Notes under the pieces: generated by a model
The model's input: only the letters and a program-made list of their open reading frames with translations
Databases searched by the model: none
What the model was told of the DNA's origin: nothing
Assembly: GCA_017859745.1 (NCBI GenBank)
Contig: JAFMML010000005.1
Span: 1-64,000, forward strand
From: Planctomycetota bacterium
Lineage (GTDB): Bacteria > Planctomycetota > Phycisphaerae > Phycisphaerales > SM1A02
Reading direction: 5' to 3'
Length of the DNA: 64,000 nucleotides
Shown: piece by piece, positions 1 through 64,000 of the stretch
Numbering within the stretch: position 1 is the stretch's first letter
Layout of the letters: each line of letters starts with the position of its first letter
Made by a program: the position numbers and the translations under genes

Positions 1-33
1 GGCGCCTCTCCGAGCGGGTCGGTCGGGCGCGGA

Positions 34-1635
34 TCACACGCCCACGGGAAGCTGCTCGGTCGCGGGACTCGCCGGAGCGGTCACCGCCTGGGGAATGGTC
101 GGGTCGCCGAGGCCCTCCTCCTCGCAAAGCAGCTTCGCGGTGATCTGCGACGACAGGAAGATGACCGGCAGGCCCGATCCCGGGTGGGTCCCGCCGCCCA
201 CAAGCCAGAGTCCGTCGGTGCCCGGCAGGCGATGGGGCGGCCGCTTGTGAAGCATCTGCGGCAGGGAGTGGGCCATGTTGAACGTGGCACCGACGTGGAT
301 GCCTTCGCTCCGCCACGTCGCCGGCGTCACCGTCCGCACCGATCGGATCCGTTCCCGAAGACCCGGGTCGCCCGCGAGTTCGGAGACCAGATCGAGCGTC
401 TGCTCGCGAAGGCGAGGCGCTTCGACGTCCCAGTCGATGTCGGCGGTGGTGTTGGGCGTGGGCACCAGCACGTAGAGGCTCGAGTGCCCGGGCGGCGCGA
501 GCGTCGGATCGATGCGCGACGGGTTGCAGACGTAGAAGGACGGCTTCTCGCTCAGTCGGCCGTCGACGGCGATGTCCTGCAGGTTCCGCTCGTAGTCCGA
601 GGAGGTTCGGATGGTGTGATGCGGCAGATCGATCTCGCCCTCGATGCCGAGATAGAGCATGAAGGTGCTGCAGGAGTAGCGGCGCGAGTCGATCTTGGCG
701 TCGTTCCAGCCCCTCCGACGTTCTTCAGGCACGAGGTTCTTGAGCGCCCACGCGGCGTCGGCGTTCATGACGACATGGTCGAAGCGGTGGGACTCTCCCC
801 CCGCGGCGAGGCCGGTCGCTCTCGACCCCTCGAACAGCACCCGCTCGACCGGTGTTCCGCAGTGGATGACCCCGCCGAGTTCCTCGACCCTCCTGGCCAT
901 GGCCCGGACGAGGGCGTTGCAGCCGCCGATGGGATGCCAGATGCCGTACTCGTACTCGATGAATGGAAGGATCGAGAAGAGACTCGGGCACTCGAACGGG
1001 CTCATGCCGAGGTACTTGCTCTGGAAGCTCATCGCGAGCCGGATCTGGGGATGCTGGAAGTAGCGACCGAGGTGCTTCCAGAGGCTCTCGCCGGGGCGGA
1101 TCACCGGCGCGGCCTTGAGCGCATCCATCGAGATGAGATCGAGTGGCGAACGGATGGCGCGTCGCAGGATCGGCGTCATCAGCTCGAGCTTGCGCCGGTT
1201 GTCGACGATGAACCGCTCGAAGGCCGGACCGTCGGGAGGCGAGATCGCGGCGATGCGCCGTGCCATCTCGGGGATGTCCGCAGTGGCGTCCAGCACGTGG
1301 TCGCCACCGTCGGGACGCCCCAGGACCAGTCGGTACATCGGGTCGAGGCGTTCGAGCTCGACACGGTCGGCAAGGGAGGCTCCCGTCGCCGAGAAGATCT
1401 CCTCGAGGACGTAGGGCATCATGAAGAAGGTGGGGCCGCAGTCGAACCCGTAGGGACCGTCCTCGAGGCGTCGGGTTCGTCCACCCACGACATCCTGCCG
1501 CTCGAAGATCTCGACGTGGATCCCCTTGGCGGCGAGGAGCATCGCGGCGGCGAGACCGCCCGGCCCCGCGCCGACCACGGCGACCCTCGACTTCTCTCGG
1601 CGTGGAGCATGGGGCGTCGAGGTTCGATGCGGCAC
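34..1635 (-). CDS. crtN: CrtN-like C30 carotenoid (diapophytoene) desaturase
   Basis: FAD-dependent desaturase of the CrtI/CrtN family (533 aa). It would introduce the conjugated double bonds into a C30 backbone to give diaponeurosporene or diapolycopene type carotenoids at the membrane. The N-terminus has the dinucleotide-binding motif VVGAGPGGLAAA, followed by VGGRTRRLEDGPYGFDCGPT. The C-terminus has the second FAD motif GLWLVGGGTHPGSGLPV. The middle carries YSCSTFMLYLGI, very like staphylococcal CrtN. I chose the GTG at 1635 because AGGAG lies 7 nt upstream and the FAD motif begins about 18 residues later; the frame stays open further upstream but reads as Arg/Ser-rich noise. It diverges from aldH-crtP-crtO-crtQ, so the five genes probably form one pathway. 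Confidence 0.9.
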   Translation of the reverse strand: MPHRTSTPHAPRREKSRVAVVGAGPGGLAAAMLLAAKGIHVEIFERQDVVGGRTRRLEDGPYGFDCGPTFFMMPYVLEEIFSATGASLADRVELERLDPMYRLVLGRPDGGDHVLDATADIPEMARRIAAISPPDGPAFERFIVDNRRKLELMTPILRRAIRSPLDLISMDALKAAPVIRPGESLWKHLGRYFQHPQIRLAMSFQSKYLGMSPFECPSLFSILPFIEYEYGIWHPIGGCNALVRAMARRVEELGGVIHCGTPVERVLFEGSRATGLAAGGESHRFDHVVMNADAAWALKNLVPEERRRGWNDAKIDSRRYSCSTFMLYLGIEGEIDLPHHTIRTSSDYERNLQDIAVDGRLSEKPSFYVCNPSRIDPTLAPPGHSSLYVLVPTPNTTADIDWDVEAPRLREQTLDLVSELAGDPGLRERIRSVRTVTPATWRSEGIHVGATFNMAHSLPQMLHKRPPHRLPGTDGLWLVGGGTHPGSGLPVIFLSSQITAKLLCEEEGLGDPTIPQAVTAPASPATEQLPVGV

Positions 1636-1756
1636 GGGGGGACTCCTGGTGCTCGTCGGGCTCAGGGGTTTCGCCCGAAGGCGAAGTGGGTTTCGCAGGA
1701 GAACGGCTCGCGTCGAATCCGCGACGCAGTCCAGCCGAACGCCCGTGCGAACCCGC

Positions 1757-1764
1757 TTTATACT
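1757..1764. promoter_or_regulatory. Divergent -10 candidates between crtN and aldH
   Basis: The stretch TTTATACT is the only strongly AT-rich island in the 175-bp crtN/aldH spacer. On the plus strand it gives TATACT (1759-1764) about 46 nt before the aldH start. On the minus strand it gives TATAAA, about 120 nt before the crtN start. No good -35 was seen. Inference from sequence only. Confidence 0.35.
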
Positions 1765-1810
1765 TCGCTCTCGCCAACGCGACCGGCGTGTCGAGCGCCC
1801 CGAGGCCGAG

Positions 1811-3268
1811 ATGATCGACGAATTCCCGACCGTATCGGAACGACGCGCGTGGCTGCGGCGGTTCGATGCTCGGATCGCGGGGGATCTGGATCGCCTGTGC
1901 GACCTCGTCGAACGCGAGGTCGCGAAGCCGGCGATCGAGACGGTGATCTCCGAGCTCCTGCCGCTTCGGGCATCGATCCGCTGGCACCGCCAACACCTCG
2001 AGGGACTGCTCCGATCACGTTCGGTCGCGGGGAGACCCTGGTGGTTGCTGGGACAGCGACACGGGACGACGCGAGTGCCGGTGGGCGACGTCGCGATCAT
2101 CGCCACGTGGAACTACCCGATCCAGCTGCTCGGAATTCAGCTCGTCCAGGCTCTGGCCGCCGGCAACCGAGTGTGGGTCAAGCCCTCCGAACACGCCCCG
2201 CAGACCCAGGCGCGGCTCGTCGAGTTGGCGTGGGCGGCCGGGGTCTCGCCCGATCGACTCCACATGGTGGAGGCGGAGCGGGAGGCCGGGCCGCGGCTCC
2301 TGGCATCCCGCCGCTTCGACCACATCGTCTTCACCGGTTCCACCGAGGTCGGCCGGGCGGTGGCGGCCGTGGCGGCGGAGTCGTTGACACCCACCACGCT
2401 CGAGCTTTCGGGTCGCGACAGCGCCATCGTCCTTGGAGACGCCGACCCTCGCCTCGCCGCGCGGTCGATCTGGCAGGCGGTTTCGATGAACGGCGGCCAG
2501 ACCTGCATGGCGCCTCGCCGGGCGCTCGTCGATCGGAAGGTGCACCGCGCGTTTCTGGACACCCTGGCGCCTCTCGCCGCCGCGGCACGGCCGCGACGCC
2601 TGATCGATGCGGCGGCGGCCAACCGGGTGCGGCAGCGGGTGCATGAGACCCTCGCCCGGGGCGGCCGTCTCGCGGCAGGTGTTCCGGACGACGCGGAGCG
2701 TCTTGGCGAGTCCTGGGTCCGCCCAACGGCGGTGGCGCACGTCGACGCCGACGCGCCGCTGGTCGTCGGGGACCACTTCGGTCCCGCTCTCGCCGTGGTC
2801 GAGGTCGGGTCGCTCGAGGAGACCCTCGCCGTCCACGAGCGATGCGAACAGCATCTGGCCACTTCGGTGTTCACACGTCGGCCCCAGGCCCTCGCGCCGA
2901 TCGTCCCGAGACTGCGTGCCGCCACGGTGACCGTCAACGACTGCCTCGTGCCGACGGCCCATCCCGCGGTGTCGATCGGTGGCCGGCATCTCAGCGGCTG
3001 GGGCGTCTCTCGGGGCACCGAAGGCCTGCGAACCCTCACCCGCGAGGTTCATCTCTCCACCACGTCGCTGCGTGTTCGCGTTCCGGCCGAGACCCCCACC
3101 GGTCGACCTGCGGCCTGGCTGCGTCGCCTCGCGGCGCGAGGCGGCAGCGGTGCCGCGACCCCGGCGACCTCCCAGGCCGGCAGCGTCCGTTCGAGTGCGA
3201 CGGGGTCCCCCTCGTCCGCGTCGGCGCCGTCGCGGCCGCCACGAGACCGCAGCGGAGTCTCGACGTGA
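1811..3268 (+). CDS. aldH: Aldehyde dehydrogenase of the carotenoid cluster (AldH/CrtNc type)
   Basis: NAD(P)-dependent aldehyde dehydrogenase (485 aa), expected to oxidise a terminal carotenoid aldehyde to the acid, as AldH does in staphyloxanthin synthesis. Visible family motifs are the cofactor-binding segment ATWNYPIQL with WVKPSEHAP, the general-base glutamate in TLELSG, and the catalytic cysteine in NGGQTC. The start at 1811 follows GAGG by about 5 nt and gives a normal family length. The C-terminal 50 residues after the folded domain are Arg/Ser/Pro-rich and probably disordered. It is the first gene of a codirectional run with crtP, crtO and crtQ. The substrate is inferred from neighbours, not from residues. 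Confidence 0.85.
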   Translation: MIDEFPTVSERRAWLRRFDARIAGDLDRLCDLVEREVAKPAIETVISELLPLRASIRWHRQHLEGLLRSRSVAGRPWWLLGQRHGTTRVPVGDVAIIATWNYPIQLLGIQLVQALAAGNRVWVKPSEHAPQTQARLVELAWAAGVSPDRLHMVEAEREAGPRLLASRRFDHIVFTGSTEVGRAVAAVAAESLTPTTLELSGRDSAIVLGDADPRLAARSIWQAVSMNGGQTCMAPRRALVDRKVHRAFLDTLAPLAAAARPRRLIDAAAANRVRQRVHETLARGGRLAAGVPDDAERLGESWVRPTAVAHVDADAPLVVGDHFGPALAVVEVGSLEETLAVHERCEQHLATSVFTRRPQALAPIVPRLRAATVTVNDCLVPTAHPAVSIGGRHLSGWGVSRGTEGLRTLTREVHLSTTSLRVRVPAETPTGRPAAWLRRLAARGGSGAATPATSQAGSVRSSATGSPSSASAPSRPPRDRSGVST

Positions 3269-3365
3269 GCTCCGATTCTTCGTGTCGGCGGCGCACGCTC
3301 CGGCGCTCGTCGGCGTTCGAGACCATGCATCGTCCTTCCGTCCACCGCCCCGCGAGACCTGTGCC

Positions 3366-4943
3366 ATGACCAGTGTGAACCGTCCCCGTGCCATCGTCGT
3401 CGGCGGAGGCCTCGCCGGTCTTGCCGCCGCGGTCGAACTCGACACCTGCGGCGCCGAGGTCGTGCTGGTCGAGAAGAACCGTCACCTCGGCGGCAAGATG
3501 AACGTCCTCGAGGAGCAGGGCTACGCCTTCGACATGGGGCCGACCATCCTGACGATCCCGTCGGTGGTGCGCGGGATCATCGAGCGGAGCGGCCGTCGCC
3601 CGGAGGACTTCATCGACCTGGTCCGCCTCGATCCGCAGTGGCGATGCCACTACGAGGACGGCGTCGTCGTCGATCTTCGAGAAGACGTCGACACGATGGC
3701 GCAGGCCATGGACAAGCAGTTCCCGGGCAGCGACGCGGGAGCGGGATGGCGCAGCTTCGTCGAGTACAGCCGCCGCATGTACCGCCTCAGCGAGAAGGTC
3801 TTCTTCTACAAGGATCTCGGGGGCATCGGCGACCTGGTCCGCACGCCGCCGACCCGCGAGCCCGGACTGCTTGCCGACGTCATGGCGATGCGGATCCACT
3901 CGACGATGGCCGCCACGCTCCACAAGCACCTTCGCGAGCCGCACCTCGCCCAGCTCGCCGAGCACTTCCTGCAGTATGTGGGATCGAGCCCGTTCCTCGC
4001 GCCGGCGATCCTCTCGCTGATCGCGGCGGCGCAGGTCGACGAAGGTTGCTGGTACTCGATGGGCGGGACCCGCGAGGTCGCGGGAAGCCTCGCCAGAGTC
4101 CTCGAAGAGCAGGGGGTCGAGACCCACACCGGCGTCGGCGTGAGCCGGATCCTGACCGAAGGAGACCGTGTTCGCGGCGTCGAACTGGAGGACGGCCGGG
4201 TGATCGAGGGGGATCTCGTCGTCAGCAACTGCGACGTGCAGCGGACCTATCGGGATCTTCTCGGCGGCGATCGCGGCCGCGCCGAGCAGCGCCGCATTCG
4301 ATCGAGGTACGAACCCGCCTGCAGCGGCGTGGTGCTCTATCTCGGCCTGGATCGGCAGTACGACCACCTCGCCCACCACAACTTCATGTTCTCGACCGAC
4401 TCGCGTCGGGAGTTCGACGATCTGTACCGGAAGGGCGTGCCCGCGGAGGATCCGACGCTCTATCTCTGCGTGCCGAGTCGTACCGACGAGGGACAGGCGC
4501 CCGAGGGTTGCGAAGCGCTCTACATCCTCGTCCACACCCCGTACCAGCGGCCCGGCCAGCGCTGGGAGGGTCCGGGCGGCCTGCTGGAGAGCTACCGGGA
4601 GGTCATCCTCGCGAAGCTCCGCCGCAACGGCATGCCCGACATCGACGAGCACATCCGCGTCGAGCGTTCCCTGACGCCCTCGGGCATCGACCGGATGTAC
4701 AACGCCGAGGGCGGAGCGATCTACGGACTCGCCTCGCACGGCCGGCTGCACGGCGGGTTCAAGCCTCGCAATCGCAGCCGGGTGCACCCGAACCTGTATC
4801 TCGCCGGCGGCAGCGCCAACCCCGGCCCCGGCACCCCGATGGTCATGATGAGCGGCGTGACGGCGGCATGGTCGGCGGCGGAGGACTTCGGCCTGCCTCG
4901 CGGTCGGCGGACGGCGGATGCCGCCATTCCCGCGGGGGTCTGA
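3366..4943 (+). CDS. crtP: CrtP-like C30 carotenoid oxidase (CrtI family)
   Basis: Second FAD-dependent CrtI-superfamily enzyme (525 aa), closest in pattern to staphylococcal CrtP (diaponeurosporene oxidase), which oxidises a terminal methyl to an aldehyde. It has the N-terminal FAD motif VVGGGLAGLAAA, GGKMNVLEEQGYAFDMGPT, the CrtP-like segments YVGSSPFLAPAILSL and LAHHNFMFST, and the C-terminal LYLAGGSANPGPGTPM. The ATG at 3366 is used because the FAD motif starts 9 residues later. It sits between aldH and crtO. Together with the divergent CrtN this gives the desaturase/oxidase pair plus the aldehyde dehydrogenase needed for a carotenoic acid. Confidence 0.88.
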   Translation: MTSVNRPRAIVVGGGLAGLAAAVELDTCGAEVVLVEKNRHLGGKMNVLEEQGYAFDMGPTILTIPSVVRGIIERSGRRPEDFIDLVRLDPQWRCHYEDGVVVDLREDVDTMAQAMDKQFPGSDAGAGWRSFVEYSRRMYRLSEKVFFYKDLGGIGDLVRTPPTREPGLLADVMAMRIHSTMAATLHKHLREPHLAQLAEHFLQYVGSSPFLAPAILSLIAAAQVDEGCWYSMGGTREVAGSLARVLEEQGVETHTGVGVSRILTEGDRVRGVELEDGRVIEGDLVVSNCDVQRTYRDLLGGDRGRAEQRRIRSRYEPACSGVVLYLGLDRQYDHLAHHNFMFSTDSRREFDDLYRKGVPAEDPTLYLCVPSRTDEGQAPEGCEALYILVHTPYQRPGQRWEGPGGLLESYREVILAKLRRNGMPDIDEHIRVERSLTPSGIDRMYNAEGGAIYGLASHGRLHGGFKPRNRSRVHPNLYLAGGSANPGPGTPMVMMSGVTAAWSAAEDFGLPRGRRTADAAIPAGV

Positions 4944-4961
4944 GGTACGGCCGCAGACACC

Positions 4962-5828
4962 GTGGATCGAAACCCTTCAGCAGTCGATGCGGATCTGCTG
5001 CTGCCCGATCGCTACGGCGAACGGGCGGCAGCGGGTATCCGCTGGTACGTGCGACGCCTGCTGCGGAAACGATTCTTCGCGGTGAGCGCCGCTCCGGGAA
5101 CGACGGAGCTCCTGTCGACGCTGGACCGCTCGGATCGCCCGGCGATCGTGTGCATGAGCCATTCGAGCTGGTGGGACCCGCTGGTGGGCATTCATCTCTG
5201 GGATCGCTGCTTCCCGAGCCGTCGGATCCTGGGGCCGATGCGACGCCGTGAACTCGAGCAGTTCGACTTCTTCCGGCGGGTCGGCGTCTTCGGGATCGAT
5301 CCGGATCGCGCGGAGAGCCTCGAAGCGATGCGTCGGTTCGTGCTGCCGCGAATGGTCTCGAGACATCGGGACGTCCTCATGCTGACGCCGCAGGGGGCGT
5401 TGGCCGATCCGAGGGCCGAGATCGTGGTCCGTCCCGGTGCCGCGGCGATCGCCGCGGGGCTCGGCAACGCCCGCCCCTCGGTGATCGCGGTCGCCTTCGA
5501 GTACGCCTTCTGGAACGACCAGCGCCCCGAGGTCTTCATCGAGGCGGCGGAGGCGACGCCCGGCGCGGTGGGAGCTGGAGCGCGGGACGCCACGCCGTCG
5601 ACGGCCTCGTGGCATCGTGCGATCCGCGAGGCGATGCGGGGTGCCGCCGGATCGCTCGCCGACCGGGTGATCGCCCGCGACCCGGCGGCCTTCCGACGCT
5701 GGTCCGGCGGGCGCACCGAGGTCCATCCGGTCTACGACCTGTGGCTCCGCGTGACCGGCCGTCGTGGGGAAATCGACGACGATGGTCGAAGCCGCGAGGT
5801 GTCGCCGGCGAAGGAGCGATCGTCATGA
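4962..5828 (+). CDS. crtO: CrtO-like carotenoid acyltransferase (PlsC fold)
   Basis: Glycerophosphate-acyltransferase-fold protein (288 aa). It has the catalytic HX4D as HSSWWD near residue 67 and a degenerate block III, TPQGALADPR, in place of FPEGTRS. The family transfers acyl chains; in this cluster the expected acceptor is the sugar of a glycosylated carotenoid, as for staphylococcal CrtO. The start is a GTG 16 nt after the crtP stop. The stop overlaps the start of crtQ (ATGA), which supports translational coupling. The last 20 residues are charged and may be a linker. Acyltransferase class is secure; carotenoid substrate is inferred from context. Confidence 0.8.
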   Translation: MDRNPSAVDADLLLPDRYGERAAAGIRWYVRRLLRKRFFAVSAAPGTTELLSTLDRSDRPAIVCMSHSSWWDPLVGIHLWDRCFPSRRILGPMRRRELEQFDFFRRVGVFGIDPDRAESLEAMRRFVLPRMVSRHRDVLMLTPQGALADPRAEIVVRPGAAAIAAGLGNARPSVIAVAFEYAFWNDQRPEVFIEAAEATPGAVGAGARDATPSTASWHRAIREAMRGAAGSLADRVIARDPAAFRRWSGGRTEVHPVYDLWLRVTGRRGEIDDDGRSREVSPAKERSS

Positions 5829-7051
5829 CGACCGACTCCGATCTCGAAGCGACCCTTCCTGCCGCGCTGGCGCTCCCGGGTGGATGGCTGGGGATCGTCG
5901 CGGTGCTGATGGCGATCGCGGCGGTGCTGTCGGTGATCGCCCTGTTGATGACCGTCCGCAACCTGGCGCGATATCGCCCTCCGACGGTGGCCTCTCGGGC
6001 CGGCTCGATCGCGGTGTGCGTGCCGGCCCGGGACGAGGTCCACAACCTGCGTCCCTGCGTGGAGAGCGTGCTGGCCGCCGCAGCGGGCACCCAAGGTCCG
6101 ATGCTCGAGCTCGAGGTCCTCGTCTACGACGACGAGAGCAGCGACGGGACGGGAGACCTGCTTGCGGCGTTGCGGGCCGAGGACGACCGGGTGAAGGCGG
6201 TCGAGCGGGTGCCGCTTCCGGCGGGCTGGAACGGGAAGCAGCACGCCTGCGACCGGATGGGACGCGCGGCGACCCACGACTGGCTGCTGTTCACCGATGC
6301 GGACGTCCGCTTCGCTCCAGCGTCGCTCGCATCGGCGGTGGCGACGGCGGAGAACCGCCGGGTCGATCTGCTCTCGACCTTCCCCCGGCAGGAGATGCGG
6401 ACGCTCGGCGAACGCCTCTTCGTGCCCATGATCGGGTTCATTCTCTTCAGCTACCTGCCGATGGGCCGAATGCAGCGGACGCTCGATCCGGCGGCGAGCG
6501 CCGGATGCGGCCAGTACCTGCTGGTGCGAAGGGAAGCGTGGCTCGCCTGCGGCGGACACGCGGCGTTTCGCGATTCGATGCACGACGGCATCCGCCTGCC
6601 ACGTCTGCTGCGTCGCCACGGGCACCGAACCGACCTCTTCGACGGCACCGATCAGGTCGCATGCCGCATGTACGACGGCTTCGCGGCGTGCTGGGACGGA
6701 TTCGCGAAGAACGCCTACGAAGGTCTCGGCTCCATGGCCTTGCTGCTCTTCGTGACGGTGGTGCATCTCGTCGGCCACGTGCTGCCGTGGCTCTGCCTGG
6801 TTGGGGCGGCCCTGGTCCCGGCGTGGCGGGAGCCCTGGACGATCGGCCTTGCGGCGACCGCGGTCGGGCTCCAGATCGTGCAGCGAACGATCCTGGCCGG
6901 CCGGCTCCGCCAGTCGGGCTGGATCGCGATCCTGCATCCGCTGGCCATCCTGCTGTCGGTGGCGGTCCAGTGGCGCAGCTGGTGGCTCGATCGCACGGGT
7001 CGAAGAAGTTGGCGGGGACGCGTCGCGGGGGAGGCTTCGGGAGCGTCGTAG
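5825..7051 (+). CDS. crtQ: CrtQ-like carotenoid glycosyltransferase (GT family 2)
   Basis: Membrane GT-A glycosyltransferase (408 aa). An N-terminal transmembrane segment (about residues 20-42) precedes the GT2 domain, which has VYDDESSDGT and the metal-binding LFTDADVRF. GWNGKQHAC matches a conserved staphylococcal CrtQ segment. Several hydrophobic helices follow (about residues 200-215 and 300-380). It would attach a sugar to the carotenoic acid before acylation by CrtO. The ATG at 5825 overlaps the crtO stop by 4 nt. It is the last gene of the cluster; the next gene begins 9 nt after its stop. Confidence 0.82.
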   Translation: MTTDSDLEATLPAALALPGGWLGIVAVLMAIAAVLSVIALLMTVRNLARYRPPTVASRAGSIAVCVPARDEVHNLRPCVESVLAAAAGTQGPMLELEVLVYDDESSDGTGDLLAALRAEDDRVKAVERVPLPAGWNGKQHACDRMGRAATHDWLLFTDADVRFAPASLASAVATAENRRVDLLSTFPRQEMRTLGERLFVPMIGFILFSYLPMGRMQRTLDPAASAGCGQYLLVRREAWLACGGHAAFRDSMHDGIRLPRLLRRHGHRTDLFDGTDQVACRMYDGFAACWDGFAKNAYEGLGSMALLLFVTVVHLVGHVLPWLCLVGAALVPAWREPWTIGLAATAVGLQIVQRTILAGRLRQSGWIAILHPLAILLSVAVQWRSWWLDRTGRRSWRGRVAGEASGAS

Positions 7052-7054
7052 GAT
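7049..7054 (+). promoter_or_regulatory. -10-like TAGGAT before the helicase start
   Basis: TAGGAT ends 6 nt before the helicase ATG, and no Shine-Dalgarno is present. This fits a leaderless start seen at several other genes here. The TA comes from the crtQ stop codon, so chance is more likely at this site than at the others. Confidence 0.35.
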
Positions 7055-7060
7055 CACCCG

Positions 7061-9640
7061 ATGTCGCGACGCCTCGTCGAACCACCTTCGGCCGGAGAGC
7101 TCGATGCGGCCCTTGCTCCGGCGGAGCGGTGGTTCGAATCGAGAGGCTGGACTCCTCACGACTTCCAGCGGCGTGCGTGGTCGCACCTCGTGGCCGGCGA
7201 CAGCGGACTGGTCCACGTGCCCACCGGGGCCGGCAAGACCTACGCGGCCTTCGTGGGCGCGCTGCTCGGTGCACCGGACGTCGCCGGGGCTCGTGGCGTT
7301 CGCATCCTGTTCGTCACACCGCTTCGGGCGACGAGTCGAGATGTCGAGAAGGCCTTGAGGGATGCGGCGTCGGCCCTTCGGACGGACTTCGCCGTGGGCA
7401 GTCGCACCGGCGACACCTCGGCTTCGGAGCGGGCCCGCCAGCGGACGGTTCTGCCGGAGGTGCTCGTCACCACGCCCGAGTCGCTTTCGCTGCTGCTGGC
7501 GATGGGGGACGCTCGCGAGCGCTTCGCCTTTCTCGAGAGCGTGATCATCGACGAATGGCACGAACTGCGAAGTTCCAAGCGCGGCGTGCAGACCGAACTC
7601 GCCCTCGCGAGATTGCGACGTTGGCGCCCGTCGCTGCGGACGTGGGCCCTGTCGGCGACGCTGGCGGACGTCGAGGAGGCGGCTCGGGCGGCAGTGGGCG
7701 TCGGTCGCGAGGCGGTCGTCGTTCGCGACGATCTGCCTCGGCCGGTCGAGGTCGAATCGCTGTTGCCGGTTCCTGGAACCCGACTGCCGTGGGCGGGCCA
7801 TCTCGGTCTGGCGATGCGGGAGCCGCTGCTGAACTGGCTCGATCCGGCCATCCCGACCCTGCTCTTCACCAACACCCGTTCGCAGGCGGAGCTGTGGTTC
7901 GCCTCGCTGCTTGCGGCGCGGCCGGAGTGGGCGGAGCGGCTGGCTCTCCACCACGGATCGATCGACCTCGAGACCCGCGAAAGGATCGAGGCGAGGGTGA
8001 AGGACGGCCTGACCACGCTCGTCGTCTGCACGTCGAGCCTCGATCTTGGAGTCGACTTCTCGCCGGTCGAACGAGTCGTCCAGATCGGTTCGCCCAAGGG
8101 TGTGGCGCGGCTGCTGCAGAGGGCCGGCCGTGGAGCCCATCGTCCCGGCGCCACCTGCCGGGTGCTGTGCGTGCCCACGCACGCCATGGAACTCGTCGAG
8201 ATCGCCGCGGCTCGGGAGGCGATCGAGCGGCGAGAGATCGAGACGCGACCGGCCATTCGCGATCCTCTGGACTGTCTCGTGCAGCACCTCGTCACCGTGG
8301 GGCTCGGAGGCGGCTTCGAGGCCGACGACCTGTTCGAGGAGGTCCGCACCGCCTGGTGCTGCAGGACGCTCTCTCGCGCGGCGTTCGACTGGTGTCTCGA
8401 CCTGGCCTGCCGGGGCGGTGCCACGCTGGGGGCGTATCCCAAGTACCACCGTCTGATCGAGGAGGGGTCGCGATACGTGGTGCGGGACCGCCGGATCGCG
8501 GCGCTGCATCGGCTGAACATCGGGACGATCACCGCGGATGCGACGCTGTCGGTGCGCCTGCAGGGTGGTGGTCGCCTCGGTTCGATCGAGGAACGGTTCA
8601 TCGGGCGTCTGCGTCCGGGCGAGGACTTTCTGTTCGCAGGACGCCATCTGGAGTTGGTTCGAATCCGCGACCTCGTCGCGACGGTTCGGCCGGCGAGGCG
8701 ACGCACCACCTCGACGCCGCACTGGGCGGGATCGAGATTTCCGCTGTCGACGGCGCTCTCCGCGAGCGTGCGCCGAACCCTCGGCAGGGCGAGACGCGGC
8801 GAAGCGTCGGACGCTCCCGAACTCGTCGCGGCCGAACCGATTCTTGCGGCGCAGGCCGAGCGATCGCGCATCCCCGCCGAGGGGTCGGTGCTTGCCGAGG
8901 TCTTCCACGCCCACCGGCACGGCGGAGAGGGGAGTCACCTCTTCCTGCATCCCTTCGAGGGCCGACTCGTCCACGAAGGCCTCTCGGTCCTGCTGGCGCT
9001 TCGGTTCGGTCGGCGTCGGCGGGGCAGCTTCGGGGTCTCCTTCAACGACTACGGTCTCGAGTGGTGGAGCGCCGAGCCGTATCCATTCGAGGCGATGCTC
9101 GATGGCGAGCTCTTCTCTCGCGAGGGGCTGGTCGAGGATCTCGTCGAGGCGGTCAACCTCGGCGAGTTGAGCCGGCGACAGTTTCGAGACATCGCCCGCG
9201 TCGCCGGCCTCGTTCAACAGAAGACCCTCGGAGGCGATGCGAGCCCGAAGCAGGTGCAGGCGGGCGCGTCGCTGCTCTACGAGGTGTTCTCGCAGTTCGA
9301 TCCCGAGAATCTGCTGCTCGAACAGAGTCGTCGAGAGGTGCTCGACCGGCAGTGCGAGGGGGATCGCCTCGCCGCGACGCTCGGACGCCTCGAGCGGGGG
9401 CCGATCGAGGTCGTCGAACTCGCCGCCCCCGGTCCGCTGGCAGTGCCGCTCGTCGCGGATCGACTCGGCACCACGCTGTCGACCGAGTCGGTGCTCGAAC
9501 AACTGGCGGCTCTGGGTGTCGCGCGGAACGCGGGTGGCTGGCGGGGAGATGAGGTCGGCGCCACCATCGACCGCTCGGGTGATCGACCATCGCGCCGTCG
9601 AGGCGCATCGAGCCGGGCTCGTCGCGGAACCCGCCGTTGA
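7061..9640 (+). CDS. Ligase-associated DEXH-box DNA repair helicase (Lhr-like)
   Basis: Superfamily 2 helicase (859 aa) of the 'ligase-associated DNA damage response DEXH box helicase' type. It has Walker A PTGAGKT (about residue 51), Walker B IDEWHELRSSKRG with the DEWH box, motif III LSATLAD and motif VI QRAGRGAHRPG. These are followed by the long C-terminal winged-helix and Lhr-core region. Family members occur with an ATP-dependent ligase, a metallo-beta-lactamase exonuclease and the PdeM phosphoesterase. Here only pdeM follows, 22 nt downstream. Length is normal for the family. It acts on DNA in the cytoplasm; the exact repair substrate is not established from sequence. Confidence 0.88.
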   Translation: MSRRLVEPPSAGELDAALAPAERWFESRGWTPHDFQRRAWSHLVAGDSGLVHVPTGAGKTYAAFVGALLGAPDVAGARGVRILFVTPLRATSRDVEKALRDAASALRTDFAVGSRTGDTSASERARQRTVLPEVLVTTPESLSLLLAMGDARERFAFLESVIIDEWHELRSSKRGVQTELALARLRRWRPSLRTWALSATLADVEEAARAAVGVGREAVVVRDDLPRPVEVESLLPVPGTRLPWAGHLGLAMREPLLNWLDPAIPTLLFTNTRSQAELWFASLLAARPEWAERLALHHGSIDLETRERIEARVKDGLTTLVVCTSSLDLGVDFSPVERVVQIGSPKGVARLLQRAGRGAHRPGATCRVLCVPTHAMELVEIAAAREAIERREIETRPAIRDPLDCLVQHLVTVGLGGGFEADDLFEEVRTAWCCRTLSRAAFDWCLDLACRGGATLGAYPKYHRLIEEGSRYVVRDRRIAALHRLNIGTITADATLSVRLQGGGRLGSIEERFIGRLRPGEDFLFAGRHLELVRIRDLVATVRPARRRTTSTPHWAGSRFPLSTALSASVRRTLGRARRGEASDAPELVAAEPILAAQAERSRIPAEGSVLAEVFHAHRHGGEGSHLFLHPFEGRLVHEGLSVLLALRFGRRRRGSFGVSFNDYGLEWWSAEPYPFEAMLDGELFSREGLVEDLVEAVNLGELSRRQFRDIARVAGLVQQKTLGGDASPKQVQAGASLLYEVFSQFDPENLLLEQSRREVLDRQCEGDRLAATLGRLERGPIEVVELAAPGPLAVPLVADRLGTTLSTESVLEQLAALGVARNAGGWRGDEVGATIDRSGDRPSRRRGASSRARRGTRR

Positions 9641-9662
9641 ACACCGAAGGACGAGCGAGAAC

Positions 9663-10409
9663 ATGAGCGGCGATGCCACCGGCTCCTCGCGATCGGCGGC
9701 CTCTGGTCGCTTCGTGCCAGAGGCCTTCCGAATCGATCTCGACGGTGTGGGGCTCCGTCTTCTGCCGGAGCGAGCGGCGCTGGTCGAGTCGACGGGGGCG
9801 CTGCTCGTCGCGGACCTCCATCTCGACAAGCCTGCCGCCTATCGACGCGAGGGCGTGGCGATGCCGGAGGGCATCCTCGAGGAGTCGCTTGCCCGGCTCG
9901 CCCTCCTCGCAGGGCACCCGGAGGTTCGTGAGATCCTCGTCCTGGGCGATCTGCTGCATCATCGACATGGGGCCGACCTCGAGACCGCGGAGCGGTTCAC
10001 GCGGTGGCGTCGCGAACATCCGGTGCCGATGGCTCTCGTCGGCGGCAATCACGATCGCGGCGCGGGCCGCCACCTCGAGGCCTGGTCGATCGCGGATCTG
10101 GGCGCCCGGCACCGGGTCGGCGGTCTCGAACTGGTGCACGACCCCGGTTCCGCGATGCAGCGGCCGGCCGTGGCAGGGCACCTTCATCCGGTCGCGGCGA
10201 TCGATCGGGAGACGCGGCGTCTCAAGCTGCCGGCCTTCCTGAAGACCCGGAGCCTGCTGGTGCTGCCGGCGTTCACGGCCTTCGCAAGCGGTGACCGGGT
10301 GGTGCCCGAGGTCGGGGACGCCGTGTACGCCATCGCGGAAGGCCGGGTGGTCGAGGTCACGGCCGCGTTCTTCCGGCGCCCCCGTGGCGGCGAGGCCTTG
10401 GATGGATGA
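9663..10409 (+). CDS. pdeM: Ligase-associated DNA damage response endonuclease PdeM
   Basis: Calcineurin-like metallophosphoesterase (248 aa). The metal ligand motifs are visible in order: DLHLDK (D-x-H), GDLLHHR, GNHDRG and GHLHPV. This set and length match PdeM, the nuclease partner of the preceding helicase. The ATG at 9663 lies 22 nt past the helicase stop, with GGA-type spacing upstream, so the two are probably cotranscribed. The first 20 residues are Ser/Ala/Gly-rich and precede the fold. It ends 15 nt before the convergent ABC exporter gene. Confidence 0.87.
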   Translation: MSGDATGSSRSAASGRFVPEAFRIDLDGVGLRLLPERAALVESTGALLVADLHLDKPAAYRREGVAMPEGILEESLARLALLAGHPEVREILVLGDLLHHRHGADLETAERFTRWRREHPVPMALVGGNHDRGAGRHLEAWSIADLGARHRVGGLELVHDPGSAMQRPAVAGHLHPVAAIDRETRRLKLPAFLKTRSLLVLPAFTAFASGDRVVPEVGDAVYAIAEGRVVEVTAAFFRRPRGGEALDG

Positions 10410-10424
10410 TCGGCCTCCCGACCC

Positions 10425-12386
10425 TCAGGATCGTCCTGCGGCCTCGGTCTTCGGCCGTTCCGGCGGCGCGGTCTGCCGGATCACCATGTCCCGGTAGCGA
10501 CCGCTCGAGTTCATGAGTTCCTCGTGGGTGCCGGTCTCGACGACGCGGCCATGTTCGAGGACCACGATCAGATCGGCGTGGGCGATGGTGCTGAGGCGGT
10601 GGGCGATCACGAAGCTCGTGCGTTCGGCGAGCAGGCGAGCGAGTCCCTGCTGGATGAGTCGTTCGCTCTCGGTGTCGAGCGCACTGGTGGCCTCGTCGAG
10701 GATCAGGATGCGGGGGTCTGCGAGGACCGCTCGAGCGATCGCGAGGCGCTGTCGCTGCCCCCCGGAGAGGCGCACGCCCCGTTCGCCGATCAGGGTCTCG
10801 AAGCCGTCCGGAAGGGGGTCGATGAACTCGAGGGCGTTGGCGATCTCGGCGGCGCGCCGGATCTCCGCCTCGCCGGCTCCTCGACGACCGTAGGCGATGT
10901 TCGCCCCGATCGAATCGTCGAAGAGAAACACCTCCTGCTCGACGATGCCGAGCAGACTTCGATAGCTGTCGAGGGAGATCTCCCGCAGGTCCACGCCATC
11001 GAGGGTGATCGAGCCCGTGGTCGGGTCGAAGAATCTCGCGACGAGGTTCGAGAGGGTGGTCTTTCCGGCTCCGGACGCGCCGACGAGGGCCACCATGCCT
11101 CCGGGAGGGGCGGTGAACGAGATCCCCTCGAGGACCGCCTCCTCGCTTCGCGGATAGCTGAACGAGACGTCGCGAAGCTGGATTTCGCCGCGGACCGACC
11201 CGCGGTCGAGGACGACCGCTCCGGGGCGATCCGGCAGCTCGACCGGCTCGTCGATCAGGTCGAGGATCCGATCGAGCGCCGCGAGCTGCGTCTGGAATCC
11301 GGTGGCGCTGCTCGCAAGGGTCTCGATCGGACCGAGCAGCATCACGAGGTAGGTGAGGAACATGACCAGATCGCCGGTGGTGATGGTGCCCTCGACGACC
11401 TGCAGCCCCCCGTAGAAGAGCAGGCCGGCGCTCGCGATGGGAATGATCAGTTCCCAGGCGATCTCCACGCCACGAGCCCACCACCAGACGCGCAGTTCCT
11501 GCCGGGCCATCAGATGGCCGCCTCGCACGAACCGGTTGGACTCGCTGCGGCGTCGGCCGAAGCCGCGCACCACCCGCATCCCTCCGAAGGTCTCGGTGGC
11601 CTGGCCGTCGATCCGCTCGCGCTGGCTCCGAATGTCCCGATACATGGGACGGATCCGGGCGATCCATGTCCGGTGGGTGATCCACACCGTCGGCAGCAGC
11701 ACCAGCGATCCGATCAGCAGCCGCCAATCGGTCCATGCGAGGATGAGCAGACTTCCCAGCAGCTGGATCACCGCACGCCACGGGTTGTAGAGCATGCTGA
11801 AGACGAGGTCCGCGATGCTGCCCGCATCCTCCCGCAGAATGCTCGCGACGCCGCCCGACTTGATCTCGTGGACGCGGTCGAGCGGCAGGCGCACCGCGTG
11901 CTCGAACGCCCGCCGACGCAGGTCCACCGACAGGCGTCGGGCCGCCCGAGTGGCCTGCCAGCGACCGACCACGCCCACCCCGACCCGGATCATGCTGATC
12001 AGGACCACCGCGATGCAGAGTGCCGCGAGCAGACGCGTCGGCGACTCGAGGCCCAGACTCGATGGGAGTCGGTCCCGCCAGACCGCGGGGAGGCCGGTGC
12101 CCGAGAATGCGTAGTCGATGGCGAACTTGGTGGCCGCAGGGGGTACGAGGGCCAGGGCGGTCGAGACGGTCAGGGTGCAGAGCGAGAAGACGACCGGTCG
12201 TCGATGCCGTCCGAGAAGTCCAAGGAAGACCCGCAGGAGCTGGAGGAAGCTCCGAGACCGTTGGAGACTCTTGTCCCGACCCTCTCGAGTGACGGCGATT
12301 CGCCGACTCTTCGCCTCTCGCTGTCGTTCTCGAAGACCTTGGAGGTACCTCTGGAAGCGGATTCGGCTGGTGGCGGGGCGGCCCAT
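10425..12386 (-). CDS. ABC exporter, fused permease and ATPase (MsbA/multidrug type)
   Basis: Half-transporter (653 aa) that would dimerise to export a lipid or drug-like substrate across the inner membrane. The N-terminal 45 residues are basic. Six hydrophobic helices occupy about residues 50-340, and the nucleotide-binding domain follows. The ATPase has Walker A GASGAGKTT, signature LSGGQRQR, Walker B LILDEATSALD and the H-loop AHRLSTI. The ATG at 12386 has no Shine-Dalgarno but has TACACT 10 nt upstream. The open frame extends about 290 codons further but is not homologous to anything. Substrate cannot be told from sequence. Confidence 0.88.
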   Translation of the reverse strand: MGRPATSRIRFQRYLQGLRERQREAKSRRIAVTREGRDKSLQRSRSFLQLLRVFLGLLGRHRRPVVFSLCTLTVSTALALVPPAATKFAIDYAFSGTGLPAVWRDRLPSSLGLESPTRLLAALCIAVVLISMIRVGVGVVGRWQATRAARRLSVDLRRRAFEHAVRLPLDRVHEIKSGGVASILREDAGSIADLVFSMLYNPWRAVIQLLGSLLILAWTDWRLLIGSLVLLPTVWITHRTWIARIRPMYRDIRSQRERIDGQATETFGGMRVVRGFGRRRSESNRFVRGGHLMARQELRVWWWARGVEIAWELIIPIASAGLLFYGGLQVVEGTITTGDLVMFLTYLVMLLGPIETLASSATGFQTQLAALDRILDLIDEPVELPDRPGAVVLDRGSVRGEIQLRDVSFSYPRSEEAVLEGISFTAPPGGMVALVGASGAGKTTLSNLVARFFDPTTGSITLDGVDLREISLDSYRSLLGIVEQEVFLFDDSIGANIAYGRRGAGEAEIRRAAEIANALEFIDPLPDGFETLIGERGVRLSGGQRQRLAIARAVLADPRILILDEATSALDTESERLIQQGLARLLAERTSFVIAHRLSTIAHADLIVVLEHGRVVETGTHEELMNSSGRYRDMVIRQTAPPERPKTEAAGRS

Positions 12387-12396
12387 TGGGGCGAGG

Positions 12397-12402
12397 AGTG
12401 TA
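12397..12402 (-). promoter_or_regulatory. -10-like TACACT of the ABC exporter
   Basis: On the minus strand TACACT ends 10 nt before the ATG at 12386. No purine-rich ribosome site lies between, so the transcript probably starts within a few nucleotides of the start codon. Confidence 0.45.
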
Positions 12403-12559
12403 GGTCGCGAGGCCGGGCGTCGAGCATCTCGGCGACCGGCCCGACGGAATCTGGGTGCTCGGATTGGAGCGGGACGACGCTCGGGACGATGCGCACCGCA
12501 CGGAACCAAGCGTCGCATCCGCGACCTCCGGACTTCCGAGACGGCCGCCGAGGACGCTG

Positions 12560-13096
12560 GTGACGAATCCAAACCACAGACCGGACGACGGCGCCTCCGA
12601 GGGGGTCGATGCCGCCCTGCGGCATCATCTCTGCCGAACGGATCCGGCCACGGGGCTCGCGAACCGACTCGTGCTGGTCGAACTGCTTCGCAGCCTCGCC
12701 ATGCCGCCCATGCCGCACGAACTGGTCGGCGGCGTGACCATCGCCGTCGACGATCTCGTCGCGGCGCCGGCGACCGAGCGACGTCGTGATCGCGAGACGT
12801 TGTTGCGGGAACTGGGCGCCTTCGTGAGGGAGTCCGCGCCCGAGCATGCGATCGCCGCATCGGTCGTCGACGGGCTGGTGCTGATTCTGTTTCCAGAGTT
12901 GTCCGAGGCGAAGATCCGTGCCGTGGCGGCCCGGAGCCGAGCCCTCTGGATGCGTCGGCCGTGGACCCATCGTGGCATGCCTCGACCCCGCGTGGCCATC
13001 GCTGCGATCTCGGTGCCGGTCGCTGGGGCGTCGGGCGGGTGGTTCGACGCCCTGCATGCGGCGTGTCGCGACCTCGCGTCCCGACGCGTCGCCTGA
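12560..13096 (+). CDS. Degenerate GGDEF-domain protein
   Basis: 178-aa protein that reads as a truncated diguanylate-cyclase fold. TDPATGLANRLVLVELL matches the DxLTGLxNR opening of GGDEF domains. LLRELGAFVRE then precedes VVDGLVLILFPE where GGDEFAVLLP would stand, and VAIAAISVPV matches the VTVSIG strand. The GGDEF signature is lost (VVDGL) and the substrate-binding region is shortened, so catalysis is not expected; a binding or scaffold role is possible. The start is uncertain: I use the GTG at 12560 because GAGGA lies just upstream; an in-frame GTG at 12455 is an alternative. It diverges from the ABC exporter and precedes a lipoprotein gene. Confidence 0.55.
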   Translation: MTNPNHRPDDGASEGVDAALRHHLCRTDPATGLANRLVLVELLRSLAMPPMPHELVGGVTIAVDDLVAAPATERRRDRETLLRELGAFVRESAPEHAIAASVVDGLVLILFPELSEAKIRAVAARSRALWMRRPWTHRGMPRPRVAIAAISVPVAGASGGWFDALHAACRDLASRRVA

Positions 13097-13117
13097 ATCG
13101 CGCGACGTCGCTCAATA

Positions 13118-13145
13118 TTGACCACGCGTCATTATTCGATACCCT
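13118..13145 (+). promoter_or_regulatory. Promoter TTGACC-N16-TACCCT
   Basis: A -35 TTGACC (13118-13123) and a -10 TACCCT (13140-13145) lie in an AT-rich pocket about 110 nt before the lipoprotein start. The same pair with identical spacing occurs before imuA at 25905-25932. Confidence 0.55.
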
Positions 13146-13255
13146 TCTCCGTGAGGGCGGCGATCGTCGACGCCTGTTTTCCAAGCACTCGCACACGCGC
13201 TCGGACGGGCGCACGGACGGGTGCTCAGACAAGCGACCGGAAGGGACCAGCACAG

Positions 13256-13498
13256 ATGACGAAGACGTTTCGAGTGGCCTTGATCGGCGGTCTGATGGCG
13301 GTGGCGTGCGCGGCCGGATGCCATCACTACAAGATCACCGATCCCAGCACCGACAAGACGTACTTCACGAAGAGCTACAAGGAGAAGTCCGGTGCGGTGA
13401 AGTTCAGCGACGCCCGGAGCGGCGCCGACGTGAACATCCAGAACGCCGAGATCATCGAGATCTCCGGCAGCGAGTACCGCGACGCGGTCAAGAACTGA
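13256..13498 (+). CDS. Small lipoprotein, YgdI/YgdR (DUF903)-like
   Basis: 80-aa exported lipoprotein. The signal peptide MTKTFRVALIGGLMAVACAA ends in a lipobox with the lipidated cysteine at residue 22 (AAGC). The mature part has YKITDPSTDKTYFTK, then SGAVKFSDARSGADVNIQ and EIIEISGSEY. This resembles the short SH3-like fold of YgdI/YgdR lipoproteins; function of that family is unknown. GGGA lies about 9 nt before the ATG at 13256. It is a single-gene unit flanked by a promoter at 13118 and a hairpin terminator at 13531. Family assignment is from pattern memory and moderate. Confidence 0.7.
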   Translation: MTKTFRVALIGGLMAVACAAGCHHYKITDPSTDKTYFTKSYKEKSGAVKFSDARSGADVNIQNAEIIEISGSEYRDAVKN

Positions 13499-13530
13499 TT
13501 CGAACCCGGCTCATCGCCGTGGGATCACCG

Positions 13531-13560
13531 ACACCGCTCGAGTTCGAGCGGTGTTGTTCT
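13531..13560. terminator. Bidirectional hairpin terminator
   Basis: ACACCGCTCG / CGAGCGGTGT forms a perfect 10-bp stem with a 4-nt loop, followed by TGTTCT. It lies between the convergent lipoprotein and rlmN genes and could end both transcripts. It is the clearest terminator in the window. Confidence 0.7.
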
Positions 13561-13584
13561 GCGCTCTCCATTCGACGGGAGCGA

Positions 13585-14745
13585 TCAGACCCCGGTTCCG
13601 CGGCGGCCCGCCCTGCGGATCTCCGGATTGCCGAGTTGCCCGCACGCCCCCATGACGTCGCGGCCCTTGGTGCCGCGTCGCTTCACGAACTGCCCGTTGG
13701 CGATGGCGCGGCCGATGAAGGCCTCGACGGTGGACTCCTCGGGAGCCGGCCACGGCGAGTCCCGGCGGGGGTTGTAGGGGATCACGTTCAGACTGCACTT
13801 GAGGCCTCGCAGTCGCCCGCACAGTTCGTCGCAGTGTTCGAGTCGGTCGTTGACGCCTGGAATCAACACGTACTCGATGCAGAGGGCCGCGCTCGGCCGC
13901 TTGGGGAACGCCCGAATCGCCTCGAAGAGCGCATCGATCGGCTCGGCCCGATTGATCGGCATGATCTCGTCGCGGACCGCGTCGTTGGGGGCGTTGACGC
14001 TGATCGCCAGGCCGAGGCCTCGGTAGCCGGGCTCCTGGATGAAGGCCCCGAGGCGGCGGATCCCCTCGACGCGTCCGACCGTGCTGATCGCGATCCGCGA
14101 GGCCGCGAGGCCTGGTCCATTGCGGTCGCACAGGACTCGAACCGCCGGCAGCACCGCGTCGAGGTTCTCCATGGGCTCGCCCATGCCCATGAACACGATG
14201 TTGCGGATCTCGTGTCCGGTGGCGGGGCCGCCCGCGGCGATCTCCTCCGGCGTTCGAGGCAGGATGAATCGGGCGAACCGCCACTGCTCGACGATCTCTT
14301 CGGTCGCGAGGCTTCGGAGGAGTCCCATCTGGGCGGTCTCGCAGAAGCGGCAGCCCATGGCGCAGCCCACCTGGCTCGACACGCAGAGGGTGCGACTGAA
14401 CCCGCCGGAGCGCTTTCGCATCGGGATGACCACGGACTCGCTCTCGAGACCGTCGTCGAGCCGCAATGCGAACTTCACGGTGAGGCCCTCGATCTCGGTT
14501 CGGACGATCTCCCCTCGCGGCTCGGTGGAGACGCCGATCGCCTCGAGCGGACGAGGGTCGTGGTCCCGATACCAGGCCCTGTAGGCGGCAAGACCGGCGG
14601 GCCGCGATGTGCCGTGGTCGCGCATCGCCTCGACGAACGAGCCCGAGTCGAGGGCACGTGGATCGAGGCGGCGGCCGCGTGCCGACGTCGCCTGCTGCGG
14701 CAGGTGGACGGCGGTGGCGATGGTCCGGGGGGCGGGATCGATCAT
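13585..14745 (-). CDS. rlmN: RlmN, 23S rRNA A2503 / tRNA A37 C2-methyltransferase
   Basis: Radical-SAM methyltransferase (386 aa) that methylates C2 of A2503 in 23S rRNA and A37 of some tRNAs. The iron-sulfur cluster motif is CAMGCRFC (CX3CX2C). GMGEPMEN follows, and the resolving-cysteine region near the C-terminus reads DVMGACGQL. Length and motif order are normal. The ATG at 14745 begins MIDPAPR. Upstream there is no Shine-Dalgarno but a TACTAT hexamer 11 nt before the start. It diverges from the ferredoxin gene. Confidence 0.93.
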   Translation of the reverse strand: MIDPAPRTIATAVHLPQQATSARGRRLDPRALDSGSFVEAMRDHGTSRPAGLAAYRAWYRDHDPRPLEAIGVSTEPRGEIVRTEIEGLTVKFALRLDDGLESESVVIPMRKRSGGFSRTLCVSSQVGCAMGCRFCETAQMGLLRSLATEEIVEQWRFARFILPRTPEEIAAGGPATGHEIRNIVFMGMGEPMENLDAVLPAVRVLCDRNGPGLAASRIAISTVGRVEGIRRLGAFIQEPGYRGLGLAISVNAPNDAVRDEIMPINRAEPIDALFEAIRAFPKRPSAALCIEYVLIPGVNDRLEHCDELCGRLRGLKCSLNVIPYNPRRDSPWPAPEESTVEAFIGRAIANGQFVKRRGTKGRDVMGACGQLGNPEIRRAGRRGTGV

Positions 14746-14755
14746 GCGGGGTTCG

Positions 14756-14762
14756 TATAGTA
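14756..14762. promoter_or_regulatory. Overlapping divergent -10 (TATAGTA) for rlmN and fdx
   Basis: TATAGT on the plus strand (14756-14761) and TACTAT on the minus strand (14757-14762) overlap by five positions. The minus copy ends 11 nt before the rlmN ATG; the plus copy would give the ferredoxin gene a leader of about 160 nt. Two promoters facing away from one hexamer would exclude each other. Confidence 0.4.
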
Positions 14763-14925
14763 CGGATCGCCGTCGCGTTCTCGTCGTTCCGAATCGGGCA
14801 TCCACGCCGCCTTGGGGACGAAGGGCCGAAGAGCCGCCGCGGAGGCGGTGCGACGCCATGGTCCGTCCGAACGAACGCCGACCACTTCCAGTTCAACCCC
14901 CAACGCCGATCCAGAGCCCAACTCG

Positions 14926-15324
14926 ATGCACCTGAAGCACTCCGATCACGAGCACGGTCCGCCGGTCGTTCCAGTCAAGTTCCTTCTCGAGGACCCCGAA
15001 GGTCTCACCGAGACCGAGCAGTCCGAGTGGGACCTCATGGGCGGTGAAGGCGAGAGTCTGCTCGAACTCGCGATCGATCACGGCATCAACATCGAACACG
15101 CCTGCGGCGGCGTCTGCGCCTGCTCGACCTGTCACATCTACGTCGAACAGGGCATGGATCAGCTCTCGGAGGCGACCGAGGACGAGGAGGACCGCGTCGA
15201 GGAGGCGCCGGGACTGCAACGCAACAGTCGACTCTCCTGCCAGTGCGAGATCGTCGGGAAGGGGCCGATCGTGGTGCGGGTCCCCGCGTGGAATCGCAAT
15301 GCGATCAAGGAGGTCCCGCACTAG
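14926..15324 (+). CDS. fdx: [2Fe-2S] ferredoxin, ISC type
   Basis: 132-aa adrenodoxin-type ferredoxin. The cluster ligands are the cysteines in CGGVCACSTC and the downstream SCQCE. Flanking segments GESLLELAIDHGINIEHACGG and EEAPGLQRNSRLSCQ are typical of Isc ferredoxins that donate electrons to Fe-S cluster assembly. The N-terminal 20 residues carry several His and are not conserved in the family. The iscX gene follows after 15 nt, which supports an Isc role. No iscS, iscU, iscA, hscA or hscB is present in the window. Confidence 0.88.
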   Translation: MHLKHSDHEHGPPVVPVKFLLEDPEGLTETEQSEWDLMGGEGESLLELAIDHGINIEHACGGVCACSTCHIYVEQGMDQLSEATEDEEDRVEEAPGLQRNSRLSCQCEIVGKGPIVVRVPAWNRNAIKEVPH

Positions 15325-15339
15325 GGGCGCTGGCGATCG

Positions 15340-15546
15340 ATGGATCCCTTTCACTGGCTCGACGTGCAACGGATCGCGGAGGAGCTCGCCGAGGCCCATC
15401 CCCACGAGGATCCACTCGCGATCGCGTTCCCGCGCCTGAAGTCGCTGGTCGAAGGCCTCGAGGACTTCGAGCCGCAGGAGGGCCATCCCGCGAACGAGCG
15501 GATCCTCGAGGCGATCCAGCAGGCCTGGATCGACGAGCGGGATTGA
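15340..15546 (+). CDS. iscX: IscX, Fe-S assembly accessory protein
   Basis: 68-aa protein with the IscX pattern: a helical start, the acidic motif LEDFEPQE (LEDFDDDP in Escherichia coli) and the ending ANERILEAIQQAWIDE. IscX binds IscS and tunes iron delivery and cysteine desulfurase activity in the cytoplasm. It begins 15 nt after fdx, with AGG-type purines upstream, so the pair is an operon. The length equals that of known IscX. Confidence 0.87.
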   Translation: MDPFHWLDVQRIAEELAEAHPHEDPLAIAFPRLKSLVEGLEDFEPQEGHPANERILEAIQQAWIDERD

Positions 15547-15569
15547 GCGGCCCCGAGCGGCGCCTGGAG

Positions 15570-15575
15570 TACTCT
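15570..15575 (+). promoter_or_regulatory. -10-like TACTCT before the nitrilase-family gene
   Basis: TACTCT ends 8 nt before the ATG at 15584, and the space between is CCCCGCCG with no ribosome site. This is consistent with a leaderless start. Confidence 0.5.
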
Positions 15576-15583
15576 CCCCGCCG

Positions 15584-16582
15584 ATGACCACTCGCTACCA
15601 CGCCGCCGCGTGCCAAACGGCCTTCGACTGCCCGACGCACCGTGACGAGATCCCCTCCCGGGTGGATCGCATGCTCGCGATCGCCGAGCAGACCATCGTC
15701 GGATACGAGCCGTTCTTCGACGTTCGGCTGCTGGCGTTTCCCGAGTTCGCCCACGCCGTGCCGACCATCGATTCGGTGCAAGGCCTTCGGGAGACCCTGG
15801 CCGTCGAACTGCCCAACGAGCACACCGATCGCTACGCGGCGTTCTGCCGCAGGTATGGGTGCTTCATCCAGACCGGGACGTTTCTGGAGCGTGTCGCCGA
15901 TCGAAGCGACGTCGTCTTCAACACGACGATGCTGATCGGGCCCGACGGCGTGCTGGCGACCTACCGCAAGGTGAATCCGTGGATTCCGTGGGAGCTTCAC
16001 GCGAGTCCGCACGATCTCGGGGTCGGTGGCGACGAGGCCTTCCCGGTCGCCGACACCGAGATCGGCAGGATCGGATGCGCGATCTGCTACGACTGGCTGT
16101 TCCCGGAGACCATTCGGGCTCTGGCGTTCCGAGGCGCGGAGGTGCTCGTCAGAGTCTCCGCCTACATGGATCCGTGGGGGGCCACGCCGCCGATGGACTG
16201 GTGGACCCTGTTCAACCGGGCCCGTGCCGCCGAGAACACCGCCTATGTGCTGGCGTCCAATCAGGGCGCGCACTTCCACCAGTACCCGCCGTTCTCGTGG
16301 CCGGGCGGCAGCATGGTCGTCGACTTCGACGGCAGGGTGCTTGCGCAGGCGGATCCGGGCCCCGGTGAAAAGGTCGTGGTCGCGCCGATCGACATCGACG
16401 CGCTCAGGGCCGAACGGGCCCGCCGGCGCGGCCACGACATGGTCGCGCATCTCAGGCGAGAGATCCACGGTCTCGGGCCCGGCCCCGGACTTGCTCCCGC
16501 GGCGGCGCATCCGATGCAGCGGGCCGAGATCGAATCCCGCATCGACGCGGCCAAGGGAGCCGTCCGTCGGAGCGAGGCATGA
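15584..16582 (+). CDS. Carbon-nitrogen hydrolase (nitrilase/aliphatic amidase family)
   Basis: 332-aa cytoplasmic amidohydrolase. The catalytic triad is visible as Glu in LAFPEFAH, Lys in YRKVNPW and Cys in GCAICYDWLFPE. The family hydrolyses C-N bonds of nitriles, amides or carbamoyl groups through a cysteine thioester. Substrate is not predictable here; the overall look is closer to amidases than to nitrilases. Its stop overlaps the start of the TPR/CRTAC1 gene by 4 nt (ATGA), so the two are probably cotranscribed even though their roles look unrelated. Confidence 0.82.
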   Translation: MTTRYHAAACQTAFDCPTHRDEIPSRVDRMLAIAEQTIVGYEPFFDVRLLAFPEFAHAVPTIDSVQGLRETLAVELPNEHTDRYAAFCRRYGCFIQTGTFLERVADRSDVVFNTTMLIGPDGVLATYRKVNPWIPWELHASPHDLGVGGDEAFPVADTEIGRIGCAICYDWLFPETIRALAFRGAEVLVRVSAYMDPWGATPPMDWWTLFNRARAAENTAYVLASNQGAHFHQYPPFSWPGGSMVVDFDGRVLAQADPGPGEKVVVAPIDIDALRAERARRRGHDMVAHLRREIHGLGPGPGLAPAAAHPMQRAEIESRIDAAKGAVRRSEA

Positions 16583-19500
16583 CCCGGTGCGACCACCGAA
16601 CCGTCCGGCGGGCGGCGTTCCTGTCGAGCCTCGTCGCATGGTGCCTCGGAGTTCCGACGACCTTCGTCCCGATGGCCGGTTGCGGAGGGGCGAACGACGC
16701 CGAGCAGGCCGGCGAGCCGGCCGATGACGGTGTGCCCTATCCGGAGTATCGCGCGGCGATGAACGTGGCGGCCGGACTCATGAACCGCTTCGAGTTCCAG
16801 GAGGCCGAGGACGCCTACCGCCAGATCGTCGCCAAGTGGGGCGGCTCGCGCGATGCCCGGCGCAACCTCGCCATCTCGATCCTGAACCAGTCCGAGCCCG
16901 GCGCGCAGGAAGAGGCGATCGAGATGCTCGATGCGTTCATGGACCGCGAGTCGCAGCGAGATGGCGGAAAGCGCCCGGTGGATCTCTCCGCGCACTATTC
17001 CAAGGGCCTCTGCCTGCTGTACCTCGGCCGCCATCGGGAGGCCCGTGACATCTTCGTCGCCTGCGGCAATCGAGCTCCGAACGATCCCTACGCGGCCTAC
17101 TTCGCAGGACAGTGCCTCGAACTCGACGGCCGTCACGAGGAGGCCCTGGACTGGTACGAGCGATCGATCGAGCTCGATCCCTATCTCAGGAGTCCGCTGC
17201 TCGGTGCGCAGCGATGTCTGGCACGCCTTGGCCGCGAATCCGAGGGCACGCCGCTGCTCGAGCGATTCCTGGCGCTCGCGGACAATCCGAGAGGGAAGCT
17301 TGCGGAGTTCAAGTACACGCGCATGGGCTCCCTCGGCGAGGTGCGGGTGCCGACGCCGGTGGAACGTCCGACACTGCCGCCGGCGGGAGCGATCTTCGCC
17401 GACGCGTCGCCGATGCCGATCGAGGGCCTTGTGCCGAACGCCGCGACGCATGTTCGTCCCGCCACGGATCTCAACGCCGACGGGGTGCTCGACTTCACGG
17501 TGGTCTCGCGGCGCGACGACGCCGGTCCGGTCGAGTCGCTGGCGCTTTCGGCAAGCGCCGAGGACGGATCGTTCGAATGGCGACTCGTTCCGTTCGATGC
17601 CTCGCCCGATGCCGGCCTGGGGTCGGCCTCGCTCTTCTGGGCGGACCTCGACAACGACGGCCGCACCGACGTGGCCGCGAGCCCGGGCGACGGCACGTCG
17701 CCGTTCTGGTGGCGACAACGGGAAGGCCTGCGCTGGTCCCGCGAGTCCTTCGGCGAAGCCGTCGACGGGACCGTTCGCCTGCTCGCCGCGGCGGACGTCG
17801 ATCACGACGGCGACGTCGACCTCGTCGCGACGAGCGCGTCGGGCAGCGCGTTCCTCATGAATCGCAGCGATGGCGACGGGACGCGAGCCACGAGCTGGAC
17901 CCTGAGGCGTCTCGAGAACTCGATGGGGAGCGCCTCGTCGGTCACGCTCGGCGACTTCGACGACGACGGCGATCTCGATCTGATGCTCCTTTCGGAGGGC
18001 GATCCGGCACAGGTGTGGATCAACGAACTGCTCTGGAGCTGGCGGCGCGACGCCCGATACCGGCCGATCGAGGCGGGTCGCCCCGCTGCGGCGGTCTGGT
18101 TCCGCGACGACGACACCGGCGGGCCTCGGATCGCGGCGTTGATCGGCGCACGCGACGAGCGTCGCCTCGGCATCTGGTCTCTGGAGGGAACTCCGGTGCC
18201 CGTGCTCGAGATCGCGGATGGCGATCGGGGTGCGGACGGAGCGACCTCGGTCGCGGCGATCGACGTCGCGGGAAGCGGTCGGGTCAACCTGCTTCTGCAC
18301 CTCGCCGACGGAGCGGCGGGGGGCACGCTCGAGATTCGCGACGCCCGAGGCGGACGACTCGAGACGATCTCCGACGTCTCGGCGGGGGCGCTTCTGGCGG
18401 TGCCCGATGCAAGAGGCCCCGTGCTGTTGACCGGACCGAACGCGGACGGCGTCCCGCAATGGCGCGACGCCGGACCAGGACGCATGCCGTTCGCGGCGGT
18501 GTGGTTCAGCGGACGCACCGATCCGTCGCAGCAGATGCGTTCCAACGCCAGCGGACTCGGCACCCGGGGCGATGCCAGGACCTTCGACAGCTGGCAGTCG
18601 CGCACCCTTCTGCCTTGGCGAAGCGGCGCAAGCGCTCAGCCGCTCGAACCGGTCCTCTACGGTCTCGGCGGGGCGAGGGAGATCGACTGGCTCTTCATCG
18701 AGTGGCCCGACGGAGTGCTGCAGAGCGAACTCGATCTCGAATCGGGCATCGAGACCTTCGCCGAGATCCAACGACAGATCTCCTCCTGTCCGGTGATCTT
18801 CGCGTGGAACGGTCGCCGATTCGAGTTCGTCACCGACGCGCTTGGTGTCGGCGGCATGGGCTATCTCGCGGCGATCGAGGAAGGCCCGAACGGCGAACTG
18901 GCTCCGGCCTATCCCACGCCCCGGCCGCTCGAATCGGTGCGTCTCGGGGGGGCGGACGCGCTCGCGCCGCGCGAGGGCCGCTACGAGATCCGTCTGGGCG
19001 AGCCCATGGAGGAGGCGTGCTATCTCGATGCGGCGCGACTCGTCGCATGGGACCTGCCGCCGGGGTGGTCGATGACCCTCGACGAGCGCATGGGAATCTC
19101 CGGGCCCGCCCCGACGGGAGAAGCCGCGTTCTTCCGGCGTTCGATGGTTCCGAGCGAAGCGGTCGTCGTCGTGGGCGACGGCGGGCCCCAGGACGTGCTC
19201 GACGCGGTGATCGAGGTGGACCACGTCGCCGCCGACCCCGGGCCGCACCATGCCAGGTTCATCGGCCGCACCGAGGACCTGTGGACCTTGACCTTCGGCT
19301 TCCCGCGACCGATCGCAGGCGACGGCCGCGGGGTTCCCACGCTCTTGATGGACGGCTGGGTCGAGTATCCCTACTCCTCGACCTCCTTCGCGATGTGGCA
19401 GGCGGACGCGATTCCGGAGCCACCCACGCTCGAGGCGCTCGATCCGGCCACCGGCGAATGGACGATTCTGGTCGAGCACTACGGCTATCCCGCGGGCATG

Positions 19501-20067
19501 CCCCGGCAGGCGTCGTTCCCGATTCCGACCGATCGCCTGCCCGCGGACTGCGTGGCACTGCGACTTCGGACCTCCAACGAGATCTACATCGATCGCCTCG
19601 CCCTCGCCTGGCTCGAGCCGTGTCCCGAGGCGAGGCGAATCCAGGCGCCGCTGGTGGCCGGAAGCGTGGCGGACGCCGGATTCGCCCAGCGGCCGTCGTT
19701 GCCGCAGCGCCGGCCCTGGTACGACTACGAGCGTCGGGTGCCGTTGTGGGACGTCCGATTCCAAGAGGGCTTCTACACCGCGTTCGGCGACTGCACGCCG
19801 CTGCTTGCCGAGACCGACGACGCGGTGGCGATCTTCGGCGGGGGCGAGGAGATTCGTCTGGAGTTCGACTCGGACGTCTCGGAAGCGCCGCCGGACTGGA
19901 CGCGAACCTGGGTGCTCGAACTCGATGGGTGGTGCAAGGACATGGATCCCTACACGGGACTCGGCGACACCCTCGAGCCGCTGCCCCTGCGGGCGGGCTC
20001 GGTCTCGACGCCGCAGCGCGAGGCCCTGCATCGACGCTTCAACACCCGCTTCGCGGCGGGCCGCTGA
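16579..20067 (+). CDS. TPR and CRTAC1 (VCBS/ASPIC-UnbV) lipoprotein
   Basis: 1162-aa exported protein. The signal sequence ends in a lipobox (PMAGC, cysteine near residue 35). TPR-like helices fill about residues 55-240. FG-GAP/VCBS repeats follow, with calcium-binding loops such as DLNADGVLDF, DLDNDGRTDV, DVDHDGDVDL and DFDDDGDLDL (about 290-480). An ASPIC-UnbV-like segment (about 660-730, IEWPDGVLQSE) is next. A 430-residue C-terminal region begins CPVIFAWNGRRFEFVTD and is often seen in such proteins in Acidobacteria and Planctomycetes. The FG-GAP part should form a beta-propeller outside the cytoplasm. Function is unknown. It stands 70 nt before the pentaheme cytochrome gene. Confidence 0.78.
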   Translation: MTRCDHRTVRRAAFLSSLVAWCLGVPTTFVPMAGCGGANDAEQAGEPADDGVPYPEYRAAMNVAAGLMNRFEFQEAEDAYRQIVAKWGGSRDARRNLAISILNQSEPGAQEEAIEMLDAFMDRESQRDGGKRPVDLSAHYSKGLCLLYLGRHREARDIFVACGNRAPNDPYAAYFAGQCLELDGRHEEALDWYERSIELDPYLRSPLLGAQRCLARLGRESEGTPLLERFLALADNPRGKLAEFKYTRMGSLGEVRVPTPVERPTLPPAGAIFADASPMPIEGLVPNAATHVRPATDLNADGVLDFTVVSRRDDAGPVESLALSASAEDGSFEWRLVPFDASPDAGLGSASLFWADLDNDGRTDVAASPGDGTSPFWWRQREGLRWSRESFGEAVDGTVRLLAAADVDHDGDVDLVATSASGSAFLMNRSDGDGTRATSWTLRRLENSMGSASSVTLGDFDDDGDLDLMLLSEGDPAQVWINELLWSWRRDARYRPIEAGRPAAAVWFRDDDTGGPRIAALIGARDERRLGIWSLEGTPVPVLEIADGDRGADGATSVAAIDVAGSGRVNLLLHLADGAAGGTLEIRDARGGRLETISDVSAGALLAVPDARGPVLLTGPNADGVPQWRDAGPGRMPFAAVWFSGRTDPSQQMRSNASGLGTRGDARTFDSWQSRTLLPWRSGASAQPLEPVLYGLGGAREIDWLFIEWPDGVLQSELDLESGIETFAEIQRQISSCPVIFAWNGRRFEFVTDALGVGGMGYLAAIEEGPNGELAPAYPTPRPLESVRLGGADALAPREGRYEIRLGEPMEEACYLDAARLVAWDLPPGWSMTLDERMGISGPAPTGEAAFFRRSMVPSEAVVVVGDGGPQDVLDAVIEVDHVAADPGPHHARFIGRTEDLWTLTFGFPRPIAGDGRGVPTLLMDGWVEYPYSSTSFAMWQADAIPEPPTLEALDPATGEWTILVEHYGYPAGMPRQASFPIPTDRLPADCVALRLRTSNEIYIDRLALAWLEPCPEARRIQAPLVAGSVADAGFAQRPSLPQRRPWYDYERRVPLWDVRFQEGFYTAFGDCTPLLAETDDAVAIFGGGEEIRLEFDSDVSEAPPDWTRTWVLELDGWCKDMDPYTGLGDTLEPLPLRAGSVSTPQREALHRRFNTRFAAGR

Positions 20068-20125
20068 GGTCGGCGGACCGACGGCGTTTGCCGAAACGAC
20101 TCGGCGCCGAACGACGTGGCGCCGA

Positions 20126-20131
20126 TAGAGT
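20126..20131 (+). promoter_or_regulatory. -10-like TAGAGT before the pentaheme cytochrome gene
   Basis: TAGAGT ends 6 nt before the GTG start at 20138 and no Shine-Dalgarno is present. This would allow the cytochrome and the following CRTAC1 gene to be transcribed separately from the upstream gene. Confidence 0.5.
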
Positions 20132-20137
20132 CTCGAC

Positions 20138-23011
20138 GTGAATGCGCCTTTCCGAGACTCCTCGACCGCCGGTGCCGTCGGCCCCCGCCTTCGCTGGCTG
20201 CTGAGGGTGGTGCTGGGTCTCTTCGCGTTGCTGGTCGTCAACAGCCTTGCGCTGGCGACGGTGACCTTCCTGGAGTGGCGCACCGGCGACTCCTGGCAGG
20301 ATGGGATCTATCTCTGGAACGTCCTGCTGCATCTGCTGCTGGGACTGGTGCTGATCCTGCCGACGATCGCCTTCGGCCTGCTGCACATGCTTCGTGCCCG
20401 CGGCCTGCCGAATCGCGACGCCGCCCGCGTCGGGTATGCGCTCTTCGCCGTGGCGATCGCGCTGCTTGCGACCGGGTTGCTGCTGATGCGGATCGAAGTG
20501 GGCGGTGTCGAATTGGGGCTCGGCGCGACGGGGCCGCGGACGGCGATCTACTGGCTGCATGTCGCGTTGCCGCTGGTCGCAGCGTGGCTCTTCACGATCC
20601 ACCGTCTCGCAGGGCCGCGCATCCGCTGGAGGATCGGCGGCCGCTGGGCCCTTGCGAGCGTGGCCTTCGCGGCGGGCATGCTCGTCTGGCACGCGGCGGC
20701 GAGCGGCTCCTCCGCCGAGACGAACCGCGAAGCCGCCGACGATGCGGATCCCTCTTGGCTCGAGCCGTCCCTCGCGAGGACCGTCTCCGGCGATCCGCTG
20801 CCGCTGCGCACGCTGCAGATGAACGAGTACTGCCTCGAGTGCCACGAGGACACGTACCACCGGTGGGCGCAGTCCGTGCACGCGGCGAGCTCCTTCAACA
20901 ACCCCGCGTACGCCTTCAGCGTGCGCGAGACCCGACGTCGGGCCGTGGAACGGGAAGGCACCAACGCCGATGCCCGGTTCTGCGCCGGATGCCACGATCC
21001 CGTGCCGCTGCTGGCCGGACTCGTCGACGATCCGCGGTTCGACGATCCCCACCTCGACCCTCACGATCCGGTCGGCGCCGCAAGCATCTCCTGCACGGTC
21101 TGCCACTCGGTGGTCGACGTCCGCGGCACCCGCGGAAACGCCGAGTACACCATCGAGGAGAGTCCGCAGTATCCCTTCACCTTCAGCGAGAGCCCGCTGC
21201 TTCGCTGGGTCAACCGCCAGTTGATTCGCGCGAAGCCCGCCTTCCACAAGCGCACCTTCCTCAAGCCGGAGGTCCACCACTCGGGCGAGTTCTGCGCGAC
21301 CTGCCACAAGGTGTTTCTTCCGGAGTCGCTCAACGACTACCGCTGGTTGCCCGGCCAGAACCACTGGGACAGCTTCCGGCTGAGCGGCGTGTCGGGGCAC
21401 GGCGTCGCCAGCTGGAACTATCCGGCCCAGGCGCAGACCAACTGCAACGACTGCCACATGCCGCTTCGGACCGAAGGCGAGCCCGGCGTGCTTGCGGATC
21501 TGGGCGCCAAGAGGCGAACCGCCTCGGAGCCGCCGACGATTCGCGACCATCTCTTTCCCGGCGGCAACTCCGCCATCGCCTGTCTCGACGGCCGGCCGGA
21601 CTGTCGGGGACTCGTCGACGAGCTCCAGGCGTTCAATCGGGACACGATCCGCCTCGATCTCGTGGCGTTGCGGGAAGGGGGCGTCGTGGACGGGCGCTTG
21701 ATCGGCCCGTTGCGTCCGGAGATCCCGGCCCTCGAGCGTGGCGGCCGCTACCTCCTCGAGGCGGTGGTCAGGACGCTTGCGATCGGCCACGCCCTCACGC
21801 AGGGCACCGCCGACAGCAACGAGGTGTGGCTCGACGTCGCGTTGCGGGACGGCGACGGTCGCATCGTGGGCCGATCCGGCGGCATGGACGACGCGGGATC
21901 GGTCGATCCGTGGTCGCGGTTCTACAACGTCTTCCTGCTCGACCGAGATGGTCGGCGGATCGATCGCCGCAACCCGCAGGACATCTTCACGCCCCTCTAC
22001 GACCATCAGGTTCCGCCCGGAGCGGGAGACGTCACCCATCTCGCGTTCACGGTGCCAGCCGACGCGATCGGTCCCCTCGTCGTCGACGCGGCGGTGCGCT
22101 ACCGCAAGTTCGACACGAACTACCTGCGCCTCTTCACCGGCGATCCGCAGCGGACGAACGACCTGCCGGTGCTCACGCTGGCCGAGGATCGCCTGGTTCT
22201 CCCGATCGGGACGGAGGGGGCGGAGCGCGGGACGGACGACCCTTCGCTTCCGCCGACGTGGGAACGTCTGCAGGACTACGGGATCGGTCTCTTCCGGCAG
22301 GGGGAGGCCCCGGCGGCGAAGGGCCCGCTGCGACAGGCCGGCGAGGTCTTTTCGATGGTGGAGGCGATGGGGCGGGCCGAAGGCGCGCTCGGACTGGCGC
22401 GGACCATGCTTCGAGAGGGCCGGATCGACGATGCGGCGGCGGCGCTCGAGCGTGCCGCCACGATGGAGCCGCCGGCGGTGCCATGGTCGATCGCGTGGTT
22501 CTCGGCGCAGGTCGATCGGGAGCGAGGCGATCTCGATGCGGCCCTGGTCAATCTGCGACGTCTCGTGGCGACCGACTTCGCCGACGCGCGTCGTCGCGGC
22601 TTCGACTTCTCGAAGGACGATCGCCTGCTGCGCCGACTTGCCGACACCCTGCTGCTCGCGTCGCGCAGCGCCACGGCGGCGCAGCGGGACGACCTTCTTG
22701 CCGAGGCCGACCGCTGGATTCGAGAGGCTCTGGAGCTCGATGTGCAGCAGTACCGGACCTGGTACCTGCTGGCGCAGATCGAGCAGGCCCGCGGCAACGA
22801 CGAGGCGGCGAACGCGGCCCTGGCCGAACATGCGAGGTACAAGCCGGACGACAACGCCAAGGACCGTGCCGTGGCGGCGGCGCGACAGCGATACCCCGCG
22901 GCGAATCACGCCGCCGAGGCGGTGGTGATCCACGATCTCCAGCGGACGGGGGCGTTCGGTCTTCCGATCGCTCCGGAGGAGGTCGCCGCGGCCGGCGGAT
23001 CTCGGCCGTGA
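20138..23011 (+). CDS. Membrane-anchored pentaheme cytochrome c with TPR tail
   Basis: 957-aa protein in three parts. The N-terminus has four or five hydrophobic helices (about residues 20-190) with histidines at 65, 83, 141, 155 and 185. Five CxxCH haem sites follow: CLECH 232, CAGCH 282, CTVCH 319, CATCH 386 and CNDCH 436, in the style of cytochrome c-554 domains. A beta-rich region (about 500-700) precedes a TPR-like tail (about 710-930). The soluble haem part should face the periplasm and pass electrons to or from the membrane. The GTG start has TAGAGT 6 nt upstream and no ribosome site. Its stop overlaps the next CRTAC1 gene (GTGA). The redox partner is unknown. Confidence 0.82.
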   Translation: MNAPFRDSSTAGAVGPRLRWLLRVVLGLFALLVVNSLALATVTFLEWRTGDSWQDGIYLWNVLLHLLLGLVLILPTIAFGLLHMLRARGLPNRDAARVGYALFAVAIALLATGLLLMRIEVGGVELGLGATGPRTAIYWLHVALPLVAAWLFTIHRLAGPRIRWRIGGRWALASVAFAAGMLVWHAAASGSSAETNREAADDADPSWLEPSLARTVSGDPLPLRTLQMNEYCLECHEDTYHRWAQSVHAASSFNNPAYAFSVRETRRRAVEREGTNADARFCAGCHDPVPLLAGLVDDPRFDDPHLDPHDPVGAASISCTVCHSVVDVRGTRGNAEYTIEESPQYPFTFSESPLLRWVNRQLIRAKPAFHKRTFLKPEVHHSGEFCATCHKVFLPESLNDYRWLPGQNHWDSFRLSGVSGHGVASWNYPAQAQTNCNDCHMPLRTEGEPGVLADLGAKRRTASEPPTIRDHLFPGGNSAIACLDGRPDCRGLVDELQAFNRDTIRLDLVALREGGVVDGRLIGPLRPEIPALERGGRYLLEAVVRTLAIGHALTQGTADSNEVWLDVALRDGDGRIVGRSGGMDDAGSVDPWSRFYNVFLLDRDGRRIDRRNPQDIFTPLYDHQVPPGAGDVTHLAFTVPADAIGPLVVDAAVRYRKFDTNYLRLFTGDPQRTNDLPVLTLAEDRLVLPIGTEGAERGTDDPSLPPTWERLQDYGIGLFRQGEAPAAKGPLRQAGEVFSMVEAMGRAEGALGLARTMLREGRIDDAAAALERAATMEPPAVPWSIAWFSAQVDRERGDLDAALVNLRRLVATDFADARRRGFDFSKDDRLLRRLADTLLLASRSATAAQRDDLLAEADRWIREALELDVQQYRTWYLLAQIEQARGNDEAANAALAEHARYKPDDNAKDRAVAAARQRYPAANHAAEAVVIHDLQRTGAFGLPIAPEEVAAAGGSRP

Positions 23012-24909
23012 CCGCGGGAGCCGGGCAAGACCCCGAGATTCGACGGGCGATGCGTCGCTCGTCGATCGGCCTTCTGGTCGTGGTTGGCGTGGTCGCTGCC
23101 GGGGCGACGCTGCGATGGTGGTTCGACGTTCCCCAGCGGAACGACGGCAGTGTGCTGGCGCCCTCGACGCCGGAGATTCGAGCCGCCTCGTCGAACGAGG
23201 TCGAGTGGACGCGGGTCTTCCGCGACCGTGCGACCGCTCGGGGCGTCGACTTCGTCCACGTCGAGGGCGCGACGGGGCGGAAGCTCCTTCCCGAGACCCT
23301 CGGGGGCGGTGTGGCGATCGCCGACGTCGATGGCGACGGCGATCCGGATCTGGCCTTCGTCGACGGCGACGCCTGGCCCGGCGACGAGGGGAGGCGAGGC
23401 CGCGGCGTCGTGCTGCTTCTCAACGACGGGACCGGCACGTTCACGACGCCGACCGGATCGACCGGCCTCGAGAGGCCGTTTGCGGGCATGGGCATCGCGG
23501 TCGGCGACATCGACGGCGATCGGGACCTGGACCTGCTCGCCACCGGCGTGTCGGGCGTGCGTCTCTTCCGCAACGAGACCGACTCCACGGGGCCACGGTT
23601 CGTCGAGTCGACCGGCGAGGCCGGCCTGCAGGCGATGGAGGGCTGGTCGACCGCCGCCGGGTTCGGCGATCTCGATGCCGACGGCGATCTCGACCTCGTG
23701 GTGGCCCACTACGTCGAGTGGAGTCCCGAGCTCGACGAGGCCGTCGACTATCGCCTCGCGGGGCTGGGGCGAGCCTACGGCCCGCCGCTGGGATTCGCCG
23801 GCGAGCGTCTCCGCCTCTTTCTCAACGACGGCGGAGGCCGCTTCGAGGAACGCACCGCGACGGCGGGCCTCGACGTGCGGAATCCCGCGACCGGCGAACC
23901 GATGGCGAAGGCCCTCGGCATGCTGCTCGAGGATCTCGACGACGACGGGGATCTCGATCTCTTCATCGCCAACGACACCGTCGCCAACATGCTCTTCCTG
24001 AACCGCGGGGACGCCACGTTCGAGGAGGTCGGCGCCGCCGCGGGCATCGCCTTCGACCGAAGCGGCGCCGCGACCGGCGCGATGGGCGTCGACGCGTGCC
24101 GCCTCGGAGGCGCGTCGCCGATGCTGGCGATCGCCGTCGGAAACTTCGCGAACGAGCCCACCTCGCTCTACTGCCGGCCGATCGGCGAGGCGGGGCCGCC
24201 TCGGTTCGCAGACGATTCGATTCCGCTGGGGCTGTCGGCGGCGACGCGGCCGGCGCTCACCTTCGGCCTGCTGTGGGCGGATCTCGACGGGGACGGCGTC
24301 GAGGAACTCGTCGCCGCCAACGGACACCTCGAAGAGGAGATCTCGCGCCTCCAGCCGAGTCAGCGGTACCGGCAATCGGCGCAGGTGTTCGCCCGTGCCG
24401 GCGCCGACGAGTCGCGCTTCTTGCCCGTGTCGGCGGAGGCGATCGGCGACCTCGCCGAACCCGTCGTCGGACGTGGCCTCGCGTCGGGCGACCTGGATCT
24501 CGACGGCGACCTCGATCTGGTGCTGACGCAGATCGGAGGTCCTCCGCTGGTCCTGTTCAACGAGTCGGCGGGCGAGGGAGGCGTCGAGGCGCCGACATCG
24601 CCGCACTGGATACGTCTGGTGCTGGACGGCCCACGGGGCGACGCCTCGGTGGTGGGTGCGGTCGTCGTGGTCGACGCCGGAGGCCGTGCCCTCGTGCGGC
24701 GGGTCGCCCCGACGCGCAGCTACCTCTCTCAAGTCGAGCGTCCCTTGACGATCGGCCTCGGTGGAGCGTCGTGGATCGACCGTCTGGAGGTCCGATGGGC
24801 CGGAGGCGGACGCACCGTGGTCGAGGATCTCCCAGTCGATCGAACGATTCGCATCGATGGCGAGGGTGTGATCGCCGACCCGGCGCCCTCTTCTCCCGGC
24901 GATGCCTGA
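23008..24909 (+). CDS. CRTAC1 family protein (VCBS repeats, ASPIC-UnbV), membrane-anchored
   Basis: 633-aa protein with one N-terminal transmembrane anchor (about residues 17-34). FG-GAP/VCBS calcium loops follow: DVDGDGDPDL, DIDGDRDLDL, DLDADGDLDL, DLDDDGDLDL and DLDLDGDLDL. A C-terminal ASPIC-UnbV domain (about 550-625) ends in IDRLEVRWAGGGRT. It should form a beta-propeller on the outer face of the membrane. The GTG at 23008 overlaps the cytochrome stop by 4 nt, so it is translationally coupled to the pentaheme protein; an ATG at 23050 is a weaker alternative. Proteins of this type often neighbour multihaem cytochromes in Planctomycetes, but no function is established. Confidence 0.8.
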   Translation: MTAGAGQDPEIRRAMRRSSIGLLVVVGVVAAGATLRWWFDVPQRNDGSVLAPSTPEIRAASSNEVEWTRVFRDRATARGVDFVHVEGATGRKLLPETLGGGVAIADVDGDGDPDLAFVDGDAWPGDEGRRGRGVVLLLNDGTGTFTTPTGSTGLERPFAGMGIAVGDIDGDRDLDLLATGVSGVRLFRNETDSTGPRFVESTGEAGLQAMEGWSTAAGFGDLDADGDLDLVVAHYVEWSPELDEAVDYRLAGLGRAYGPPLGFAGERLRLFLNDGGGRFEERTATAGLDVRNPATGEPMAKALGMLLEDLDDDGDLDLFIANDTVANMLFLNRGDATFEEVGAAAGIAFDRSGAATGAMGVDACRLGGASPMLAIAVGNFANEPTSLYCRPIGEAGPPRFADDSIPLGLSAATRPALTFGLLWADLDGDGVEELVAANGHLEEEISRLQPSQRYRQSAQVFARAGADESRFLPVSAEAIGDLAEPVVGRGLASGDLDLDGDLDLVLTQIGGPPLVLFNESAGEGGVEAPTSPHWIRLVLDGPRGDASVVGAVVVVDAGGRALVRRVAPTRSYLSQVERPLTIGLGGASWIDRLEVRWAGGGRTVVEDLPVDRTIRIDGEGVIADPAPSSPGDA

Positions 24910-24922
24910 AATCGTCGATTTC
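24908..24922. terminator. Palindrome at the end of the cytochrome/CRTAC1 unit
   Basis: GAAATCG-T-CGATTTC is a perfect 15-nt inverted repeat that begins at the stop codon of the CRTAC1 gene. It has no T-tract and almost no loop, so it could be an operator for the next gene instead of a terminator. Confidence 0.3.
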
Positions 24923-25015
24923 CCCTTGCATCGAGAGTTCACCGCGGGAATGCTGAGACCGCCGTCGGTCGACGGGGACGCGCACACGCCGAATTCGGCG
25001 AAGGGAGAAAGGGTC

Positions 25016-25714
25016 ATGAACGCCACGCGATGCGGGGTCGCTCGGAGACTGGTTCGAGGTGCGGGGCTCGCGCTGCTCGCGGCCGGTGCCTTCGGAGGAC
25101 AGGCTTCGGCGGAGATGGTGCTCGTCGAGCTGCGAGGGATCGTCGAGTTCAACCAGGTCAACGCGCCGCCGGTCGGCAACCTGACTGCAGGGACGGAGGT
25201 GCTGCTGTCGTTGATGCTCGACAGCGAGGAGTTCACCGACAGCACGACCTATCCGACTCGCGGCTACCTGATCAGCGACTTCACCCTGATGGGAGGCGGC
25301 ACGTCCATCGGCCTCGCGTCGCCGTATCCCGCCGGCGCGACGCCCTACTTCGTGCTTCGGGACAACGATCCGGCGGTCGACGGCTTCTTCATCGCCGACA
25401 GCGTCGACTTCCCGATCGGCGTCGAACTCGATGCCCCCGGGATCTTCGGCGCCTTCTCGCACGACTTCAGCGTCTCCTACGTCGGCGACACCCTTGGATC
25501 GCTCGATCTGCTCGATGCCGTCGGCACCTACGGGTTCGGCGGCCTCAAGAGCTTCAACTGGGTGATCGACGACGGCCCATTCTCGCCGGTCGGGCTCGTC
25601 TTCGATTCGATGGAGATCTCGGTGGTGCCGGCGCCGGCGCCTCTCGTCGTCGGCGGACTGTGGGGCGTTCTCCGCGGTGGGCGGTCGCGTCGTCGCGACT
25701 CGGCGGTCGCCTAG
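25016..25714 (+). CDS. Secreted protein with VPAP/PEP-CTERM-like sorting tail
   Basis: 232-aa exported protein. The signal peptide ends near QASA (about residue 35). The body is acidic and beta-rich with no named domain that I recognise. The C-terminus has VVPAPAPLVVGGLWGV, a short hydrophobic stretch and an Arg cluster (RSRRR), the three-part layout of PEP-CTERM signals cleaved by exosortase. Such proteins are usually surface or exopolysaccharide-associated. GGGAGAAAGGG lies just before the ATG at 25016, one of the strongest ribosome sites in the window. No exosortase is encoded here. Confidence 0.72.
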   Translation: MNATRCGVARRLVRGAGLALLAAGAFGGQASAEMVLVELRGIVEFNQVNAPPVGNLTAGTEVLLSLMLDSEEFTDSTTYPTRGYLISDFTLMGGGTSIGLASPYPAGATPYFVLRDNDPAVDGFFIADSVDFPIGVELDAPGIFGAFSHDFSVSYVGDTLGSLDLLDAVGTYGFGGLKSFNWVIDDGPFSPVGLVFDSMEISVVPAPAPLVVGGLWGVLRGGRSRRRDSAVA

Positions 25715-25764
25715 AACGTCCACTCGCGTCAAGACATCGACATCGGCCCTCGGTCGCATGCTCC

Positions 25765-25787
25765 GCACGCCTCTGCATGAGGCGTGC
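25765..25787. terminator. GC-rich hairpin after the sorted surface protein
   Basis: GCACGCCTC-TGCAT-GAGGCGTGC is a perfect 9-bp stem with a 5-nt loop, 50 nt past the stop at 25714. No T-tract follows. It is probably the terminator of the surface-protein gene. Confidence 0.45.
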
Positions 25788-25904
25788 ATGTCCACATGCG
25801 CGGCAAGGCGTCGGCCGAGAGGTCGGCTCGCCCGGACACTGACTGGATGCCGGCAGGACCTTGCCCTTCTGGCAGGTGGAGCCGCACATTCCGGGGCCAT
25901 GCTC

Positions 25905-25932
25905 TTGACGAGATCCGGAGCGGCGATACCCT
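25905..25932 (+). promoter_or_regulatory. imuA: Candidate promoter of the imuA-imuB-dnaE2 operon
   Basis: TTGACG (25905-25910) and TACCCT (25927-25932) are separated by 16 nt, the same geometry as the promoter at 13118. It lies about 210 nt before the imuA GTG. In other bacteria this operon is controlled by LexA; I could not identify a convincing SOS box here. Confidence 0.45.
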
Positions 25933-26040
25933 AACAGATGCCAAACATATGGACTCGGGCCACAGCCTCCACTCGCGGCGGCTCGGCACGAGGCCACGCT
26001 CGATTCAGGACAACAGGTGGAGGCCGTGGAGGCCCATGAG

Positions 26041-26115
26041 AAGGCCAGACAAAGGCCAGACAAAGGCCAGACAAAGGCCAGGACTAAGGCCAGGACTAAG
26101 GCCATGAGAAAGGCC
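26041..26115 (+). repeat. 11-12-bp tandem repeat upstream of imuA
   Basis: Three copies of AAGGCCAGACA are followed by two longer copies (AAGGCCAGGACT type) and two decayed ones. The array ends about 25 nt before the imuA start, inside the presumed leader of the mutasome transcript. Confidence 0.8.
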
Positions 26116-26140
26116 GGGGGAGAAATCAAGGGAGATCCGT

Positions 26141-28048
26141 GTGCCCCTCACGTCGGCCATATCGACCACGCCTGCCAGCAATCCGTCGCCACCCGCGTCG
26201 CAGTCTTCGACAGGATGCGTCCAGTCGCGGGAGCGCCGAGACCTTCTCGAGACGTTGGGTTCGGCCATCGAGGCGGTGGAGGCCGGACACGCCCTCGACC
26301 GGATCGAGGCACGTCTGCGGCATCGGGAGCATCTGCAGCGACGGCTCGAAGCCGACGGCACGGATGCCGAACCGGCGTTGGCAGTCGATGTCGCGCCGGA
26401 GGATGTCGGCGAGTCCAGAAGCGGCAGATCCGTCGTCAGGTTGGAAGGCCTGTCGGGCGGCCCCAAACCGAACTCCAAACCGAACTCCAAACCGAACTCC
26501 AAACCGAACTCCAAACCGAACTCAGAGCCGAACTCCAAGCCGAGCCCAGGCCCAAATCCAGAAACCGACGGCACGTTCGAACCCTCGACGCCATCTCCAT
26601 GCCCCGATCGAGTCGGTTCCGGCGTGCACGAACTGTTCTCGAGATCGACCGACGTCTCGGTGGCGCCTGCAGGCGATGCCGACCTGCCTGGTGGCGTCCG
26701 TCGCTCGCCCTCGTCACGGCACGATCGGATCTGGCTTCCGCCACTCGGTGCCGCCATCGGCTGGTTGTGGCGTCTGATCGATCGGCGAGGCGCCTCGCGG
26801 ACTGGCGAGACTGGAGAAGGGATGGACATCGCGCGGGGCGCGTCGAGCAGCACGTGCGAACTCGGGCGCATCCTCTGGGTGGGTTCGCGGGTGTTCCCGC
26901 ATGCGCGTTCGCTGGTCGCCGGCCTTCGAGCAGGTTCGTCGCGCTCCATCGACCGTCGACTCCTTGCAAGGTCCTGGTTCATCGACGTGCCCGAGTCGGA
27001 AAACGGAGCCTCGACGATGCGCCGGCGTCGCGACAACCGTCGATCCGACGCGCCGAGACGCCGATTCGCTCACCGAACCTCGGTCCTCGAACAGGCGATC
27101 CGCTGCCCCGGCGTGATGGCGGTCGTCGCCGATGGCGAAGGTCTTCCCATGGCCTGCACGAGGCGACTGCACCTTGCGGTTCGGCAGGCGGAAGCCCAGG
27201 GCCGGCGAATCCTCGTGCTGCTGCTTCGGCCGCCATGGGACCTCGGCACGATCTCCGCCGCGGCGAGTCGGTGGAGCGTTGCGCCGATGGGACATGAGAC
27301 GGCAGTGCGGCCGCGTTGCGAGACCCATTGCGACATCACGCCCCACGGCGACTCGGGCAGGGATCCGGTTCGAGGCGAGAGCCTTGTTTCCGTCGCTTGG
27401 CGTCTGCAGATGCTGCATTGCAAGGGAGGCGTTGGGGTCCGCGCGTCGGGGAATTCGACGCCGTCGGAACGCCCCGGCGTGATCGATCTTCGTCTCGGGG
27501 GCGTCCCCGAACGGTTGTGGATGCACGAGTGGGAGTGTCGGGATGGGTGCGACACGGCGAATTCTGGCGATGGTGCTTCCGGAGTGGTCGGTGGAACTGG
27601 TGCTGCGAAGGTGGCGAGCCGAACGATCCGAGGCAGCCGGCCCCACCGATCCGATCCAGCCGACCCAGTCGACCTGCCAAGGCGGACATGTCGCGAGCCG
27701 GTCTCCGAGCCCGAGTCGCCCGTTTCCCGTGACGTCGCCGAGCGAGGGGGCTGCGCTGCAGTCGGATCCGCCGTACGCCTGCCGAGTCTCGACGACACGG
27801 ATGCGTGGACCGGCGATCGCCCGACATCTCGTGACGGCGACGAACCCACGCGAGTCGCTGTCGGACACTCGACGCCGATCGAGCACGGATCGCCGAAATT
27901 CGGCGGGCGTGCGACGGCAGGCCGTGCCGGCACTCGTCGTGCAGACCGTGGCGGGTCGGCAGATCGTCAGGCGATGCTGTTCGAGATGCCGGCAGCGAGG
28001 GGTCCGGACGGGCCTGGACCTCGCCGAGGCCCGCATGCTGCTCGGTGA
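26141..28048 (+). CDS. imuA: ImuA-like mutasome protein (RecA-fold homologue), enlarged
   Basis: 635-aa frame placed directly before imuB. Residues about 160-450 follow the ImuA layout: GSGVHELF, GRILWVGSRVFPHARSLV, VLEQAIRCPGVMAVVAD, RRLHLAVRQAEAQGRRILVL and the closing WRLQMLHCKGG. ImuA works with ImuB and DnaE2 in damage-induced mutagenesis. The GTG at 26141 has GGGAG 7 nt upstream. Usual ImuA proteins are 200-270 aa. This one has an N-terminal addition with five or six KPNS repeats (from residue 109), and its frame runs 506 nt into imuB before a stop. The true C-terminus may therefore be unusual, or a frameshift may lie near 27540. Confidence 0.65.
   Translation: MPLTSAISTTPASNPSPPASQSSTGCVQSRERRDLLETLGSAIEAVEAGHALDRIEARLRHREHLQRRLEADGTDAEPALAVDVAPEDVGESRSGRSVVRLEGLSGGPKPNSKPNSKPNSKPNSKPNSEPNSKPSPGPNPETDGTFEPSTPSPCPDRVGSGVHELFSRSTDVSVAPAGDADLPGGVRRSPSSRHDRIWLPPLGAAIGWLWRLIDRRGASRTGETGEGMDIARGASSSTCELGRILWVGSRVFPHARSLVAGLRAGSSRSIDRRLLARSWFIDVPESENGASTMRRRRDNRRSDAPRRRFAHRTSVLEQAIRCPGVMAVVADGEGLPMACTRRLHLAVRQAEAQGRRILVLLLRPPWDLGTISAAASRWSVAPMGHETAVRPRCETHCDITPHGDSGRDPVRGESLVSVAWRLQMLHCKGGVGVRASGNSTPSERPGVIDLRLGGVPERLWMHEWECRDGCDTANSGDGASGVVGGTGAAKVASRTIRGSRPHRSDPADPVDLPRRTCREPVSEPESPVSRDVAERGGCAAVGSAVRLPSLDDTDAWTGDRPTSRDGDEPTRVAVGHSTPIEHGSPKFGGRATAGRAGTRRADRGGSADRQAMLFEMPAARGPDGPGPRRGPHAAR
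26465..26548 (+). repeat. In-frame 12-bp tandem repeat encoding KPNS
   Basis: Seven units of AAACCGAACTCC, the last two or three diverged, are in register with the imuA codons and encode Lys-Pro-Asn-Ser. Copy-number change would alter a flexible linker without shifting frame. Confidence 0.85.
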
Positions 28049-29711
28049 GGATGCCTTCCTTCATGGAGAGCACGCGCCGATCGTGGCGGACTTCAACCCG
28101 GCTGGAGATGCGAGACGCCTCCTTCGCTTGGCCGAATGGTGCGGCCGCTTCGCCCCGATCGTCGGCACCTGTCATGCCAGGGAGGAGTGGGAAGACGGCA
28201 CGGAGCCGCCGGGACTCCTCTTCGACCTCCATGGCTGCGAGGATCTTCTGGAGCACCGCTACGGCGAAGGCGACCTTCACCGCAACGAACAGCGATTCGC
28301 CCTGGATGTCGAAGCGTCGCTGGACCGCCTCGGCCTGACCGCCTTCGCCGTGGTGGCGGACACGGTGGGGCTCGCCTGGGGAGTCGCTTGGCATCGCGCG
28401 GCGTCCCAACCCGCCGAGATCGGATCCCACGAGGGGCGGGACCAGGCGCCGCCTGCCGAGGTCTCGGACGCCTTGCGAACCGACCGCGTCGTTCGTCCGA
28501 GCGAGGCACATGCCACGTTCGAGGATCTGCCCATCGAAGCGTTGCGTCTCGACGAGGAGACGCGGACGGGACTGCGGCAACTCCATTTCGAGAAGGTCGC
28601 CGATCTGCTCGCCGTCGATCGTGCCGAACTCGGCCTTCGCTTCGGATCGCTGGTGCCCCGTCGCATCGCTCAGGCGCTCGGCGAGATCGGGGAGACCGTC
28701 GTTCCGGTGCGCGCGGTGCCGATCTTCGAGATCGATCGGGAGTTCGCCACGCCCGTCCAGGCTCGGGAGGGACTGGAACTGGCCGTGGGTGCCATGTTGG
28801 AGGAGTTGTGCGATCGACTGCGCCGTGAAGAGCAGGGCGTGGAGCGCCTTCGTCTCGTGGCGGATCGACTCGATCTGCCTCCCGTCTCGCTGGTCCTCTC
28901 CCTGAGCCGGGCGAGTCGGCGCATCGGCCATCTCTGGAGTCTGCTGTCGCAGCGCATGGAGGAGATCGATCCGGGGCTGGGCGTCGAGCGGCTCTCGCTC
29001 CGAGCGTTGCGGGTCCGGACGCTGCCGCATCGCCAGAGATCGTTGACCCGGAGCGGGCAAGGTCGCCACGACGGCTCGATGGTCGACGGCGACCACGCCG
29101 ACACTCCCGACGCCTTCGCCGACGAGGCCGCCGCGGCGGAACTTGCCGATTCGATCATCGCTCGGTGGGGCGAGCAGGCGGTCCGGCGGCCGGGACCGAT
29201 CGAGGCGCATGTGCCCGAGACAGGAGACCGGCTGGTCCCGATTCGTTCGAAGCCGGAGCGGACGGCCACATCCGATCGCGACATGTCGCGGTGGCCGCGA
29301 AGCCTTCGCCCGACCCTGCTTCGGCATCGGCCCGATCCCATTCGGATCGAGTGGATCGGACGGGCCGACCATGGCGAGCACCTCACGGTGGACCACGAAC
29401 TCGACACCGCGGGGGAACTGGTCGTCTGGTGGCGTGGTCGTGCTCGCAGGGTGGTTGCAGCGGAGGGCCCCGAACGCATCGCGGAGCCGTGGTGGCGCCG
29501 CGACGATCGAATGCCCGGCGAGAGGGAGCTTCCGCAGATCCGCGAATACTGGACATGCCGGTTCGAGGGCGGGCTCTGGGCATGGGTGTTTCGAGAGGTG
29601 TGCATCGAGGGGCGAGACGGCGCGGAGAGCGGTCCCGAGACGAAGGGGTCCCACGATCGCGGCAGGAGTCGTGTGCAGAGTCGCTGGTTTCTCCACGGGC
29701 TTTGGGCATGA
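27543..29711 (+). CDS. imuB: ImuB, catalytically inactive Y-family polymerase homologue
   Basis: 722-aa member of the DNA polymerase Y family. ImuB links ImuA and the beta clamp to DnaE2 in error-prone translesion synthesis. The start RRILAMVLPEWSVELVL is the typical ImuB beginning. The palm and fingers region resumes at VRTGLDLAEARMLLGED, and the helix-hairpin-helix segment reads FEDLPIEALRLDEETRTGLRQL. Acidic catalytic residues are not retained, as in other ImuB proteins. About 95 Ser/Arg/Pro-rich residues (30-125) interrupt the N-terminal part; this is the stretch overlapped by imuA. Its stop overlaps the dnaE2 start (ATGA). Confidence 0.82.
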   Translation: MGATRRILAMVLPEWSVELVLRRWRAERSEAAGPTDPIQPTQSTCQGGHVASRSPSPSRPFPVTSPSEGAALQSDPPYACRVSTTRMRGPAIARHLVTATNPRESLSDTRRRSSTDRRNSAGVRRQAVPALVVQTVAGRQIVRRCCSRCRQRGVRTGLDLAEARMLLGEDAFLHGEHAPIVADFNPAGDARRLLRLAEWCGRFAPIVGTCHAREEWEDGTEPPGLLFDLHGCEDLLEHRYGEGDLHRNEQRFALDVEASLDRLGLTAFAVVADTVGLAWGVAWHRAASQPAEIGSHEGRDQAPPAEVSDALRTDRVVRPSEAHATFEDLPIEALRLDEETRTGLRQLHFEKVADLLAVDRAELGLRFGSLVPRRIAQALGEIGETVVPVRAVPIFEIDREFATPVQAREGLELAVGAMLEELCDRLRREEQGVERLRLVADRLDLPPVSLVLSLSRASRRIGHLWSLLSQRMEEIDPGLGVERLSLRALRVRTLPHRQRSLTRSGQGRHDGSMVDGDHADTPDAFADEAAAAELADSIIARWGEQAVRRPGPIEAHVPETGDRLVPIRSKPERTATSDRDMSRWPRSLRPTLLRHRPDPIRIEWIGRADHGEHLTVDHELDTAGELVVWWRGRARRVVAAEGPERIAEPWWRRDDRMPGERELPQIREYWTCRFEGGLWAWVFREVCIEGRDGAESGPETKGSHDRGRSRVQSRWFLHGLWA

Positions 29712-32700
29712 CCGGGAAGACGCTGCGGACCGACGAGATGTCGGCGCCGCCATCGCCCTCGCACAGGACCGACGGTGCCGGTTCGTTCGTCGATCTCGAG
29801 GTCACGAGCAACTTCACCTTCCTGACCGGCGCGAGCCATCCCCATGAACTCGTCGAACGCGCCGCCGGACTCGGCGCTCCGGCGGTCGCGATCACCGATC
29901 GTGCGACGCTCGCCGGCGTGGTGCGAGCCCATCAGGCGGCCCAGAGGATGGGCATCCATCTCGTGGTGGGGGCGAGACTCGGTGTCTGGCTCGATCTCGC
30001 GTGCGCCATCGACGAGCCGACGTTGCCGGAACCGCGTCTCCATCCCCACGCTCCGGCTCCGCCGGGATTCCTCGAGGTGCTGGTGCATGTGCCCGACCTT
30101 CCCGCCTACGCGCGTCTGTCGCGCCTGATCACACTCGGTCGCCGCCGCGCCTCGAAGGGGCGATGCCTGCTGTCGCTGCACGATCTCCTTGCCCATGCGG
30201 GTCCGGGGCCGGCGGACACATCGCCTGGGCGAAGTCCCGAAGACGCCGCCTCCGACGACGGCCTGATGCTGACGCTTGTTCCTCCTCCGGTGCTCGACGA
30301 GGCGTTTCTCGAAGCGGCCAGGGGGATCGCGGCCAGCGCGGGCCTCCGCGAAGGCGCCGCAGACCGCCTCTCGATCGCGGTTCGGCGGATCGGCGATCCG
30401 GACGAGTCGATCCGGGTGGAGCAACTCGCGACGTTGTCGGAGCATCTCGGTGTTCCTCTCGTCGCCACGAACGACGTCCACTGGCACGACGACCGGCGCC
30501 GGCCGCTGCAGGACGTCCTGACGGCGATCCGGCATCGAACCACCCTCGATCGTGCGGGTCTGGATCTGCTCGGGGGTGGAGATCGTCGTTTGCAGAGCGA
30601 CGCGTCGATGCGGGCGAGATTTCGAACCCTGCCGGCGGCGGCTCGGGAGGCCGTGGACCGAGCGGGCTCGATCGCGGCGAGGTGCCGCGGGTTCCGTCTC
30701 GACCAGTTGCGCTACGAGTACCCCCACGAGGTCGTCCCCGAGGGACGTTCGCCCGACGAGCATCTGCGTCGACTCGTCGAGCAAGGTGCCCGCGAGCGGT
30801 ATCCGCCGGGGATCCATCCCGACGGCGTCCCGATCCGGGTCCGCGAGCGCATCGAGCATGAGCTGGCGCTCGTTCGCGAACTCGACTACGCCCGCTACTT
30901 CCTGACCGTCCACGACATCGTGCGCTTCGCCCGCGATCGTGGGATCCTCTGTCAGGGGCGGGGTGCCGCGGCCAACAGCGTGATCTGCTTCTGCCTCGGA
31001 GTGACCGCGGTCGACCCCGATCGGATCGAGACGCTCTTCGAGCGCTTCGTCAGCCGCGAACGCGACGAGCCTCCGGACATCGACGTCGACTTCGAGCACC
31101 AACGGCGCGAGGAGGTCATCCAGTACCTCTACCGGCGATACGGCCGCGAACGGGCGGCCCTCGCCGCCGAGGTGATCTGCTACCGCGGCCGCAGCTCGGT
31201 CCGCGAGGTCGGGAAGGTGCTGGGCTTCGCGCCGGAGACCCTCGATCGTCTCGCCTCGGGACTCGATCGCTGGGAGGCCGGGGGCGGCGATCCGGAGCGC
31301 ATCCGCGAGGCGGGCTTCGATCCCGCGACTCCGGCGCTGCGGCGGGTGCTGGCGCTTGCCAACGAGCTGGTGGGATTCCCTCGTCATCTCTCCCAGCATG
31401 TCGGCGGCTTCGTGATCAGCGAGCGCCCGCTCTGCGAGATCGTGCCCATCGAGAACGCCGCGATGGCGGATCGGACCGTCATCGAATGGGACAAGGACGA
31501 CCTCGATGCGATGGGCATGCTGAAGGTGGACATTCTGGCGCTGGGCATGTTGAGCGCGATTCGCCGGACGATCGAACTCGTGAACGACTCGGCCGGAACC
31601 GACGGGCGCGACGGCGACTCGCCGCCGCTTCGCTACCACACGATTCCGGCCGAGGATCCGGCGGTCTACGACATGCTTTGCACAGGCGATTCCGTCGGCG
31701 TCTTCCAGGTCGAGAGTCGGGCCCAGATGAACATGCTGCCGCGGCTCCGGCCTCGCTGCTTCTACGACCTCGTCATCGAGGTCGCCATCGTGCGGCCGGG
31801 GCCGATCCAGGGCGACATGGTCCATCCCTATCTGCGAAGGCGGCGGGGCGAGGAATCGTTGGAGTATCCCGACCAGGAGATCCGACGGGTGCTCGAACGC
31901 ACCCTCGGGGTCCCGCTCTTCCAGGAGCAGGCGATGGCCCTGGCGGTGGTGGCGGCGGGCTTCTCGCCAGGCGAGGCGGACCGGCTGCGGCGGGCGCTGG
32001 CGGCCTGGAAGCGGCCCGGCAACTCGATCGACGAGTTCCGCAGACGCCTGATCGAAGGCATGCGTTCTCGCGGCTACGACCACGCGTTCGCCGAACAGGT
32101 CTTCGAGCGGATCCGGGGATTCAGCGGCTACGGGTTCCCGGAGAGCCATGCCGCGAGCTTTGCGCTGCTGGTCTACGTCTCGGCGTGGCTCAAGCGCCGG
32201 CATCCCGCGGCGTTCACCGCGGCGCTGCTCGACAGTCAGCCGATGGGGTTCTACGCACCGGCGCAACTGGTGCGAGACGCTCGCGACCACGGCGTGCGGG
32301 TGCGGCGGGTCGACGTGGCCCGAAGCGGATGGTCCAGTCGACTCGAGCACGACCGCTCGATCGCGGACCCGTGGATGCGAGAGGGTGCTTCCGCCGATGC
32401 GCGGGGGGGTGCCGTGGGGATGGCCGAGATCGATGCCGCGACGGCGGAGCGATCGCATTCGCACCCGATCGGAGACGCCGCGTCGACAAGTCTTCGTGTG
32501 GATCGGCCGGCTCTTCGACTGGGCATGCAGATGGTGCGGGGACTTTCCGAGGAGGATGCTCTTGCGATCGTGGACACGGTGGAGCGTCACGGTCCTCCGG
32601 TCTCGATCGAGTCGTTGTGGTCGCAGAGCGGCGTCGGCGCCGCGGCTCTGCGTCGCCTGGCCGCGGCGGAGGCGTTCGGGTCTCTCGGGCTCGACCGGTC

Positions 32701-33280
32701 CCGGTCGCTGTGGGAGGTGCGGGCGCTTCCGAAGCGTCGGGCGGCTTCGCTGTGGACGGCGTTGGACAAGGCGGAACCACCCGTTCGGCCCCACACCTCG
32801 AACGTGCGCTTGCCGAAGGTGCCGAGATTGCGTCGAGTGGCCCTCGACTACGGCACGACCGGCCTCTCGTTGCGGGATCACCCCATGGCGTGCATGCGGC
32901 CGCTGCTCGAGCCTCGCGGCATCCTGGCTGCGGCGGCACTTGGCGACGACGCCGTCGCCGCGGACGGCGAGATCGTCGCCGTGGCCGGCCTGGTCCTATG
33001 CAGGCAGCGTCCCTCGACGGCGAAGGGCACGGTCTTCATGACGCTCGAGGACGAGACCGGCATCGCCAACCTCATCGTTCGGGGCAAGGTGTGGGCACGG
33101 CATCGTCGGATCGGTCGGCACGCCACCGCCCTGTGCGCCCGGGGGCGCCTGCAGCGTCGCGAAGGGGTGGTCCAACTGCTGGTGCGGTCGCTCGAGGATC
33201 TCGGGGCGGACCTCGCCCGACTCGATCGGGGGGAAGGGGCGTCGAGATCCCTCGCCGGACGATCACGGGACTTCCGCTGA
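29708..33280 (+). CDS. dnaE2: DnaE2, error-prone DNA polymerase III alpha subunit
   Basis: 1190-aa C-family polymerase of the DnaE2 type. It has the N-terminal PHP domain (FTFLTGASHPHELVERA, ITDRATLAGVVRAH) and CQGRGAAANSVICFCLGV. The catalytic aspartates sit in PDIDVDFE at residues 457, 459 and 461. The conserved RHLSQHVGGFVIS, the helix-hairpin-helix region and a C-terminal OB fold (GTVFMTLEDETGIANLIV) follow. DnaE2 carries out mutagenic bypass synthesis with ImuA and ImuB. The ATG at 29708 overlaps the imuB stop by 4 nt, so the three genes are one operon. Length is slightly above the usual 1050-1100 aa because of linkers near residues 170 and 890. Confidence 0.93.
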   Translation: MTGKTLRTDEMSAPPSPSHRTDGAGSFVDLEVTSNFTFLTGASHPHELVERAAGLGAPAVAITDRATLAGVVRAHQAAQRMGIHLVVGARLGVWLDLACAIDEPTLPEPRLHPHAPAPPGFLEVLVHVPDLPAYARLSRLITLGRRRASKGRCLLSLHDLLAHAGPGPADTSPGRSPEDAASDDGLMLTLVPPPVLDEAFLEAARGIAASAGLREGAADRLSIAVRRIGDPDESIRVEQLATLSEHLGVPLVATNDVHWHDDRRRPLQDVLTAIRHRTTLDRAGLDLLGGGDRRLQSDASMRARFRTLPAAAREAVDRAGSIAARCRGFRLDQLRYEYPHEVVPEGRSPDEHLRRLVEQGARERYPPGIHPDGVPIRVRERIEHELALVRELDYARYFLTVHDIVRFARDRGILCQGRGAAANSVICFCLGVTAVDPDRIETLFERFVSRERDEPPDIDVDFEHQRREEVIQYLYRRYGRERAALAAEVICYRGRSSVREVGKVLGFAPETLDRLASGLDRWEAGGGDPERIREAGFDPATPALRRVLALANELVGFPRHLSQHVGGFVISERPLCEIVPIENAAMADRTVIEWDKDDLDAMGMLKVDILALGMLSAIRRTIELVNDSAGTDGRDGDSPPLRYHTIPAEDPAVYDMLCTGDSVGVFQVESRAQMNMLPRLRPRCFYDLVIEVAIVRPGPIQGDMVHPYLRRRRGEESLEYPDQEIRRVLERTLGVPLFQEQAMALAVVAAGFSPGEADRLRRALAAWKRPGNSIDEFRRRLIEGMRSRGYDHAFAEQVFERIRGFSGYGFPESHAASFALLVYVSAWLKRRHPAAFTAALLDSQPMGFYAPAQLVRDARDHGVRVRRVDVARSGWSSRLEHDRSIADPWMREGASADARGGAVGMAEIDAATAERSHSHPIGDAASTSLRVDRPALRLGMQMVRGLSEEDALAIVDTVERHGPPVSIESLWSQSGVGAAALRRLAAAEAFGSLGLDRSRSLWEVRALPKRRAASLWTALDKAEPPVRPHTSNVRLPKVPRLRRVALDYGTTGLSLRDHPMACMRPLLEPRGILAAAALGDDAVAADGEIVAVAGLVLCRQRPSTAKGTVFMTLEDETGIANLIVRGKVWARHRRIGRHATALCARGRLQRREGVVQLLVRSLEDLGADLARLDRGEGASRSLAGRSRDFR

Positions 33281-33482
33281 CGAGCGCATCCGGATGGCGC
33301 GGCCGAAGGACCTCGAGATCGCCGCCGGCGATCGTGATGGGGGTGAGGTCCGCGAGGTCGAGGCAACAAAATCTTCACACGATCACAGCCGAACGCCGAC
33401 CCAACATTGGTCGCGAGTCTCCCGAACGGCCTGGTCGCCCAAGGGACGCCCGCGGCCGGCCGACGGAAGCGAGGTGGTCGCC

Positions 33483-35216
33483 GTGATCATGGACCCGACC
33501 TGCACGCTGTTGACGATCGCCATGTGCGCCGCCACCGCGGCCACGCAGATCGATCAGGGGTCATCCACACGGATCGCCGAGGCGGTCGAACCAGCGGAGC
33601 CGCCGGCTTCCGTCGCGCCCGCTCCATCGTGGCGTCTCCAGGCCGGAAGAGCCCTCGTTCGCCTCGAAGATCTGGCCGACCACGGCTCCGCGGTCGAGAT
33701 CGACCCGGCGGGCCTTTCCGGCGGCGGATGGGTGACGATCAAGGCCGTCGACACCGATCGCGAAGGCCTTCGCGATGCCGACTGGTGGCGAGGAAGGCTC
33801 GGCGGAGGAGGAGACTCGAGGTTCGCCTCTCCGATTCTGGTGGACGCCGCAGGCGGCGTTCGGGCCGCGACCTCCCAACTGGTGGTCGGAATCGATCGCT
33901 CGCGGCCGTTCGAGGAGGAGATCGAGCGAATGGCCCTCGCCGGCGCCGGCGAGGTGCTGGCGACCGACCTGTTCGGACTCGATGGCGTCGTGCTGTTCGA
34001 GACTGGACTTCGCGACGGCGCGTCCATCTGGGAACTCGCGCGTGCGCTCGCAGCGTGGCCTCGGGTACGGTTCGCGGAACCCCGGTGCCTGCTCTCGGCG
34101 ACACCGCTCGGTGGAGGCGGGGAGTCGCTGCTTGGGGACTGCTGGGGTCTCGAGAACACCGGCGACGACCTGGCCTTCTGCGGCGAGACCGGGGGCGTCG
34201 TCGGCATCGATCTCGAGGCGTCGGCGGCGTGGACGACCACGCGAGGCGAACCTTCGATCTTGATCGCGGTGCTCGACACCGGCATCGCCTTCGACCATCC
34301 CGATCTCGCGACCTCGGCCGGCCCGGGCTTCGACGCGACCGGTGCCGACGGCGGGGGATGGCCAGTGTCACCATGCGACAACCACGGCACCCCGGTGGCG
34401 GGGTGCATCGCCGCGAACGACGACGCCCATGGGGTCGCGGGCATTGCACCGGAGACGACGGTGGCATCGGCCCGAATCGCGATGGCGTCGGCGGACTGCG
34501 CGACCTGGACGGCGGACTCGACGTGGATCGCCGCGGCACTCGCATGGGCGACGTCGATCGACGCGCGGATCACCAACACGTCGTGGCGATTCGCCGAGTC
34601 GTTGCTGGTGGCGGAGGCGTACGCCCAGACCGCCTCGGCAGGTGTGCTGCACATCGCCGCCGCCGGAAACGCCGGCGCAGACACGGTGGACTTCCCGGCC
34701 TCGCTTTCGCAGGTCCTCGCCGTCGGAGCGGTCACGCGATGGGGCTCCGTCGCATCCTTCAGCAATCGCGGCGAGGCCCTGGAGTTCGTGGCGCCGGGGC
34801 AGATCGTGCTGTGCCCGGATCGGCCCGGCCCGTCGGGCTACCACCCCGGGGACTTCGTGTGTCTGAACGGAACCTCGTTCGCATCGCCGTTCGTCGCCGG
34901 CATCGCCGCGCTGGCGCTGTCGGTGGATCCGGCCCTCTCTCGGGGGCAGTTGGTGTCGATCCTGCGCAACTCGACCCGCGATCTCGGACAGGTCGGCTGG
35001 GATCCAAGTCATGGCTGGGGTCTGCCGCAGGCCGATCTCGTCGTGGATGCGGCCCGACACCCGGGCGATCTGGACCGCAACGGCATGGTCAACGCCACAG
35101 ATCTGGCCATGCTGCTGAGCCGATGGGGCGATGTCGGACCGACGGGAGATCTCGACGGCGACGGCCTCGTCGGTGCGAGCGATCTCGCCATTCTTCTGGC
35201 GGACTGGACAGGATGA
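33483..35216 (+). CDS. Secreted subtilisin-like protease (S8) with dockerin-type repeat
   Basis: 577-aa exported serine protease. A short N-terminal hydrophobic stretch (about residues 6-20) precedes a propeptide-like region (about 40-230). The S8 domain has its triad at Asp265 (AVLDTGI), His301 (DNHGTP) and Ser465 (NGTSFASP). The C-terminus carries two calcium-binding dockerin-type segments, GDLDRNGMVNATDLAML and GDLDGDGLVGASDLAIL, a frequent ending of secreted Planctomycetes proteins. The GTG at 33483 has GAGGTGG 5 nt upstream; an ATG lies two codons later. It would act outside the cell or in the periplasm. Confidence 0.85.
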   Translation: MIMDPTCTLLTIAMCAATAATQIDQGSSTRIAEAVEPAEPPASVAPAPSWRLQAGRALVRLEDLADHGSAVEIDPAGLSGGGWVTIKAVDTDREGLRDADWWRGRLGGGGDSRFASPILVDAAGGVRAATSQLVVGIDRSRPFEEEIERMALAGAGEVLATDLFGLDGVVLFETGLRDGASIWELARALAAWPRVRFAEPRCLLSATPLGGGGESLLGDCWGLENTGDDLAFCGETGGVVGIDLEASAAWTTTRGEPSILIAVLDTGIAFDHPDLATSAGPGFDATGADGGGWPVSPCDNHGTPVAGCIAANDDAHGVAGIAPETTVASARIAMASADCATWTADSTWIAAALAWATSIDARITNTSWRFAESLLVAEAYAQTASAGVLHIAAAGNAGADTVDFPASLSQVLAVGAVTRWGSVASFSNRGEALEFVAPGQIVLCPDRPGPSGYHPGDFVCLNGTSFASPFVAGIAALALSVDPALSRGQLVSILRNSTRDLGQVGWDPSHGWGLPQADLVVDAARHPGDLDRNGMVNATDLAMLLSRWGDVGPTGDLDGDGLVGASDLAILLADWTG

Positions 35217-35291
35217 GCCTCGCCGGTCGAGAGGCCGGTCGAACGTCTTGGGGCGGAGTCGTCCGGATCGCTTCGGCGCCATGCCCGACCC

Positions 35292-35327
35292 AGGGCTCCG
35301 GCTGGAGGACGACTCAGCAGGAGCCCT
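35292..35327. terminator. Inverted repeat between the protease and the convergent gene
   Basis: AGGGCTCC (35292-35299) pairs with GGAGCCCT (35320-35327) across a 20-nt loop. It overlaps the end of the convergent gene and could stop transcription from the protease side. No T-tract. Confidence 0.3.
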
Positions 35328-36015
35328 GACGCATCCGGTCGAGCGACTCCGGGAAGGGGAACGTCGCGTAGACCCCGGTCTCGCCCATCTCCCACAGTCC
35401 CGGCGGCGGATAGACGTCGCCGGTGAATCCGCCCTTGAACATCGCGTCGAGGACCGCTTCGAAGCTCGGAGTGTTCCCGCGGTGGTCGACGAGACGGTTG
35501 CTCTTGGCACCGAGGAACGACACCGTGGCGGTCGGCGTGCGGTCGCGCCGTCCCTGCAGCATCTTCGAGATGGTCCGGAATCCGCGGAAGAGGTCCTCGA
35601 GGGTGAAGTGGTCCCGGCCCGCCGGGCGCAACACCGCGAGGATCAACAGCCGGTCGAGGTCGAACTTGAGGACGTACGGCTCGCGATCCTCGGCCGCGTG
35701 CACGGAGACGGCGCTGCGGAACATCTTCGCGTAGCTCGTCGCCGACTCGAGGGTCCACTGGCTCGTGGGAATCAGCTTCAGCAGCTCACCGAGCACCCCG
35801 CGGGTGTTGTCGTCGTCGTTGATGCCGCAGACGACGGTGCGGTAGCGGCCGTCGAGCAGATCCGACAGCAGATGCTGGCCCCAGAGGATGCGCATGCGGT
35901 CGGAGGCGGCGGCGGATCGAGGATCGCCCGAGGGCACCACGACCACCTTGGACCCCACCTTGGAGGCGTCCATCAGGAGGTCGCCGTCCTCGTCGTAGAT
36001 GTGAAGATCTTCCAT
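35314..36015 (-). CDS. Conserved-looking protein of unknown function
   Basis: 233-aa soluble protein that I do not recognise. It has no signal peptide or transmembrane helix. It starts MEDLHIYDEDGDLLMDASKV and contains a run of alternating strands and helices with VVVPSGDPRSAAASDRMRIL, LLILAVLRPAGRDHFTLEDL and TVSFLGAKSNRLVDHRGNTP. The codon choice is like that of its neighbours, so it looks like a real gene. The start has TATCTT 7 nt upstream and no ribosome site. It lies 72 nt upstream of the large MscS-type gene's 3' end in the same direction's region, but no functional link is clear. Confidence 0.7.
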   Translation of the reverse strand: MEDLHIYDEDGDLLMDASKVGSKVVVVPSGDPRSAAASDRMRILWGQHLLSDLLDGRYRTVVCGINDDDNTRGVLGELLKLIPTSQWTLESATSYAKMFRSAVSVHAAEDREPYVLKFDLDRLLILAVLRPAGRDHFTLEDLFRGFRTISKMLQGRRDRTPTATVSFLGAKSNRLVDHRGNTPSFEAVLDAMFKGGFTGDVYPPPGLWEMGETGVYATFPFPESLDRMRQGSC

Positions 36016-36022
36016 GCCGGAA

Positions 36023-36028
36023 AAGATA
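36023..36028 (-). promoter_or_regulatory. -10-like TATCTT of the unknown 233-aa gene
   Basis: On the minus strand TATCTT ends 7 nt before the ATG at 36015, with TTCCGGC between. Consistent with a leaderless start. Confidence 0.5.
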
Positions 36029-36087
36029 TCGGCTCGCCGCGGGCCTGGACTCGCGATTCGAACTCTCCCCGGTCCCGTCGGGCGGGT

Positions 36088-39000
36088 TCAGGACTGCGGG
36101 CGAAGCCGCGCCGACGCCTCGTCCGCGATCGACTTCAGGTGCAGATCCCGTTGCGGGAATGGGATCTGCACGCCGTGCTCGGCGAAGGCCTCGGCGATGG
36201 CGAGCCGGATCCGATGAAGCGGAGCGGGCAGGGCGGCGACGTCGGACACCACGACCCGCAGGTCGAAGTCGACGCTGCTCTCTCCGAAGGTCTGCAGCAC
36301 GACGCTCGGCGCCGGATCGTCCGAGACGTCGGGATCCCTCTCCGCGACCTCGACGAGGAGACGTTCGACGAGTCGGTAGTCGCTTCCGTAGGCGACGCCG
36401 ATCTGGATCACCTGCCGGGTCCGGGTGTCCGAGAGGGTCCAGTTGCTGAACTGCCCGGTGATGAACGCCTTGTTGGGGATCACCAGTTCGTGGCGATCCC
36501 AGTCGGTGATGGTCGTCGCGCGGATCTGGATGCGGCTGACGCGACCGGTCACGCCGTTGACCGTCACGACGTCGCCGACCCGGACCGGCTGCTCGACGAG
36601 CATGAGCACACCGCTCACGAAGTTCGAAAAGATCTCCTGCAGACCGAAGGAGAGGCCCAGCACCGCGGCGCTCGCGAGCCACTGGATCTGGGTCCAGCGC
36701 AGACCCACCAGACTCACCGCCACCAGGATGCCCACCACACCGATGCCGTATCGGGTGAAGCTGACCACGGCGTAGCCCACGCCCGCGCTGATGGGGAGCT
36801 TCGGCAGCACCAGCAGCTGGAGGATCCCGGGAATGTTGCGCGTCAGCAGGACGGTCAGAGTGATCGCCAACACCGCCGCGAACACGTCGAACAGCGAGAT
36901 CGGCACCAGTTCCGTGATGGTGCCTCCATCGACGTCGGGCACCTCGGCGATGCTGCTCCAGAGGACGAGGCTCTGAATGAATCCGAAGGCCGGGAGCAGT
37001 TGGCTCCAGATGGCCACGAGGCCGATGCCGACCCCGGCGAAGTATGCGCCGTTGACCAGGCTGTAGGCCTGCTGATTGACCTTCTCGAGGTCGACCATCG
37101 GCGACTCGGGGAGACCCGCGACGTCCGTCGTCTCACCGACGTCCGGCGGGCTCCCGGTGGAGGACTTTCGCGACTCCGCCGCCTCGGCCCGTCGTCGACG
37201 GGCCTGCTCGAAGGCGATTTGACGACTCGAAGCGCTCAGCCATCGCTCGAGCAGTTCGCGGAGCAGATGAAGGCAGATCACCAGGCACGCCGTCCGGTAC
37301 AGCAGGATCAGGATCTGCAGCGTGGCGAAGCTGAAGCCGAACCATGAAAGCCCCGTGGCGACGAGGGCGACGGCGATCCCTGCGAGCACCAGGCCGGAGT
37401 TCAGCACCCGTCTCCGAGCCCGCCCGGACCTGCCCGAGCGACGGTCGTTCCCGGAACTTCTCAACGTCTCCGCCAGCGCTCGCGGCCTCGCGATCCACAG
37501 CAGGAGTCCGGTCATGGCTGCACCGACCAGCACGAAGCCGATCCGTCCGAGGATCTCGTCGGCCGTGGTGGTGCGATCTCCGAATCCCACCAGCGCCGCC
37601 ATCGAGGCCCCGTAGACCGGCAACACCAGCAGCACCAGGATGGCGCATGCCTTGCGAAGACGCGTGGTCAACGACGAGTCCCACCGGAAGTGGGCTTCGC
37701 CGAGACCGCCTCGGATCGCACACGCCCACAGCAGGCAGGCCGTGAAGGCCGGAACCACCAACAGACCGAAGACGCTGCCGAAGACCATGAGCGCATCGGG
37801 AGCGCTCGGATCCTTCAGGCCATTCGCGACCGTCCACAACAGCACCGGCAGCGGGGCGGCCAGCAGCAGCGTCCTGATCGAGGCGGCGATGCTCAGCGAG
37901 AACCGATCCGTGGCGATCCTTCGGACCGCTTCGGCGCTCGATCGAACCAGCCGGGTCCATCGCGAATGCAGGAGGACAAGTGCGACCGCCAGCAGGAGCC
38001 CCCCGAACCAGAGCGCCGGACGCTTCGCGGCCGCCTCGGCGAACTGGGCGCCGATCGAGGACTCGCGCTCGAACGACGGGGGAAGCTGCCAAGATCGAAC
38101 CTCGAGGATCGTGGCGGGCGTGAGCGCCGCTCCGGTCCGAATCGAGAGGAGGTGCTCGGCGATGAACAACCGATACTCCTCGAGCACGGCGAGAAGGCGT
38201 TCCGTCGCCCTCGCCTCCTCCTGCCGCACCGAGATGGTCTGCCGAAGCTGCGAGAGGAGAGGTCGGACCAGCCCGTCCCGTCGACGCTCCAGCAGCGTCG
38301 CGACCTCGTCGATCACCGGCCCGGGATCCTCGGGGGCGGCCTGGGCCTCGGCCACCAGCTCCGCGGCGCGGCCCCGCGGGTCCTGCAGTTCGCCGATCTC
38401 GCCGCCGAGCTCGATCTCCAGCAGGTAGTCCTCCAGAAGATCGGCCTGCAGCGTTCGGAGTTCGGAACGGAGCAGGTCCATCTGCCCGAGCCCCGCAAGC
38501 TCCTGACGGAGGCGAAGGCCGATCTCGCGACTTCCGCCAAGCGACAGCCTCTGCTCTTCGAGGGTCAGCAGGCGTTCGATCAGGCCGGTGCGCTCGAGGC
38601 GACGCGGGGTCCGCCTCGTCGAGGCCTCGACCGCATCGAGCATTCCCAGGGACACGATGGCGAGATCCCGATTGCGCATCGCGACCCGTCGCACGATCTC
38701 GATGTCGACGCCGAGGCCCTCGATCGCGGCTTCGGCCCGGGACCGCTCCCCCGTGACGCTCGCCTCGATCCGGTTGGCGAGGAGCCGAGTCCACTTGCGC
38801 CATGCTTCCTCGGCCATGCGGGCTCGATCGAGCGCGATCTCGAGCTCCACGGCCGCCAGCTCGGTCGTGGCCGCATGGAGATCCGGCTGCAGGCGCAGCA
38901 GCCTCCGCTCGGCCTCGGTGCGTCGGGCCCTCGCGATCGCGAGGATCGTCGAGGGTCGAGTGGCGGCCGGATCCTCGGTCAACGCCGCCTGCAGGACGCC

Positions 39001-39627
39001 GGTCTCCCGCGCCTGGCGGATGCGCACGCCCTCGAGGGTCTCGGCCGCCTCGCGCATCTGCTGGGTGCGGCGAAGACTCTCCTCGCGTCGGGCCGTGACC
39101 TCACGACGAGCCGCATCCATCGCGACCTTCGCCTCGTCCACTCGAACGGACAGGCGTTCGGTGGAATCGCTTCGAGCCGATTCCAGTGCATCGTCGATCG
39201 GCGGAGGTTGGCCCCGAATCGAGCCCAGCAGCGATCGTCGTCGCTCCAGTTCTTCGGGCGTGCCGCGAATCTCCTCGTCGATCGCCGCGATTCGAGTCTC
39301 GAGCTCGGTCAACTGGCGCAGCCGAGAGATCGCGGTTCGGTACTGATCGAGTTCCGTCTCGGTGCCTGCACCGCCGCGGCCCTCGAGTTCGGCGACTCTG
39401 AGCTGCAGTTCCTCGATGGACGGAATGGACGGGAGACCGACCTGCGACGAACCCCCCGTCGTCGTTGGGGCCCCCACAGGGGCTGGAGGAGCATCTGGCC
39501 GGGAACTCGTCTGCGGGACCGCCATCGCGGCGGCGAGCGGTCCGGCGAGCAGCCCAGCGAACACGAGGACCACACCGATCTCGCGGCGACGCCGGACCTG
39601 TGCGACTTCGGCCTCCGCGCTCCGCAT
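36088..39627 (-). CDS. Giant MscS-family mechanosensitive channel (MscK-like)
   Basis: 1179-aa membrane protein. The N-terminal signal or anchor (about residues 15-35) is followed by a Pro/Thr/Gly-rich linker. A long predicted coiled coil rich in Arg, Glu and Leu then spans about residues 70-480. Roughly ten transmembrane helices follow (about 525-960), and a C-terminal MscS domain begins near 960. The MscS core shows GLSFGLQEIFSNFVSGV, the pore-lining/beta-domain join, then VRVGDVVTVNGVTGRV and VIPNKAFITG. Such channels release solutes on hypo-osmotic shock; the periplasmic coiled coil resembles that of MscK/YbiO/MscM types. TATACT lies 6 nt before the ATG. It diverges from a Na/Pi cotransporter gene. 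Confidence 0.87.
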   Translation of the reverse strand: MRSAEAEVAQVRRRREIGVVLVFAGLLAGPLAAAMAVPQTSSRPDAPPAPVGAPTTTGGSSQVGLPSIPSIEELQLRVAELEGRGGAGTETELDQYRTAISRLRQLTELETRIAAIDEEIRGTPEELERRRSLLGSIRGQPPPIDDALESARSDSTERLSVRVDEAKVAMDAARREVTARREESLRRTQQMREAAETLEGVRIRQARETGVLQAALTEDPAATRPSTILAIARARRTEAERRLLRLQPDLHAATTELAAVELEIALDRARMAEEAWRKWTRLLANRIEASVTGERSRAEAAIEGLGVDIEIVRRVAMRNRDLAIVSLGMLDAVEASTRRTPRRLERTGLIERLLTLEEQRLSLGGSREIGLRLRQELAGLGQMDLLRSELRTLQADLLEDYLLEIELGGEIGELQDPRGRAAELVAEAQAAPEDPGPVIDEVATLLERRRDGLVRPLLSQLRQTISVRQEEARATERLLAVLEEYRLFIAEHLLSIRTGAALTPATILEVRSWQLPPSFERESSIGAQFAEAAAKRPALWFGGLLLAVALVLLHSRWTRLVRSSAEAVRRIATDRFSLSIAASIRTLLLAAPLPVLLWTVANGLKDPSAPDALMVFGSVFGLLVVPAFTACLLWACAIRGGLGEAHFRWDSSLTTRLRKACAILVLLVLPVYGASMAALVGFGDRTTTADEILGRIGFVLVGAAMTGLLLWIARPRALAETLRSSGNDRRSGRSGRARRRVLNSGLVLAGIAVALVATGLSWFGFSFATLQILILLYRTACLVICLHLLRELLERWLSASSRQIAFEQARRRRAEAAESRKSSTGSPPDVGETTDVAGLPESPMVDLEKVNQQAYSLVNGAYFAGVGIGLVAIWSQLLPAFGFIQSLVLWSSIAEVPDVDGGTITELVPISLFDVFAAVLAITLTVLLTRNIPGILQLLVLPKLPISAGVGYAVVSFTRYGIGVVGILVAVSLVGLRWTQIQWLASAAVLGLSFGLQEIFSNFVSGVLMLVEQPVRVGDVVTVNGVTGRVSRIQIRATTITDWDRHELVIPNKAFITGQFSNWTLSDTRTRQVIQIGVAYGSDYRLVERLLVEVAERDPDVSDDPAPSVVLQTFGESSVDFDLRVVVSDVAALPAPLHRIRLAIAEAFAEHGVQIPFPQRDLHLKSIADEASARLRPQS

Positions 39628-39633
39628 CGTCGG

Positions 39634-39639
39634 AGTATA
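39634..39639 (-). promoter_or_regulatory. -10 TATACT of the MscS-family gene
   Basis: On the minus strand TATACT, a near-consensus -10, ends 6 nt before the ATG at 39627. No room remains for a ribosome site, so the mRNA is probably leaderless. Confidence 0.6.
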
Positions 39640-39676
39640 GGGAGATCCACGGGGCTCCCCGTCGCCATCCGCGTGC

Positions 39677-39682
39677 TAGGGT
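39677..39682 (+). promoter_or_regulatory. -10-like TAGGGT of the Na/Pi cotransporter gene
   Basis: TAGGGT ends 5 nt before the GTG start at 39688. It lies 37 bp from the divergent TATACT at 39634, so both promoters share one 60-bp spacer. Confidence 0.45.
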
Positions 39683-39687
39683 CCGGC

Positions 39688-41325
39688 GTGATTCTCGAAC
39701 TCGTCGGTGGTCTGGGTCTCTTTCTCCTGGGTCTCAACCTGCTTGTCGACGGGCTGCGGCTCGCCGCGGGAGCGACCCTCCGACGCACCCTGACGACGGT
39801 GGTGCGAGGTCCGGCGTCCGGTGCGGCCGTCGGTGCGGCGACCACCACGCTGGTCCAGAGTTCCAGTGCCACCATCGTCGCCACGATCGGATTCGTCAGT
39901 GCGGGACTGATGACGTTTCCCCAGTCGCTCGGCGTCGTACTGGGGTCGAACGTCGGAACCACGAGCACCGGGTGGCTGGTCGCGACTCTGGGCTTCAAGT
40001 TCTCGATCAAGATCCTCGCCCTGCCCGCCATCGCGCTGGGGGCGGCTCTGCGCATCGGAGGAAGTGGACGTCTGGCCTCTCTGGGCCTCGCCATCGCCGG
40101 ATTCGGTCTGCTGTTCGCCGGCCTCGATCTGCTGCGTTCGGGCATGGGTGGAGTCCTCGGGGGACTCGGACCGGCGGACCTGCCGAGCGGCGAGGGCTGG
40201 CATGGCCGACTCGTGCTGCTGGCCGCCGGAGCCTTGCTGACGATTCTGTTTCAGAGTTCGAGCGCCTCGATCGCCATCGTGCTGGTGGCACTCGACGGGG
40301 GAGGCATCGACTTCGAACAGGCGACGGCGGCGGTGGTGGGCGCCAACATCGGTACCACCACGACCGCGGCGATCGCCATGTTGGGGGCCTCGCCCGCGGC
40401 TCGCCGGACCGCCATCGCGCACATCGCGTTCAACGTCGTGGTCGGCGCGGCGGCCATGCTCGGCCTCGAGCATCTCGCGAGGTGGTCGGCATGGGCGGTC
40501 TCGCCATTCGAGTCGGCGCCGGGGCCGCTCGCGGTGGCGATGTTCCACACCTCGATCAACCTCGGCGGTGCGCTGCTGCTGTTGCCGGGCACCCCTCTCA
40601 TCGCCCGACTGCTGATCGCGATCGTCCCCCAGCCGCGCGACGACCTGTCCAAGCGTCTCGATCGCAGCGTGGCGGCGGTGGGACCCGTCGCCAACGAGGC
40701 CCTCAGGTTGACGTCGGTGGCGATCGTGGCCCGCGTCGCCGCCGGCGTCCTTGCCGCTCTCGACGGGGACGAACGGATGGCGAGGGTTCGATTCGACGAG
40801 GCGCGTGCAGGTCTGCGGAACGCGGCCGCATTCGCCGCCCGCGTCTCGGCGGGGCGCCAGTCCGAGATGGATCAGGTCGAGCACCTCGCCACGTTGCACA
40901 TCCTCGATCATGCGGGGCGGCTCCTCGACTCGCTTGCCGATCCCGAACGCTGTCGCTTGATCGATCGCTCGGAGACGCTCTCGCCCCAGGTCCGGACGTT
41001 GCGCCGCGGACTCGAACGCGCCGCCGCATGGCAGGAAGGGCGCATCGCTGCGCAGGATCCGCAGACGCTCGGGGCCCTCTCCGCGGAACTGGCCGCTCTT
41101 CGCAAGGAGTACCGCATCGCAAGACTTGGAGCCGGCGCCGAAGGCGATGGCGATCCCGAAGCGATCCTCGGCGATCTCGATGCGAGTCGGGGCATCGATT
41201 CGGCGGGATATCACCTGTTTCGTGCCGCGAATTGGGCGGGCGGCCATCCCACGCCACGAGGCGCTCCACGCTCGGAGTTCGTCGCCGATGCGACATCGGC
41301 CGTCGGGGGCTCCGGTCGGATGTGA
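39688..41325 (+). CDS. Na+/phosphate cotransporter with PhoU-like tail (NptA/YjbB family)
   Basis: 545-aa inner-membrane transporter. Eight or so helices (residues 1-330) contain two inverted-repeat signature motifs, TLVQSSSATIVATIGF and ILFQSSSASIAIVLVAL, characteristic of the Na/Pi-II family. VLGSNVGTTSTGW and VVGANIGTTTTAA are the paired substrate-binding loops. The C-terminal 200 residues are helical and PhoU-like. The GTG at 39688 is chosen because the first helix (ILELVGGLGLFLLGLNLL) begins at once. It would move phosphate with sodium across the membrane; direction cannot be told from sequence. Confidence 0.87.
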   Translation: MILELVGGLGLFLLGLNLLVDGLRLAAGATLRRTLTTVVRGPASGAAVGAATTTLVQSSSATIVATIGFVSAGLMTFPQSLGVVLGSNVGTTSTGWLVATLGFKFSIKILALPAIALGAALRIGGSGRLASLGLAIAGFGLLFAGLDLLRSGMGGVLGGLGPADLPSGEGWHGRLVLLAAGALLTILFQSSSASIAIVLVALDGGGIDFEQATAAVVGANIGTTTTAAIAMLGASPAARRTAIAHIAFNVVVGAAAMLGLEHLARWSAWAVSPFESAPGPLAVAMFHTSINLGGALLLLPGTPLIARLLIAIVPQPRDDLSKRLDRSVAAVGPVANEALRLTSVAIVARVAAGVLAALDGDERMARVRFDEARAGLRNAAAFAARVSAGRQSEMDQVEHLATLHILDHAGRLLDSLADPERCRLIDRSETLSPQVRTLRRGLERAAAWQEGRIAAQDPQTLGALSAELAALRKEYRIARLGAGAEGDGDPEAILGDLDASRGIDSAGYHLFRAANWAGGHPTPRGAPRSEFVADATSAVGGSGRM

Positions 41326-41428
41326 GGCCCCCGAATCGCCGAGACCACGTCTCGGCGTCGTCGAACAGGCCGTCCCACTCTTCGAGCCGAGGAGGCGCCT
41401 AGGGTCGCGGGTTCCGTGGTGATGGCGA

Positions 41429-41434
41429 TACCCT
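41429..41434 (+). promoter_or_regulatory. -10 TACCCT of the DUF2934 gene
   Basis: GCGATACCCT here matches the -10 context at 13140 and 25927. It lies about 47 nt before the GTG at 41481, which unlike most neighbours has a strong ribosome site (AGGAG). No clear -35 was found. Confidence 0.4.
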
Positions 41435-41480
41435 GCCGACGCGGCCGTTGCGAGGGCCCTGCAAGATCGAGGAGATCTCC

Positions 41481-42125
41481 GTGGCGAAGAAGAAGACCAG
41501 CACGCGAACTTCGAAGGCGAAGACCTCGAGTCGGCGGAAGGGATCGAGCACGCCCAAGGGCGAAGGACGCACGGCGACGGCCAGGACGTCGAGCGGCTCG
41601 CGCGCGGGCGTCGCCGGACTCGTCGCCATGCGAACCGCGGCCCGCACCGCCGCCCGTTCGACGACCGGCGGCGACGCGCGTGATGCCGACCCGAACAGCA
41701 CGTCCAGAAGCAATTCCAGAAGCACGTCCAGCAGCAAGGCCAAGAGCAAGGCCAAGAGCGGGACGAACGCCAAGGCCGCAACTCGGACCGTCAAGGGTTC
41801 GGCGGGGCGTTCCACAGGAACCGCCCTCGAGTCTTCCGCGGGGTCGTCCCGAAAGACAACGTCCTCGTCATCGCCACGAGGCAAGCGCACGGCGACCTCG
41901 AAGTCCACTTCGAAGAGTCCGCCCCGAAAGGGATCGGTTGCCAAGACGCTGGAACCGCGTCGCGTGACGGAGATCGAGGTCGATCGCCAGGCACCGGCCG
42001 CCGCTCGGCCCCTGACCGAGCGGATCGCCGAGCGGGCCTACGAGATCTGGCAGTCCCGTGGCGGCGACGAGCGTTCCAACTGGCTCGAGGCCGAACGGCA
42101 GATCCTTGCCGAAGCGACGGCTTGA
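41481..42125 (+). CDS. DUF2934 protein with long Lys/Ser/Ala-rich tail
   Basis: 214-aa protein. The last 35 residues, ERIAERAYEIWQSRGGDERS and the following NWLEAERQIL, are a DUF2934 motif, a short conserved helix pair of unknown function. The first 165 residues are low-complexity, rich in Lys, Ser, Thr, Ala and Arg (for example SKAKSKAKSG), resembling histone H1-like or nucleic-acid-binding tails. The GTG at 41481 has GAGGAG 6 nt upstream. Nucleoid or RNA association is an inference from composition. The tail is similar in style to the one on the homogentisate dioxygenase at 60784. Confidence 0.75.
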   Translation: MAKKKTSTRTSKAKTSSRRKGSSTPKGEGRTATARTSSGSRAGVAGLVAMRTAARTAARSTTGGDARDADPNSTSRSNSRSTSSSKAKSKAKSGTNAKAATRTVKGSAGRSTGTALESSAGSSRKTTSSSSPRGKRTATSKSTSKSPPRKGSVAKTLEPRRVTEIEVDRQAPAAARPLTERIAERAYEIWQSRGGDERSNWLEAERQILAEATA

Positions 42126-42159
42126 TCGGGGGGACTCGAGGCCTTGCACGACGGCGCGG

Positions 42160-43380
42160 TCACCCCATCGTCTTGCGGAGGGGCAGAAGCTGCCATGACG
42201 CCAGGCTCCGCCAGGCCCACTCGACCGGCCCGACCGCGAACCACCGGGTCCACAGGTTGGTCGCGACGACCTGCACGACCCAGACGGTCAGCACCACGAG
42301 CCAGAGATGGACGCGGTCGATCAGGCCGAACCAGCCCAGGCCGTGGCCATAGAACAGCCAGGTGCAGATCGCCGTCTGCAGCAGGTAGTTGCTGAGACTG
42401 GTGCGCCCGACCGCCTCGAGCGCTCCGAGCAGGGGGAAGTTCCCGAGGACCCTCCAGATCGCGAGCGCCGCCGACGCCCATCCGAACGCGCCGAACACGC
42501 TGCCGAAGTAGTTGGGGAGACTCCCGAGCGTCATCGCGTCGATCATCTCGTAGGCGATCGCCTCGTTGCGATGAAGACCGAAGCCGGTGATCGCCAGGCC
42601 TCCCGCGAAGCCGGCGATCGAACCGGCGATGTACGCCTTCGTCGACCAGCGGCCCGACAGGAATCCGATTCGCAACGACACGATGCCCAGCAACATGAGT
42701 CCGCTCGCTCGCCAGAGACTCCACATGAAGAAGGCGCCGGTCTGCATGAAGGCCGCTTCGGTCGTTCGCTCCGGCATCTGCTCGAGCCAATCTCCGCGGT
42801 AGGCCGCGATCGTCCGAGCGATCGCCTCGGGGGACGGTGCCCAGGCCTCCCTCATGCCCGACAGGATCTCCGGCGGTGCATGGATCGTCGCCGCGTGCAG
42901 GGCGATCATGAGCAGGGGTGGTACGGCAAGAAGCAGAGTCGCGATCGCCACGAGCCATGGCGAAGCCAATCGCCTGAGGGGGAAGACGAGCATCCCGCAG
43001 AGGGCGTACGCCACCAGAATGTCGCCGTACCACAGCAGGTGGGCATGCAGCAGGCCAAGCGGAAGCAACCAGGCCATGCGCCGGTAGAACCGCCCCCTCG
43101 GCGTGGTCCCGGGTCCGGCCGGACGCGATTCGAGCAGGCAGATGCCCGCACCGAACATGACCGCGAAGATCGTCATGAACCGCTGGTCGAACAGCAGATG
43201 CGTCGCTCGCCAGGACCACCATTCGCCCTCGGCGATCGGGCCGAGGGCGAGCGGGTTCTGGTACGCCGCCATCGGCAGACCGAAGGCCAGGATGTTCATC
43301 GGAAGGATGCCGAGGATCGCGACCCCGCGAAGCAGATCCAGCGAGGTCAGGCGTCCAGGGCCGGAGGCGGAACCGGGCAT
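42160..43380 (-). CDS. DUF418 family membrane protein (YeiB-like)
   Basis: 406-aa polytopic inner-membrane protein with about ten helices. LTSLDLLRGVAILGILPMNI is the typical family start. The C-terminal DUF418 region has GRTSLSNYLLQTAICTWLFY and PVEWAWRSL. The family is related to acyltransferase-3 like membrane proteins and its substrate is unknown. The ATG at 43380 begins 2 nt after the mlaD stop, so it is the third gene of the mlaF-mlaD operon. That context hints at envelope lipid metabolism. Confidence 0.85.
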   Translation of the reverse strand: MPGSASGPGRLTSLDLLRGVAILGILPMNILAFGLPMAAYQNPLALGPIAEGEWWSWRATHLLFDQRFMTIFAVMFGAGICLLESRPAGPGTTPRGRFYRRMAWLLPLGLLHAHLLWYGDILVAYALCGMLVFPLRRLASPWLVAIATLLLAVPPLLMIALHAATIHAPPEILSGMREAWAPSPEAIARTIAAYRGDWLEQMPERTTEAAFMQTGAFFMWSLWRASGLMLLGIVSLRIGFLSGRWSTKAYIAGSIAGFAGGLAITGFGLHRNEAIAYEMIDAMTLGSLPNYFGSVFGAFGWASAALAIWRVLGNFPLLGALEAVGRTSLSNYLLQTAICTWLFYGHGLGWFGLIDRVHLWLVVLTVWVVQVVATNLWTRWFAVGPVEWAWRSLASWQLLPLRKTMG

Positions 43381-43382
43381 GG

Positions 43383-44450
43383 TCAGTCGAGGGAGACGCC
43401 CAGTCCCTCTTCGCGAATCTTGTCGAGCAGCAGGCCCGCTTTGCGGAGCGTCTCCTCCAACCGACGGGCGCTTTCTCGCAGACTCTCATGCAGGTCGGGA
43501 TCGCGGAGCAGCCTTCCCACGGTGCCGTCGCCCTCGGCGGCGAGGCGGGCGAGTTCGCCGAGGCGTTCGAGCAGGACGCTCGACTGCTCGGCCACCGGGA
43601 CGATCGCCGCGAGGACCTCCGAGGTTCGGCGATCGAGGAGCGCCACCACCTCGTCGGCGTCGGTCTCGAGCGAGCCCGCGAGGGCGGCCACGGAGTCGAC
43701 GGCCTCTACGGTGTGCTCGAGCATCACCCCAGCTCGCCAGACGACGTTGCGAACATCCTGCCGCAACTGTTCGTCGCCGAGCCACTCGCCGGCGAAGGCG
43801 ACCGCAGCACGAGCCTCCGAGAGCGTGGCGTTGACCCTGATCACGGTCGTGCGGAGGTTCTGCTCCGCAGCGGGATCGTCGGGATCGACCGGCCTCACGA
43901 GATCGTCCAGATTCCTGCCGAGGCGGGTGTAGGTCTGGGCCATGGCCCGCAGATCCTCGATGCCCGCGTCGAGGCCGGCGAGGCGTGGTTCCAGAGCCTG
44001 CTCGAACATCGCCGCGAGGCCCCCGACGCGGCCGGTGATCTGCGGCGACGTCGAGCTCTCCGTGAGGTACTCGACGTCCGGAGGGAGCGGAAGCGGCATG
44101 CGAAGCGACAGACTCGCACCGCCTCCGAGGAGACTGGTCTCGACCGTCGCGGTGGCCGTGCCGGGAATCCGTCGCCCCTTCTCGATGCGAGCCTCCACCA
44201 GCACGGGATGGTCGGGATGCGAGGAGGTCTCGTCGAGGCGCACCTCCGCGATCTCGCCGATTCCCACGCCGTTCAAGGTCACCTTGCTGCCCGGGCGCAG
44301 ACCGCCGCCGTCGTCGAGCCGGACGTCCAACGGCCAACCCCGATCGGCCACCCCGGCAAGTTCTCCATACCGCATCAGCAGAACCGCCATCCCGACGAGG
44401 GCGACGATGCTGGCAAGTCCGGTCAGAAGATCCTTGAGTCCGCTGCGCAT
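43383..44450 (-). CDS. mlaD: MlaD/MCE family lipid-transport protein
   Basis: 355-aa protein with one N-terminal transmembrane helix (about residues 8-27) and an MCE domain (about 37-120) that begins WPLDVRLDDGGGLRPGSKV and contains LNGVGIGEIAEVRL. A long helical region of about 220 residues follows. MCE proteins form hexameric rings or tunnels that carry phospholipids between membranes together with an MlaF ATPase and an MlaE permease. It starts 24 nt after mlaF. It is longer than Escherichia coli MlaD (183 aa) and closer in size to Mce/LetB-style or plant TGD2-like members. Confidence 0.85.
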   Translation of the reverse strand: MRSGLKDLLTGLASIVALVGMAVLLMRYGELAGVADRGWPLDVRLDDGGGLRPGSKVTLNGVGIGEIAEVRLDETSSHPDHPVLVEARIEKGRRIPGTATATVETSLLGGGASLSLRMPLPLPPDVEYLTESSTSPQITGRVGGLAAMFEQALEPRLAGLDAGIEDLRAMAQTYTRLGRNLDDLVRPVDPDDPAAEQNLRTTVIRVNATLSEARAAVAFAGEWLGDEQLRQDVRNVVWRAGVMLEHTVEAVDSVAALAGSLETDADEVVALLDRRTSEVLAAIVPVAEQSSVLLERLGELARLAAEGDGTVGRLLRDPDLHESLRESARRLEETLRKAGLLLDKIREEGLGVSLD

Positions 44451-44474
44451 GGGTGATCCGTTGCTCGCAAGAGA

Positions 44475-45302
44475 TTACCCGTTGCCGGTGGTGCCGGTGT
44501 CGAGTTGGGCCAGTTCCTCCTCCGACGCCTCGCCCCGAAGGAACTTCGCGACCACCGGATGCTCGCTCATCCGGAACTCCTCGGGAGCGGCATCCAGCAC
44601 CACCTCGCCCTCGTGCAGCATCACCATCCGATCGGCGACCCGAAAGGCGCTCGCCAGGTCGTGGGTCACCACGATGCTGGTGACGTCGAGGGTCCGCTGC
44701 AGGCGGATGATGAGTTCGTTGATGAGATCCGCACGAATCGGATCGAGGCCGGTGGTCGGCTCGTCGTACAGGATCACATCGGGGTCGAGCACGATCGCGC
44801 GGGCCAGGGCGATCCTCTTCTGCTGGCCCCCGGACAGCCGACTCGGCATGCGTGCGCCGAGGTCCGAAAGGCCGACCAGACGAAGCGACCGATCGACGCG
44901 ACTGGCGATCTCGTCGGAGTTCCTGATTCCAGCTTCGCGCAGGGGGAATGCGACGTTGCCGAAGACGTCGAGACTGTCGAAGAGCGCCCCCTGCTGGAAG
45001 AGGTACCCGATCCGACGCCGAATCGGCCCGAGCGAGGACTCCCCGAGGGTGTCGACTCGCTGGCCTTCGAACCGGATCTCGCCGGCGTCGGGTCTGAGCA
45101 GGCCGACGATCAGCTTGAGCATGACGCTCTTGCCGGTTCCGCTCGGACCGAGGACGACCGTCGTCTGGCCTCTCATGAAGGCCAGATCGACCCCACGCAG
45201 GACCTGGAGGGTCCCGAAGGCCTTCTTCACGCCTCGGAGGTCGACGATCGCCCCCGATGGGGGGGCACCCGGATCGCGTCTGGCGTGGGGACCTCCGTCC
45301 AT
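44475..45302 (-). CDS. mlaF: MlaF-type ABC ATPase for lipid transport
   Basis: 275-aa ATP-binding subunit. It has Walker A GPSGTGKS, Q-loop LFQQGALFDS, signature LSGGQQKRI, Walker B ILYDEPTTGLD and the H-loop THDLASA. GALFDSLDVFGNVAFPLRE is typical of the MlaF/Ttg2A branch. It would power lipid transfer with MlaD. The partner permease MlaE is missing: the upstream gene is a divergent Nudix gene and the downstream genes are mlaD and DUF418. The ATG at 45302 is immediately preceded by AGGAGG, too close for normal use, and only 18 bp separate it from the opposing GTG. Confidence 0.88.
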   Translation of the reverse strand: MDGGPHARRDPGAPPSGAIVDLRGVKKAFGTLQVLRGVDLAFMRGQTTVVLGPSGTGKSVMLKLIVGLLRPDAGEIRFEGQRVDTLGESSLGPIRRRIGYLFQQGALFDSLDVFGNVAFPLREAGIRNSDEIASRVDRSLRLVGLSDLGARMPSRLSGGQQKRIALARAIVLDPDVILYDEPTTGLDPIRADLINELIIRLQRTLDVTSIVVTHDLASAFRVADRMVMLHEGEVVLDAAPEEFRMSEHPVVAKFLRGEASEEELAQLDTGTTGNG

Positions 45303-45307
45303 CCTCC

Positions 45308-45313
45308 TATCAT
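45308..45313 (+). promoter_or_regulatory. -10-like TATCAT of the Nudix gene
   Basis: TATCAT ends 7 nt before the GTG at 45321, within the 18-bp mlaF/Nudix spacer. Any -35 element would lie inside mlaF. Confidence 0.45.
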
Positions 45314-45320
45314 CGCCGCG

Positions 45321-45893
45321 GTGGACCAGCGGAGGCAAATCCAGACGCTCTACCGAGGCGCCGCCTTCGATGTGGATCTGATCACCTGGACGGGCCGTGA
45401 AGGGGCGCCCGTCGAGAAGATCGCGGTCCGACACCGCGGTGCCGTCGCCGTGATCCCGGAACTTCCCGACGGACGCCTGGTGCTCATCCGCAACCATCGC
45501 GCGACCCTCGACGACTGGCTGGTCGAGTTCTGCGCCGGCGGCATTGGGCCGGGCGAAGCGCCGGTGGTCGCGGCCCGACGCGAACTCGCCGAGGAGACCG
45601 GCTACGTGGCGGGCCGGATCGAGTCGCTCGCCGCGTTCGTGACGACACCGGGATTCTCCGACGAGTTGATGCAGGTGTTCGTCGCGACGCAACTCGAACC
45701 CGGGCCGCCAAGTCTCGAACCCGACGAGCGGATCGAGGTCCTTCCGATGACGCCGGAGGCCGTCGCCGTCGCGATCCGTTCGGGGGAGATCCGCGACGGC
45801 AAGACCATCGCGGCGTTTCACCTGTGGCGGGAACGTCGAAGGGAGACGGGGGCGGCGGAGGAGGGGGACTCCCGTCCGGAGGGCGAACCGTGA
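45321..45893 (+). CDS. Nudix hydrolase, ADP-ribose pyrophosphatase-like
   Basis: 190-aa cytoplasmic hydrolase. The Nudix box GX5EX7REUXEEXGU is complete: GGIGPGEAPVVAARRELAEE continuing TGYV. Upstream AVRHRGAVAVIPELPDGRLV and downstream FVTTPGFSDELMQVFVA are typical of ADP-ribose pyrophosphatases (NudF-like), which cleave ADP-ribose to AMP and ribose phosphate. The tail (ETGAAEEGDS) is low-complexity. Its stop overlaps the next gene start (GTGA). Confidence 0.85.
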   Translation: MDQRRQIQTLYRGAAFDVDLITWTGREGAPVEKIAVRHRGAVAVIPELPDGRLVLIRNHRATLDDWLVEFCAGGIGPGEAPVVAARRELAEETGYVAGRIESLAAFVTTPGFSDELMQVFVATQLEPGPPSLEPDERIEVLPMTPEAVAVAIRSGEIRDGKTIAAFHLWRERRRETGAAEEGDSRPEGEP

Positions 45894-46927
45894 ACCTCTC
45901 GATGGGGGGGCGATGGGAGCCGACCGACCGGCGTGGACCTCGCCTGGACGACCCCATGTCCTGGTCGATTCCGCTGGGCCGGCTGGCGGGCATCGACGTG
46001 CGCATGCATCTCCTGCTGCCACTCTTCGCCGCGGTGGAACTCGGCCGGTCGGCACTGGGGCACTCCGCGCTGGGGACCGGACCGACGGCGGTGCTGCTGG
46101 CGTGGCTGCTGTTCTCGGTGCTGCTGCACGAACTCGGCCACTGCTTCGCCTGCCGACGCTTCGGTGGAGAGGCCGACGAGGTCGTCCTCTGGCCGTTGGG
46201 CGGTCTCGCCGCCTGCCGCCCGCGGGAGGGCTGGGCCGGGGAACTGGCCACGGCGGTCGGCGGACCGATCGTGAACCTCGCCCTCGCCGCGGTCGCCTGC
46301 GCGACCCTGACTGCGATGGGAGCGCCCATCATGGGCGTGGCGATTCCCAACCCGCTCGATCCGGTCGCAGGACTGGTCATGGTCGGCGGCGGCACCGCCC
46401 AGGGGGCGATCTTCCTGCTGGCCTGGATCAACGTGGTTCTGCTCATGTTGAACCTCGTGCCGATGCCGCCACTCGATGGTGGCGCGATCGTGCAGGCGCT
46501 GCAGAGGCGGAAGCGTGGCGAGTCCGAGGCGACGCGCGGTGCGGTTCGCATCGGCTACATCGCCGCCGTGGCGCTGGCCATCGTCGGCATGCTGACGAAC
46601 CAGCTGCTGCTGGTCGGCCTGGCCGTGGTGGGCGGCGTGTGGTGCCATCGCACATCCCGGCGACTGGCGGCCGAGCGAGACGAAGGCTCCGAAGCGAACG
46701 CCTTCGAGACCGATGCGGAAGCGTGGCGCGATCCGGGGCCCGATCGGATCTCTCGCAGCGAGATTCGAGCCGAGCGAGAGGCGGCGCGAGAGGAGGCCGC
46801 GCGGGAACGGGAACAGGCCGAACTCGACCGCATTCTCGAGAAGATCCAACGCGGCGGCATGGACGGCCTGAGCCCGTTCGAAAGGCGGTTCCTCAAGAAG
46901 GTGACCCGTCGACGCCGCGAAACGTGA
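45890..46927 (+). CDS. Site-2 protease family intramembrane metalloprotease (M50)
   Basis: 345-aa polytopic protease. The zinc site HELGH is at residues 80-84 within LLFSVLLHELGHCFACRRFG, and the second ligand motif is MPPLDGGAIVQAL. About five helices cover residues 25-270. The C-terminus is a charged helical region ending DRILEKIQRGGMDGLSPFER, a short module also found at the end of the adjacent rhomboid. Such proteases cut membrane-bound anti-sigma factors or remnant signal peptides; the substrate is unknown. GGAGGG lies 6 nt before the GTG at 45890, which overlaps the Nudix stop. An ATG at 45956 (MSWSIPLGRLAGI) is a possible alternative. Confidence 0.85.
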   Translation: MNLSMGGRWEPTDRRGPRLDDPMSWSIPLGRLAGIDVRMHLLLPLFAAVELGRSALGHSALGTGPTAVLLAWLLFSVLLHELGHCFACRRFGGEADEVVLWPLGGLAACRPREGWAGELATAVGGPIVNLALAAVACATLTAMGAPIMGVAIPNPLDPVAGLVMVGGGTAQGAIFLLAWINVVLLMLNLVPMPPLDGGAIVQALQRRKRGESEATRGAVRIGYIAAVALAIVGMLTNQLLLVGLAVVGGVWCHRTSRRLAAERDEGSEANAFETDAEAWRDPGPDRISRSEIRAEREAAREEAAREREQAELDRILEKIQRGGMDGLSPFERRFLKKVTRRRRET

Positions 46928-47009
46928 TCGCCGCGCGACGCGGATACACTCCTCGATTCCTCACGCTCGATTCCCCGACGCCGACACGTTCCCTCCGATC
47001 GCACTCCCG

Positions 47010-48092
47010 ATGGGACTCGCCGACCGCGACTATCTCCGCGACGCCAGCCGAAGCGGTCCCGCTGCGCCCGGAGGCCGGAGAGGGCCCGGTTGGAGCGTCA
47101 CCACCTGGCTGATCGTCCTCTGCGTTTCGGTGTTCGTGCTCGACGGGTGCCTGCCGAAGTCGCAGGTGATGGTCCGCAACGATCTCGAGCAGGAGGGCCT
47201 CCGGGACCTGCGGCCGGAGAACTTCGCGTTCGGACCTCTGGAGCGACTGAACCAGGTCGAGGCTCGACGAATCGTGGTGCTGAAGCAGACCGGGCAGGCG
47301 GTCGGAGTGCAGGTGTTCCGCCTCGTTCCGCCGCTGCAGAAGTGGCTGCAGTTCACCACCGCGCAGGCGATCGTCTACTACTCGCCGAGCACCGGACTCG
47401 GAGGCGGGGAGGTCTGGAGGTTCATCGGGTTCCAGTTCCTCCATGCCGATCTGACGCACCTGCTGTTCAACATGTTGGGCCTCTACTTCTTCGGCCCGGT
47501 GGTCGAGCGGTATCTCGGCGGCAAGCGGTTCCTCGCCTTCTACCTGCTCTGCGGCGTCTGCGGAGCGTTCCTGTATCTCCTGCTCAACGCCGGGGGCGTG
47601 GCGGCGTCGGCCATGTTCGGCCCGGAGTTCCGCATCCCGGGCCTGCTCTTCCACAATCCGATGACACCGCTGGTGGGCGCATCCGCGGGCGTGTTCGGCG
47701 TCCTGATGGCCGGCGCGTTCCTGATCCCCAACGCCACGGTGCTGGTGTTCTTCGTCCTGCCGATGCGTCTGTCGACGCTGGCGTATGCGCTGGTGGCGGT
47801 GGCGCTCTTCACGATCCTCATGGAGGGTCGCAACGCCGGTGGCGAGGCCGCCCACCTCGGGGGCGCCATCGCGGGCTTCTACTTCATCAGGCGGCCGCAT
47901 CACCTTCACGGGTTCTTCGACATGCTGGGCAAGGTCGATCCCACGAGCAGCACCTTCGGCAAGCGCGCCTCGACGCGGCCGAGCGACCAGAGGGAGATCG
48001 ATCGGATCCTGGAGAAGATCGGTCGGGAAGGCCTCGGCGGCCTCACCGAGCGGGAACGTCGCACCCTTCGAAACGCTTCCCGCGGACGTTGA
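47010..48092 (+). CDS. Rhomboid family intramembrane serine protease
   Basis: 360-aa membrane protease. The catalytic serine is Ser225 in GASAGVFG and the histidine is His282 in AAHLGGAIAG. The loop GFQFLHADLTHLLFNMLGLY (HxxxHxxxN) is typical. An N-terminal soluble insert of about 75 residues lies between the first helix and the core. The C-terminus reads EIDRILEKIGREGLGGLTER, matching the end of the preceding site-2 protease. It starts 82 nt after that gene; TACACT about 60 nt upstream may be a -10. The tgt gene follows after 16 nt. Confidence 0.88.
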   Translation: MGLADRDYLRDASRSGPAAPGGRRGPGWSVTTWLIVLCVSVFVLDGCLPKSQVMVRNDLEQEGLRDLRPENFAFGPLERLNQVEARRIVVLKQTGQAVGVQVFRLVPPLQKWLQFTTAQAIVYYSPSTGLGGGEVWRFIGFQFLHADLTHLLFNMLGLYFFGPVVERYLGGKRFLAFYLLCGVCGAFLYLLLNAGGVAASAMFGPEFRIPGLLFHNPMTPLVGASAGVFGVLMAGAFLIPNATVLVFFVLPMRLSTLAYALVAVALFTILMEGRNAGGEAAHLGGAIAGFYFIRRPHHLHGFFDMLGKVDPTSSTFGKRASTRPSDQREIDRILEKIGREGLGGLTERERRTLRNASRGR

Positions 48093-48108
48093 GGGACTCT
48101 CGCTGCCG

Positions 48109-49266
48109 ATGGCCGTGCGCCTCGAGATCATCGCCCGGAGCACCACCAACGAGGCCCGCCTCGGGCGACTTCACACGCCCCATGGCGTCGTCGAGACGCC
48201 GGCGTTCATGCCTGTCGCGACCGCAGGTTCGGTGAAGGGAGTCTGGCCGGAGCAGGTGCGGCAGGTCGGCTCGCAGATGATTCTGGGCAACGCCTACCAC
48301 CTGATGCTCAGGCCCGGCGCCGAGCGCGTGGCGGAATTCGGCGGCCTGCACCGCTTCATGCGCTGGGACGGACCGATCCTCACCGACTCGGGTGGGTATC
48401 AGGCGTTCTCGATGTCGAACCTCCTGAAGATCGACGACGACGGATTCACCTTCCGCTCGATCGTCGATGGACGAAGGATCCGACTCGATCCGGTCTCCTG
48501 CATGCGGGTTCAGAACCAGCTTGGCGCCGACGTGGCCATGCCGCTCGACGACTGTCCGCCGGCGGGAGCGGATCGCCCCCGGGTGGAACTGGCGCTCGAA
48601 CGGACCCGGCGTTGGCTCGCCGCCTGCGTCGAATCCCACGCGCGACGTGAGGATCAGGCGCTCTTCGGCATCGTGCAGGGCGGCACCCACCCCGAGCTTC
48701 GGGCCCGGTCCCTCGCCGAGGTGGTCGCCTTCGACCTGCCCGGGTACGCGATCGGCGGGGTCGCGGTCGGGGAGGGCACCGCGGAGATCCACCGAACGGT
48801 CGCCGAGACCGCCCCACAGCTGCCGGCGGATCGTCCGCGTTATCTGATGGGCGTCGGGTACGAGCGGGACATCGTCGCGGCGGTGGCGGCGGGGGTGGAC
48901 CTGTTCGACTGCGTGCTGCCGACGCGCAGCGGCCGAAATGCCCGAGTCTTCACCCGGGCCGGTGCCTTGAACCTGCGCAATGCGATCCACGCCCGGGATT
49001 CCCGGCCGATCGAGGAGGGCTGCGATTGCCCGGGTTGTGCCGGCGGCTTCTCTCGGGCCTACCTCCGGCATCTGTTCGCCGCCGGGGAGATGCTCGGACC
49101 GACGATCGCCAGCGTCCACAACCTGCGGCACTACCAACGCCTGTTGCTGGACATCCGACAGGCGATCAAGCAAGATGCGTGGTCTTGCCTCGAGACGGCC
49201 TGGCCGGTGCTGGCCGCCGCCTCGGAGGGTTCCGCAGACCGACCTGCCGATCCGAGTTCGGACTGA
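48109..49266 (+). CDS. tgt: tRNA-guanine transglycosylase
   Basis: 385-aa Tgt, which exchanges G34 of GUN-anticodon tRNAs for preQ1 in queuosine synthesis. The general acid/base aspartate is in LTDSGGYQAFS and the nucleophile aspartate in LFDCVLPTRSGRNA. Substrate contact FGIVQGG is present, and the zinc site is CDCPGC with a downstream His in VHNLRHYQ. Length matches the family. It precedes yajC and secDF, the usual tgt-yajC-secD-secF order of many bacteria. The ATG at 48109 is the first reasonable start after the rhomboid stop. Confidence 0.93.
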   Translation: MAVRLEIIARSTTNEARLGRLHTPHGVVETPAFMPVATAGSVKGVWPEQVRQVGSQMILGNAYHLMLRPGAERVAEFGGLHRFMRWDGPILTDSGGYQAFSMSNLLKIDDDGFTFRSIVDGRRIRLDPVSCMRVQNQLGADVAMPLDDCPPAGADRPRVELALERTRRWLAACVESHARREDQALFGIVQGGTHPELRARSLAEVVAFDLPGYAIGGVAVGEGTAEIHRTVAETAPQLPADRPRYLMGVGYERDIVAAVAAGVDLFDCVLPTRSGRNARVFTRAGALNLRNAIHARDSRPIEEGCDCPGCAGGFSRAYLRHLFAAGEMLGPTIASVHNLRHYQRLLLDIRQAIKQDAWSCLETAWPVLAAASEGSADRPADPSSD

Positions 49267-49279
49267 CCCCACGACCGGG

Positions 49280-49681
49280 ATGCCGCCGATGATTCCCACC
49301 ACCATGCTCTCGACGCCGCCCATCGGCGGTCCCGACGCTCCCGGAGCGGCCAACACCACCGCCACCGGCACCCCCGCAGGGCCCGCCGCGCCGGTCGATC
49401 CCGGCTTCAACATCCTCCTGCTCATCCTTCCCATCCTCGTGCTGATGGTGGTGTTCTCCGCCGTCGCCCAGCGCAAGGAGAAGAAGAAGCGGGAGGCCTT
49501 GCTCTCCGCGGTGAAGAAGCACGATCGGGTGCTCACCAGCGGCGGGGTCATCGGATCGGTCGTCGAGACCTCCTCTGACACCGTCGTTCTGAAGGTGGAC
49601 GAGAACTCGAACGTCCGCATGACCTTCTCCCGGTCGGCGATCCAGCAGATCCTCAAGGAGGCGTCGGGCAGCGGAGAGTGA
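49280..49681 (+). CDS. yajC: YajC, preprotein translocase auxiliary subunit
   Basis: 133-aa protein with one transmembrane helix (about residues 43-62, NILLLILPILVLMVVFSAV). The conserved YajC core follows: QRKEKKKREALLSAVKKHDR and VLTSGGVIGSV. An unusual Pro/Ala/Thr/Gly-rich N-terminal extension of about 40 residues precedes the helix. YajC joins SecDF in the holo-translocon. It lies 13 nt after tgt and 37 nt before secDF. Starts at 49280, 49289 or 49304 are all possible because no clear ribosome site is visible. Confidence 0.9.
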   Translation: MPPMIPTTMLSTPPIGGPDAPGAANTTATGTPAGPAAPVDPGFNILLLILPILVLMVVFSAVAQRKEKKKREALLSAVKKHDRVLTSGGVIGSVVETSSDTVVLKVDENSNVRMTFSRSAIQQILKEASGSGE

Positions 49682-49718
49682 CCCGCCGCCGGCAACGCCT
49701 TCCCCCCAATCCATCGAC

Positions 49719-52700
49719 ATGCCCAAGCTTGCCCTCAAGTTCGCCCTGATCGTCGCGGTCGCCGCCATCTGCCTCCTGCAGATCTTCCCCGTCGAGCGGC
49801 AGATCCGCCTCGGCAAGGATCTGCGCGGCGGCGTGAGCCTCACCTATTCGGTCCGGGTTCCGGAAGGCGCCACCAGCGACGAGGTGCTGGCGCAGGTGAT
49901 CGACGTGCTCAAGCAGCGGGTCAACCCCCGCGGCGTGCTCGACATCTCGATGGAGCCGCAGGGCGGCGATCGCATCGAAGTGGTCATGCCCCTGCCGAAC
50001 CCGGCGGTCCGGGAGCTGCAGACCGCCTTCCGAGACCGTCTCGCCGACCTGCTCGACTGCACCAACATCCGTCCCGGCGAACTGGACGCGGCGCTGCTCT
50101 CGGGGACCCTCGCCACACGCCTCGCCTGCCTCGCCGATGCCACCACGCTGGAGCGCCTGCAGGTCGAGCACGATGCGGTCCGGCAGGCTCGCCTCGAGTT
50201 GCAGGAGGCCTCCATCAATCAGGCGGATCCGGAGACGGTCTCGGCGATCGAAGATCGGATCGTCGACGCGGAGATCCGATTCGATCGACTTCGGGCCCGG
50301 GTGCTGCGTCCGCTTGCCGAAGCCCGAGTCCTCCGGATCCTCGCCCTGGAAACCCAGGGGCCGGTGAGCCTCGATTCCCAGGGCAATCCGATGGCGGGTC
50401 CCGACGGCAACGTGATGCGGGATCCGTCGCCGCGGGCCGAAGCCCTGCTGGGACTCGCGGCGGAGTACCCCGGTCAACGGGAGCGGCTCGATGCCCTCGT
50501 CGAGGCGTACGACGCCTACGCGGCGCAGCGCACCGGCCTCGACGACCCGGAGGACCTGAAGCGCCTCCTGCGTGGCGCAGGCGTCCTCGAGTTCCGCATC
50601 GCCGTCGACAACCAGACGCCCGAAGGCGTCAACGTCGATCTGATGCGGCAGCAGCTCGCGGAGCGCGGCCCCCGCAACACCGACAGCCTGGTGGCCCGCT
50701 GGTTCGAGATCCACGACCTGAAGCAGTGGTACTCCGACGACGAGCAGCTGGCGGCGCTCGAGGCCGATCCGGCGTCGTTCTTCGCCCGACGCGGCCTCGC
50801 CGCCGCGGAACGGGACGGCCGCTACTACCTGCTGCTGTACACCACGCCTCAGAAGAGCCTCACCCACGGCGGCGAACGACCGTGGTCGATCCGCAGCGCC
50901 GGCCGGACCCGGGACGAACTCGGGCGGACCGCGGTCGCCTTCGCGATGGATCAGGGCGGTGCGGCCCAGCTCGGACGCCTCACCGGCCCCGCGGTCGGAC
51001 AGCCGATGGCGATCATCCTCGACGGCAAGGTCTACGGGGCCCCGACCCTGAACAGTCGGATCTCGAGCAACGGCCAGATCACCGGCAGCTTCAGCGACGA
51101 GGAGATCAACTACCTGATCCGCGTGCTTGCCGCAGGCGCCCTCGAGGCCCGACTCAGCCCGGAGCCGATCGCGGTCAACGTGCTGGGCCCCTCGATCGGC
51201 AAGGAGAATCTCGTCATCGGTCTCGAGGCGGTCGCGCTCTCGGTGATCGTGGTGGCCGTGATCATGCTGGGGTACTACTTCCTCGCCGGTCTGGTCGCCG
51301 ACATCTCGCTGCTGCTCAACGGCATCGTCATCTTCGGGGTGATGGCGATGATCGACGGAACCTTCACGCTGCCGGGGCTTGCTGGCATCGCCTTGACGAT
51401 CGGCATGGCGGTCGACGCCAACGTGCTGATCTACGAGCGGATCCGCGAGGAGATCGTCAACCACGGCGAGAAGTTGAGGGATGCGGTCCGTCTGGGCTTC
51501 GGAAAGGCGCTGAGCGCCATCCTCGACGGCAACATCACCAACCTGATCGTCTGCTTCGTGCTCTATCAGACCGCCGCGACCGAGGTGAAGGGCTTCGCGC
51601 TGACGCTTTCGATCGGCGTGCTCGCCACGCTGTTCACGACGCTCTTCGCCGCACGGGCGATCCTCGACTTCTACGTCGAGGTCCTGAAGGCGAAGTCGCT
51701 GCCCATGCTGCCGACCGTCGTGCCGGCGATCCACCGTCTGCTCGAACCTCGCATCGACTGGGTTCGCTGGCGAGGCATCCTCGTGCCGGGCAGCGTCGTG
51801 GCGGCGGTGCTGGGTCTGGTCGTCTTCTTCTCGACCGGCCGTGACATGCTGGAGACGGAGTTCCGCGGCGGTGTCAGCCTGACGATGACCACCCGCGAGC
51901 GGCCCGACGGCACGCGGAGCCTGCTGGCCCGCGCCGACGTGGAGGATCGCCTGCGGGAAGTCGGACGCAACACCGACGACGGCCCGCTCTCCGAACTGGC
52001 CCAGGCGAAGGTCTTGACCGTCGGCGAGGCCACCGCCGACTTCGAGGCGTCGAGCTTCACGATCAAGGTCGGCAATCCACCGGGGGCGGGCGACGACGAC
52101 GCCATCACCGCCGCGGTGGTGGCTGCCGTGGTCGAGGAGTTCGGCGACGAGCTCGACGTCGTGCGCCCGGTCGCGTTCGAGGGATCCGGCGAGGACGCCC
52201 ATGCCACGCGCACCTTCGTGATCGAACGATCCGGCCTCGACGAGGTCCTGCGGCGCGACGGGGTTCCGGATCGAAACGTCGACGACTTCCGAGGTGGTGT
52301 GGCGGTCCTCGTCGAGGGGATCGAGCCACCCATCACGCCGGACGACGCCGCGCAGCGGATCGAACGGATGCGGACCCAGCCCGACTACTCCGCGGCGGCG
52401 GGCCGACGCGTCGAGGTCGTGGGCCTCGATCCCGCGAACCCCGCCGATCCCGACTCGGGGCATCGCGCCTTGGCGATCCTCGTGGACGATCCCGAGATCA
52501 ACGCGCTCGACATCGAGTTCGAGACCTGGGATCGCGAACTCGCCGCGGCCGAGTGGGCGTTGATCGATGCGGCGCTGACGCGTCCCCCGAGCCTCGATCA
52601 GGTCAGCAGCTTTTCCCCGAAGGTGGCGGAGAACCTCGCTGCAAGCGCCGTCGTGGCGGTGGTGTTGAGCCTTCTGGGCATGCTGGTCTACATCTGGGCC

Positions 52701-53225
52701 CGATTCGGAAGCCTCCGGTACTCCGCGGCGGCGATCGCGGCGCTCTGCTTCAACGTGTGCATCTGTCTTGGAGCACTTGCTCTCTCGCTTCGGGTCGCCC
52801 CGACGATGTTCGGCCAGGCCCTGCACATCGAGGAGTTTCGGATCGACCTGAACGTGGTCGCGGGCCTGCTCACGATCATCGGATACAGCCTCAACGACAC
52901 CATCGTCATCCTCGACCGGATTCGCGAGAACCGCGGCAAGCTCAGCTATGCGTCTCGAAGCGCCGTGAATCTCGCGATCAACCAGACCTTCAGCCGAACG
53001 ATCCTGACCAGCGGCACCACCATCGTCACCGCCGGCATCCTGTTCTGGCTCGGCGGCACCGGCATCCGACCCTTCGCCTTCACGTTCCTGATCGGTCTGA
53101 TCGTGGCGACCTACAGCTCCGTCGCGATCGCGGCGCCGCTCGTCTGGGATCGCAGGCAGTCCAGCGGCCGCCGCGTCGACGACGACGGTGGCCGATCGGA
53201 AGGCGGCGAGATCGTTCCAGCGTGA
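49719..53225 (+). CDS. secDF: Fused SecDF protein-export subunit
   Basis: 1168-aa inner-membrane protein that uses the proton gradient to pull exported proteins from the Sec channel. The SecD half (about residues 1-620) starts with a helix, then LGKDLRGGVSLTY. It has a large periplasmic domain with an Asp/Arg-rich insertion, and the helix bundle includes TIGMAVDANVLIYERIREEI. The SecF half (about 640-1168) has LETEFRGGVSL and GYSLNDTIVILDRIRENR. Fusion of SecD and SecF occurs in Planctomycetes and some Firmicutes. The periplasmic parts are longer than in the separate E. coli proteins. Confidence 0.93.
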   Translation: MPKLALKFALIVAVAAICLLQIFPVERQIRLGKDLRGGVSLTYSVRVPEGATSDEVLAQVIDVLKQRVNPRGVLDISMEPQGGDRIEVVMPLPNPAVRELQTAFRDRLADLLDCTNIRPGELDAALLSGTLATRLACLADATTLERLQVEHDAVRQARLELQEASINQADPETVSAIEDRIVDAEIRFDRLRARVLRPLAEARVLRILALETQGPVSLDSQGNPMAGPDGNVMRDPSPRAEALLGLAAEYPGQRERLDALVEAYDAYAAQRTGLDDPEDLKRLLRGAGVLEFRIAVDNQTPEGVNVDLMRQQLAERGPRNTDSLVARWFEIHDLKQWYSDDEQLAALEADPASFFARRGLAAAERDGRYYLLLYTTPQKSLTHGGERPWSIRSAGRTRDELGRTAVAFAMDQGGAAQLGRLTGPAVGQPMAIILDGKVYGAPTLNSRISSNGQITGSFSDEEINYLIRVLAAGALEARLSPEPIAVNVLGPSIGKENLVIGLEAVALSVIVVAVIMLGYYFLAGLVADISLLLNGIVIFGVMAMIDGTFTLPGLAGIALTIGMAVDANVLIYERIREEIVNHGEKLRDAVRLGFGKALSAILDGNITNLIVCFVLYQTAATEVKGFALTLSIGVLATLFTTLFAARAILDFYVEVLKAKSLPMLPTVVPAIHRLLEPRIDWVRWRGILVPGSVVAAVLGLVVFFSTGRDMLETEFRGGVSLTMTTRERPDGTRSLLARADVEDRLREVGRNTDDGPLSELAQAKVLTVGEATADFEASSFTIKVGNPPGAGDDDAITAAVVAAVVEEFGDELDVVRPVAFEGSGEDAHATRTFVIERSGLDEVLRRDGVPDRNVDDFRGGVAVLVEGIEPPITPDDAAQRIERMRTQPDYSAAAGRRVEVVGLDPANPADPDSGHRALAILVDDPEINALDIEFETWDRELAAAEWALIDAALTRPPSLDQVSSFSPKVAENLAASAVVAVVLSLLGMLVYIWARFGSLRYSAAAIAALCFNVCICLGALALSLRVAPTMFGQALHIEEFRIDLNVVAGLLTIIGYSLNDTIVILDRIRENRGKLSYASRSAVNLAINQTFSRTILTSGTTIVTAGILFWLGGTGIRPFAFTFLIGLIVATYSSVAIAAPLVWDRRQSSGRRVDDDGGRSEGGEIVPA

Positions 53226-53276
53226 CTCGATGTCGCGGATCCGCGGATCCATGAAAGGTTGCAGGAGGACCCGCCG

Positions 53277-53903
53277 TTGACCCGTGGCGCCCGAACCTTG
53301 TTGGCGATGGTGTTTCTCGCCTTCGTCCTCGTCGGCAGCTACTACGTGTGGACCGGACCGGAAGTCGCGCCGCTCGGCGAGCGAGCGACTCTCGAGGTCG
53401 TTCCTCCCCCGGCGGGAGGGCGGGATCGGGTGCTGGCCCCTCGCGGAGATCGCGAGGCCATGCCATTGGCGGTGGTCCGGGGGGACGATCGGGGAGTTGC
53501 CGTCCCGACGGCGATCGCCGAAGAGGCGCCCACGGCCGGGACGCTTCCGCGTTCGACGATCGAGCGTCCTCTTGGCGTGATCGAGGTGCTCCCGCGTCGC
53601 CTCGGCGACGACTTGGACGCCGGCGATGCCGATGATCCCGATGATCCCGATGATGCCGATGCTCCGGATGATGCCGAGGATGCGGAGTCGGGGAATGTCG
53701 ATTCGACCGACGGCGACGCGGAGTCGGCGCGTCGAGTGGTGGTCGGCGAGGGGGACACCCTGTCGTCGATCGCACGGCGGCTGCTCGGCGATGGATCGCG
53801 GTGGCGGGAGATCTATCTCGCCAATCGCGACGCCATCGGACCCGATCCGAATGCGCTGCGCGTCGGGCAGGAGCTGACGTTGCCGGTCGATTCGCCGCAG
53901 TGA
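53277..53903 (+). CDS. LysM-domain membrane-anchored protein
   Basis: 208-aa protein. An N-terminal transmembrane helix ([19 protein letters not shown]) is followed by a low-complexity linker that includes an Asp/Ala/Pro-rich run at about residues 118-140, and a single C-terminal LysM domain ([20 protein letters not shown] to VGQELTLP). LysM binds peptidoglycan GlcNAc, so the protein probably sits on the wall side. The TTG start is supported by AGGAGG 8 nt upstream; another TTG at 53259 lies before that site and is less likely. Its stop overlaps the next start (GTGA). Confidence 0.8.
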
Positions 53904-54805
53904 CCGCGGTGCGAGCCTTCTTCCATCCCGGCTACGAGACGCCGCTTCCGGAAGGGCACCCGTTTCCGATGTCGAAGTTCTCGCGGTTGAGGCGAATCCT
54001 CGTCGCCGAGGGAATCTGCCGGGATCACGATCTGCAGCAGCCGGAGGAGGTCGATCTCGAACTGCTGCAACCGGTCCACACCCCGAGCTACCTCGGACGA
54101 CTCGCGAACGGGACGTTGACGCGAGCCGAGGAACGGCGTCTCGGCCTGCCATGGTCCGCAGCGTTGTGGCGACGCAGCCGCCTTGCGGTCTCGGGCACGA
54201 TCGGCGCCGCGAGGCTCGCGCTCGAGGACGGGGTTGCCGCGAACCTCGCCGGCGGAACCCACCACGCGCTGCCCGACGCGGGCGAGGGATTCTGCGTCTT
54301 GAACGACGTGGCGGCCGCGGTGCATCGAATCCGCGACGAAGGCCGGGCCGAGCGCTTCCTCGTCGTCGATCTCGATGTGCATCAGGGCAACGGCACCGCC
54401 GCCTGTCTTCGTTCCGACGATCGGGCATTCACGTTCTCGATGCACGGAGAACGGAACTTCCCGTTGCGAAAGACGCCCTCCGATCTCGACATCGGCCTGC
54501 CCGACCATGCGGGGGATCTCGCGTATCTCGAGGCGTTGCGATCCCACCTCGATGCGGTCGTGGATCGGAGTCGCCCGGATCTGGCGTTCTATCTCGCGGG
54601 CGTCGACGTGGTGGTGGGAGATCGCTACGGACGGCTCGCCCTGACCCGCGAAGGACTCAGGGAACGCGATCGCTTCGTGGTGGAGACCCTGCGTCGACGG
54701 GGCATTCCGTTCGTGCTGCTGCTCGCCGGCGGCTACGCCCGCACTGCTGAACTGACCGCGGATCTCCATGCGACGGTGCACCGCGTCGTCGCGGGGCGAT
54801 GCTGA
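53900..54805 (+). CDS. Histone deacetylase-like amidohydrolase
   Basis: 301-aa zinc hydrolase of the arginase/deacetylase superfamily. [19 protein letters not shown] carries the paired catalytic histidines. The zinc ligands are in [12 protein letters not shown] (Asp, His) and [14 protein letters not shown] (Asp). The pattern fits the class IV-like bacterial 'histone deacetylase family' proteins, which deacetylate small acyl-amines or proteins; the substrate is not known. It is translationally coupled to the LysM gene (GTGA overlap). It is convergent with kamA, only 7 bp away. Confidence 0.83.
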
Positions 54806-54812
54806 CGGCGAC

Positions 54813-56162
54813 TCAGGCGTGCACGGTCATCGGCACGAAGCGCCGCTGCTCGCCCCAGGCCGAAGGGAACATCTCCGCATCGCGCTCCGTGAGCGGTTCG
54901 AGCTGGTCGAACCAGACGGCCTTGGGGTCGAACTTCGCGAAGAAGGGCTGCCTGACGAGTTCGGGCCGCCGGCACTGGAGATACTCAAGCAGGAACGCCT
55001 TCTGCGAACCGACCTGCTGCACGCCGAGCACGTGCACCTTGCCGGGCCACGCCGACATCGACGGGCCTCGCACCGTTCGGGCGATGCCCGAGACGCCCTG
55101 GTACGCGCTGCGGAACAGGTTCCAGCATTCGACCAGCGGCAGTTCGAAGTACCGCCTCGCGCCGGTGTCCCGCTCGACGAACATGTAGTAGGGGATGCAG
55201 CCGAGACGGACTCCCTCCTGCCACATCGTCCGCCAGACCTCCGCATCGTCGTTGACGTGGCGGATGGCCGGACTCTGCATGCGGATGTTCGCGCCGGTGC
55301 TTCGAATTCTCGACACCGCGCGACGAGCGACGTCCGTGGAGAGCTCCACCGGGTGGGAGTAGTGGCCCATCACGCTCACGGTCCGGCCGCTTGCGACGAT
55401 CGCCTCGAAGGTCGCCAGCATCTCGTCGGCATCGGCGTCGGTGACGAACCGCTGCGGCCAGTAGGCCACGCTCTTGGTCCCGATGCGGATCGTGCGGATG
55501 TGGTCGAGACGCGGATCGGCGAGAATCGCATCGATGTAGCGACGGAAGATCGCGGTCTTCATCACCATCGGGTCGCCGCCGGTGAAGAGCAGGTCGGTCA
55601 CCTCGCGATGCTCGGCGAGGTAGCGGATCAGGAGATCCGCGTCGTTGGAGCGGAACTTGAGGCTCTCGTCTCCGACGAACTGTGCCCATCGGAAGCAGAA
55701 GGTGCAGTAGGCGTGGCAGGTCTGCCCCTGCGAGGGGAAGAACAGCACCGTCTGCGGATACTTGTGCTGCGCACCCGGCAGCACTTCGCCGTCCACCATG
55801 GGAACGTTGTCGGTCTGCTGGCCGGCGGGGTGGGGATTGAGGTCGGCGCGGATCTCCGCGACGGCGACCTTCAGACCTTCGGAATTCTCGTTCTCGAGCA
55901 GGGACTTGACCCGCTCGTAGTGTTCGTCCGCCAGCATCCCGCGTTGGGGGAAGGTCAGCTGGAAGATCGGGTCGTTGGGCACCTTCGACCAGTCGATCAA
56001 CTCCTCCATCACGTACCGGTTGGTCCGGAAGGGGAGCACCCGGGCAACCACCTCGATCGCGTCGCGGAGATCCGCATCCAGCGCGTTCCACTCGGGGGCC
56101 TTGTGGACATTGGACAGGATGACGGGTGCGTACCGCTCAGGGGTGGGCTGGGCGTCGATCAT
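54813..56162 (-). CDS. kamA: Lysine 2,3-aminomutase family radical-SAM protein
   Basis: 449-aa enzyme. The radical-SAM cluster motif is CHAYCTFC. LLFTGGDPMVMKTAIFRRYI and the PLP-binding region near the C-terminus fit the KamA/YodO family, which interconverts L-alpha- and beta-lysine. The long N-terminal domain (about 130 residues) argues for KamA over the shorter EpmB. Beta-lysine could serve osmoprotection or catabolism; no partner gene is nearby. The ATG at 56162 has GAGGA about 5 nt upstream. PLP Lys was not assigned with certainty. Confidence 0.85.
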   Translation of the reverse strand: MIDAQPTPERYAPVILSNVHKAPEWNALDADLRDAIEVVARVLPFRTNRYVMEELIDWSKVPNDPIFQLTFPQRGMLADEHYERVKSLLENENSEGLKVAVAEIRADLNPHPAGQQTDNVPMVDGEVLPGAQHKYPQTVLFFPSQGQTCHAYCTFCFRWAQFVGDESLKFRSNDADLLIRYLAEHREVTDLLFTGGDPMVMKTAIFRRYIDAILADPRLDHIRTIRIGTKSVAYWPQRFVTDADADEMLATFEAIVASGRTVSVMGHYSHPVELSTDVARRAVSRIRSTGANIRMQSPAIRHVNDDAEVWRTMWQEGVRLGCIPYYMFVERDTGARRYFELPLVECWNLFRSAYQGVSGIARTVRGPSMSAWPGKVHVLGVQQVGSQKAFLLEYLQCRRPELVRQPFFAKFDPKAVWFDQLEPLTERDAEMFPSAWGEQRRFVPMTVHA

Positions 56163-56572
56163 GGGAATCCTCGACTGAGTCGGATGGCGTCGCCCCACGA
56201 GGCGGGACATCGAACCACCCGATCGGTGGTGGAGGAATCCACCGTGTCGATGTGGATTCGTCCGGAGGGAGGACGGCGGTGCATCCTCCAAGCGATGTAG
56301 GCGACTCGGCGACGAACACGAGGTCCACCACCTCCACCACGACGAAGGGCCGCGGATCGGTCGGTGCGATTCAAGGCGTTCGGAGGATCCCGGTCAAGCG
56401 CCGGCCGCCGATTGGGGGGAGCTCGCGCCCCGCACGCTGCTGGAGCAGGCCGCCTCGGGCGTCCGATATCGGCAAGGCGGGGCGTCGAGATTCCGCGGCA
56501 CGCGGCGCCGATTCGATCGCCCGCCGCGTCGCGATGGTCGCGCCTCGCCTCACCTTCCCGAGCCCGGTCTCG
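56163..56572. other. 410-bp spacer between kamA and pqiA
   Basis: I see no convincing gene here. It contains a perfect 10-bp palindrome CCGATATCGG (56463-56472) and a 9-bp inverted repeat GGTGGTGGA (56225-56233) / TCCACCACC (56324-56332) 90 nt apart. One frame is open through it into pqiA but is Arg/Pro-rich with poor codon bias. Confidence 0.5.
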
Positions 56573-57628
56573 ATGAACGAATCGAACTTCGAACCTCGCG
56601 ATCGCTTGTGGAGCCGTCTCTCGCCGGCCTGGCGCTGGTCGCTCCTGTCGATGATCGTCGTGGCGCTCTCGACGAATGTGGCGGCCCTGCTCGTTCCGTT
56701 TCTCGAGATGAAGGAGGCCTTCCACGCCTCGTTGACCTACGAGCTCCCCGCCGCGGTGAGGTTGATGTGGCGCGAGGGACTGCCCGTGGTGGCCGTTCTG
56801 ATCCTCGTGTTCTCGATCATCTTCCCGCTGACGAAGCTCGTCGGCCTCACCGCGGCGCTGCTTCTGCCGTTCACGCCGCGACGTCGCGCAACCCTCGTGC
56901 GCTGGCTTGCGATCCTGGGTCGCTGGTCGCTGCTCGACGTGTTCGTGGTGATGCTTCTGATGGTGCTCGCAAGCGGCCAGTGGGCCATTTCCACCGAAGT
57001 GCGACCAGGCGTGCAGCTCTTCATGATCGCCATCGGCATCGCGATGACGGTCGCCGAGCTCATGTGTTCGTTCGAGTCTCGACACGAGCCGAGCCCAGCG
57101 AGTGCCGGTCCGGCGACGATGCTGGCAAGAAGCGCGTGGTGGGCCCGGATTTCGATTCCGATCCTGCTTCTGGGGGCCGCGTCGGCGCTGACGCTGGCCC
57201 TCGTCGCCCCGGTGCTTCGCATCCATCAGTTTCTGCTCTCGAGCAACTCCTACAGCATCGGGACCGCGGTCGAGACCCTCTGGCGCGAGCAGCAGATCCT
57301 GTTCGCGTTGCTGATGGCGGTGCTGCTCGGGGGCCTTCCCGCGGCGCGTCTGCTGATGCTTGCCGGAGCCTGGCTCCTCCCGATCGGTCTCCGCGCCTCG
57401 CGGCGCCTGGCGGCGGTCGGCGGCCTCGTGGGCCGCTTTGCCGCCCTCGAGGTCTTTGGCCTGGCCCTGTTTCTGGTGCTGCTGGAGGGACGCGACCTGA
57501 TCCGAACCGAGATCGAGGCCGGCGCCTGGTTCCTGCTGGCGGCCATCGCCCTCGACGCCGCCTTCGTGTTCGTCGCCCGACGGGTCTTCCGGGTCATCTC
57601 CACCCCGTCGGGCGAACCCGCGTCATAA
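56573..57628 (+). CDS. PqiA-like inner-membrane protein
   Basis: 351-aa polytopic protein with about eight helices in two similar halves. The first half has VSIIFPLTKL-like FSIIFPLTKLVGLTAALLLP and WSLLDVFVVMLLMVL, both hallmarks of paraquat-inducible protein A domains; the second half has RFAALEVFGLALFLVLLEG. PqiA proteins work with MCE proteins (PqiB) in lipid transport across the envelope. Here no MCE gene is adjacent, but mlaF-mlaD lies 11 kb away. The usual cysteine pairs of PqiA zinc sites are not seen. It is followed after 10 bp by the unknown gene of the homogentisate group. Confidence 0.75.
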   Translation: MNESNFEPRDRLWSRLSPAWRWSLLSMIVVALSTNVAALLVPFLEMKEAFHASLTYELPAAVRLMWREGLPVVAVLILVFSIIFPLTKLVGLTAALLLPFTPRRRATLVRWLAILGRWSLLDVFVVMLLMVLASGQWAISTEVRPGVQLFMIAIGIAMTVAELMCSFESRHEPSPASAGPATMLARSAWWARISIPILLLGAASALTLALVAPVLRIHQFLLSSNSYSIGTAVETLWREQQILFALLMAVLLGGLPAARLLMLAGAWLLPIGLRASRRLAAVGGLVGRFAALEVFGLALFLVLLEGRDLIRTEIEAGAWFLLAAIALDAAFVFVARRVFRVISTPSGEPAS

Positions 57629-57629
57629 T
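57624..57629 (+). promoter_or_regulatory. -10-like CATAAT before the 311-aa unknown gene
   Basis: CATAAT ends 9 nt before the ATG at 57639. It contains the pqiA stop codon, so coincidence is possible. Confidence 0.3.
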
Positions 57630-57638
57630 CCGCGGTCC

Positions 57639-58574
57639 ATGCGAAGCACCCGCGCCCTGCTTGCCGGCAGCGTCGACTACGCCGGCCTCTTCCCGCCGTC
57701 CAAGCTCGAGATGGAGCCGATGGTCGCTCGCTACGACGAAGCCCTCCGCGGTTCGGAGCGCTGGTTCGTCTCGCGAGTGATCGTGCCGGTCGATCGTCTC
57801 GCGGAGTTCGAGCGTGCCGCAGCCGGCCGCCTGCCGGTCTCGAAGGACGCCCTCGACGCGAACGTCGACGCGTGGGTCCTGAGCGTCGTGGCCCCGCCGC
57901 TCTGGAACAAGGAGGGGGCCCGCACCGTCGAAGCCATCGAGGCCTTCAACCAACGGCACGCCGACAGTCTCGACGGCGCTGCGCTCATCGACACCCTCGA
58001 GGTCAAGGCCGGTTCGAGCGAGCAGATCGACACGGCGCTCGATCGTCTTCCGGAGGAGATCTTCCCGTACTTCGAACTGCCGGTCTTCAAGGACGTACGC
58101 GGGATGGTGGCGGCGATGGCGGGGCTCGACGCCGGGGCGAAGGTCCGAACCGGCGGCGTCACTCCGGAGGAGCATCCCACCGTCGAGCAGTTGGCGGTGT
58201 TCATCGACGCCTGCCGCAACGCCGAGGTGCCCTTCAAGGCCACCGCAGGCCTGCACCATCCACTTCGCCATTGCAACGACGCGGTCCCGGCGGACCAGTT
58301 CGGATGCGTCGGGGTGCTGCTGGGGGCGGCGCTCGCGTGGCACGACCGCATCGATGCGGCGGACCTTCCGGCGATCCTCGACGAACGCGATCCGGCGGCC
58401 TTTCGCTTCGATGCCGACCATGCTTCGTGGCGCGGACATCGGTTGTCCCACGCCGAGATCGTGGAGGCGCGGGAACGCTTCGTGCACAGTTTCGGCTCCT
58501 GCTCGATCGACGAGCCCCTGGAGCATCTCGTCGGCCTCGGTTGGCTCGAGAAGGAGGAGACGTCCCATGCCTGA
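57639..58574 (+). CDS. Conserved protein of unknown function, linked to fumarylacetoacetase
   Basis: 311-aa soluble protein without signal peptide or membrane helix. Segments VDYAGLFPPSKLEME, AKVRTGGVTPEEHPT and VPFKATAGLHHPLRH look like conserved active-site loops; I recall similar uncharacterised proteins in several phyla. The alternation of strands and helices suggests a TIM-barrel-like fold (inference). It overlaps the fumarylacetoacetase gene by 8 nt, so it is translationally coupled to tyrosine/homogentisate catabolism. No glutathione-S-transferase-type maleylacetoacetate isomerase is present here; a role in that or a neighbouring step is possible but unproven. Confidence 0.72.
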   Translation: MRSTRALLAGSVDYAGLFPPSKLEMEPMVARYDEALRGSERWFVSRVIVPVDRLAEFERAAAGRLPVSKDALDANVDAWVLSVVAPPLWNKEGARTVEAIEAFNQRHADSLDGAALIDTLEVKAGSSEQIDTALDRLPEEIFPYFELPVFKDVRGMVAAMAGLDAGAKVRTGGVTPEEHPTVEQLAVFIDACRNAEVPFKATAGLHHPLRHCNDAVPADQFGCVGVLLGAALAWHDRIDAADLPAILDERDPAAFRFDADHASWRGHRLSHAEIVEARERFVHSFGSCSIDEPLEHLVGLGWLEKEETSHA

Positions 58575-59937
58575 ATCCAGTTTCGATGCGGCCACCTGGT
58601 CGCCCGGGCCCGGCGGGTCTGGCACCTGGCCGGAGGCGTTGGCCGGCACACTCGATCCGTCGCGGCGATCGTTCGTCGAGTCCGCCAACGCCCCGGATGC
58701 CGACTTCCCGATCCGGAACCTGCCCTTCGGGGCCTTCTCCACCGACACGCTGGAACCTCGCCTCGGAGTGGCGATCGGCGATCGGGCTCTGGATCTTCGG
58801 AACGTCGTGGAGGCGGGTCTGCTCGAGGGCCTCGATGGCCGGATCCGATGCGCGCTGAGCGCCGCCTCGCTCGACGATCTCCTTGCGCTGGGGCGGCCCG
58901 CCTGGCTCGCCGCCCGGGTGGCGATCTCGCGCCTGCTCGACGCCGACCATGCCGCCCTGCGGGACCGTGCCGATCGGGAGACCTTCCTGCCGGCGATCGA
59001 AGACATCCGCCTGGGCCTTCCCGCACGGACTCGCGACTACACCGACTTCTACGCCAGCGAGCATCACGCCACCAACGTCGGGCGGATGTTTCGTCCCGAC
59101 AATCCGCTGATGCCGAACTGGAAGCACCTGCCGGTCGGCTATCACGGCCGCGCCTCCTCGCTGGTGCCGAGCGGCACGCCGATCCGCCGTCCCCACGGCC
59201 AGACCGTCGGCCCCGACGGGCCACCGCCCGCCTACGGGCCCGTTCGACTGCTCGACTACGAGATCGAGGTCGGCTTCCTGATCGGACCGGGCAACCGTCT
59301 CGGCGATCCCATTCCCGCCTCGCGGGCGCTCGATCACGTCTTCGGCCTCGCCATCGTCAACGACTGGTCGGCCCGGGACGTGCAGAAGTGGGAGTACCAG
59401 CCGCTCGGCCCCTTCAACGCCAAGAACTTCGCCACCTCCATCTCGCCGTGGGTGGTGACGCTCGAGGCCCTGGCGCCCTTCATGGTGGACGGCCCGCCGC
59501 GGGCCGCGGGCGATCCCGAGAACCTGCCCTATCTTCGACACGACCGCGACATCGCGATCGACCTCGAGCTGGAGGTGGCGATCGCGTCCAAGACCATGCG
59601 TGACGCCGGAACGCCAGCGACCCGGGTCAGTCTCGGCAACTACCGCGAGATGTACTGGTCGATCGCCCAGATGGTCGCCCATCACACCTCCACCGGCTGC
59701 AACCTGCAGCCGGGCGATCTGATGGCGTCCGGCACGGTCAGCGGTCCGGAGGAGTCCAATCGCGGCTGCCTGCTCGAACGGACCTGGCGAGGCGAGAATC
59801 CGGTCGAACTCGCCGACGGCACGTCGCGCCGGTTCCTTCAGGACGGAGACGAGGTGGTCATGCGGGGCTGGTGCGGTCGGGGCGAGCGACGCATCGGTTT
59901 CGGCGCCTGCACCGGCATCGTCGATCCCGCCACCTGA
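58567..59937 (+). CDS. fahA: Fumarylacetoacetase
   Basis: 456-aa FAH, which splits fumarylacetoacetate into fumarate and acetoacetate at the end of tyrosine degradation. Family motifs are visible: DYTDFYASEHHATNVGRMFR (with the catalytic His and metal-ligand Asp), LPVGYHGRASSLVPSG, LDYEIEVGFLIG with the Glu ligands, VNDWSARDVQKWEYQPLGPF and GDLMASGTVSGPE. Length is slightly above the usual 415-430 aa because of an N-terminal extension. The ATG at 58567 overlaps the preceding gene. It is convergent with the DUF192-HGD unit. Confidence 0.94.
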   Translation: MPESSFDAATWSPGPGGSGTWPEALAGTLDPSRRSFVESANAPDADFPIRNLPFGAFSTDTLEPRLGVAIGDRALDLRNVVEAGLLEGLDGRIRCALSAASLDDLLALGRPAWLAARVAISRLLDADHAALRDRADRETFLPAIEDIRLGLPARTRDYTDFYASEHHATNVGRMFRPDNPLMPNWKHLPVGYHGRASSLVPSGTPIRRPHGQTVGPDGPPPAYGPVRLLDYEIEVGFLIGPGNRLGDPIPASRALDHVFGLAIVNDWSARDVQKWEYQPLGPFNAKNFATSISPWVVTLEALAPFMVDGPPRAAGDPENLPYLRHDRDIAIDLELEVAIASKTMRDAGTPATRVSLGNYREMYWSIAQMVAHHTSTGCNLQPGDLMASGTVSGPEESNRGCLLERTWRGENPVELADGTSRRFLQDGDEVVMRGWCGRGERRIGFGACTGIVDPAT

Positions 59938-59960
59938 TGCGGGGGACCCGAGCGGCCGAG

Positions 59961-59984
59961 GTTCGGAACTTCGTTCGGAACTTC
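59961..59984. repeat. Tandem duplication of a 12-mer between convergent genes
   Basis: GTTCGGAACTTC is repeated twice without a gap in the 57-bp space between fahA and the DUF192 gene. Each junction has GAAC-TTC-GTTC dyad symmetry. No function is clear. Confidence 0.7.
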
Positions 59985-59994
59985 GTCGCGGCTC

Positions 59995-60735
59995 TCAGTC
60001 CTGGGCGAGGCCACGCAGCGCGGTGACATCGATGTCGAGGGCCTCTCCAGGTCGGAGATCGAGTCGGTCGAGGGTCCCCGGCGCGAACTCGAGCGCCAGC
60101 ACCGCCGACCGACGACTCGAATAGCTTGGCAGCCGCCGCTGATAGGCGCCGATCGACTCGTCGGAGCGTCGCGGCGGCTCGGCCTTCATCCGGTAGGTCG
60201 CGGTGACGCGGCCGAGGGCATCGACGTACACGATGTCGATGTCCATGAAGCAGTCCTTCATCCAGTAGCCGAGGATCTCCGGCCGCGTGTGGGCGAACAA
60301 CATGCCCCGGTCGCGAGCGAGCGTGCGTCGTCCGCCGAGTCCGCGACGTCGGCTGGTCTCGTCGAGGCAGAGTTCCATCAGGAACCGCTCCCCCTTCACC
60401 TCGATCGGCAACATGGGAAGTCCTGCTGGGGAGCGTGGCATCTCGGAGAGTGGGGGGATCGTCGCGGGCGGATCGGCGACGCCGGGCCCGCCCGAATCTC
60501 GAGGCGGCGTCGGTCCCGCAGTGACCGGACCGGCGTCGCGATCACCCTGGGGGCGGGGCGGGGGCGGCTGCACGTCGATCGGGGCCGCCGGTGTCGAGAT
60601 CGCCTGCGGTGGCGAGGCGGCGGTCCCGTCGTCGACGCATCCGCCCGACGCCGCGGCCGACAACATCGCCAAGGCGGCCCATAGAACGGCCTTGGATCGC
60701 AGACGTCCCACTCTGCGCCGTCCGTCGTCGGGCAT
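59995..60735 (-). CDS. DUF192 lipoprotein
   Basis: 246-aa exported lipoprotein. The signal segment ends in ASGGC (cysteine near residue 33). A Pro-rich linker of about 60 residues precedes the C-terminal DUF192 domain (about 95-246), recognisable by RRRGLGGRRTLARDRGMLFA and LGYWMKDCFMDIDIVYVDA. DUF192 is a small beta fold of unknown function. I use the ATG at 60735 because it gives a normal signal peptide; a GTG at 60780, 3 nt after the homogentisate dioxygenase stop, would add 15 residues. It is downstream of hgd in the same operon. Confidence 0.8.
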   Translation of the reverse strand: MPDDGRRRVGRLRSKAVLWAALAMLSAAASGGCVDDGTAASPPQAISTPAAPIDVQPPPPRPQGDRDAGPVTAGPTPPRDSGGPGVADPPATIPPLSEMPRSPAGLPMLPIEVKGERFLMELCLDETSRRRGLGGRRTLARDRGMLFAHTRPEILGYWMKDCFMDIDIVYVDALGRVTATYRMKAEPPRRSDESIGAYQRRLPSYSSRRSAVLALEFAPGTLDRLDLRPGEALDIDVTALRGLAQD

Positions 60736-60783
60736 CGAGCCGAGGATGATCCGAGCGCCGGCGGAAGGGGCGAGCGTCACGCC

Positions 60784-62148
60784 TCAGGCCTTCGACTTCG
60801 AGCGGGCGCCGCGGCCGGTGCGGGACTTCTTGGCGGCCGTGGTGGGGACCTTCTTCTTGCCCCGGCCGGCCGGTGCCTTTCGAGGGGATGCCTTGCCGTT
60901 GCGCGTCGCGGCGCCGTCGAGGCGATGGGAGCCATCGCTCTCGTGACGACCCGAGGCGACCGGGAAGTGCTCCTCCTCCCAACTGGCCGGATAGGCCGGA
61001 TCGTCGAGATCGAGCGCGGCGGCGGTGGGGAAGAGCGGCCGGAAGGTGTCGCACATCACCGCCAGCTCGTTGGTCCAGGTTGCGCCCAGGGACTTCTCGA
61101 TGGTGCCCGGGTGCGGCCCGTGCGGAATCCCCTGAGGGTGAAGGCTGATCGAGCCGACCTCGATGCCCTTGCGGGCCTTGTAGTTGCCCTCGACGTAGTA
61201 GAGCACCTCGTCCGAGTCGAGGTTCGAGTGGTTGTAGGGAACCGGGATCGCCTGCGGATGCCAGTCGAGGACCCGGGGGCAGAAGGAGCAGATGACGAAG
61301 TTGTGCCCCTCGAAGGTCTGATGCGTCGGCGGCGGCATGTGATGCTTGGCCGCGATGGGACTGAAGTCGTCGATGTTGAAGGCGTAGGGGTAGTAGCAGC
61401 CGTCCCACCCGACCACGTCGAGAGGGTGGTAGGGATAGACGTAGGCATGCACGCGATCCCGCGCCTTGATGCGCACCTCGTACTCGCCCTCCTCGTCGAA
61501 GGTCAGCGGCAGCACCGGCGTGCGGAGATCCCGCTCGCAGTACGGCGCGTGCTCGAGGAACTGCGACGTCTGCTTCGAGAGGTAGCGAGGCGGCGGGGCG
61601 ATGTGGGACCCGTTGGCGGTCTCGAAGCAGACGAACTTCGGCGGATGCTCCTCCTCGCCGGGCTCGTCGAACTCGAGCCGATAGATCGTGCCCTTCGGAA
61701 TGACCAGGTAGTCCTTGGGTCCGAACGTCACCGTGCCGAACATGGTCCACAGGGTGCCGCGACCATGGTGGACGAACAGGCACTCGTCGCCCATGGCGTT
61801 CTTGAAGTGGTACTCCATCGCCTCGGCCGGCATGCAGACGCTCATCTCGACGTCGGCGTTGCCGAACAGCACCACTCGCCCCGTGACCGGATCGCCGTGC
61901 GGCGCCATCGGGGCGGTCTTCAGGTGCCGCATGCGCATGACGTCCTGCTCGACGTACTGCGGCCGCGTCCCGTAGAGGGTCTTCCACCCGGTGACCTGAG
62001 TCGGCGGGTGGATGTGGTAGAGGGTCGAGGTGGGGCCGACGAAGCCCTCCGTCCCAAAGACCTCCTCGGAGTAGAGGGCTCCATCGGGGCGGCGGAAGAC
62101 GATGTGCCGCTTGGGCGGCAACTGTCCGAGGGTGGTGTAGTAGGCCAT
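60784..62148 (-). CDS. hmgA: Homogentisate 1,2-dioxygenase with basic C-terminal tail
   Basis: 454-aa non-haem iron dioxygenase that opens the homogentisate ring to maleylacetoacetate. It begins MAYYTTLGQLPPKRHIVFRR and has the cupin segments LFVHHGRGTLWTMFG and KDYLVIPKGTIYRL. The iron-site region reads PYNHSNLDSDEVLYYVEGN, then SISLHPQGIPHGPHPG. The last 45 residues are unlike the enzyme family: Lys/Arg/Ser/Ala-rich (KASPRKAPAGRGKKK, AAKKSRTGRGARSKSKA). GAGGAG lies 11 nt before the ATG. With FAH on the opposite strand it forms a convergent tyrosine-catabolism locus. Confidence 0.92.
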   Translation of the reverse strand: MAYYTTLGQLPPKRHIVFRRPDGALYSEEVFGTEGFVGPTSTLYHIHPPTQVTGWKTLYGTRPQYVEQDVMRMRHLKTAPMAPHGDPVTGRVVLFGNADVEMSVCMPAEAMEYHFKNAMGDECLFVHHGRGTLWTMFGTVTFGPKDYLVIPKGTIYRLEFDEPGEEEHPPKFVCFETANGSHIAPPPRYLSKQTSQFLEHAPYCERDLRTPVLPLTFDEEGEYEVRIKARDRVHAYVYPYHPLDVVGWDGCYYPYAFNIDDFSPIAAKHHMPPPTHQTFEGHNFVICSFCPRVLDWHPQAIPVPYNHSNLDSDEVLYYVEGNYKARKGIEVGSISLHPQGIPHGPHPGTIEKSLGATWTNELAVMCDTFRPLFPTAAALDLDDPAYPASWEEEHFPVASGRHESDGSHRLDGAATRNGKASPRKAPAGRGKKKVPTTAAKKSRTGRGARSKSKA

Positions 62149-62308
62149 GGGGTTCTGGACTCCTCTGCGACGCTGAGGCGGCCGGGCCTGGGACTCGCCG
62201 AACGCCCGCCCGCCTGCCGCCGACATCCTACGCCCCCGGTCGGGGCGATTGGGTGTCCGTTCGCGTCTGCGAGCGGCAGACGGCGGCCGATCCGGAGAAG
62301 ATGGAACG

Positions 62309-62974
62309 ATGGCCGCGATGGAGTCCCAACTCGACCTGCTCGCCTCCGGGGTCTCGGAAGAGGGCCCTTGGATCGTGCTGGAGAAGCCGAGCGGGTGGCA
62401 TACGCTCGAGGGCCGCAGCGGGGGGACGACCGTCGAGGCGGCCCTTCGCCAGCTGCGTCCCGACGTGGCGAGTCTCCCGGAGGCGGGCCTCGTCCACCGT
62501 CTCGATCTCGGCACCAGCGGTTGCCTCCTCGCATCCACCACGCCCGAGGGCCGGGAGCGATGGCGAGAGCGGTGGAGCCGCCGCGGGACTCGCGGGGTCT
62601 CGAAGTTCTATCTCGCGGACGTCGTTCTTCGGGACGGCGTTGCGAAGCTGCCGCGCAGCGGTGGATTCCAACTCCACTTTCGATCGCGGTACCGGCGGTC
62701 GGCGAAGGTCACCGTGTCCGATCGCGGCGCGGCCGAGGAGCGGGGGGAATGCCGCTGGCGAACCATCCGGCAGGACGATCGCCGATCCGAACTCGAGATC
62801 GAACTGCTCGGGCCGGGCCGCCGCCATCAGATTCGAGCCGGATTCGCGGCGCTCGGCGCCCCGCTTGTCGGAGACGATCTGTACGGAGGCCCACCGGCCG
62901 ATCGTCTCCACCTGCATGCGTGGCGACTGGCCTTCGACGAACAGATCGTCGAAAGCCCGCCGCCACGCTGGTGA
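62309..62974 (+). CDS. RluA-family pseudouridine synthase
   Basis: 221-aa RNA-modifying enzyme. The catalytic aspartate lies in VHRLDLGTSGCLLA, the RluA signature. EKPSGWHTLEG and PGRRHQIRAGFAALG with LVGDDLYGG are the other conserved blocks. No S4 domain is present and the protein is short, so it is a minimal catalytic domain. It isomerises uridines in rRNA or tRNA; the target cannot be told. Starts at 62309 and 62318 are both possible. It diverges from hmgA. Confidence 0.85.
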   Translation: MAAMESQLDLLASGVSEEGPWIVLEKPSGWHTLEGRSGGTTVEAALRQLRPDVASLPEAGLVHRLDLGTSGCLLASTTPEGRERWRERWSRRGTRGVSKFYLADVVLRDGVAKLPRSGGFQLHFRSRYRRSAKVTVSDRGAAEERGECRWRTIRQDDRRSELEIELLGPGRRHQIRAGFAALGAPLVGDDLYGGPPADRLHLHAWRLAFDEQIVESPPPRW

Positions 62975-62986
62975 GTTCGGCCGCGT

Positions 62987-63700
62987 TCAGTCCGAGCTGG
63001 AGTCGGTGGCCGCCTTGCCCGCGGCCACGACGATGCCGGCGTACTTCATCGGCTCGGCCTCGACCTTCGCCGCGCATCCCTTGCAGCAGACCCGGACGAG
63101 ACGGTTGGCCGCGATCACATCGACCGGGTCGTCGCCGAGCGGGCGTCCGCTGATCGGGCAGGTGGTCAAGGGATAGTTCTTCGATCCCTCGGCGACGATC
63201 ATCCTGTCGAGGGCTTCGAGGTACTTCGCGGGAGATCGGTTGAATCGCCGAACGCACTTGCTGCAGCAGAGGCGCACAAGTCGGTTCTGGTAGACGACGT
63301 TCTTGGCCTCGTCCGCGTCGGGGCCGGTGGCCGAGGGCAGGGCCTCCTCGGGCATCACCGGGCACATGACCGCCGGATAGAGCGGCAGTTCCGCCTTGAC
63401 GATCTCCGCGTTCAACTTGGCCAGGAAGGTCGCGGGGTCCTTGGCGAACCGGCCGGCGCAACCTCCGCAGCAGAACTTCACCTCGCGGCCGTTGTCCGCC
63501 TCGTTCTTCTGCCCGGAAAGGATCACGACGGCGGGGTCCTCGCCGAGCGCTTCGCCCGAGACGATGCAGGTGGTCAGGGGGTAAGGCATGCCCTGGCGGG
63601 TGGCAGGGGTGTCGTCGGTGCGAGGCGCGAATCCGAGCATGATCGCCACGACCGAGAACATGGCGATGCTGGACAGAACGAGGGGGCAGGGACGCTTCAT
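62987..63700 (-). CDS. Exported protein with three CCxxC metal-binding (TRASH/YHS-like) repeats
   Basis: 237-aa exported protein. The N-terminus is a signal peptide or anchor (about residues 8-25). Three repeats follow, each with a single Cys about 30-35 residues before a CCxxC: C45 with C77-C78-C81, C113 with C145-C146-C149, and C181 with C205-C206-C209. The repeats share the ending 'RF..PA.YL..L', as in TRASH or YHS-like domains that bind heavy metals. Function is probably metal sensing, trafficking or sequestration in the envelope. CGGAGAA lies about 8 nt before the ATG and TACCAT about 40 nt before it. Confidence 0.75.
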   Translation of the reverse strand: MKRPCPLVLSSIAMFSVVAIMLGFAPRTDDTPATRQGMPYPLTTCIVSGEALGEDPAVVILSGQKNEADNGREVKFCCGGCAGRFAKDPATFLAKLNAEIVKAELPLYPAVMCPVMPEEALPSATGPDADEAKNVVYQNRLVRLCCSKCVRRFNRSPAKYLEALDRMIVAEGSKNYPLTTCPISGRPLGDDPVDVIAANRLVRVCCKGCAAKVEAEPMKYAGIVVAAGKAATDSSSD

Positions 63701-63804
63701 GGATCGATTCTCCGAAGGGGGTCGCGGGATGGTAGTCCTTGCCGGATGCCAGGACGCCGGGCGTGTTGACCCCTGCCGACTTCGCGATATCCTTGTTTTT
63801 GGTT

Positions 63805-63830
63805 CATCCGTTCATCCGAAAATACGGATG
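63805..63830. promoter_or_regulatory. Operator-like CATCCG / CGGATG repeats
   Basis: CATCCG occurs at 63805 and 63813, and the second copy forms a dyad with CGGATG (63825-63830) around the AT spacer AAAATA. It is the most AT-rich spot in this 245-bp spacer and lies 116 nt before the GTG at 63946. It looks like a transcription-factor site, but the factor is unknown. Confidence 0.45.
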
Positions 63831-63945
63831 GAGCGAAGGCGATCCCGAGCGGGTCGGCACCAGGCGTGTCGCCCCCCGCAACGTTGGCCTCTGGTCAGGT
63901 CAGTGATCATTCATCGAGTCCCCGTTCCTCAGACAGGAGCACCAC

Positions 63946-64000
63946 GTGAGCGCGATTGCAAGCCAACCCTCCACCGCCTCGGGCATGCCGACCTTCCTCG
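63946..64000 (+). CDS. Start of a protein of unknown function (cut by window end)
   Basis: A GTG start with AGGAG 6 nt upstream opens a frame of 18 codons (VSAIASQPSTASGMPTFL) that runs off the window. The good ribosome site and the operator-like repeats upstream make a real gene likely. The product cannot be told from this fragment. Confidence 0.5.
   Translation, partial: MSAIASQPSTASGMPTFL

Follow-up and report, generated by a model that had tools for sequence, protein, structure and literature searches.

Proteins of the CRTAC1 kind (cartilage acidic protein 1; ASPIC/UnbV) are abundant in Planctomycetota, and we know of no assigned role for any bacterial CRTAC1/ASPIC-UnbV protein. The one published association of CRTAC1 and multihaem proteins that we found in the open-access literature is that of the hydrazine-synthase-like clusters of anaerobes, in which an FG-GAP/CRTAC1 gene lies beside multihaem genes, some of them with c554 domains (PMC12758564). 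Quinone-linked membrane cytochromes are known in CbcL, MtrH and MtoC of Geobacter and other bacteria, where an inner-membrane dihaem cytochrome b is fused to a periplasmic multihaem c part (PMC9129911, PMC6295460); in CbcL the c domain comes first, with nine c haems in G. sulfurreducens, followed by six transmembrane (TM) helices. Clusters of 'Planctomycete-specific' cytochrome c (PSCyt) genes of unknown function are also widespread in Planctomycetota and Verrucomicrobia (PMC5615132).

The locus described here lies in a window of 64,000 nucleotides (the whole stretch of DNA that was analysed) from a 3.24 Mb assembly, 97% complete, whose relatives are Phycisphaerae MAGs (Planctomycetota). Genes A, B and C are tandem and co-directional on the forward strand (Table 1). 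The first-pass annotation had described three genes in a row with the last two overlapping, and the reading frames bear this out: the GTG start of C at 23008 shares four nucleotides with the stop of B (GTGA), an ATG at 23050 being the alternative start, and the same 4-nt overlap is seen again in 19 of 74 loci. Chance open reading frames are ruled out by conservation, all five CXXCH motifs of B being invariant in 56 orthologues, and so is a chance adjacency of A, B and C, by the conservation of their linkage. NCBIfam gave no name above its cut-off to A, B or C, and PADLOC found no match to known anti-phage defence systems. Unlike the hydrazine-synthase-like clusters, the locus has no HZS-like subunit, and unlike the PSCyt clusters, A, B and C have no PSCyt or PSD domain among their Pfam matches. 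We found no description of the A-B-C module in the open-access literature; for the cytochrome part a precedent exists in the 5ZE8 structure and, in function, in the CbcL analogues. Our best reading, by analogy, is that the module would work like the CbcL-type bc cytochromes but outside that family.

The start of A overlaps by four nucleotides the stop of a nitrilase-type gene, which is found upstream of A in many loci of the window's family and has no match in the gammaproteobacterial loci. As its linkage to A is limited to the window's family, we consider it an operon neighbour and not a core part; the ferredoxin gene at 14923-15324 was rejected as a core part on the same ground of limited linkage. 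A small forward-strand ORF at 24902-25714, with a signal-like N terminus, begins inside the end of C; it has no Pfam match and no relative in any fetched locus and was not retained as part of the module. Elsewhere in the window, a short tandem repeat near 26480 (within 26141-28048) would translate in one frame into a peptide repeat of the PNSK type and resembles low-complexity or tandem-repeat DNA, and the forward strand at 27999-33280 encodes a DnaE2-type error-prone polymerase (NCBIfam PRK05672, 1327 bits). The ORF before it has a weak DNA polymerase IV/Y-family match, and the two look like an imuB-dnaE2 mutagenesis cassette.

Table 1. Coordinates of the genes and haem-ligand codons of the A-B-C locus in the window.
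Feature	Position	Strand	Description
Gene A	16579-20067	+	1162 aa; probable lipoprotein, TPR + CRTAC1-like propeller/ASPIC + C-terminal beta domain
Gene B	20138-23011	+	957 aa, GTG start; inner-membrane b/c cytochrome, TPR tail
Gene C	23008-24909	+	TM anchor, CRTAC1-type FG-GAP propeller, ASPIC/UnbV domain
Carbon-nitrogen hydrolase (nitrilase/amidase superfamily)	15584-16582	+	Pfam PF00795, E=3e-37
Codons of H65, H83, H141 and H155 of B	20330-20332, 20384-20386, 20558-20560, 20600-20602	+	Invariant in 56/56 B orthologues; predicted ligands of two b haems
Five CXXCH haem-c motifs of B	20831-21457	+	aa 232-236, 282-286, 319-323, 386-390, 436-440

Protein B and its larger family

Protein B was analysed in an alignment of 56 full-length sequences, the orthologues being 45-71% identical to the B of the window, and in an AF2 model (pLDDT 87.6, pTM 0.86). 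In the model, the N-terminal domain consists of five membrane helices (residues 16-49, 56-87, 93-116, 131-157 and 164-189); this domain, with its four invariant His, had not been recognised in the first-pass annotation. H65 and H141 lie about 10 residues into their helices and H83 and H155 about 25, and with an N-in topology, to which a periplasmic c domain leads us, helices 2 and 4 would cross the membrane in the same direction, from outside to inside. Such His pairs at matched depth are the pattern expected of a dihaem cytochrome b, and would hold two b haems spanning the membrane. A search of the TM domain against the cytochrome-b families of Pfam and the PDB profiles gave nothing above threshold; the names it offered (Yip1, DUF4405, COX15-CtaA and others) were all sub-threshold and were not adopted, and Foldseek/VIA with the whole of B matched mostly the TPR part. 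This predicted dihaem-b domain lends support to the earlier claim that the cytochrome carries electrons to the membrane or away from it. Like CbcL, B would pair a dihaem b domain with a periplasmic multihaem c domain; unlike CbcL, MtrH and MtoC, in which an N-terminal c domain precedes a mostly six-helix b domain, all five helices of B are N-terminal to the c domain, and B differs further from CbcL in its five c haems, its Ig and TPR parts and its partners.

The proposal that B is a membrane pentahaem cytochrome with a TPR tail is confirmed by the five CXXCH motifs and by TPRs at about residues 707-920. Pfam Cytochrome_C554 (PF13435) matches B with 26.9 bits, the curated cut-off being 20.8. 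Like the pentahaem c552 of Thermochromatium tepidum (5ZE8), B has five CXXCH motifs followed by an Ig-like beta-sandwich; residues 223-688, which comprise both, align to that structure with Z 15.1 over 344 residues (rmsd 3.6 Å, 19% identity), and sequence similarity between the two (E=2e-4) covers haem motifs one to three. Unlike B, the 5ZE8 chain (435 residues) has neither a membrane b domain nor a TPR tail. B is probably an inner-membrane protein with seven haems (b2c5).

Weaker matches to B in the survey sample, here called B2 and B3, are 28-32% identical to it and have the same make-up, with N-terminal helices, His pairs 18 and 14 residues apart and five CXXCH motifs. Many of their genes have a CRTAC1 gene next downstream, and at least one (L130) does not. 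One genome of the window's family (G021), which also carries the A-B-C set, encodes at L132:2143-6229 a paralogous pentahaem membrane cytochrome of 771 aa (about 28% identity to B), whose gene overlaps one of the CRTAC1 type. The combination of cytochrome and CRTAC1 is therefore an old association and not a local accident.

Six His outside the CXXCH motifs, in or after the c part of B, are kept in at least 55 of the 56 sequences (H248, H370, H380, H409, H471 and H551). It is unlikely, in our view, that B is itself a periplasmic multihaem enzyme, a reductase or oxidase of a small nitrogen, sulfur or other substrate, with the b haems as its link to quinone and the propellers as scaffolds. The c554/HAO-type sequences do include enzymes, and other bacteria have CRTAC1 genes flanked by hydrazine-synthase-like ones, of which some carry c554 domains (PMC12758564). 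Besides the membrane His and the CXXCH columns, only H248, H370, H471 and H551 are kept in all seven aligned B/B2/B3 sequences, so that the fifth c haem might be open. However, H380 and H409 are also kept in 55 of 56 members of the B subfamily, there is no CXXCK motif in B, and no catalytic family of Pfam or NCBIfam matched above cut-off. As the six His suffice for bis-His ligation of five haems, the sequence favours a role for B in electron transfer rather than catalysis.

The propeller proteins A and C

Protein A had been described as a lipidated TPR/propeller protein; its TPRs and propeller were found as proposed, and its lipidation is probable. Pfam detects TPRs at about residues 54-234 and FG-GAP repeats, and the AF2 model (pLDDT 78) places after the TPRs a region at 268-731, which matches mouse CRTAC1 (9ETN) including the ASPIC region (Z 25.4, 434 residues), and then a beta-rich region at 735-1162. 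The UnbV_ASPIC profile of Pfam has no sequence match in A. The C-terminal domain (~735-1162), an addition to the first-pass annotation, is conserved in an alignment of 19 sequences that includes divergent members at 27-28% identity. The N-terminal signal of A carries Cys35. Many orthologues show a lipobox of canonical appearance, and of the others whose N terminus is intact most share a Cys at this position; in most of the intact proteins a Cys closes the hydrophobic signal, and we regard A as a probable lipoprotein. Protein C was correctly anticipated as a membrane-anchored beta-propeller: Pfam finds three FG-GAP matches (FG-GAP_3, 1e-30) and UnbV_ASPIC (4e-15), its profile finds mouse CRTAC1 with E=4e-31, and a single N-terminal TM segment is present in 43 of 43 orthologues. 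The A propeller and C thus share fold or sequence with CRTAC1; they differ from it in belonging to bacterial proteins that are anchored in the membrane or, probably, by a lipid and that are associated with a cytochrome, and A has TPRs and a C-terminal domain in addition. We saw no recognisable redox ligands in the propellers of A or C, and no haem motifs in A.

Linkage and distribution of the three genes

A genome scan with B gave 80 loci, which by the submitters' labels belong to Planctomycetota, Acidobacteriota, Gammaproteobacteria and records labelled Deltaproteobacteria and Gemmatimonadetes. B is followed by C within 700 nt in 73 of the 75 loci whose contig is long enough, the exceptions being L069 (2.2 kb) and L059, and in 35 of the 80 loci the flank that was fetched also contains the C-terminal domain of A. 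Among 392 evenly sampled Planctomycetota genomes, 72 have a full-length B, and in 64 of these it is directly followed by the best C homologue; several of the remaining eight are contig breaks, whereas in G143 B and the best C are truly unlinked, 551 kb apart on one contig. No CRTAC1 gene adjoins B at the B loci of G143 and G204. A homologue of the A C-terminal domain, usually one, is present in 72/72 genomes with B against 66/320 without it; for a top-scoring C the counts are 72/72 and 26/320. The Fisher p values (3e-40 and 5e-57) overstate independence, as the genomes are related, and the pattern spans many families. The earlier claim of a conserved envelope electron-transfer set passed the adjacency test proposed with it, in that the B-C pair is nearly universal and A accompanies it in 72/72 genomes, but in loci outside the window's family A frequently lies apart from the pair: contiguous A-B-C is found in that family and in Gammaproteobacteria, and elsewhere A is often further off or on the opposite strand. 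As A is unlinked in many genomes and present in 66 without B, it may serve other systems as well.

In a tree of B, made by a quick method and with many forks open, the gammaproteobacterial sequences cluster inside a mostly planctomycete tree, which suggests that they were acquired by transfer. Of the 72 genomes with B, 71 carry a haem-copper oxidase gene, against 229 of the 320 without B, and we favour a role for the module in aerobes. In most of the loci read, neither a porin nor another cytochrome gene was a conserved neighbour of the module; a survey of neighbours by ORF clusters was cluttered by shadow ORFs of the GC-rich DNA.

Other arrangements were noticed among the loci. In three loci of Pirellulaceae (L081:9262-9705, L090:7297-7758 and L110:9270-9695) a small secreted Cys-containing protein with an ASCGDWL... 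motif is encoded just upstream of B, replacing A. Some relatives have a block of genes between A and B (L050:5788-9943), including one that resembles an FAD/NAD(P)-dependent dehydrogenase, the nitrilase-A pair being intact. Downstream of C, some relatives (L046:14714-21853 and L050:15024-22033) have a divergent pair, a large FG-GAP protein and a two-CXXCH protein. The pair is followed by a TPR gene that overlaps another CRTAC1 gene, and the whole may be a second cytochrome/propeller set.

Proposed role of the module

On this evidence we think it probable that A, B and C form a conserved envelope electron-transfer module, in which a quinone-linked b2c5 cytochrome works with dedicated propeller/TPR partners. 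B would sit in the inner membrane with its b haems at H65-H141 on the periplasmic side and at H83-H155 on the cytoplasmic side; these would exchange electrons with the quinone pool, and electrons would pass to or from the five periplasmic c haems. C would be the dedicated periplasmic partner of B and A the second one, and together they may hold the donor or acceptor of the electrons for the pentahaem domain, by docking or presenting it. The computations establish the gene structure, the invariance of the haem ligands, the folds, the B-C linkage and the occurrence of A alongside B; the haem b content, the quinone reactivity and the formation of a complex are predictions. We lean to electrons flowing from a periplasmic or surface donor into the aerobic quinone pool, since nearly all carriers encode haem-copper oxidases. 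A wider proposal, which we put forward tentatively, is that of a hitherto unrecognised and widely distributed family of quinone-linked b2c5 cytochromes working only with dedicated CRTAC1 partners as an aerobic respiratory entry point for a periplasmic or surface donor, in Planctomycetota and others.

The reverse route, an extracellular conduit of the porin-cytochrome kind that takes quinol electrons outward through A at the surface, would suit the make-up of B, which is that of CbcL and other bc cytochromes linked to quinone (PMC9129911), and the surface-type domains of A as a probable lipoprotein. We hold it to be improbable: A has no haem motifs, and the oxidase-bearing carriers, together with the lack of a conserved porin or cytochrome neighbour in most of the loci read, make classical anaerobic extracellular respiration less likely. 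That B chemically modifies or recharges its CRTAC1 partner (e.g., an oxidised aromatic) to give a protein-derived redox or metal site, as the dihaem MbnH oxidises an aromatic residue of MbnP, seems to us very improbable. It would suit the almost constant association of one propeller with a multihaem protein and the residues invariant in 43/43 C proteins (W213, Y235, W238, Y257 and H440); against it, B is not of the dihaem-peroxidase type, and conserved aromatics are also expected of a propeller core.

An electron-transfer module remains our preferred reading: the set is shared by many bacteria, most of them oxygen-respiring, and looks like a real electron-transfer set of the envelope. Named isolates in culture are among its carriers (Rhodopirellula europaea, R. 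maiorica, Roseiconus nitratireducens and Roseimaritima sediminicola), so that knock-outs or biochemistry are feasible. For one group of CRTAC1 proteins, the nearly constant association with a membrane cytochrome provides a role that can be tested, and the B proteins are probably a family of quinone-linked cytochromes that respiratory-chain annotation lacks.
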